The notes under the pieces: generated by a model
Database searches by the model: none
What the model was told of the DNA's origin: nothing
What the model saw: the letters and a program-made list of their open reading frames with translations, nothing else
Origin: Streptomyces sp. NRRL S-31
GTDB taxonomy: Bacteria; Actinomycetota; Actinomycetes; Streptomycetales; Streptomycetaceae
Direction of reading: 5' to 3'
DNA: 33,150 nucleotides
NCBI RefSeq assembly: GCF_000718775.1
Contig: NZ_JOCB01000096.1
Location: 1 to 33,150 of the forward strand
Shown: positions 1 through 33,150 of the stretch, one piece after another
Numbering within the stretch: position 1 is the stretch's first letter
Layout of the letters: each line of letters begins with the position of its first letter
Translations under genes and position numbers: made by a program

Positions 1-2
1 GG

Positions 3-248
3 CTGGGCCTGCGCGCGTCGGCAGCGGTCTCCGCGGCGCTCGTGGCCCTGCCGCCGGCCCCCGGCGGTGCCGGGTCCGGGCGGCGGCACGCCGTGGGGAG
101 CCCCGCCGCGTCGGATCCCTCCGGCGGTCCGGTCCCGCGCGGGGGACACCGCACCGGGGAGAGCGTGACCGTGGGGGCGCCCGCGGCCGTGGCGGAGGGT
201 GCCGTCACGGACGGGGGGCCCGGCGGCGTCGCACCGGCACGAACCTGA
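3..248 (+). CDS. Possible C-terminal end of an unidentified protein cut by the window edge
   Basis: One frame stays open from the first bases to a stop at 246-248, with high third-position GC and G-rich first positions, as in Streptomyces genes. It begins with a hydrophobic Ala/Leu/Val stretch (about 18 residues, like a signal peptide or last membrane helix) and continues as a Gly/Pro/Ala-rich low-complexity tail. Its last 44 bases overlap the 3' end of the convergent pxpC. No domain is recognisable, and GC-rich DNA readily yields spurious open frames, so this may not be a gene. Confidence 0.25.
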   Translation: MGLRASAAVSAALVALPPAPGGAGSGRRHAVGSPAASDPSGGPVPRGGHRTGESVTVGAPAAVAEGAVTDGGPGGVAPART

Positions 249-1089
249 CCGGAGTGCCCGGCGGGGCCTGCGCGGCGGCCGGCAGGTCTGCGGCGCGGAC
301 CACCGCGATCACCGGGTAGCCGCCGGTGGTCGGATGATCCGCGAGGAAGACCACCGGGCGCCCGTCCGGCGGCACCTGCACCGCGCCGAGGACCACGCCC
401 TCGCTGGGCAGCTCACCGGGCCGGGCCCGCGCCAGTGCGGGCCCCTCGGTGCGCAGCCCGATGCGGTTGCTCGCCGCGGCGACCCGGTACGCGCGCGTGG
501 TGAGGTCACGGACCGCTTGTGCCGTGAACCAGTCGTCACGCGGGCCGAGGGTCACCCGGAGCACGAGTTCGGCGGGCGGACGCGGCTGCGGCACGCCGTC
601 CACGCGCGCGGGCGGACCGGCCGGGGCGCCCAGCGGCAGCACCATGCCGTCCGCGAGCGGGGCCGGTCCGAGGCCGGACAGCAGGTCGGTGGCGCGGCTG
701 CCGAGGACCGGCCGCACGGCGACGCCGCCGCAGACCGCGAGGTAGCCGCGTACGCCGGCCGTCGCCGCCCCCACCTCCAGCAGCGCACCCGCCGGCACCA
801 GGACCGGGGCGCCCCACGCGGCGGGACGACCGTCCACCGTCACCGGGCAGGGCGCGCCGCCGACCGCGACCGTCACCGTGGAGCGGGGGCGCAGCGCACA
901 GCCGTCGAGGGTGGTCTCCAGGACGGCGGCGTCCGCCGGATTGCCGACGAGCCGGTTCACCAGCGCCGCCGCGGCCGGGTCGAGAGCCCCGGAGCGGGGC
1001 ACGCCGAGGTGCGCGTACCCCGGCCGCCCACGGTCCTGCACGGTGGTCAGGGCCCCGGCGCGCACGACGACGAGCGCACGGTCGGTCAT
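205..1089 (-). CDS. pxpC: 5-oxoprolinase subunit C (biotin-dependent carboxyltransferase/KipA family)
   Basis: This 294-aa protein belongs to the KipA/AHS2 family, subunit C of the prokaryotic 5-oxoprolinase PxpABC, which uses ATP to open 5-oxoproline (pyroglutamate) to glutamate in the cytoplasm. Family features seen are the N-terminal TTVQDRGRPGYAHLGVPRSG block (residues 15-34), the following ALDPAAAALVNRLVGN segment, and GVVLGAVQVPPDGRPVVFLADHPTTGGYP near the C-terminus (about 230-257). Length is normal. The ATG at 1089 is preceded by the residues expected at the family's N-terminus and overlaps, as ATGA, the stop of a small upstream ORF. It is the last gene of the MFS-pxpA-pxpB-pxpC operon. 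The family also contains allophanate/urea-carboxylase relatives and KipA regulators; co-occurrence with pxpA and pxpB favours oxoprolinase. Confidence 0.9.
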   Translation of the reverse strand: MTDRALVVVRAGALTTVQDRGRPGYAHLGVPRSGALDPAAAALVNRLVGNPADAAVLETTLDGCALRPRSTVTVAVGGAPCPVTVDGRPAAWGAPVLVPAGALLEVGAATAGVRGYLAVCGGVAVRPVLGSRATDLLSGLGPAPLADGMVLPLGAPAGPPARVDGVPQPRPPAELVLRVTLGPRDDWFTAQAVRDLTTRAYRVAAASNRIGLRTEGPALARARPGELPSEGVVLGAVQVPPDGRPVVFLADHPTTGGYPVIAVVRAADLPAAAQAPPGTPVRFVPVRRRRAPRP

Positions 1090-1256
1090 GCGTCCTCCCC
1101 GGGCACGGCCGCCGGTACGACAGCGGCGCGCGCCCGCGTGAGGGCGCCGGGTGCCGGCGTGACGGCACCCGGCGCCGGGGTGGCGCCGCGTATCCGTACG
1201 GCGGGTACGGAGCCCCGCGCTTGTGCGGCGCCCACGCGCGCGGAGGAGCCGCTCAC
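1086..1256 (-). CDS. Small Ala/Pro-rich ORF linking pxpB to pxpC (uncertain)
   Basis: A 56-codon ORF fills the 163-bp pxpB-pxpC gap exactly. Its GTG start overlaps the pxpB stop as GTGA (1256-1253), and its own TGA overlaps the pxpC start as ATGA (1089-1086). The predicted peptide is Ala/Pro/Gly/Arg-rich with an internal TPAPGA duplication encoded by the 1143-1176 inverted repeat. Third-position GC is high (46 of 56 codons end in G or C), though a little below the neighbouring genes. It could be a translated coupling peptide, a C-terminal extension of PxpB split off by a frameshift or reached by frameshifting, or coincidence. No family is recognised. Confidence 0.35.
   Translation of the reverse strand: MSGSSARVGAAQARGSVPAVRIRGATPAPGAVTPAPGALTRARAAVVPAAVPGEDA
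1143..1176. repeat. Perfect 14-bp inverted repeat between pxpB and pxpC
   Basis: The arms GGCGCCGGGTGCCG and CGGCACCCGGCGCC are perfectly complementary around a 6-nt loop (GCGTGA). In RNA this is a very stable GC hairpin inside the operon. There is no T-tract, so it may be an attenuator, processing or mRNA-stability element that lowers pxpC relative to pxpB, or a by-product of the short duplication in the linking ORF. Confidence 0.6.
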
Positions 1257-1870
1257 CCGCCCTCCACCGGTACGAACCGCACCCGCGCCCCCGGTGCCAG
1301 CAGCGCGGCCGGCACGCGCGCGTGGTCCCACAGGACCGCGTCCGTCGTGCCGATCAGCTGCCAGCCGCCCGGCGAGGAGCGCGGGTACACACCCGTGTAC
1401 GGCCCGGCCAGCGCGACGGCACCGGCGGGGACCGCGGTGCGCGGAGTGGCGCGGCGCGGGACGTCGTAGCGGTCCGGCAGCCCGGTGAGGTAGCCGAAGC
1501 CGGGGGTGAACCCGCAGAAGGCCACCGTGAACTCGGTGCCGGCGTGGACGCGGGCCGCCTCCCGCTCGGTGACTCCCCAGTGCCCGGCGACCGCCCCGAG
1601 GTCCGGGCCGTCGTAGCGCACGGGCAGTTCGATCACCTCTCGCGCGCGCGGGGGTGCTTCCGGCACCCGCGTGGTGGTCAGTTCCGCCGCCCAGCGGGCC
1701 GGGTCGGCCAGGCCGTCGAGCAGGACGGTCCGGGCCGCCGGCACGATCTCGCGGACGGTGAGCGCGCCGGCCGCGCGGCGCCGCAGCAGCTCGGCGTGCA
1801 GGGCCTGGGCCTCCGCCGCCGAGGCCACCTCGACGAGCAGCGCCTCGTCGCCGACGGGGAGCGCCCTCAC
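1253..1870 (-). CDS. pxpB: 5-oxoprolinase subunit B (KipI/AHS1 family)
   Basis: This 205-aa protein is of the KipI/AHS1 family, subunit B of PxpABC; it pairs with PxpC in the ATP-dependent step. It starts VRALPVGDEALLVEV, a typical KipI N-terminus, carries FCGFTPGFGYLTGLP (about 130-144) and ends with AGPYTGVYPRSSPGGWQLIGTT and VRFVPVEGG, the usual end of the family. The frame is open further upstream, but the GTG at 1870 gives a GTGA overlap with the pxpA stop and the canonical first residues, so I chose it. Length is slightly short but within the family range. B. subtilis KipI inhibits the sporulation kinase KinA, which is a second known role of the fold; the pxpA neighbour argues for the enzyme role. 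Confidence 0.9.
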   Translation of the reverse strand: MRALPVGDEALLVEVASAAEAQALHAELLRRRAAGALTVREIVPAARTVLLDGLADPARWAAELTTTRVPEAPPRAREVIELPVRYDGPDLGAVAGHWGVTEREAARVHAGTEFTVAFCGFTPGFGYLTGLPDRYDVPRRATPRTAVPAGAVALAGPYTGVYPRSSPGGWQLIGTTDAVLWDHARVPAALLAPGARVRFVPVEGG

Positions 1871-2625
1871 GCGAACGCCTCCACCCGCACGCCCGCCGCC
1901 ACCAGCCGCTCGCGCACCCGGCGGGCCAGGCCGACCGCGCCGGGCGTGTCGCCGTGCAGGCACAACGAGCGGGCGCGCACCTCGATCCGCGCGCCGGAGT
2001 GCGCGATCACCGCTCCGGAGCGCGCGAGGCCCACCGAGCGCTCGACGACGGTGTCCGGGTCGGTCACCACGGCCCCCTCCCGGCCGCGCGGCACCAGTGT
2101 GCCCGCGTCGGTGTACGCGCGGTCCGCGAACGCCTCCGGGACGGCCGGCAGCCCCGCCTCGGCGGCCAGCTCCAGCAGCCGTGAGCCGGGCAGGCCCAGG
2201 ACCGGCAGCGCGGAGCCGGCCAGGCGCACGCCCTCGATCACCGCGCCCGCCTGCTCCGCGTCGTGCACGACCCGGTTGTAGAGCGCGCCGTGCGGCTTGA
2301 CGTACGCCACGCGCGCGCCGGCGGCCCGCGCGAACACCTCCAGGGCACCGATCTGGTAGGCCACCTCGGCCGCCAGCTCGGCGGACGGCACGTCCATCGC
2401 GCGCCGCCCGAAACCGGCCAGGTCCCGGTAGGAGACCTGCGCGCCGATCGTCACCCCCCGCTCGGCCGCCCGTTCGCACACCCGGCGCATGGTGGCCGCG
2501 TCGCCCGCGTGGAAGCCGCAGGCCACGTTGGCACTCGTGACGACGGACAGCAGTCGCTCGTCGTCGGTCAGCCGCCAGCGGCCGAAGCCCTCACCGAGGT
2601 CGGCGTTCAGATCGATCGCGGTCAT
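1867..2625 (-). CDS. pxpA: 5-oxoprolinase subunit A (LamB/YcsF family)
   Basis: This 252-aa LamB/YcsF protein is subunit A of the prokaryotic 5-oxoprolinase. The signature IDLNADLGEGFGRW (residues 4-17) is followed by SVVTSANVACGFHAGDAATM (about 27-46), then VSYRDLAGFGRR and VKPHGALYN (about 110-118), all conserved in the family and lining the predicted active-site barrel. Length is standard. The ATG at 2625 gives the canonical N-terminus. It overlaps pxpB by 4 bp, so subunits A and B are translationally coupled. It lies 136 bp downstream of the MFS gene on the same strand, so co-transcription is likely but not proven by spacing alone. Confidence 0.93.
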   Translation of the reverse strand: MTAIDLNADLGEGFGRWRLTDDERLLSVVTSANVACGFHAGDAATMRRVCERAAERGVTIGAQVSYRDLAGFGRRAMDVPSAELAAEVAYQIGALEVFARAAGARVAYVKPHGALYNRVVHDAEQAGAVIEGVRLAGSALPVLGLPGSRLLELAAEAGLPAVPEAFADRAYTDAGTLVPRGREGAVVTDPDTVVERSVGLARSGAVIAHSGARIEVRARSLCLHGDTPGAVGLARRVRERLVAAGVRVEAFA

Positions 2626-2761
2626 GTGTTCTCGTGTCTCCGGTTCCGGGAACGGTCTGCCAGTACAGAAACGGTTTCTCGGAGGCGTCCGGCGAAGGGC
2701 CGGGGCGGGAGCGGCCGGTCCCGCCCGGCGCCGGGACGCCCCCCGGTCCGGTGCGCCCGCG

Positions 2762-4084
2762 TCACCCCAGCTCCCTCCCCCGCGTCTCCGGCAGCCCGAG
2801 CAGGGCCAGCGCGGCGAGACCGTAGCCGGCCGCGCCGAAGACCAGCGCGCCGCCGACGCCCCAGCTGTCCGCGAGGAAGCCCACCAGCGTGGGGAAGACC
2901 GCGCCCACCGCGCGGCCCGTGTTGTACGTGAACCCCTGCCCGGTACCGCGCACCGCCGTCGGGTACAGCTCGCTCAGGTAGGAGCCGAAGCCGCTGAAGA
3001 TGGCCGACATGCAGAAGCCCAGCGGGAGACCGAGCACCAGCAGCAGGGCGTCGGCGCCCTGCGGGATGTCGGCGTACGCCAGGACGCACACCGCCGACAG
3101 CAGCGCGAACAGCCAGATGTTGGCCCGCCGGCCGAGCCGGTCGGTGAGCAGACCGCCGGTCAGGTAGCCGAGGAAGGCGCCGGAGATCAGGAGGGCCAGG
3201 TAGCCCCCGGTGCCGACGACCGACAGACCGCGCTCGGACTTCAGGTACGTCGGCACCCAGGTCGCCAGGGTGTAGTAGCCGCCCTGGACGCCCGTCGACA
3301 GCAGGCTCGCGAAGACCGTGGTGCGCAGCAGGCCCGGGGCGCCGTCCCGGCCCGGGCGGAAGACGGCCGCGAACGAGCCGCGCCGCGGGTCCTGTTCGCG
3401 GGCCGCCGTCGCCGCAGGGGCGTCGTGCACCCGGCGCCGCAGCCACACCACGAGCAGCGCCGGCAGCGCCCCCGTCCAGAACATCACCCGCCAGGCCAGG
3501 TCGTCGCCGGCGAAGGAGAAGACCAGCGTGTAGACGACCGCCGCCAGTCCCCAGCCGACCGCCCAGGAACTCTGCACCGCGCCGAGCGTCCGGCCCCGGT
3601 GGCGCGCGCTCGCGTACTCGGCGACCAGGATCGCGCCGACCGCCCACTCGCCGCCGAAACCGAGCCCCTGGAGGGCGCGGAAGAGCAGCAGCGTCTCGTA
3701 GGTGGGCGCGAAGCCGCAGGCGACGGTGAAGACGGCGTACGTGATCACCGTGATCATCAGGGCCCGGACCCGGCCGACCCGGTCCGCGACCACGCCCGCC
3801 ACGGCGCCGCCGACCGCCGACACCACCAGGGTGACGGTGGTGAACAGGCCGGTCTGGCCGCTGTCGAGGCCGAAGTACGCCGAGAGCGCCACCATGCTCA
3901 GCGGCAGCGTGAAGTAGTCGTAGGAATCCAGGGCATATCCGCCGAAAGCTCCGGCGAACGCCCGTCGGCCGCGCGGGCCGAGGGCGCGCAGCCAGTCGAA
4001 CGCGCCGTCCTCGGCGACCTGTTCACCGCGCGCCCGGCGCGTGTCGGCGGAGGGCGCGGGGCGGGGCGGAGGGGGTGTGCTCAT
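2762..4084 (-). CDS. MFS transporter, sialate/carboxylate:H+ symporter-like, linked to pxpABC
   Basis: This 440-aa protein has about 12 hydrophobic segments and the major-facilitator loop GVVADRVGRVRALM (about residue 98), repeated in the second half as GLLTDRLGRRANIW. The block GFGGEWAVGAILVAEYA followed by RGRTLGAVQSSWAVGWG resembles the metabolite:H+ symporter branch that moves small carboxylates. The ATG at 4084 has GCGAGG 5-6 nt upstream; the frame is open further, but those codons overlap the operator and the divergent gntR. The first gene before pxpABC, it is probably the importer of 5-oxoproline or the compound hydrolysed by PxpABC. The substrate is an inference from context. Its promoter contains the GntR operator candidate in the spacer. 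Confidence 0.85.
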   Translation of the reverse strand: MSTPPPPRPAPSADTRRARGEQVAEDGAFDWLRALGPRGRRAFAGAFGGYALDSYDYFTLPLSMVALSAYFGLDSGQTGLFTTVTLVVSAVGGAVAGVVADRVGRVRALMITVITYAVFTVACGFAPTYETLLLFRALQGLGFGGEWAVGAILVAEYASARHRGRTLGAVQSSWAVGWGLAAVVYTLVFSFAGDDLAWRVMFWTGALPALLVVWLRRRVHDAPAATAAREQDPRRGSFAAVFRPGRDGAPGLLRTTVFASLLSTGVQGGYYTLATWVPTYLKSERGLSVVGTGGYLALLISGAFLGYLTGGLLTDRLGRRANIWLFALLSAVCVLAYADIPQGADALLLVLGLPLGFCMSAIFSGFGSYLSELYPTAVRGTGQGFTYNTGRAVGAVFPTLVGFLADSWGVGGALVFGAAGYGLAALALLGLPETRGRELG

Positions 4085-4137
4085 GGGCACCTCGCAGAAG
4101 GGGGACGGAGGGTGCGGGGGAGTGAGCCGTGCGGAGC

Positions 4138-4167
4138 ACCGTAGGGGATCGTTCAACGATCCTTCAA
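4138..4167 (-). promoter_or_regulatory. Promoter of the MFS-pxpABC operon
   Basis: On the minus strand TTGAAG (4167-4162) and TACGGT (4143-4138) are separated by 18 bp, a housekeeping-type promoter. The predicted start near 4131 leaves a leader of about 47 nt with a ribosome-binding site before the ATG at 4084. The 17-bp palindrome at 4146-4162 fills the spacer, so a bound regulator would block RNA polymerase. Confidence 0.55.
4146..4162. promoter_or_regulatory. Perfect palindromic operator for the GntR/FadR-type regulator
   Basis: GGATCGTT-C-AACGATCC is a perfect 17-bp palindrome. Its core TCGTTCAACGA fits the FadR-subfamily consensus TNGTNNNACNA at every fixed position. It lies between the divergent MFS-pxpABC and gntR genes, inside the spacer of the operon promoter and 13 bp upstream of the gntR -35. 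That the adjacent GntR protein binds it is an inference from position and family consensus. Confidence 0.7.
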
Positions 4168-4175
4168 TACCCACG

Positions 4176-4204
4176 TTGTCTCGTCCTGGTGTCTGCGCTT
4201 GAAT
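4176..4204 (+). promoter_or_regulatory. Promoter of gntR, predicted leaderless transcript
   Basis: TTGTCT (4176-4181), a 17-bp spacer and TTGAAT (4199-4204) place the transcription start at about 4211-4212, which is the ATG of the regulator. No purine-rich ribosome-binding site precedes that ATG, which supports a leaderless mRNA, a common arrangement in actinobacteria. Confidence 0.55.
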
Positions 4205-4211
4205 TCCGGGC

Positions 4212-4919
4212 ATGGCAGAGCAGCTGACGGGACTGGCCGGCGACCGCGTCCTCCTGGGCCGTACGAGCACCGCGGAGCGTGTTTCGGACATCCTCAGGAG
4301 CCGCATCTCCGAGGGCTACTTCCCGCCCGGCACCCGGTTGTCGGAGGACGCCATCGGCGGGGCGCTCGGCGTCTCCCGCAACACCCTGCGCGAGGCGTTC
4401 CGGCTGCTCACGCACGAGCGGCTGCTGGTCCACGAACTCAACCGGGGCGTGTTCGTACGGGTCCTGACCGTCGAGGACGTGGAGGACATCCACCGCACGC
4501 GCGCGCTGGTCGAGTGCGCCGTCGTCCGCGGTCTGGGCGAGCCGCCGTACCCGCTCCAGGGGCTCGCCGCGGCGGTCGCCGAGGGGGAGCGCGCGGCCGT
4601 CGACGGTGACTGGAAAGCGCTGGGCACCGCCAACATCCACTTCCACCGGGAGCTGGTCGCCCTCGCCGGGAGCGAGCGCACCGACGAGCTGATGCGCAGC
4701 GTCTTCGCCGAACTGCGGCTCGCCTTCCACGTCGTGGACGACCCGCGCCGGCTGCACGAGCCGTACCTCGCCCGCAACCGTGACATCCTGCGTACCCTTG
4801 AGGCCGGCGACCGGCATGGCGCGGAACGCCGGCTGGCGACCTACCTCGCGGACTCCCTGGAGCGCGTCGTGGAGGTGTACCGGCGGCGGGTGGGGGAGGA
4901 CGCGGCCGACGCGTCTTGA
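4212..4919 (+). CDS. GntR-family regulator, FadR/FCD subfamily, of the pxp operon
   Basis: This 235-aa protein has an N-terminal GntR winged helix (about 18-85, with GTRLSEDAIGGALGVSRNTL and LVHELNRGVFV) and a C-terminal all-helical FCD effector domain (about 88-225). In FCD domains a metal is usually held by Asp and three His; here only FH145 seems kept, with Asn141 at the Asp position and Asn189 and Tyr211 at two His positions, so effector binding may be metal-independent. It is transcribed divergently from MFS-pxpABC across the 4146-4162 palindrome and probably represses that operon, with 5-oxoproline or a related carboxylate as inducer (inference). The ATG at 4212 coincides with the predicted transcription start. 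Confidence 0.85.
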   Translation: MAEQLTGLAGDRVLLGRTSTAERVSDILRSRISEGYFPPGTRLSEDAIGGALGVSRNTLREAFRLLTHERLLVHELNRGVFVRVLTVEDVEDIHRTRALVECAVVRGLGEPPYPLQGLAAAVAEGERAAVDGDWKALGTANIHFHRELVALAGSERTDELMRSVFAELRLAFHVVDDPRRLHEPYLARNRDILRTLEAGDRHGAERRLATYLADSLERVVEVYRRRVGEDAADAS

Positions 4920-4941
4920 GCTTCTGTGACGGCCGTCGCTT

Positions 4942-4982
4942 CTGGGTCCGTTTGGGTCGATGTCAGACCCAGGACCTAGTCT
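4942..4982 (+). promoter_or_regulatory. Promoter with overlapping inverted repeats for the condensin-like operon
   Basis: A TAGTCT -10 (4977-4982) lies 7 nt before the GTG at 4990, with a weak -35 TTGGGT (4952-4957, 19-bp spacer), predicting a leaderless or nearly leaderless transcript. Over it sit CTGGGTC (4942-4948) and TTGGGTC (4952-4958), both able to pair with GACCCAG (4966-4972). The repeats span the -35 to -10 region and look like an operator; the binding protein is unknown. Confidence 0.4.
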
Positions 4983-4989
4983 GTGCACC

Positions 4990-6519
4990 GTGACTTCGCC
5001 TGCATCGACGGACAGCGCTCCGCCCCAGCTCAGCGCGGGACCGCGCCCCGCTCCGGGTCCGGCCGCCGACGAGGGGCTGGCACGCCGGCTGCGCGCGCTC
5101 GCGTGCACCGCGCCGCTGCACGACCTGGACGCGCGCAAGGCCAACCTGGCCGGTGAGTACTCGGTGTACGGGATGGCCGAGGTGGCGCTGGCCGCCATCG
5201 ACCTGGTCACGCTGAACATGGACTTCGACACCGGCGCCGACCACGAGCAGATCGTGGCCCGGCTGGTGCCGCGCATCGCCGCCCAGGCCCCGCACCGGCC
5301 CGCCGCCGAACACGAGCGCGTGGCCCGCTGGGTCCTGGAGAACCTGATCAACGTCGGCAGCGTGGACCGCGGCTTCCGCGCGGTCTACGGCACCTTCGCG
5401 CCGGACGGCACGTACGTCCGGCGCGACTACGACTTCAAGCTGATCGAGGAGGTTCCCGGCCCCGGCGGCACGGTGTACCTGCGGACGACCGACGAGGCGG
5501 TCAACGTCCTGGTCGGCGCCCTCGACACGGACGTCACCAGCGCCCAGATCGCCGCCGAGGTCAAGCTGGAGGTGCTGATCAGCCGCGGCCGGCTCGCCGA
5601 CGCCCAGCTCGCCGCCGAACAGGCCCGCTACCGCACGGTGCAGTACTCCGAGACCCTACGCCGGGCCCTGGACGCCACCCGGCGCAACGTCCGCGCGGTC
5701 GACTGGCTCGGTGCCATCCCCGACATGATCGCCGAGGCCCTGGACCACGTGGCCGAGCGCTACCGCCACGAGAACGCCATCCTCACCAACATCCGCAAGG
5801 CCCGCGACGAGACCGAGGAGCCCGGGCACAAGCGCCGTGCCGCCGAACTGGTCGACATCGTCAAGGACTGCATCCGGCGCCACACCCAGCTCCAGTCCCG
5901 CCTGCTGGAGGCGGGCCCGCTGTTCCGCGCCGAACAGGACCGGCAGGCCTTCGCCACGCCGGCGACCACCTCCGGCATCGACCTCTACGGCCATCTCGTC
6001 GCCCCCGTCCTGCCCTTGCCCCTGGAACAGGCCATCCACGTCACGGACGCCTTCTTCGCGCACGGCACCGGACTGCGCACTCCGGTCTCCGTCCGGGTCG
6101 CGGACCTGGTCGACATACTCCTGACGCCGCCCGTGGAGCGGGAGCACCTGGGCGCGGAGATGCCCGAGCCCGACCTGATCGCGACGCCGGACGACAGCCG
6201 GTTCAGCGAGGAACAGCTCGCCGCGGCGACGGAACTGCTGGACCTGCCCGCCGACGCGCCGCGCCGGCTGTCCGGGCTGCTCGCCGAGGCCCGGCGGAGC
6301 GGTGACCCGGACCTGGCGTACCTGGTGGCGCTGCTGGCCGTCCACGCGGCCAGTCCCGCCGTCGGCACCGCCTACCGCCAGGGCGAGGAGAAGCTGCTGT
6401 TCGCCGTGGACGACGGCACCGAACTGGACGATCCCGAGTTCGGCGGGGCGGACCTCATCGTGGGCACCGCGCTGCTGGACGCGGCCGGGATGGCCGCGGA
6501 CCGGACGGAAGCAGCATGA
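4990..6519 (+). CDS. Kleisin/MukF-like (JetA/MksF-like) subunit of a condensin-like complex
   Basis: This protein of about 509 aa is the first of three genes ending in a MukB/SMC-like ATPase. It lacks any enzyme motif. It has an N-terminal alpha-helical winged-helix-like region (about 25-190), a helical middle with likely coiled coil (about 225-325, RYRHENAILTNIRKARDETEE onward) and a helical C-terminal region after a Pro-rich linker near residue 380. Position and architecture match the kleisin (MukF, MksF, JetA) that bridges the ATPase heads and recruits the MukE-like dimer. I chose the GTG at 4990, 7 nt after a -10 hexamer; an ATG at 4960 would add 10 residues but lies within the promoter repeats. 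Its TGA overlaps a downstream ATG (6516). The kleisin assignment rests on operon logic and fold impression, not an alignment. Confidence 0.7.
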   Translation: MTSPASTDSAPPQLSAGPRPAPGPAADEGLARRLRALACTAPLHDLDARKANLAGEYSVYGMAEVALAAIDLVTLNMDFDTGADHEQIVARLVPRIAAQAPHRPAAEHERVARWVLENLINVGSVDRGFRAVYGTFAPDGTYVRRDYDFKLIEEVPGPGGTVYLRTTDEAVNVLVGALDTDVTSAQIAAEVKLEVLISRGRLADAQLAAEQARYRTVQYSETLRRALDATRRNVRAVDWLGAIPDMIAEALDHVAERYRHENAILTNIRKARDETEEPGHKRRAAELVDIVKDCIRRHTQLQSRLLEAGPLFRAEQDRQAFATPATTSGIDLYGHLVAPVLPLPLEQAIHVTDAFFAHGTGLRTPVSVRVADLVDILLTPPVEREHLGAEMPEPDLIATPDDSRFSEEQLAAATELLDLPADAPRRLSGLLAEARRSGDPDLAYLVALLAVHAASPAVGTAYRQGEEKLLFAVDDGTELDDPEFGGADLIVGTALLDAAGMAADRTEAA

Positions 6520-6554
6520 CGAAGCAAGAGCGCGACAAGGAGCCCAACCCGTGA
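6516..6554 (+). CDS. 12-codon mini-ORF bridging the kleisin-like and MukE-like genes (uncertain)
   Basis: An ATG overlapping the kleisin stop (ATGA, 6516-6519) opens a frame of 12 codons whose TGA overlaps the GTG start of the next gene (GTGA, 6551-6554). It contains the next gene's ribosome-binding site AAGGAG (6537-6542). Ribosomes could relay through it, coupling the two genes; it may equally be accidental. Confidence 0.25.
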   Translation: MTKQERDKEPNP

Positions 6555-7429
6555 CCGAGCACGTCGAGTGGAGCGAGACCGAGCCTGCCGCCGCGCCGGC
6601 GGGCTCCGCCGTCACCCCCGCCGACGCCGCCGACGCGGCGCGGCTCGTCGCCTTCGGGCTCCAGCCGAAACTGGCGCCCGCGCGCGACCAGGAGTACACC
6701 GAGCTGCTGCGCCGCCACCGCGACGACCCGGCGTTCGCCCGGCTCGCGGACGCCGTCGCCGCCGGCCTCGGGCTCGTCGTGCTGGAGGTGTCCCCGCGCG
6801 CGGGGATGGCCGTGACCGCCGCCGAGGACTCCGCGTTCGCCGTCCGCATGGGCGACTACGCGCGGCGCGCCGCCGCCGACTCCGGCGACCGCTTCCTGCA
6901 CGGCCTCGCCCACCTCGCGGCCGCCGCGCTGGCGTTCCCGCGCCCCGAGGACCTCGCCGACGACTCCTACATCGGCCGGGTCACCGTCAACGGCGTCGAC
7001 GCCTTCGTCCGGCAGGCCTGCCGCCGGCTGGAGGAGCGCGCCGAGGAACAGGGCGAGAACACCGACCCGGCGACGGGCGCGCCCGGCCTGGAGTCCGCCT
7101 GGCGGATCTGGGCCCGACGCAGCGCCACCGGCGCCACCAAGGACGCCCGCCGGCCGGCCGCCTCCACCACCGGCATCGTGGCCAAGGCCCTGGCCTTCCT
7201 CACCGAATCCGGCTTCCTGCAACGCACCGGCGACGAGAGCGGCGGCACCTACCGCACCACCGCCCGCTACCAGCTCCAGGTCCGCGACATGGCCGGCGCC
7301 GCCGCCCTGGCCGAACTGCTGGAGCTGGGCGTCGTCCCGGTCACCGACGGCACGGCCAGCCTGCTGCCCGCCGAGGACACCGACGACCTCGACCTGGTGG
7401 CCGACGCCGGGCTGCCGTTCCACTCCTGA
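6551..7429 (+). CDS. MukE-like winged-helix subunit (MksE/JetB-like)
   Basis: This 292-aa protein sits between the kleisin-like and SMC-like genes, the place of MukE, MksE or JetB, small winged-helix proteins that bind kleisin and the DNA near the heads. An Ala-rich N-terminus is followed by a helical domain (about 30-190) and a likely winged helix (about 205-270) in which TGIVAKALAFLTESGFLQ is followed by GTYRTTARYQLQVRDMAG, the expected helix-turn-helix plus beta-wing pattern. The frame is open further upstream; I chose the GTG at 6551 because AAGGAG lies 8 nt before it and the preceding codons are inside the kleisin gene. No catalytic motif is visible. The role is inferred from order and fold pattern. 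Confidence 0.65.
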   Translation: MTEHVEWSETEPAAAPAGSAVTPADAADAARLVAFGLQPKLAPARDQEYTELLRRHRDDPAFARLADAVAAGLGLVVLEVSPRAGMAVTAAEDSAFAVRMGDYARRAAADSGDRFLHGLAHLAAAALAFPRPEDLADDSYIGRVTVNGVDAFVRQACRRLEERAEEQGENTDPATGAPGLESAWRIWARRSATGATKDARRPAASTTGIVAKALAFLTESGFLQRTGDESGGTYRTTARYQLQVRDMAGAAALAELLELGVVPVTDGTASLLPAEDTDDLDLVADAGLPFHS

Positions 7430-7502
7430 CGGCCCCGCCGCCGACGTAGCTCCGCCAGCACCCGAACCACCGCACCTTTCACCAGACTTACGAGAGTCCG
7501 CC

Positions 7503-10500
7503 ATGTACGAGCTGTCCCGGGTCCGCCTCTACTCGATCGGTCCCGCCGGTGCGCGCTACGCCGACACCGTGCTTGACCTGCGGGGGGTCGGCGAGCCCGT
7601 GCCCGACCCGGCGCCCACGCAGGCGGAGTTCTTCGCGGAGGAGCCGTCCGGCCCGCCCCGCCGGCCCGCGCCCGCCGGCGTGCTGTTCCTGGAGAACGGC
7701 GGCGGGAAGTCCGTCCTGCTCAAGCTGATCTTCTCGGTGATGCTGCCGGGCCACCGCAACACCCTCGGCGGTGCCAGCTCCGGCGTGCTGCGCAAGTTCC
7801 TGCTCGCCGACGACTGCGGCCATGTGGCGCTGGAGTGGCAGCACGTGCAGACCGGCGAGTGCGTGGTCGTCGGCAAGGTCAGCGAGTGGCGCGGACGGCA
7901 GGTCTCCAACGACCCGCGGAAGTTCGCCGAAGCCTGGTACTCCTTCCGGCCCGGACCCGGCCTCAGCCTGGACAGCCTGCCCGTCGCCGAGGCCACCGCC
8001 GTACGGCCGTCCGCCGAGGGCACCTCCGGCGCGCACGGCCGCCGCCGCACGATGAAGGGCTTCCGCGACGCCCTCATGGACGCCGGCAAGGCGTACCCGC
8101 ACCTGGAGGTGCACTGGGAGGAGATCCACGACCGGTGGATCGAGCACCTCGGCGAGCTGGGCCTGGACCCCGAACTCTTCCGCTACCAGCGCGAGATGAA
8201 CGCCGACGAGGGTGAGGCGGCCGGTCTCTTCGCGGTCAAGAAGGACTCCGACTTCACCGACCTGCTGCTGCGCGCCGTCACCGACACCCGCGACACCGAC
8301 GGCCTCGCCGACCTCGTCAGCGGCTTCGGCAACAAGCTCGGCCGACGCGCCGAACTGATCGCCGAACGGGACTTCACCGCCGGCTCGGCCGACCTGCTCG
8401 GCCGGATCGTGGAGGCGTCCGGAACGCGCGCCCGCGCGCGGGACGTCCACGCGGGCGCCGAGCGCCGGACCCGCACGCTGGCCCGGCGGCTGTCCGCGCG
8501 GGCCGTGCGGGAACGCGTCCGGGCCGCCGACCTCGCCCAGCGGGTCACGGCCGCCGCGTACGCCGTCACGCACTCCGAGGACGCCCGCGCGCGCAGTGCC
8601 CTGATCGCCGCCGAACTCGCCTACCGGCACGCCTCGCTGGCCCTCGCCGCCGCCGAGAAGTCCGCCGCCGCGCAGAAGCGCGAACTGGCCGACGCCCGCA
8701 CCCTGCACTCCGCCTGGCAGGCCGCCGAGGCCGTGCTGCGGCACCGGGCCGCCGCCGACCGCGTCGCGCGCGTGTCCGCCGCGATCCAGGAGGCCGAACG
8801 GGACGCGGCCCCCGCGCTCGCCGCCCGCGCCCGGGCCGCCGTCGACCTCGTACGGGCCCTGCACACCGCCGCCGCGAGCGCCGAGGCCCTCGCCAACGAG
8901 GAGGAGGAGCGATCCGCCGCCCTCCAGGAGGCCGGCGACTCCGCCTACCGCGACTCCACCTCCGCCGCCACCGACGCGCAGCGGGCCCGCAGCGAGGCCG
9001 GGCACCTGCGCCAGCGGCTCGCCGAGGTCGAGCAGGAGACCGCCGAGGCGGTCCGCGCGGGCTGGCTGGACGACAGCGCCCCGGACGCCGACCCGGCGCG
9101 CGCCGCGCTCGCCGCCAGCGACGCCGAGAAGACCGCCGTGGCCGCCTGGGACGCCGCTCGCGAGGCCGCCCGCAAGGCCACCGAGCACGCGCGCGAGGCG
9201 GCCTCCGCCGAGTCCCGTGCCGAGCTGACGGCGGCCCGCGCGGCGGACGCGGCGACCGCGGCCGAGCGGTCCCACGAGGCCGAGCGGCGCCTCGCCGAGG
9301 CACTGGCCGCCGAGGAGCGGCTGGCGGCGCTGCTGAGCCTGCCGGGCACACCCGGCACCGTGCGCGTGCCCGGACCCCGCAGCGGAGCGGACGACACCGC
9401 CCCGGCACCCGGGCACCACCCCCGCGCCGCCGGCGAGGGCGCGTTCACGCCCGAGGAACTCGACCGCGTCGCCGACGAACTGCGCGAACTCCTCGACAAC
9501 GCCGTCGCCACCGCCGAACGCCACCTGTTCGACCTGCGCACCGCCGCCGCCGACGACGCCCGCATCCTCGGCGCCCTCGGCGACGGCGGACTGCTGCCGC
9601 CCGGCCCGGACGTCCTGGCCACCGTCGAGTTCCTGGGCGAGCACGGCATCCCGGCGCTGCCCGGCTGGCGCTACCTCGCGCAGGCCGTCGACCCGGCCGA
9701 CCACGCGCGGGTGCTCGCCGCCCGCCCCGAGCTGGTCGACGGCGTGATCATCACCGACCCGGACACGCACGCGCGCGCCCGGGAGGCGCTGAGCGACGCC
9801 GCCCTGCTGCCGCGCTCCGCCGTCGCCGTCGGCACGGCCGCCGCCCTGCTCGCCCCGACCCCGGCCGACGCCGCCGCCGGCCCCGGCGACGTCTTCCTCG
9901 TCCCGCCGAACCCGGCCATGCACGACGAGCACGCCGCCGACGAGGAACGCCAGGCACTGCGCACCCGGGCCACCGAGCGCGACGAGGAGATCCGCGCCCT
10001 CGCCGCCCGCCTCGGCAAGGACCGCGAACTGGCCGCGCGGCTCGCCTCCTGGCGTACCGGCTGCCCCGCCGGGCGCCTCACCGAGCTGGCCCGGGCCGCC
10101 GCGGAGGCCCGCGCCTTCGCCGAGGAGACCGAGGCCGAACTCGCCGAGGCGCGGACCGCGCGCGCCGAGGCCGACGAGGTCGCGGCCGAGGCCGCGCATG
10201 TCCGCGACGAGCGGCAGGAGGTCGCGCAGAAGGCCCGCCGGGCCGCCGACGCCCTGGCCGGCCTCGCCTTCCGCCTGCGCGAGCGCGCCGGCTGGCAGGT
10301 GAAACTGCGCGAACTCGCCGACGAGGCCGCCGAGTCCGAGGCCCGCGCGCAGACCTGCCTGGAACGCGCCCGCGCCGCCGACGAGGACCGCCGCGCCGCC
10401 CAGCGCGCCGCCGACGACGCCCGCCGGACCGCACGAGCCCTGCGCGCCGAGCGGTCCGAGATCGCCGGCGCCCCCGACGACGTACCCGTCGAGGACACGG

Positions 10501-12158
10501 ACGCCCCGCAGACCTCCCTGCCCGCCCTCCGCGAGGCCTACCGGGCCGCCTCGCAGGTGTACGAGAAGGTCGGCGTCGGCGCCGACCTGCGCGCCGAGCA
10601 GGCCCGCGCGGAGAGCGACGAGAGCGCCGCCCGGGCCGAACTGGACCGGCTCAGCAACAAGGTCCGCACCCGCGCCGAGCAGCTGCTCCAGTCACCCGAC
10701 GGCTCGGACGGCCCCTCCCGGCAGGCCGCCGCCGCGCGCGCGGAGGAACTGGTGCAACTGCTGGAGACCCGGATGTCCACCGCGAGCGAGCAGCTCGGCC
10801 GGCTGCGTGGCGAGGCGGAACGGCACGCGCCCGAGGACGGTGAGGCCCACACCGAGCTGCCCGAGGACCTCCTCCCGCGCGACGCCGAGCACGCCCAGGC
10901 ACTGCTGCGCACCGCCACCACCGAACTCGCCGCCCGCACCGAGGCGCTGGCCGAGGCCCGCGAGGCCCACGCGGAGCTGCTGGACGCCCACCGCGCCGCC
11001 GAGGACGCGGCCGGCGGCTTCGACGAGATCGCCGCAATGCTCCGCGACCTGCTGCGGGAACAGGCGCCCGAGGAGGAGCAGGAGGAGCCGGAGCCGTACC
11101 CGGGCACCCTGGAGGAGGCCCGGCACTCCGCCGCCGAGGCCCGCCGCTCGCTGCGCGGCTGCGCCGCCGACCTGTCCGCCGCCGAGGCGGCCGTGCGGGA
11201 GGCGAGCGACGTCCTTGTCCGGCACGCCAACTCCACGCGGTACGAGCAGGTCCGCACCCCCGCCCGGCAGCAGATCCGGGAACTGCCCGCCGCCGCGCTG
11301 CCCGAGCACGCCCAGAAGTGGGCGGACGCGTTCGCGCCCCGGCTGCGTGTGCTGACGGACGAGCTGGCCCAGCTGGAGCGCAACCGCGACTCGATCGTGG
11401 ACCGGCTGCGCGGTCTCGTGGAGTCGGCCCTCGCCACGCTCCGGTCCGCGCAGCGGCTCTCCCGGCTGCCGGAGGGGCTCGGCGAGTGGTCCGGGCAGGA
11501 GTTCCTGCGCATCCGCTTCGAGGAGCCCGACCACGCCACGCTCGTCGAACGGCTCGGCGAGGTCATCGACGAGGCCACGCGCGCGGCCGTCAAGAAGAAC
11601 TCCGATCTGCGCCGCGACGGCATGTCCCTGCTGCTGCGGGGCGTCGCGGCGGCCCTCCAGCCGAAGGGCGTGGCCGTCGAGATCCTCAAGCCCGACGCCG
11701 TGCTGCGCGCCGAGCGCGTTCCCGTCGGCCAGATGGGCGACGTGTTCTCCGGCGGCCAGCTGCTCACCGCCGCTATCGCCCTGTACTGCACGATGGCCGC
11801 GCTGCGGTCCAACGACCGCGGCCGGGACAAGCACCGGCACGCCGGCACGCTCTTCCTGGACAACCCGATCGGCCGGGCCAACGCCACCTATCTGCTGGAG
11901 CTCCAGCGGGCCGTGTCCGACGCCCTGGGCGTGCAGCTGCTGTACACCACCGGCCTGTTCGACACGACCGCCCTCGCGGAGTTCCCGCTGGTCATCCGGT
12001 TGCGCAACGACGCGGACCTCAGGGCGGGCCTGAAGTACATCAGCGTGGAGGAACACCTGCGGCCGGGCCTGCCCCAGCAGCCACAGGCGGGGGAGACGGT
12101 GCGCAGCGAGATCACGGCGACCCGGATGTTCAGGAAGCCGGCACCGACCACCAGCTGA
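7503..12158 (+). CDS. SMC/MukB-like ATPase of a condensin-like complex, 1551 aa
   Basis: The protein has the SMC plan. An N-terminal head with Walker A LENGGGKS (about 63-70) leads into long Ala/Glu/Arg-rich coiled coil (about 310-640), a globular mid-domain in the hinge position (about 648-865), returning coiled coil (about 870-1390), and a C-terminal head with the ABC signature FSGGQ (1415-1419) and Walker B LFLDNP (1450-1455). Length is close to MukB (1486 aa). The residue after the Walker B Asp1453 is Asn1454, where SMC, MukB and Rad50 proteins have the catalytic Glu. It is the third gene of the operon, 73 bp after the MukE-like gene. Such complexes load on DNA and extrude loops; Wadjet members use an added nuclease to cut plasmids. 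No nuclease gene is adjacent here, so the biological role is open. Confidence 0.85.
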   Translation: MYELSRVRLYSIGPAGARYADTVLDLRGVGEPVPDPAPTQAEFFAEEPSGPPRRPAPAGVLFLENGGGKSVLLKLIFSVMLPGHRNTLGGASSGVLRKFLLADDCGHVALEWQHVQTGECVVVGKVSEWRGRQVSNDPRKFAEAWYSFRPGPGLSLDSLPVAEATAVRPSAEGTSGAHGRRRTMKGFRDALMDAGKAYPHLEVHWEEIHDRWIEHLGELGLDPELFRYQREMNADEGEAAGLFAVKKDSDFTDLLLRAVTDTRDTDGLADLVSGFGNKLGRRAELIAERDFTAGSADLLGRIVEASGTRARARDVHAGAERRTRTLARRLSARAVRERVRAADLAQRVTAAAYAVTHSEDARARSALIAAELAYRHASLALAAAEKSAAAQKRELADARTLHSAWQAAEAVLRHRAAADRVARVSAAIQEAERDAAPALAARARAAVDLVRALHTAAASAEALANEEEERSAALQEAGDSAYRDSTSAATDAQRARSEAGHLRQRLAEVEQETAEAVRAGWLDDSAPDADPARAALAASDAEKTAVAAWDAAREAARKATEHAREAASAESRAELTAARAADAATAAERSHEAERRLAEALAAEERLAALLSLPGTPGTVRVPGPRSGADDTAPAPGHHPRAAGEGAFTPEELDRVADELRELLDNAVATAERHLFDLRTAAADDARILGALGDGGLLPPGPDVLATVEFLGEHGIPALPGWRYLAQAVDPADHARVLAARPELVDGVIITDPDTHARAREALSDAALLPRSAVAVGTAAALLAPTPADAAAGPGDVFLVPPNPAMHDEHAADEERQALRTRATERDEEIRALAARLGKDRELAARLASWRTGCPAGRLTELARAAAEARAFAEETEAELAEARTARAEADEVAAEAAHVRDERQEVAQKARRAADALAGLAFRLRERAGWQVKLRELADEAAESEARAQTCLERARAADEDRRAAQRAADDARRTARALRAERSEIAGAPDDVPVEDTDAPQTSLPALREAYRAASQVYEKVGVGADLRAEQARAESDESAARAELDRLSNKVRTRAEQLLQSPDGSDGPSRQAAAARAEELVQLLETRMSTASEQLGRLRGEAERHAPEDGEAHTELPEDLLPRDAEHAQALLRTATTELAARTEALAEAREAHAELLDAHRAAEDAAGGFDEIAAMLRDLLREQAPEEEQEEPEPYPGTLEEARHSAAEARRSLRGCAADLSAAEAAVREASDVLVRHANSTRYEQVRTPARQQIRELPAAALPEHAQKWADAFAPRLRVLTDELAQLERNRDSIVDRLRGLVESALATLRSAQRLSRLPEGLGEWSGQEFLRIRFEEPDHATLVERLGEVIDEATRAAVKKNSDLRRDGMSLLLRGVAAALQPKGVAVEILKPDAVLRAERVPVGQMGDVFSGGQLLTAAIALYCTMAALRSNDRGRDKHRHAGTLFLDNPIGRANATYLLELQRAVSDALGVQLLYTTGLFDTTALAEFPLVIRLRNDADLRAGLKYISVEEHLRPGLPQQPQAGETVRSEITATRMFRKPAPTTS

Positions 12159-12184
12159 TCAGGAGGCCGTGGCGAGCGGCCGGT

Positions 12185-12206
12185 GACGCGCATCGCGCTG
12201 TGCGTC
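12185..12206. terminator. Hairpin between the convergent SMC-like and IclR genes
   Basis: GACGCGCA and TGTGCGTC pair over 8 positions (one G-U on the plus-strand RNA) around a 6-nt loop. It lies 27 nt after the SMC-like stop in a 76-bp convergent gap. There is no T-tract, as is common for Streptomyces terminators. Confidence 0.4.
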
Positions 12207-12234
12207 GCGAACGGCGCGCACCGGTCGCCCCGGG

Positions 12235-13071
12235 TCAGAAGCCGTACCCCATGCGGCGGGACAGCTCGGTGCCCGCCGCGACCGTCCGCTCGGCCACCTT
12301 CGGCAGCCGGTCGGCGTCGAGCTGGTACACCGGGCCCGACACGCTGATCGCCGCGATCACCTCGCCGTCGTGCGCGCGCACCGGCGCCGCGACGGCAGCG
12401 AGGCCCGGCTCAAGCTCCTCGACGGTGACGCCGTACCCCTGCCGGACCACGGTCTCCAGTTCGGCGCGCAGCACGGCGGCACCGGTGACCGTACGGTCGG
12501 TGAACCGCGGCAGCGGCCGTGCCAGCAGGCCCTCGCGCAGGGGCGGCGACAGGTGCGCGAGGAGCACCTTGCCGCTGGAGGTGGCGTGCAGCGGGGTGCG
12601 TCTGCCCAGCCAGTTCTGCGCGGTCACGGACGCCGTGCCACGGGCCTGCATGATGTTGACCGCCGCGTCCTCGTCGAGCACGGCGAGGTTGACCGTCTCG
12701 CCCAGTTCGTCGGCGACCTCCCGGCAGACCGGGACGGCCTCCTGGGAGATCTCCAGGCGCACTGCCGCCGCTCCCGCCAGGCGCAGTACGCCGGCTCCCA
12801 GGTAGTACTTCCCGCGGTCCTTGGCCTGGGCCACCAGGCCGCGGTTCTCCAGCACGCCGAGCAGCCGGAACGCCGTGGACTTGTGGACGTCCAGCTCCTG
12901 TGCGATCTCGGTGACGCCCGCCTCGCCGTGCCGGGCGAGGATCTCCAGCACGCTCACCGCGCGGTCCACCGACTGCACCGCACTCGCCGCCGCGCGACCG
13001 GTCTGCCGCTCCGGAGTACCGGGGCTCCCGGTCTGCTCCGGACGGTCGGACTGCTGCTGCGTGCGGGGCAT
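12235..13071 (-). CDS. IclR-family transcriptional regulator
   Basis: A 278-aa cytoplasmic regulator. The N-terminal winged helix (about 32-95) contains AVSVLEILARHGEAGVTEIAQELDVHKSTAFRLLGVLENRGLV, the classic IclR helix-turn-helix; the C-terminal GAF-like effector domain (about 110-275) includes the family's small-molecule pocket segments LHATSSGKVLLAHL and AAISVSGP. A 25-residue Gln/Pro/Gly-rich tail precedes the DNA-binding domain. I chose the ATG at 13071, preceded by GAGAG; an ATG at 13089 lacks a ribosome-binding site. An inverted repeat 85-110 bp upstream may be its operator. Neighbours do not reveal a regulon: it converges with the SMC-like gene and no catabolic gene is adjacent on its strand. 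Confidence 0.88.
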   Translation of the reverse strand: MPRTQQQSDRPEQTGSPGTPERQTGRAAASAVQSVDRAVSVLEILARHGEAGVTEIAQELDVHKSTAFRLLGVLENRGLVAQAKDRGKYYLGAGVLRLAGAAAVRLEISQEAVPVCREVADELGETVNLAVLDEDAAVNIMQARGTASVTAQNWLGRRTPLHATSSGKVLLAHLSPPLREGLLARPLPRFTDRTVTGAAVLRAELETVVRQGYGVTVEELEPGLAAVAAPVRAHDGEVIAAISVSGPVYQLDADRLPKVAERTVAAGTELSRRMGYGF

Positions 13072-13156
13072 GGGCTCTACTCTCACCATGTGCCGGGCCG
13101 GTCGGGTCGCGACCGCGGCAAGCCCTCGACGCGATGATCCTCACGCCCGGACCTTG

Positions 13157-13183
13157 TTGCGCACAGCACTGAACAGTGCGCCA
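13157..13183. promoter_or_regulatory. Inverted repeat upstream of the IclR gene, candidate operator
   Basis: The outer arms TTGCGCAC (13157-13164) and GTGCGCCA (13176-13183) match at 7 of 8 positions, and inside them GCACTG-AA-CAGTGC (13166-13179) is a perfect nested repeat. It lies about 86 bp upstream of the IclR start. IclR proteins often bind such sites as tetramers and autoregulate. Assignment to this protein is by proximity only. Confidence 0.45.
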
Positions 13184-13277
13184 TGCGAGACACCATGCTA
13201 ACGAAACGGTCAAGTGTCCGACCGGCCGCTGACCCCCCGGCTGCCGGGACACGTCCGGCCCGCGCCGCCGGCCGGGG

Positions 13278-13772
13278 TCAGGAGTGCGAGAGCTGCCCCG
13301 CCCCGCCGCGCCGGCGTATCCGCTCCTGCTCCCGCAGGGCCGCCCGGTCCTGACGGCGGCGCGCCCGCCGCTCCCGGCGCAGGGCCCGGGCCGTGCTGCT
13401 CGGCTCGGAGACCACGCCGTACCGCTGGTTCCACACCTGGCGGGTCACCCAGACGTCGACCACGGCCCACGTGGCCACGACCGTGCTCGCCACACCGCTG
13501 ATCACCATCGGCAGTGCCAGCCAGGAGCCGGCCAGCGTGCACAGGAACGCCGCCATCGCCTGGACCAGCGTCAACGCCATGACGATGACGGCCCGCACCG
13601 CCGCGGCCCGCACCGGATCGGGCAGCGGATGCCGGCGCGCGGGCTCCTCGATCCACAACGCCCGCGCGTCCCGCCGCTGTTCGTCACCGCCGAACTCCCC
13701 GCCGTACTGCGGCGCCGGAACGCCGCGATGCGGCTCCATCCGGCCCCGTCCCGTCTGCGAGCGCTCCGTCAT
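13278..13772 (-). CDS. Small membrane protein with two transmembrane helices, function unknown
   Basis: A 164-aa protein with a hydrophilic N-terminus (about 1-55), two adjacent hydrophobic segments (VRAVIVMALTLVQAMAAFLC, about 62-81, and WLALPMVISGVASTVVATWAVV, about 86-107) and a strongly basic Arg-rich C-terminal tail (about 125-160, RALRRERRARRRQDR) likely to sit in the cytoplasm. The ATG at 13772 has GGGAG 4 nt upstream; the open frame extends to 13865 but that part lacks a ribosome-binding site. No family is recognised beyond the general pattern of Streptomyces two-helix membrane proteins. It is divergent from the conservon. Confidence 0.7.
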   Translation of the reverse strand: MTERSQTGRGRMEPHRGVPAPQYGGEFGGDEQRRDARALWIEEPARRHPLPDPVRAAAVRAVIVMALTLVQAMAAFLCTLAGSWLALPMVISGVASTVVATWAVVDVWVTRQVWNQRYGVVSEPSSTARALRRERRARRRQDRAALREQERIRRRGGAGQLSHS

Positions 13773-13849
13773 GCTTCTCCCGGACGCCCCGCGTCGCTCC
13801 GTCGAGCCCATCACCGTGTCACTCCCCACCGCCGGCAGACCGCTCGCCC

Positions 13850-13867
13850 CGGTGTCCGAAGACACCG
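13850..13867 (-). repeat. UUCG-tetraloop hairpin upstream of the membrane protein gene
   Basis: Read on the minus strand, CGGTGTC-TTCG-GACACCG is a 7-bp perfect stem closed by C(UUCG)G, the most stable RNA tetraloop type. It lies 77 nt upstream of the ATG at 13772, so it may sit in that gene's 5' leader. On the plus strand the loop would be CGAA. Confidence 0.5.
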
Positions 13868-14139
13868 ACTCCCCAGTGGCTGCCCGGCTTGCGTTGCTTT
13901 ACGCCGCCGGGGCGCGGGATACGGCTCCTGTGGCCCCATCCGCCCCCATCACCCATGAAGAAGGACGAACGAGGCCGCGTGAAGATTCCCCGGCGGCGAA
14001 GAAATCCGGCCAACCGGCCGTGGACGAGGGCGGCACCGGCCGGACCAGGCCCTCCGGAACGCGGTGACAATCTCCCCCCATGCCCGGACAACTCGCCATG
14101 TCTCGCCTGCGGCGCGGAAGTTCACCCTCCGGACATGCC

Positions 14140-14169
14140 TTCGAGATAACTGTGAGGCGGTAGTAGGCT
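14140..14169 (+). promoter_or_regulatory. Candidate conservon (cvnA) promoter
   Basis: TTCGAG (14140-14145) and TAGGCT (14164-14169) are separated by 18 bp, giving a start near 14176 and a leader of about 55 nt that ends in the strong ribosome-binding site GGGGGAGG before the cvnA ATG. The -35 is a moderate match, so confidence is limited. Confidence 0.35.
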
Positions 14170-14230
14170 CGCGCCGTCTGCTGAAGGACATGAGCACCCC
14201 CGGCCGGAGGGGGTCGAGCTGGGGGAGGCC

Positions 14231-17041
14231 ATGCGCTTTCGCGGGAAGTCGATCCGCCGGAAGATCGTGGCGCTGCTTCTCGTGCCGCTGGTGTCCCTGA
14301 CCGCAGTCTGGGGCCTCGTCACGGTGCTCTCGGGCCGCGAAGTCGCCCAGCTCTTCCGGGTGTCCGACGTGATCGAGGACGTCGGCTACCCCGCCGAGGA
14401 CACCGTCCGCGTCCTCCAGCAGGAACGCCGCCAGACGCTCGTCTACCTCGCCGACCCGCGGGCCTCAGACGCCCTCGCCGCGCTGCACCGCACCCGCGCC
14501 GCGACCGACCGGGCGATCACCGTGATCCGAGAGAGCGCCCGGGACGGGGACGTCCGCTCCGAGATGGACCCGGACGACGGCGAACACCTCACCGCCGTCC
14601 TGGACGCCTTCGACGGCCTGGACTCTCTGCGCCGCAGCGTCGAGGAAGGCACCGTCACCCGCGCCCAGGCACTCGACCTCTACAACCGCCTCGTGGACCC
14701 CTGCTACGCCCTGCTCGCCGCACTCGACGGCATCGACGACGTCGAGGCAGACAAGCAGGCCCGCGCCCTGGTCAACGTCACCCGCGCCCGCGAGCTGCTC
14801 TCCCGCGAGGACGCCCTGCTCGGCTCCTCCCTCGTCGTCGGCCGGCTCACCCGGGACGAGAGCCGTGACATCTCCGACCTCGTCGCCCAGCGCACCCTGC
14901 TGTACGACATCAGCCTCCCACTGCTGCCCCCCGCGGAGCGCGACCGCTACGAACGCTTCTGGAAGAACGCCACCACCGCCCCGCTGCGCGTGGCCGAACA
15001 GACCGTCATCGCCGCGGACTCCTCCTCCGCCCCGCCTGACGTCACCGCGAAGAGCTGGGACACCACCGCGGCGACCGTCCTGGACGAGCTCGGCGACCTG
15101 GACGACCAGGCGGGCGACCGCTTCCAGGACCGCTTGCGCCCCGTGGCCGTGGGCGTCATCGTCCAGGCGGCCGCCACCGGCCTCCTCGGCCTGGTGGCGC
15201 TCCTCGTCTCCGTCGTCCTCTCCGTCCGGGTCGGCCGCTCCCTCATCCGCGACCTGCGCCAGCTCCGCCTGGAGGCACACGAGGCATCCGGTGTCCGGCT
15301 GCCCAGCGTGATGCGCCGGCTGTCCGCGGGCGAACAGGTCGACGTGGAGACCGAGGTGCCGCGCCTGGAGTACGACAAGAACGAGATCGGCGACGTCGGA
15401 CAGGCCCTCAACACCCTCCAGCGCGCCGCCGTCGAGGCCGCCGTCAAACAGGCCGAACTGCGGGCCGGTGTCTCCGAGGTCTTCGTCAACCTCGCCCGCC
15501 GCAGCCAGGTGCTGCTGCACAAGCAGCTCACCCTGCTCGACAGCATGGAACGCCGGACCGAGGACAGCGACGAACTCGCCGACCTGTTCCGCCTGGACCA
15601 CCTCACCACCCGGATGCGCCGGCACGCCGAGGGCCTGGTGATCCTCTCCGGTGCCGCGCCCTCCCGGCAGTGGCGCCGCCCCGTACAGCTGATGGACGTC
15701 GTCCGTGCCGCCGTCGCCGAGGTCGAGGACTACGAGCGCATCGAGGTCCGGCGCCTGCCGCGGGTCGCCGTCACCGGGCCCGCCGTCGCCGACCTCACCC
15801 ATCTCGTGGCCGAACTCCTGGAGAACGCCACGGTCTTCTCGCCCCCGCACACCGCCGTGCAGGTCATCGGCGAGCGGGTCGCCAACGGCTTCACCCTGGA
15901 GATCCACGACCGGGGCCTGGGCATGACGGCCGAAGCGCTCCTGGACGCCAATCTGCGCCTCGCCGAGACTCCCGAGTTCGAACTCTCCGACACCGACCGG
16001 CTGGGCTTGTTCGTGGTCAGCCGCCTCGCCCAGCGCCAGAACGTCCGGGTCTCCCTCCAGCCGTCGCCCTACGGCGGCACCACCGCCGTGGTGTTCATCC
16101 CCGACGCGCTGCTGACCGACGACGTCCCCGACACCAACGGCGTCGGCTTCCGGCTCGACCGGCCCCGCCCGGCGCAGGGCGCGGAACAGGCCCTGGGACC
16201 TGCCGCCGGACGGGCCCCGGCCCCCCTTCAGCTGCCCGGCCTGCCGACCTCCCTGCTGGACGGCCCGGTCGAGCTGGAGGCGCCCGTCGACCTCGACGCG
16301 CTGGACGACTTCCCCGGCGCCCTCCAGGACGAGGACAGCGAGCGCGGCGGTCTCTTCCGCCGCCGCCGGCCCCGGTCCGGCGGCGGCGAGCCCCAGGCCG
16401 ACCGGCAGCCGGGCGAGGCGGGCGGCGGACCCGGACCCGTGCCGCTGCCCCGGCGGCAGACGCCCAAGCTGGTCAGCTCACACGGCAAGCCCGTCACCGG
16501 CCAGCGGCCCCGCCGCGGCACTCCGGCGGCCCCGGGACCCTCCGCCGCACCGCAGGGCGGCGACCCGGGCGGACCGGCCCCGCTGCCCGCCCGCCGCCGC
16601 GGTACCGCCTCCCGGCGCCCCACCGGGCTCACCGACGGGGCCGAGGACCGCGCCGCGACCCCCGCCGAGAGCGACCGCGAGACACCCGGAGCCCCGGCCC
16701 TGCCCCGGCGCACCCGGACCAAGGCGCCGGGCACCGGGGCACCGGCGGACACGGCACCGCACCACGGCCCGTCGGCACCCGCGGGTGACCGGGCCCCGGA
16801 GCCGGGCGCCGGACCGCTGCCCCGGCGCGTACGCCAGGCCAGCCTGGCCCCCCAGCTCCGGCAGACCACCGAACGGCGCGCCGAGCGGGCGGACCAGTTG
16901 GCCGACCGCGATGCCGAGGAGGTGCGCAGCCGGATGGCCTCGCTCCAGCGCGGCTGGCAGCGCGGCCGGGAGGAGAACGCCGCGGGCGACCAGGCCCGGA
17001 ACGGCACAGCACAAGGAACGACTAAGGGGGACGGTCGATGA
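14231..17041 (+). CDS. cvnA: Conservon sensor kinase-like protein CvnA (NIT domain, HATPase)
   Basis: A 936-aa membrane sensor. It has a short cytoplasmic start with TM1 (about 11-33), an extracellular nitrate/nitrite-sensing-type all-helical NIT domain (about 45-290), TM2 (about 305-333), a HAMP-like segment, and a DHp-like region with His430 in LLHKQLTLLDSMERR. An HATPase_c domain follows, with N-box ELLENATVFSPP (Asn532) and G1 box DRGLGM (560-565), then a Pro/Arg-rich disordered tail from about 640 containing repeated LPRR motifs. CvnA proteins act with CvnB, CvnC and the GTPase CvnD in a membrane complex likened to eukaryotic G-protein-coupled systems. GGGGGAGG precedes the ATG, and the stop overlaps cvnB (ATGA). 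Confidence 0.92.
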   Translation: MRFRGKSIRRKIVALLLVPLVSLTAVWGLVTVLSGREVAQLFRVSDVIEDVGYPAEDTVRVLQQERRQTLVYLADPRASDALAALHRTRAATDRAITVIRESARDGDVRSEMDPDDGEHLTAVLDAFDGLDSLRRSVEEGTVTRAQALDLYNRLVDPCYALLAALDGIDDVEADKQARALVNVTRARELLSREDALLGSSLVVGRLTRDESRDISDLVAQRTLLYDISLPLLPPAERDRYERFWKNATTAPLRVAEQTVIAADSSSAPPDVTAKSWDTTAATVLDELGDLDDQAGDRFQDRLRPVAVGVIVQAAATGLLGLVALLVSVVLSVRVGRSLIRDLRQLRLEAHEASGVRLPSVMRRLSAGEQVDVETEVPRLEYDKNEIGDVGQALNTLQRAAVEAAVKQAELRAGVSEVFVNLARRSQVLLHKQLTLLDSMERRTEDSDELADLFRLDHLTTRMRRHAEGLVILSGAAPSRQWRRPVQLMDVVRAAVAEVEDYERIEVRRLPRVAVTGPAVADLTHLVAELLENATVFSPPHTAVQVIGERVANGFTLEIHDRGLGMTAEALLDANLRLAETPEFELSDTDRLGLFVVSRLAQRQNVRVSLQPSPYGGTTAVVFIPDALLTDDVPDTNGVGFRLDRPRPAQGAEQALGPAAGRAPAPLQLPGLPTSLLDGPVELEAPVDLDALDDFPGALQDEDSERGGLFRRRRPRSGGGEPQADRQPGEAGGGPGPVPLPRRQTPKLVSSHGKPVTGQRPRRGTPAAPGPSAAPQGGDPGGPAPLPARRRGTASRRPTGLTDGAEDRAATPAESDRETPGAPALPRRTRTKAPGTGAPADTAPHHGPSAPAGDRAPEPGAGPLPRRVRQASLAPQLRQTTERRAERADQLADRDAEEVRSRMASLQRGWQRGREENAAGDQARNGTAQGTTKGDGR

Positions 17042-17472
17042 CCGCACCGAAGGCCACCGGCCACACGACGACGGGCAACGGCGAGCTGAACTGGCTCCTG
17101 GACGAACTCGTCGACCGGGTCGCCAGCATCCGCAAGGCCGTCATCCTGTCCGGCGACGGACTGGCGACCGGCGTGTCCAAGGATCTGACCAGGGAGGACA
17201 GCGAGCATCTGGCCGCCGTGGCGTCCGGCTTCCACAGCCTCGCCAAGGGCGTCGGACGCCACTTCGACGCGGGCGGAGTCCGGCAGACCGTGGTCGAGCT
17301 GGACGGTGCCTTCCTCTTCGTCACCGCCGCCGGCGACGGCAGCTGCCTCGCGGTCCTCTCGGACGCCGACTCCGACGTCGGACAGGTCGCCTACGAGATG
17401 ACGCTCCTGGTCAAGCGGGTCGGCGCGCATCTGGGCACCGCCCCGCGCACCGATCTGCCCGCAGGCGGGTAG
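17038..17472 (+). CDS. cvnB: Conservon roadblock/LC7 protein CvnB
   Basis: A 144-aa roadblock/LC7 protein, the CvnB component, which in the model is a GTPase-activating or scaffolding partner of CvnD similar to MglB. The fold is visible as LNWLLDELVDRVASIRKAVILSGDGLATGVS (about 17-47), HLAAVASGFHSLAKGVGRHF and a C-terminal DSDVGQVAYEMTLLVKRVGAHL helix. Its ATG overlaps the cvnA stop by 4 bp, indicating coupling. Length is typical for CvnB. Confidence 0.93.
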   Translation: MTAPKATGHTTTGNGELNWLLDELVDRVASIRKAVILSGDGLATGVSKDLTREDSEHLAAVASGFHSLAKGVGRHFDAGGVRQTVVELDGAFLFVTAAGDGSCLAVLSDADSDVGQVAYEMTLLVKRVGAHLGTAPRTDLPAGG

Positions 17473-17481
17473 TGGGATGAC

Positions 17482-17877
17482 ATGAGCGGAGAGGGTCAGC
17501 GAAGAAACCACTGGTTCGACGACGAGGCCGGGCCGGTGGTCCGGCCGTACGCCATGACGCGCGGCCGCACCACGAGCGCGGGCCAGCACCGCCTCGACGT
17601 GATCGCGGTGGTCGTCACCGAGCCCGACGCCGGCGACCCGGAAACGGACCCGACACTGTCCCCCGAACACGTGGACATCGTCGGGCTGTGCCGGGACGAG
17701 CCGCAGTCGGTCGCCGAACTCGCGGCGGAACTCGACCTGCCTATCGGTGTGGTCCGCGTCCTCATCGGTGACCTGGTGCACGCCGAACTCGTCCACGTGA
17801 CCCGCCCGGTGCCCCCGGCGGAGCTCCCGGACGAGAGTATTCTGCGCGACGTGATCAACGGCCTCCGGGCGCTGTGA
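17482..17877 (+). CDS. cvnC: Conservon DUF742 protein CvnC
   Basis: A 131-aa DUF742 protein. Conserved features are VVRPYAMTRGRT (about 19-30), a winged-helix-like centre (EHVDIVGLCRDEPQSVAELAAELDLPIGVVRVLIGDL, about 62-98) and the terminal ILRDVINGLRAL, the family's usual end. It starts 9 bp after cvnB. CvnC is thought to link receptor and GTPase. Normally cvnD follows within a few bases or overlaps; here a 3.6-kb oxoprolinase gene intervenes 24 bp downstream. Confidence 0.92.
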   Translation: MSGEGQRRNHWFDDEAGPVVRPYAMTRGRTTSAGQHRLDVIAVVVTEPDAGDPETDPTLSPEHVDIVGLCRDEPQSVAELAAELDLPIGVVRVLIGDLVHAELVHVTRPVPPAELPDESILRDVINGLRAL

Positions 17878-17901
17878 CCGGCGCGAGAGCGGGGTAGGGA
17901 C

Positions 17902-21520
<3,619 letters not shown>

Positions 21521-21540
<20 letters not shown>

Positions 21541-22126
21541 GCGCGGCAAGTCCCCGGTCGAGCCCGTCACGCTCAAGATCCTGGTGGCCGGCGGCTTCGG
21601 CGTGGGCAAGACGACCCTCGTCGGCGCGGTCAGCGAGATCAGGCCGCTGCGCACCGAGGAACTGCTCACCGAGGCCGGGCGGCCGGTCGACGACACCAGC
21701 GGGGTCGAGGGCAAGCACACCACCACGGTGGCCATGGACTTCGGCCGCATCACCCTCCGCGAGGACCTGGTGCTCTACCTGTTCGGCACTCCCGGGCAGG
21801 AACGGTTCTGGTTCATGTGGGACGAGCTGTCCGAGGGCGCGCTCGGCGCCGTCGTCCTCGCCGACACGCGCCGTCTGGAGGACTGCTTCGCCGCCATCGA
21901 CTACTTCGAGCGGCGCTCCATACCCTTCCTCGTCGGCGTCAACTGCTTCGAGGGGGCGCCCCGGTACCCGGCCGCGTCCGTCCGTCAGGCCCTGGACCTG
22001 GACGACGACGTGCCGGTCGTGCTGACCGACGCCCGTGACCGTGAGTCGGTCAAGGAGGTGCTCATCGGACTCGTCCGGCACGCGATGGAGTACGCGGCCG
22101 ACCGCCGCGGGGCCGTCGCGGGCTGA
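21521..22126 (+). CDS. cvnD: Conservon small Ras-like GTPase CvnD
   Basis: A 201-aa MglA/Ras-like GTPase. P-loop GGFGVGKTT (24-32), switch/G3 region [18 protein letters not shown]4 region VGVNCFEG (Asn-Cys-Phe-Glu instead of NKxD; conservon GTPases commonly have an NxFD-like variant) and G5-like [14 protein letters not shown] are all in order. The ATG at 21521 follows AGGAG by about 11 nt and gives MILGRSE; the frame is open to 21464 but that part lies within the upstream gene. It overlaps the oxoprolinase gene by 20 bp, implying coupled translation. It would be membrane-associated with CvnA-C, switching with GTP. Confidence 0.92.
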
Positions 22127-22148
22127 CCCACCGGCACGGACCGGCCCC

Positions 22149-22167
22149 TCCGCCGGCGTCCGGCGGA
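22149..22167. terminator. Hairpin terminator after the conservon operon
   Basis: TCCGCCGG-CGT-CCGGCGGA is a perfect 8-bp inverted repeat with a 3-nt loop, 22 nt after the cvnD stop and between convergent genes. No T-tract follows. It can serve both strands. Confidence 0.5.
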
Positions 22168-22252
22168 CCCGGCGACACCGTGCAGAGCACGGCCTCGGCC
22201 CGTCCGCCCTGCTCCGCGCGTGCGCCGCGGCGGAGGGAGGGGCACGGGCCGT

Positions 22253-23902
22253 TCACCAGCGCGGTTCGGCGGCCGCGTACCCGGCCTGGGCGGGGGCCGG
22301 GCCCGGGCCGCCGCGCCGGACCTCATGGCCGGGGAACCCGGCGCGGCCGAGCACCCAGCTCCCGCCGTGCAGCGCCTTGGCCGCCTTCTTCAGCGGGGCG
22401 AGCCGGGCGGCGGCCTGGTGGTGGTCGCTCACGCTGCCCGGACCGCACACGACGGTCGCCACCGACAGCGTGACCGGCCGCCCGCCCGCCGCCCAGGGAG
22501 CGTCCAGCACGGCGGTCACCAGCGGAGCCAGCGCCTCCTCGTCGGCCAGCACCAGGAAGTCGTCCCCGCCGATGTGCCCCACCCGGGCGCGTCCCGCCGC
22601 CTGCTGGAGCGCGCCGCCGACCGCGCGGATCAGCTCGTCGCCCGCGGCGAACCCGGCTCCGTCGTTGACCTGCTTCAAGTGATCGATGTCCAGCCAGCTG
22701 AGCGCGAACCCCCGCCCGCTCGAGATCCGCCGGTCCACCTCGCCCACGATCGCGTCCGACCCGGGCAGCCGGGTCAGCGGGTTGAGCCCGGCCGCCTCCT
22801 CGCCCCGGATCTCGGCCAGCGCCCGCACCAGGTCGGCCAGGCGTACGACCCCCACGCACCGGCCCTGTCGGTCGACCACCGCCACGTCGTCGGAGGTCCG
22901 GTCGCGGCCGCCCACCGCCACCACGTCCAGCACCTCCCAGGCCGTCGCGTCCACCCCGACCGTGCGCGGCGCGTCGCCGAGCTTGAAGGCCGGCCGGTCG
23001 GCGTAGAGCGCGTGCCCGTAGCGCCCCGACATCGACAGCAGGAAACGGGAACGGTGCACCGAGCGGACGGGCCGCCCCGACGGATCCACCAGCAGCACCC
23101 CGGAGAGGTCCGGGGAACCGGTCAGCACCGCCCGCACCCGACCGGCCGAGGCGGTCAGCGGCAGTACGGCGGCGGGCCGGACGAACTCCCGCACCGACGG
23201 CCCCGAGCGGGGCGCACCCAGAGTGACGGGGGCCAGGAACGGAACGTATACGTCCGCCACGGGGATACGGGCCGGCGGTGCGAACAGCTCGCCCTGCGCC
23301 AGCTGCGCGCCGGCCGACAGGGCCGCCGCGCACTGGAGCTCGGTCTCCACGCCCTCCACGGCGACGAGCGCGCCCAGCTCCTCGCAGAGCGTCCGCATCG
23401 CCCGCACCGCCGCCGGCCGCGTTAGCAGCGAGGCGTCGAGCTTGACCAGGTCGGGGGAGAGGTCGGTGAGCAGCCGGAGCGGTACGTCGCCGTCCCCGAT
23501 GCCGTCCGCGCTGATCCGGAACCCCTGCTCGCGCAGCGAGGCGACCGCCTCCAGCAGGGCCCGCTGCGGCACGTGCGTGTAGGGCGGGACGATGTCGAGC
23601 GTCACCTCCCAGGGCATCCGCCCGGCCCCGCGTACGGCGTCGTGCAGAGGGGGGAGACCGCCCAGGTCGGCGAGCGTGGCCGCGAACACGTTCAGATGCA
23701 GCGGCAGCAGCGTCTCCTTGCGCGCCGCGGCGCGGAGCGCCGACACGGTCAGCCTGGCGTCCAGTTCCGGATCGCGGCGGGCCTCGGCCAGGACGTCGCC
23801 GGCCTCCGGGCGGGCGAGTGTCTCCAGTGCGGCGACCGCGCCGGTTCTCAGGTTGACCACCGGCTGGAAGGCGAAGCGGAGAGTATCCGTCCAGGAGTGC
23901 AC
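22253..23902 (-). CDS. EAL-CBS-GGDEF protein with degenerate cyclic-di-GMP motifs
   Basis: A 549-aa soluble protein. EAL domain (about 5-235): Glu27 (motif ETL for EAL), Asn71, Lys154, Glu183 and Gln203 fit catalytic positions, but the DDFGxG loop reads DGIGDG (133-138, second Asp lost) and the usual Glu of the third motif is Asp103. A CBS pair (about 245-375) precedes a GGDEF domain (about 385-520) with DIDHLKQVND and signature GGDDF (445-449, Asp for Glu). It could be a cyclic-di-GMP receptor or weak phosphodiesterase rather than a full enzyme, with the CBS pair binding a nucleotide (inference). Start is the GTG at 23902, giving a typical EAL N-terminus; the ribosome-binding site is weak. 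It converges with cvnD. Confidence 0.88.
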   Translation of the reverse strand: MHSWTDTLRFAFQPVVNLRTGAVAALETLARPEAGDVLAEARRDPELDARLTVSALRAAARKETLLPLHLNVFAATLADLGGLPPLHDAVRGAGRMPWEVTLDIVPPYTHVPQRALLEAVASLREQGFRISADGIGDGDVPLRLLTDLSPDLVKLDASLLTRPAAVRAMRTLCEELGALVAVEGVETELQCAAALSAGAQLAQGELFAPPARIPVADVYVPFLAPVTLGAPRSGPSVREFVRPAAVLPLTASAGRVRAVLTGSPDLSGVLLVDPSGRPVRSVHRSRFLLSMSGRYGHALYADRPAFKLGDAPRTVGVDATAWEVLDVVAVGGRDRTSDDVAVVDRQGRCVGVVRLADLVRALAEIRGEEAAGLNPLTRLPGSDAIVGEVDRRISSGRGFALSWLDIDHLKQVNDGAGFAAGDELIRAVGGALQQAAGRARVGHIGGDDFLVLADEEALAPLVTAVLDAPWAAGGRPVTLSVATVVCGPGSVSDHHQAAARLAPLKKAAKALHGGSWVLGRAGFPGHEVRRGGPGPAPAQAGYAAAEPRW

Positions 23903-24073
23903 GGGAGCATGATGGCGCTGCCCGCGTACACCCGAGCGCGGTTCATGAGACGTTCACGCGGCATTCCCGGACGGTCACGGAGCGTGGGCGCCGGCGTGCC
24001 CTCGTGCCATGGGCGACCGGAAACGGGCAGGCCGTTCCCGCGAACCGAACGGCCCCGGACGGCGTCGTGGTAC

Positions 24074-24120
24074 ACGAGGGGCGGCCGGGACCGACGGGGG
24101 TGATTCCGGCCGCCCCTCGT
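24074..24120. repeat. Perfect 15-bp inverted repeat between divergent genes
   Basis: ACGAGGGGCGGCCGG (24074-24088) and CCGGCCGCCCCTCGT (24106-24120) are perfectly complementary, with a further G-T and A-T next to the stem and an inner loop of about 13 nt. It is as stable as a terminator, yet lies between two divergent genes (EAL-CBS-GGDEF and Nudix), where no terminator is expected. The rest of the 299-bp gap holds no convincing gene. Confidence 0.65.
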
Positions 24121-24189
24121 ATGCCGCCCCTTCCTCATCCGCCCGTTCCCGACGGGTCACTGCCGGAACACATCGCTCCTGCGATCGGA

Positions 24190-24202
24190 TACAGTCCGCG
24201 CG
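24190..24202 (+). promoter_or_regulatory. -10 element giving a leaderless Nudix transcript
   Basis: TACAGT (24190-24195) is followed after 6 nt by the GTG at 24202, where transcription would start, so the mRNA is predicted leaderless; no ribosome-binding site precedes that GTG. No good -35 TTGAC-like hexamer is seen at 17-18 bp; GGAAC at 24165-24169 resembles an extracytoplasmic-function sigma -35, but its spacing is only suggestive. Confidence 0.4.
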
Positions 24203-24738
24203 TGTCCGAACCCCAACACCCGACTGCCAACTCCGCTCCGGATTCCCACTGTTCGAGCTGCGGAGCGCCCTATGGAGAGGGCATCTCCGGCTGGCCGCGC
24301 ACCTGCCCGTCCTGCGGGACCGTCGCCTACCGCAATCCGCTGCCGGTCGCGGTCGCGCTCCAGCCCGTGTACGACAGCGAGGGCGCGGCCCTGGTCGTCA
24401 TCACCCGAACCGTGGCCCCCGCGCGCGGGGGCACGGCCCTGCCCGGCGGCTACGTCGACGACCGCGAGGACTGGAGACGGGCCGTCGTACGCGAGCTCAG
24501 GGAAGAGACCGGCATCGACGCGGCCGCCCGCGACGTGCGGCTCGCGGACGCCATGAGTTCACCCGACGGGCACCTGCTGCTGTTCGGACTGCTGCCGGAA
24601 CGCCCGGCCGCCGGACTGCCGCCCTCCGGTCCCACGGACGAGACCGAGGGCTGGCACCTGCTGCGCGGGCCCGAGGACCTCGCCTTCCCGCTGCACTCGG
24701 TGGCCGTCAGGGCGTGGTTCGAGGGCCGCTACGGGTGA
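24202..24738 (+). CDS. Nudix hydrolase with N-terminal zinc ribbon
   Basis: A 178-aa protein. The N-terminus has a zinc ribbon CSSC (residues 17-20) and CPSC (about 35-38), then the Nudix fold with the full Nudix box GYVDDREDWRRAVVRELREE followed by TGI, fitting Gx5Ex7REUxEExGU. Such zinc-ribbon Nudix proteins resemble NADH pyrophosphatases and ADP-ribose hydrolases; the exact nucleoside-diphosphate substrate is not evident. The frame is open upstream to 24004, but the GTG at 24202 fits the conserved start of the ribbon and lies 6 nt after a -10 hexamer. It converges with the GH31 gene. Confidence 0.88.
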   Translation: MSEPQHPTANSAPDSHCSSCGAPYGEGISGWPRTCPSCGTVAYRNPLPVAVALQPVYDSEGAALVVITRTVAPARGGTALPGGYVDDREDWRRAVVRELREETGIDAAARDVRLADAMSSPDGHLLLFGLLPERPAAGLPPSGPTDETEGWHLLRGPEDLAFPLHSVAVRAWFEGRYG

Positions 24739-24768
24739 GCCGGGCGGAGCGACCGGGTCCGAGCCCGA

Positions 24769-24803
24769 AACCGCGCACGGTACCGGGCGGGACGGTGCGG
24801 GTT
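24769..24803. terminator. Imperfect hairpin between convergent Nudix and GH31 genes
   Basis: AACCGCGCAC and GTGCGGGTT can pair with one bulged base around a GC-rich loop. It occupies the 64-bp convergent gap and touches the GH31 stop. The imperfection makes the call weak. Confidence 0.3.
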
Positions 24804-27157
24804 CAGCCGAGTCCGCGCACCCGCACCGGACAGGGCGGCGCCGCCACGCCGCTCTCCCCCTCCCGGGTCACCACCACCCGGTCGCCCTGCCGGCGGGCGA
24901 CATAGCGCTCGATCTCCGCTTGCTCCCACCCGTCGCCCGGGTCCGGCACGACCAGCCCGCCCCCGGTCCGCCCGGGCGCGGGCGCCCACACCTCCAGCTC
25001 CAGCCCCCCGTCGGCCCCACGCACGGGCAGCACCGCGCCCGCGCGCGCGAAGACCGGTATCCGGGACAGCGGCGCCTCCACGAGGACCCGGGCCGGCCCC
25101 TCGTGGACCTCCTCCGTCGCCGTGTCGTACCAGCGGCCCTGGGGCAGGAGCACCGCACGCCGGCCGGTGCCCGCCTCCAGCACCGGGGCCACCAGGAGAC
25201 CGTCACCCAGCAGGAACGCGTCCTCGCAGTCGCGCAGCGCCCGGTCCTCCGGCGAGCCCCACCACAGCGGCCGCACATAGGGCGCCCCGGTACGCCGCGC
25301 CAGCTGCGCCAGCGTCAGGAAGTACGGCAGCAGCCGCCGGCGCTCGAGCAGCGCCGCGCGCGCGTGCTCCAGCACCTCGGCACCGAACTCCCAGGGCTCT
25401 CCGCGCCCCGCCCGCGCGCCCGCGTGGGTGCGGAACAGCGGCAGGTACGCGCCCAGCTGGAGCCACCGCAGATACAGCTCCGGTGACAAGCCGTCGCCGT
25501 GACCGCCCACATCGGGACCCGAGTACGGCACCCCGCACAATCCCAGCCCCAGCACCAGCGAAAGCGACGCCCGCAGCCCGGGCCAGCCCGTCGCCACGTC
25601 CCCCGACCAGGCACCCCCGTACCGCTGCGACCCCGCCCAGCCCGAGCGGGACAACAGGAAGGGCCGCTCCCCGGGAGCCAGCTCGCCCAGCCCGTCGTAG
25701 GCCGCCCGCGCCATGCACAGCGCGTACACGTTGTGCGCCTCCCGGTGGTCCCCGCCGCGCCCCTCCAGCACGTGCCGGGCCGAACGCGGCAACGTCGACT
25801 CCCCGAAGGCGCTGAACGACGTCGGTTCGTCCATGTCGTGCCAGAACCCGCCGAAGCCCTGCCCCAGCGGCTCCGCGTAGAGCCCGCCCCACCACGCGCG
25901 CACGCGCGCGTCCGTGAAGTCCGGGAAGACCGACTCGCCGGCCCACCCGACGCCCCGCACCGTACGGCCCCGCGCGTCCCGCACGAACGCGTCCACCGCC
26001 GTACCCCCCTCGTACACGGCGTCGCCCGGGGCCGACCGCACCGCCGGAGCGACGACCGACACCAGCCGGATCCCGTCCCGGCGCAGCTCCTCCGCCAGCA
26101 CCGGCAGCTTGGGGAAACGATCCTGGTCGACGGTGAACACCCGGTGGTCGTCCTGGTGACCGGCACCGAGGTGCACGGCGTCCAGCGGCAGCCCGTGCTC
26201 CAGGTGGCCCGCCACGGTCCGGCGCACGTCCTGCTCGTCGCCACCCCGCGCGTGATGGTGCCCCAGGGCCCACGCGGGCGGCAGCGCGGGCGCCCCCGTC
26301 AGCGACGCCCATGTGAGGAGCACGCGCGCGGGAGTCCCCACCATCACCCAGCAGCGCAGCGGACCGCCGTCCATGCGCACCTCGCACCGCCCCGCCCGGT
26401 CATGACCCGACCCGGCGCCCTCCTCACCCTCCCGCAAGGCCACGATGCCGTCCCACGTCGTGTCATGGAACACCAGGTGCGTGCCCGCGTCCGCCACCAC
26501 CAGCTGCACCGGCATCGTCAGGTGCAGCGGGTCGTCACCGGGCCCGAACGGCCGGCCGGGACCGGTGTTCCACAGCCGGTACCCGCCGTCCCGCAGCCGC
26601 GGACCGCGGGCGCGCCCGCCCAGCCCGAAGAAGCGGGCGTCCGCCGCCACCTCCGACCGCTGCATCCACCGTGCCGCACCCCCGCCGACCGGCTCCCACC
26701 AGCGCGGCGGCAGATCCCGCCGCAACGTCACCCCACCCGGCGTGCACACCTGCACCGCGCCGTACCGCGACACGACGACCGTCACCCGCTCGGCCACCAC
26801 CCGCCAGCCGCCGTCCTTGTCCGGCTCCAGCACCGCCCTCGGATCGGGTTCCGGACCGCTCCCGGCGAGCGCGTACGACGGCTGCGGCCCGGCCCCGTCC
26901 CATCCCCAGAACACCGCACCGTTCACCGCCACCACGATCCGCAGCTCGGAACGGTCGAACCGGATCAGACCACCGCCCGGACCCGGCTCCACGCCCCGCA
27001 CCTGTCCCGGCACCCGCGCACGCTCCGGCCCCCGGGGCGGCAGCCCCGCCGCGTCGATACGTCTCCTGCGCCACGCGGCCCGTACGGTGCGCAGCCCCCG
27101 TGCCGCACCCCCCGAACCGACCACACTCACCGAACGCACCAGGTCACGACCGTCCAT
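24803..27157 (-). CDS. Glycoside hydrolase family 31 (alpha-glucosidase-like), cytosolic
   Basis: A 784-aa GH31 enzyme. An N-terminal beta-sandwich (about 60-250) is followed by the catalytic barrel (about 280-640) and C-terminal beta domains. The nucleophile motif is FGGFWHDMDEP (Asp441) and the acid/base lies in GGAWSGDVATGW (Asp520); LLSRSGWAGSQRYGG precedes it as in alpha-glucosidases. No signal peptide or membrane segment is seen, so it should act inside the cell on imported alpha-glucosides (the linkage is not predictable). I chose the ATG at 27157, with GGGTGAG just upstream; a GTG at 27166 would add three residues. It is divergent from aacS and convergent with the Nudix gene. No sugar transporter is adjacent. 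Confidence 0.9.
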   Translation of the reverse strand: MDGRDLVRSVSVVGSGGAARGLRTVRAAWRRRRIDAAGLPPRGPERARVPGQVRGVEPGPGGGLIRFDRSELRIVVAVNGAVFWGWDGAGPQPSYALAGSGPEPDPRAVLEPDKDGGWRVVAERVTVVVSRYGAVQVCTPGGVTLRRDLPPRWWEPVGGGAARWMQRSEVAADARFFGLGGRARGPRLRDGGYRLWNTGPGRPFGPGDDPLHLTMPVQLVVADAGTHLVFHDTTWDGIVALREGEEGAGSGHDRAGRCEVRMDGGPLRCWVMVGTPARVLLTWASLTGAPALPPAWALGHHHARGGDEQDVRRTVAGHLEHGLPLDAVHLGAGHQDDHRVFTVDQDRFPKLPVLAEELRRDGIRLVSVVAPAVRSAPGDAVYEGGTAVDAFVRDARGRTVRGVGWAGESVFPDFTDARVRAWWGGLYAEPLGQGFGGFWHDMDEPTSFSAFGESTLPRSARHVLEGRGGDHREAHNVYALCMARAAYDGLGELAPGERPFLLSRSGWAGSQRYGGAWSGDVATGWPGLRASLSLVLGLGLCGVPYSGPDVGGHGDGLSPELYLRWLQLGAYLPLFRTHAGARAGRGEPWEFGAEVLEHARAALLERRRLLPYFLTLAQLARRTGAPYVRPLWWGSPEDRALRDCEDAFLLGDGLLVAPVLEAGTGRRAVLLPQGRWYDTATEEVHEGPARVLVEAPLSRIPVFARAGAVLPVRGADGGLELEVWAPAPGRTGGGLVVPDPGDGWEQAEIERYVARRQGDRVVVTREGESGVAAPPCPVRVRGLG

Positions 27158-27368
27158 GCTGCTCACCCTGTCACTGAGCGCCCCACGCGCGCGTGTCGTT
27201 CAACTGCCGTTCACCCGTGCCAAGGCCACATCTTCATGGCGTGGACTATGTGGGACGCACCCTGGTGTAGAAGTCGATCACATGGCATCGTCCCTGTCAG
27301 CCGCGTCACGCGCACACCCCAGCCGTGCGCGGACCGACGCCCACGACGCGCGAGCCCGGGAGCCTCCC

Positions 27369-29336
27369 ATGTCGACAGCGAACCCCCAGCCGCTCTGGCA
27401 GCCCGACCCCGAGCGGATCGCGCGGGCCCGCATCACCCGGTTCCAGGCATGGGCCGCCGAACACCACGGCGCCCCGGCCGAGGGCGGCTACCCGGCCCTG
27501 CACCGCTGGTCCGTCGACCAACTGGACACCTTCTGGCAAGCCGTCACCGAGTGGTTCGACGTACGGTTCTCGACCCCCTACACGCGCGTGCTCGGCGACC
27601 GCGCCATGCCCGGCGCCCAGTGGTTCCCCGGAGCCACCCTCAACTACGCCGAGCACGCCCTGCGCGCCGCGGCCGACCGCGCCGACGAACCCGCGATCCT
27701 GCACGTGGACGAGTCCCACGAGCCCCGCCCGGTGACCTGGTCCGAGCTGCGCCGCCAGGTCGGCTCCCTCGCCGCGGAACTCCGCGCGCTCGGCGTGCGC
27801 CCCGGCGACCGCGTCAGCGGCTACCTGCCCAACATCCCCCAGGCCATCGTCGCCCTCCTCGCCACCGCCGCCGTCGGCGCCGTCTGGACCTCCTGCGCCC
27901 CCGACTTCGGCGCCCGCAGCGTCCTCGACCGCTTCCAGCAGGTGGAACCCGTCGTCCTGTTCGCCGTCGACGGCTACCGCTACGGCGGCAAGGAGCACGA
28001 CCGCCGCGAGATCGTCGCCGAACTGCGCCGCGAGCTGCCCACCCTGCGCGCCGTCGTGCACATCCCGCTGCTGGGGACCCAGGCCCCCGAAGGCACCCTG
28101 GAGTGGGACGCGCTGACGGCCGGCGACACCGAGCCGGTCTTCGAGCAGGTCCCCTTCGACCACCCGCTGTGGGTGCTGTACTCCTCCGGCACGACCGGCC
28201 TGCCCAAGGCCATCGTCCAGTCCCAGGGCGGCATCCTGGTCGAACACCTCAAGCAGCTCGGCCTGCACTGCGACCTCGGCCCCGGGGACCGCTTCTTCTG
28301 GTACACCTCCACCGGCTGGATGATGTGGAACTTCCTCGTCTCCGGCCTCCTCACGGGCACCACGATCGTCCTGTACGACGGCAGCCCCGGCTACCCCGAC
28401 ACGGGCGCCCAGTGGCACGTCGCCGAACGCACCGGAGCCACCCTCTACGGCACCTCCGCCGCCTACGTCATGGCCTGCCGCAAGGCCGGCGTCCACCCCG
28501 CACGCGACTACGACCTCTCCACGGTCCAGTGCGTCGCCACCACCGGCTCCCCCCTGCCCCCCGACGGCTTCCGCTGGCTGCACGACGAGGTCCGCGACGA
28601 CCTGTGGATCGCCTCCGTCAGCGGCGGCACGGACGTCTGCTCCTGTTTCGCCGGAGCCGTCCCCACCCTCCCGGTGTACACCGGCGAACTCCAGGCGCCC
28701 GGCCTCGGGACCGACCTCCAGTCCTGGGACCCGAGCGGCAAGCCCCTCATCGACGAGGTCGGCGAGCTGGTCGTCGCCAACCCCATGCCGTCCATGCCGA
28801 TCCGCTTCTGGAACGACCCCGACGGCAGCCGCTACCACGGCAGCTACTTCGACACCTACCCCGGCGTCTGGCGCCACGGCGACTGGATCACCGTCACCGC
28901 ACGGGGAACCGTGATCGTGCACGGCCGCTCCGACTCCACCCTCAACCGGCAGGGCGTCCGCATGGGCTCGGCCGACATCTACGAGGTCGTCGAGCGCCTG
29001 CCCGAGATCAGGGAATCCCTGGTCATCGGCATCGAGCAGCCCGACGGCGGCTACTGGATGCCGCTGTTCGTGCACCTCGCGCCGGGTGCGGTCCTGGACG
29101 AAGCGCTCCTGGACCGCGTCAAGCAGGCCATCCGGGAACAGCTCTCGCCCCGCCACATCCCCGACGAGATCATCGAGGTGCCGGGAATCCCGCACACCCT
29201 CACCGGCAAGCGCATCGAGGTCCCGGTCAAACGCCTCCTGCAAGGCACCCCCCTGGAGAAGGCGGTCAACCCCGGCTCCATCGACGACCTCACCGTGCTC
29301 GCCTTCTACGAGGAGCTCGCCCGCAAGCGCCCCTGA
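27369..29336 (+). CDS. aacS: Acetoacetyl-CoA synthetase
   Basis: A 655-aa acyl-adenylate-forming enzyme that activates acetoacetate with ATP and CoA. The N-terminal part LWQPDPERIARARITRFQAW and WSVDQLDTFWQAVTEWFDV is characteristic of acetoacetyl-CoA synthetases. The ATP loop is LYSSGTTGLPKAIVQSQGG (Ser272 onward), with WTSCAPDFG, YTSTGWMMWN, GDWI and a catalytic lysine in HTLTGKRIEVP (Lys614), the residue that in this family is controlled by lysine acetylation. The open frame extends far upstream as a shadow of the opposite gene; the ATG at 27369 has GGGAG 8 nt before it and the family N-terminus. A terminator hairpin follows. It would let the cell use acetoacetate or recycle ketone units. 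Confidence 0.93.
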   Translation: MSTANPQPLWQPDPERIARARITRFQAWAAEHHGAPAEGGYPALHRWSVDQLDTFWQAVTEWFDVRFSTPYTRVLGDRAMPGAQWFPGATLNYAEHALRAAADRADEPAILHVDESHEPRPVTWSELRRQVGSLAAELRALGVRPGDRVSGYLPNIPQAIVALLATAAVGAVWTSCAPDFGARSVLDRFQQVEPVVLFAVDGYRYGGKEHDRREIVAELRRELPTLRAVVHIPLLGTQAPEGTLEWDALTAGDTEPVFEQVPFDHPLWVLYSSGTTGLPKAIVQSQGGILVEHLKQLGLHCDLGPGDRFFWYTSTGWMMWNFLVSGLLTGTTIVLYDGSPGYPDTGAQWHVAERTGATLYGTSAAYVMACRKAGVHPARDYDLSTVQCVATTGSPLPPDGFRWLHDEVRDDLWIASVSGGTDVCSCFAGAVPTLPVYTGELQAPGLGTDLQSWDPSGKPLIDEVGELVVANPMPSMPIRFWNDPDGSRYHGSYFDTYPGVWRHGDWITVTARGTVIVHGRSDSTLNRQGVRMGSADIYEVVERLPEIRESLVIGIEQPDGGYWMPLFVHLAPGAVLDEALLDRVKQAIREQLSPRHIPDEIIEVPGIPHTLTGKRIEVPVKRLLQGTPLEKAVNPGSIDDLTVLAFYEELARKRP

Positions 29337-29363
29337 CCCCGCGGAAGACCACCCTCCGTATCC

Positions 29364-29404
29364 GGTCCCGGAGGCCGCAGACCCCGTCGGCGACCTCCGG
29401 GACC
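29364..29404 (+). terminator. Terminator hairpin after aacS
   Basis: GGTCCCGGAGG (29364-29374) and CCTCCGGGACC (29394-29404) form a perfect 11-bp stem with a 19-nt loop, 28 nt after the aacS stop. No T-tract follows. It separates aacS from the next rightward gene, which has its own promoter. Confidence 0.6.
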
Positions 29405-29487
29405 CACCGCGTCCCCACCCCTTCACGCCGCTGTGACCTGCGCGGACGACCCCCACCACCCGCTCCGCGGCCACCGTCGGACCGCCG

Positions 29488-29510
29488 TTGTCAGTACCAC
29501 CGGTTACGGT
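29488..29510 (+). promoter_or_regulatory. RecA-independent DNA-damage (PafBC-type) promoter motif
   Basis: TTGTCAGTA (29488-29496), 8 bp, then TACGGT (29505-29510) fits the actinobacterial RecA-NDp consensus tTGTCRgtg-N8-TAnnnT with one mismatch at the last, weakly conserved base of the first block. In mycobacteria this promoter class is switched on by PafBC after DNA damage. The predicted start near 29517 leaves a leader of about 29 nt with GGGGGAAA before the ATG at 29546. Confidence 0.65.
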
Positions 29511-29545
29511 GAGTGAGCATTGATCGACTGCGCACAGGGGGAAAC

Positions 29546-30439
29546 ATGGCGCACACCGACCACCAGACCATGCGACGCGACCTGCGCCGCGAGATCGCCG
29601 GCACCATCGGCGTGCTCACCGACGACCACGACTTCCGCGCCATGCGGCGCTACCGCAGCTTCACCTTCGACGACCACACGACCTACCTCCGGCAACTGGA
29701 GGCGGTCCTCAAGGCCCGCGCCGCACAGGGCACCCACACCACCCTCGCCCTCTTCGACCCCGAGGACTACGCCGCGTACTGCGTGGACACCGGCCTGGAC
29801 CCGGAAGCCCCGGCCAGCCGCACCCGGTTCACCGCGGAACTGGCGGCCACCGGCCCCACCGTCCCCTACGACGGCCGCCCGCTCGCCCTCCTCCTGCCGG
29901 CCCTCGTGGACGAAGCCGTACGCCAGGCCACCTGGGAGTACGCCACCACCCTCCTGTCCCGCCTCGGCCCCTGCCCTACCTGCGGCGAAGACATCGGCAG
30001 GGCGGCCTTCACCCGCGCCTCCCGACTGCTGGTCCGCATCCTCGACACCGCGCCGCCCGGCGACCGGCACCTCGTCTGCACCGTCTCGGGACCGCCGGAC
30101 ACCCTCGTCGCCGTCCTGCACGCCGACCAGGACCCCCACGGCGAAACCCGTCTGAACGAAGCCGAGGCCCTGGAGTTCACCAGCGTGCTCGCCCTCGGAC
30201 TCGCCACCCGCAGCCCCGGCGGACTCGTCATGCGCACCAGCGCCACGGGCACGGCCGACCGCGTGCACGGCTGGCGACTGCGCGGCGGCGCCCTCGAACC
30301 ACTCACGGCATCGGAAGTGTTCGACGCCTACTGCACCGACGCCGACTCCGGCGACATCATCCCGCCCGAGGCCGGGGTCGACTACCGCGAACCCCCCGAC
30401 CTCGGAGACGACGGCACGGCGGCGGACCACCACCACTGA
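29546..30439 (+). CDS. Hypothetical protein behind a DNA-damage-type promoter
   Basis: A 297-aa soluble protein that I cannot assign to a family. It is acidic with a helical N-terminal half (MRRDLRREIAGTIGVLTDDHDFRAMRRYRSF), contains a single CPTC (Cys-Pro-Thr-Cys, about residues 144-147) that could be half a metal site or a redox pair, and ends in a His-rich tail. There is no signal peptide or membrane helix. The ATG at 29546 has GGGGGAAAC upstream; the frame is open to 29513, but that lies upstream of the predicted transcription start. The motif at 29488-29510 suggests induction by DNA damage. A bidirectional hairpin separates it from convergent ptsI. Confidence 0.8.
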   Translation: MAHTDHQTMRRDLRREIAGTIGVLTDDHDFRAMRRYRSFTFDDHTTYLRQLEAVLKARAAQGTHTTLALFDPEDYAAYCVDTGLDPEAPASRTRFTAELAATGPTVPYDGRPLALLLPALVDEAVRQATWEYATTLLSRLGPCPTCGEDIGRAAFTRASRLLVRILDTAPPGDRHLVCTVSGPPDTLVAVLHADQDPHGETRLNEAEALEFTSVLALGLATRSPGGLVMRTSATGTADRVHGWRLRGGALEPLTASEVFDAYCTDADSGDIIPPEAGVDYREPPDLGDDGTAADHHH

Positions 30440-30464
30440 GGCACCGGACCACGACCGCGAACGC

Positions 30465-30500
30465 ACCAGGGGCGCCCCACCCGAAGGCGGGACGCCCCTG
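30465..30500. terminator. Bidirectional terminator between the hypothetical gene and ptsI
   Basis: CCAGGGGCG (30465-30473) and CGCCCCTGG (30492-30500) are perfectly complementary, with an inner CCC/GGG after one mismatch. It lies in the 91-bp gap between convergent genes and can terminate both. Confidence 0.75.
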
Positions 30501-30530
30501 GACCCGGCACCCCGCAAGGCACCGGTACGG

Positions 30531-32201
30531 CTACTCGCCGGACAGCACCGCCCGGGCCGCGCCGCGCGCCTCCTCGGCACTGTCCGCCGCACGCGCCGCC
30601 GCCGCGGCCCGCTCACACTGCGCCAGCGTGTACTTCGCCAGCGTCGCGCGGACATACGGAATCGACGCCGAACCCATGGACAGGGAGGTGACACCCAGAC
30701 CGGTCAGCACACACGCCAGCAGCGGATCGGACGCGGCCTCGCCACACACCCCGCAGCTCTTGCCCTCGGCCTTCGCCGCCTCGGCCGACAGCGCCACCAG
30801 GTCGAGCAGCGCCGGCTGCCACGGGTCCTGGAGCCGCGACACCGCACCCACCTGCCGGTCCGCCGCGAACGTGTACTGCGCGAGGTCATTGGTCCCCAGC
30901 GACAGGAACTCGACCTCCTGGAGGATCGACCGCGCCCGCAGCGCCGCCGACGGGATCTCCACCATCGCGCCGAACTTCGCCCGCAGCCCGGCCTCCCGGC
31001 AGGCTTCCGCGAACGCCTTGGCGTCCGTGCGGTCCGCCACCATGGGCGCCATCACCTCAAGGTAGACGGGCAGTCCCTCGGCGGCCTTCGCCAGCGCCGT
31101 CAGCTGGGTGCGCAGCACCTCCGGGTGGTCGAGCAGCGTCCGCAGGCCCCGCACGCCCAGCGCGGGGTTCGGCTCGTCCGCCGGCGTCAGGAAGTCCAGC
31201 GGCTTGTCCGCGCCCGCGTCCAGCACCCGCACGACCACACGGCTCTCGGGGAACGCCTCCAGCACCCGCCGGTAGGCCTCCACCTGCTTCTCCTCGGAAG
31301 GAGCGCTCTTGCTGTCGTCCAGGAACAGGAACTCGGTACGGAACAGACCGACACCCTCGGCACCCGCCTCGACCGCGGCCGGCACGTCCGCCGGACCGCC
31401 GACGTTGGCCAGCAGCGGCACCTTGTGCCCGTCCGCGGTGGCACCGGGACCGGTGGAAGCGGCCAGCGCGGCCCTGCGCTCGGCAGCCGCGGCCTCCAGC
31501 TGCGCCTTCTTCTCCGCGCTCGGCTGCACGAAGACATCACCGGTGCTGCCGTCCACGGCCACGACGATGCCCTCGGCCAGCTCGCCGGCGCCCGGCAGCG
31601 CCACGACGGCCGGCACGCCCAGCGCCCGCGCCAGAATGGCGCTGTGGCTGGTCGGGCCGCCCTCCTCGGTCACGAACCCGAGCACCAGCGACGGGTCGAG
31701 CAGCGCCGTGTCGGCGGGAGCAAGGTCCCGGGCCACGAGCACGTACGGCTGGTCGCTGTCCGGAACACCCGGCATCGGCACACCCAGCAGCCGGGCGACG
31801 ATACGGTTGCGCACGTCGTCGAGGTCGGCCACGCGCCCGGCGAGGTACTCACCGGCGCCGGCCAGCAGCTCCCGGTAGGCCGCGAAGGCGTCGTACACGG
31901 CGCGCTCGGCGGTGCTGCCGACGGCGATCCGCCGGTCCACGTCCGCCATCAGCTCCGGGTCCTGGGCCATCATGGCCTGCGCTTCCAGGACGGCCTGGGC
32001 CTCGCCGCCCGCCAGATTGCCGCGCGCCATCAGGTCGGCGGCCACGGCGTCCACGGCCTGGCGGGCACGTCCCTGCTCCCGCTCGGCGTCCTCGGCGGGG
32101 ATCTGCTTGGCCGGCGGCTCCAGCACCGCCGTGCCCATGTGCCGAACCTCGCCGATCGCCACGCCATGGCTCACGCCGACGCCTCGCAGCGTTGTCTCCA
32201 T
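30531..32201 (-). CDS. ptsI: Phosphoenolpyruvate-protein phosphotransferase, PTS enzyme I
   Basis: A 556-aa enzyme I. It takes phosphate from phosphoenolpyruvate and passes it to HPr, driving sugar uptake through the PTS; it acts in the cytosol as a dimer. The active-site motif GGPTSHSAILARALGVPAV has His186, the phosphorylated residue. The C-terminal PEP-binding barrel has GVGLFRTEFLF, ANVGGPADVPAAVEAGAEG, EIPSAALRA, LGTNDLAQYTFAADR and the catalytic Cys in CGVCGEAASDPLL. The ATG at 32201 is preceded by a GGTGAG-type site. It lies 78 bp after crr on the same strand, the usual Streptomyces crr-ptsI order, and is likely controlled by DasR from the upstream dre site. Confidence 0.97.
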   Translation of the reverse strand: METTLRGVGVSHGVAIGEVRHMGTAVLEPPAKQIPAEDAEREQGRARQAVDAVAADLMARGNLAGGEAQAVLEAQAMMAQDPELMADVDRRIAVGSTAERAVYDAFAAYRELLAGAGEYLAGRVADLDDVRNRIVARLLGVPMPGVPDSDQPYVLVARDLAPADTALLDPSLVLGFVTEEGGPTSHSAILARALGVPAVVALPGAGELAEGIVVAVDGSTGDVFVQPSAEKKAQLEAAAAERRAALAASTGPGATADGHKVPLLANVGGPADVPAAVEAGAEGVGLFRTEFLFLDDSKSAPSEEKQVEAYRRVLEAFPESRVVVRVLDAGADKPLDFLTPADEPNPALGVRGLRTLLDHPEVLRTQLTALAKAAEGLPVYLEVMAPMVADRTDAKAFAEACREAGLRAKFGAMVEIPSAALRARSILQEVEFLSLGTNDLAQYTFAADRQVGAVSRLQDPWQPALLDLVALSAEAAKAEGKSCGVCGEAASDPLLACVLTGLGVTSLSMGSASIPYVRATLAKYTLAQCERAAAAARAADSAEEARGAARAVLSGE

Positions 32202-32220
32202 CTCACCCGTCTCCGATAGT

Positions 32221-32237
32221 GCGGCGGGTCCCGCCGC
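32221..32237 (-). repeat. Palindromic hairpin between crr and ptsI
   Basis: GCGGCGGG-T-CCCGCCGC is a perfect 8-bp inverted repeat (as RNA, a 6-bp stem with a 5-nt loop) in the 78-bp intercistronic gap. It may attenuate read-through from crr or stabilise the upstream mRNA end. Confidence 0.4.
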
Positions 32238-32279
32238 CGCGGTGGTTGTCCGGTTCGCCGCCGTACGACGGCACTGCTG

Positions 32280-32729
32280 TCAGTTCCAGGAGAAGAGGCT
32301 GTCGCCGGCCTTCACGTCGCCGCTGTCCCGGAGCTCGGAGAGGGAGTCGGCCGTGGCCTCGAGCGCGACGACGGGGCAGACCGGGGACTTGCCGGCGGCC
32401 TCGACGGCGGCCGGGTTCCAGCGGATGACGGCCTGGCCGCGGGTCACGGTGTCCCCCTTGTTGACCAGCAGCTCGAAGCCCTCGCCGTTGAGCTGGACCG
32501 TGTCGATGCCGAGGTGGGTGAGGACGCCGTGCCCGCTCTCGTCGACCACGACGAAGGCGTGCGGGTGGAGGGAGACGATGACGCCATCCACGGGCGACAC
32601 CGCCTCGGACGCCTCGCGCACGGGATCGATGGCGGTACCCGGGCCGACCATGGCCCCGGCGAAGACCGGATCGGGCACTGCGGCCAGTCCGATGGCCCGT
32701 CCGGCGAGAGGGGACGTCACGGTGGTCAT
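32280..32729 (-). CDS. crr: PTS glucose-type enzyme IIA (EIIA-Crr)
   Basis: A 149-aa EIIA of the glucose family, a cytosolic phosphocarrier between HPr and EIIB subunits; in Streptomyces it serves N-acetylglucosamine uptake. The family core is seen: VPDPVFAGAMVGPG, SPVDGVIVSLHPHAFVV with His57 (equivalent to E. coli His75) and GVLTHLGIDTVQLNGEGF with His72 (equivalent to phosphorylated His90), then VNKGDTVTRGQ. The ATG at 32729 has GGGAGG 6 nt before it; an ATG at 32813 would add 28 residues not found in the family. Upstream lie two 16-bp palindromes, one a dre site, so DasR control is likely. Confidence 0.96.
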   Translation of the reverse strand: MTTVTSPLAGRAIGLAAVPDPVFAGAMVGPGTAIDPVREASEAVSPVDGVIVSLHPHAFVVVDESGHGVLTHLGIDTVQLNGEGFELLVNKGDTVTRGQAVIRWNPAAVEAAGKSPVCPVVALEATADSLSELRDSGDVKAGDSLFSWN

Positions 32730-32823
32730 GGGAAGCCTCCCAAGGAGTGGAGCTGTGGGTAGGGCCGTCACTGGCTGCCCCCTGACGGCGCACTGAGCAG
32801 CAGCGTATGTCAAAGGAAGTGGC

Positions 32824-32839
32824 GGTTCCGTACGGAACC
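32824..32839. promoter_or_regulatory. Perfect 16-bp palindrome upstream of crr, regulator unknown
   Basis: GGTTCCGTACGGAACC is a perfect palindrome, centred 24 bp from the centre of the dre site and on its crr side. It lies about 100 bp upstream of the crr ATG and probably over or beside the crr promoter (a TANNNT-type -10, TACGCT, lies at 32801-32806 on the minus strand). It does not match the DasR consensus. Confidence 0.5.
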
Positions 32840-32847
32840 TACCAGCA

Positions 32848-32863
32848 GGTGGTCTAGACCACC
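32848..32863. promoter_or_regulatory. DasR-responsive element (dre) upstream of crr-ptsI
   Basis: GGTGGTCTAGACCACC is a perfect 16-bp palindrome with the core TGGTCTAGACCA of the DasR consensus ACTGGTCTAGACCACT. DasR is the GntR/HutC-type repressor of amino-sugar and PTS genes and is released by glucosamine-6-phosphate; crr and ptsI are known targets in S. coelicolor. It also lies 12 bp upstream of the -35 of the first rRNA promoter on the opposite strand. Confidence 0.85.
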
Positions 32864-32875
32864 AACCCTGTCGAT

Positions 32876-32905
32876 TTGCACGGTCTCCGAACCTCCGTGT
32901 ACAGT
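32876..32905 (+). promoter_or_regulatory. First promoter of an rRNA operon
   Basis: TTGCAC (32876-32881), an 18-bp spacer and TACAGT (32900-32905) make a good housekeeping promoter reading rightward into the rRNA leader. The start is expected at about 32911-32912. Streptomyces rRNA operons typically have several tandem promoters; others may be present downstream. Confidence 0.65.
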
Positions 32906-32912
32906 CGTACTC

Positions 32913-32954
32913 CTGCTTGGGGCTGAGGGACGCGAAAGCGCCCCGGTCAAGCAG
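32913..32954 (+). repeat. 5'-end hairpin of the rRNA leader
   Basis: CTGCTTG (32913-32919) pairs with CAAGCAG (32948-32954), enclosing a second GC stem around a GAAA loop (GGGACGCGAAAGCGCCCC). It begins within a base or two of the predicted start of the first rRNA transcript. Confidence 0.5.
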
Positions 32955-33010
32955 AACCCAAACTCGTCAGATCCTATCTCTGGATCACCTTCTGCATGTC
33001 CGCAGGAGAG

Positions 33011-33042
33011 TGGTCAGGGGGCCGGAAAAAGCCTGATAGAGT
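33011..33042 (+). promoter_or_regulatory. Second, weaker rRNA promoter candidate
   Basis: TAGAGT (33037-33042) in CCTGATAGAGTTTG is a good -10. The best upstream hexamer, TGGTCA (33011-33016), is 20 bp away, which is long. The AT-rich GGAAAAAG between them is typical of Streptomyces rRNA promoters. Confidence 0.4.
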
Positions 33043-33150
33043 TTGAAACACCGAAGGGAAGCCCGGAGGAAAGCCCGCGAGGGTGAGTACAAAGGAAGCG
33101 ACCGTTCCTTGAGAACTCAACAGCGTGCCAAAAATCAACGCCAGATATGT
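33043..33150 (+). other. Pre-16S rRNA leader with processing and antitermination elements
   Basis: The stretch AAAGGAAGCGACCGTTCCTT (AAGGAA paired with TTCCTT) followed by GAGAACTCAACAGCGTGCC and ATCAACGCCAGATATGT is the conserved leader just before 16S rRNA in Streptomyces, containing the RNase III-type stem and boxA/antitermination sequences. The mature 16S gene is not inside the window. The 421 bp from 32730 to the end hold no protein gene. Confidence 0.8.

Follow-up and report, generated by a model that had tools for sequence, protein, structure and literature searches.

A Wadjet type III-like JetABC operon without a recognisable JetD nuclease is conserved across Streptomyces and may serve as an accessory condensin

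The genes of MukBEF stand in the order kleisin-KITE-SMC. In the accessible part of a review on Wadjet, JetABC is described as the sensor and JetD as the effector, the sensing step is proposed to be loop extrusion on small circles, and the evolutionary relationships are called unresolved (PMC10586767). The same text holds that MksBEF of Pseudomonas aeruginosa, which has a chromosome role, likely arose from JetABCD by loss of JetD (PMC10586767), and in Corynebacterium glutamicum the kleisin ties the nuclease to the complex (PMC10123090, accessible part). The accessible text of a 2026 paper on Streptomyces SMC credits chromosome folding in the genus to SMC and treats mycobacterial Mks as a condensin homologue, with no Streptomyces counterpart noted there (PMC13121528). 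Among the sources searched for Wadjet, JetABC, or MksB in Streptomyces (mostly non-subscription, and some available only as extracts), none reported a type III operon devoid of JetD in this genus.

We analysed a stretch of 33,150 nucleotides from Streptomyces sp. NRRL S-31 (hereafter the window), which has a base composition of 74% G+C and belongs to contig C96 of an 8.7-Mb genome assembled in 322 contigs. Three genes lie in one direction on the forward strand, namely the type III-like kleisin JetA (4990..6519, 509 aa), the probable winged-helix KITE subunit JetB (6551..7429, 292 aa), and the SMC-type ATPase JetC (7503..12158, 1551 aa, ATG start). The GTG starts of JetA and JetB were chosen among candidates; the ORF list has instead an ATG at 4960 for JetA (519 aa) and a start at 6302 for JetB (375 aa, running into JetA). 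With the chosen starts, the intergenic gaps are 31 and 73 bases. The third-position G+C of the operon genes (0.94-0.97) is what is expected of real genes at 74% G+C.

By sequence, the operon is closest to Wadjet type III, with which it shares the JetA and JetC matches, the A-B-C order, and the JetC motifs. JetA matched the PADLOC model JetA3 (PDLC00567) with 625 bits over residues 24-507 and JetC matched JetC3 (PDLC00588) with 1403 bits; these were the only PADLOC models matched by the three proteins at E up to 1, with no type I or type II Jet model among them. JetC is also homologous along its length to its counterparts in JetD-bearing operons. JetB, which had neither a PADLOC match nor a significant family match, is the least certain part of the system. 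A JetB homologue from a JetD-bearing operon does match JetB3 (E 7.6e-4), the fold matches of JetB to JetB and MukE are weak, and it is probably the KITE subunit. Although the order kleisin-KITE-SMC is shared with MukBEF and MukF-length chains of MukBEF entries rank first for the JetA model, none of the three proteins matched Pfam MukF, MukE, or MukB at E up to 1, so that membership in MukFEB was rejected; any likeness of JetA to MukF would be one of fold and not of sequence. PDB sequence searches with JetA and JetC found nothing. The operon also resembles MksBEF of P. aeruginosa, for which a chromosome role is described (PMC10586767, accessible part), in being a kleisin-KITE-SMC set without a nuclease, but it belongs to another Wadjet lineage.

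A gene for a JetD-like TOPRIM nuclease adjoining the operon was not found in the profile map of the locus, and a search of the whole genome with PF09983 found nothing. The latter null is weak because PF09983 also misses a clear actinobacterial JetD3 which the PADLOC JetD3 model PDLC00594 scores at 366 bits; PF09983 was dropped as a JetD detector for this reason, and PDLC00594 and purpose-built alignments were used. PDLC00594, which does detect JetD in other Streptomyces genomes, found nothing in the genome of the window at E up to 1; a 3-row JetD alignment was equally negative at that threshold, as was an 11-row alignment with the limit relaxed to E 10 and 127 candidates scored, both of the alignment searches being run without a positive control of their own. 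Alignment models of a similar kind do detect JetD adjoining JetC in other loci. The initial annotation, which was made from the sequence of the window, had described a co-directional three-gene operon of condensin type in MukF-MukE-MukB order with no adjoining nuclease gene. The three genes, their direction, the kleisin-KITE-SMC plan, and the lack of a nuclease at the locus are confirmed, with no JetD detected elsewhere in the genome by the latter three models, but the sequence assigns the operon to Wadjet type III (JetABC) and not to MukFEB or MksBEF.

The operon belongs to the core genome of its genus, in contrast to the patchy accessory spread of Wadjet type III. JetA, on which the genus-wide counts rest, was detected in 147 of the 150 Streptomyces genomes searched (that of the window included), with a best match at least 80% identical in 146 of them and a weak match (E 1.6e-67) in the remaining one, G121. 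The three negative assemblies are 78%, 82%, and 98% complete, the last being in 1140 contigs. Across Streptomycetaceae, JetA was present in 61/61 sampled genomes and 17/17 genera; since the only genome sampled of one genus (G158) has just a divergent JetD-bearing copy (L086), the core-type gene is present in 60/61 genomes and 16/17 genera. A class-wide survey, in which three candidates per genome were scored, gave JetA matches in 61 of 394 genomes (40 Streptomyces, 19 Frankiaceae, one of family f46, and one marginal). Frankiaceae were patchy (19/35 genomes), and 20/60 genomes of family f46 matched.

Profile maps of JetA, JetB, JetC, and JetD were read for 161 loci of all families (61 + 80 + 20), and counts were restricted to loci with a complete JetC and at least 1.2 kb downstream, which left out 3 duplicates and 29 loci in which JetC was partial or the available sequence too short. 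The 100 distinct complete Streptomycetaceae loci comprised 90 of core type, all without JetD, and 10 divergent ones with JetD. Eight of the counted Frankiaceae loci lacked JetD and three had it; in f46 the corresponding numbers were 15 and 3, the 15 including one distant copy (L208, JetA 185 bits). The accessory JetABCD copies of Streptomycetaceae are homologous to the operon of the window in all three proteins but have JetD directly after JetC. Their JetA is 24-56% identical to that of the window in L031-L034, L083, L084, L086, and L091; JetA of L209 scores 206 bits and that of L211 405 bits. PDLC00594 matched in 21/150 Streptomyces genomes, with more than 150 bits in 11 and no more than 32 bits, over a portion of the model, in the other 10; clear JetD is thus limited to 11/150 genomes, all of which fall within the 13 that have more than one JetA match. 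In the eight of these 11 genomes read for the position of JetD (G022, G090, and G094 left out), it adjoins a divergent JetA copy (L031-L034, L091, L209-L211). Among relatives, a linked nuclease occurs in the divergent operons and in the f46 locus L206, but none of the 90 Streptomycetaceae loci of core type with a complete JetC has one. Ten of the 18 f46 loci read (L079, L193, L194, L196, L197, L198, L200, L201, L205, and L206) have gapA downstream of JetC, at a distance of about 0.2 to 5.4 kb, and pgk is seen as well in nine of these ten; in L206 a JetD gene stands between the JetC and gapA genes, a position at which its relatives lack it.

Some loci are visibly altered. Only a cut JetA is left in L048 (genome G012), the JetB/JetC frames are broken in L085 and L158, about 5 kb separate JetB from JetC in L106, and other loci have a fragmented or incomplete JetC. 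Given such truncated or broken copies, the operon is not strictly essential.

The surroundings of the operon were compared among 55 named Streptomyces loci, each 21 kb or longer and with both flanks, and the JetABC locus was largely syntenic. A GntR/FCD regulator (Pfam GntR and FCD; 4212..4919, forward strand) lies upstream of JetA in 46/55 loci and is possibly a regulator of the operon. Downstream, a 195-aa ORF (13278..13865, reverse strand) is found in 42/55 and a nitrate/nitrite-sensing histidine kinase (14231..17041), followed by roadblock and DUF742 genes, in 40/55. The IclR regulator gene (12235..13089, reverse strand) adjoins the operon in only 6/55 loci and was ruled out as a component of the system. 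Further upstream, beyond the GntR gene, a 551-aa ORF (2489-4144) without a significant family match is present in 36/55 loci. The kinase, roadblock, and DUF742 genes form a conservon (14231-17877) which, judged by its neighbourhood, is probably the cvnA4 locus. The cvnA4 gene is SCO1402 of Streptomyces coelicolor, and in the accessible text of one paper sco1402-1403 is given as an EMSA-confirmed ScbR target (PMC4595836); the S. coelicolor counterpart of the operon may accordingly sit around SCO1404-SCO1407, the gene numbers being deduced from that position.

The expectation in the initial annotation of a conserved core feature of Streptomyces in place of a mobile island was borne out by this synteny and by the distribution of JetA. 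Its picture of unrelated regulators on both sides holds for the window, but only the GntR gene is a conserved neighbour; the proposed proximity to ptsI and an rRNA operon is correct for ptsI (30531..32201, reverse strand), whereas the rRNA operon is unconfirmed since the window gave no Rfam match and no tRNA. Across 32 matching assemblies made up of a single contig (sizes partly rounded), the median distance of the locus to the nearer chromosome end was 16% of the length, with 27 loci within 20% of an end and four within 10%. According to the accessible part of a published study, Wadjet hits in Streptomyces show an enrichment towards the ends, in the outermost 10% (PMC10482375).

Our preferred reading, to which we give a probability of roughly 0.6, is that the operon is a Wadjet type III JetABC which has lost JetD, has been fixed in the core genome of Streptomycetaceae, and acts on the chromosome as a loop-extruding accessory condensin that does not cut. 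JetABC would still load onto DNA and extrude loops through ATP hydrolysis, its substrate would now be the host chromosome, and it would work beside SMC-ScpAB, whose presence is taken from the literature; loss of JetD with the motor kept would parallel MksBEF. That nearly all Streptomyces genomes sampled keep a Wadjet III motor without its nuclease suggests a defence system converted into a housekeeping chromosome-organising machine. Alternatively, JetABC could still defend against plasmids or phages through a nuclease of another kind, or one encoded elsewhere, that escapes the JetD models. JetABC is after all the sensor part of Wadjet (PMC10586767, accessible part), and the failure of PF09983 on actinobacterial JetD3 means that family models can miss real effectors. 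We nevertheless consider a hidden effector unlikely: the actinobacterial models that find divergent JetD elsewhere find none in this genome, no neighbour gene scanned matched a nuclease family (several gave no match whatsoever), and the operon is nearly universal at largely one syntenic site, unlike the patchy accessory JetABCD copies.

JetC carries ENGGGKS (residues 64-70; 7692..7712, forward strand), SGGQ (residues 1416-1419; 11748..11759, forward strand), and LFLDNP (residues 1450-1455; 11850..11867, forward strand), as located by alignment and a motif survey, which we take to be Walker A, the ABC signature, and Walker B, respectively. Many SMC proteins have a Glu where the Walker B of JetC has N; this N is common to JetD-bearing relatives. 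Of the 136 loci without a JetD flag (duplicates counted), 120 have all three motifs, and most of the 16 loci with incomplete motifs are truncated or in pieces. A variable Ala/Pro-rich stretch lies at about residues 625-650 of JetC, ahead of the probable hinge region, and is where L049 and L050 have about 1.1 kb extra. An intact motor would also suit a non-cutting restraint of plasmids or phages, in which circular DNA is compacted or held and thereby silenced or lost, and Wadjet itself is proposed to sense small circles by extruding loops on them (PMC10586767, accessible part); we regard such restraint as rather improbable.

For the preferred reading, in which JetD was lost, the trees bear on how often its state has changed. 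In the main tree of concatenated JetABC (34 rows), the Streptomycetaceae copies form a clade with 100/100 support and those of Frankiaceae another (100/100), the latter being joined at 97/97 to a clade in which most copies have JetD, and well-supported branches force at least three changes of JetD state. The AU test rejected descent of all JetD-less copies from one origin (p 2.9e-35) but not a shared origin of the Streptomycetaceae and Frankiaceae copies (p 0.065); the tree software cautions about long branches and uneven composition. Neither a JetA-only tree nor a quick 41-row tree resolved the placement of the Frankiaceae clade. The JetA-only tree labelled L089 as JetD-less though its contig ends inside JetC, and L089 was excluded from later trees and counts. 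In the quick 41-row tree, L206 nests within the f46 JetD-less clade, so that JetD was either kept there with several losses around it or regained. As far as these sequences go, L206 and the divergent JetD operons would fit a nuclease once present and then lost, or at L206 possibly regained. Trees by themselves cannot tell loss from gain, and we infer loss because JetD occurs in outer branches, as it does in Wadjet systems at large.

Selection on all three genes is purifying. Pairwise dN/dS against ten relatives, obtained with a purpose-written counting script, was 0.05-0.14 for JetA, 0.15-0.27 for JetB, and 0.10-0.28 for JetC. Decay of a Wadjet remnant, which the missing JetD and the few relatives with broken operons (L048, L085, and L158) might suggest, is hardly credible against this range of 0.05-0.28, the 90 distinct Streptomycetaceae loci whose JetC frame is complete, and a core-type JetA in 16/17 genera sampled.

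A broader proposal, which we hold tentatively and at slightly under even odds, is that Streptomyces would have a second SMC complex for organising the chromosome, one that is nearly universal in the genus and descends from an anti-plasmid weapon whose nuclease was lost, and that such a conversion also occurred independently in other actinobacteria (Frankiaceae and f46). For defence surveys, JetABC without JetD should not be counted as Wadjet. Because the JetD-less form is nearly universal and some of the same genomes also carry JetD-bearing accessory copies, both states can be compared in one cell, and Streptomyces is a tractable genus for comparing them. The finding bears on how SMC complexes pass between defence and chromosome maintenance, and if JetABC acts on the chromosome, studies of chromosome folding in Streptomyces may have missed a core player.
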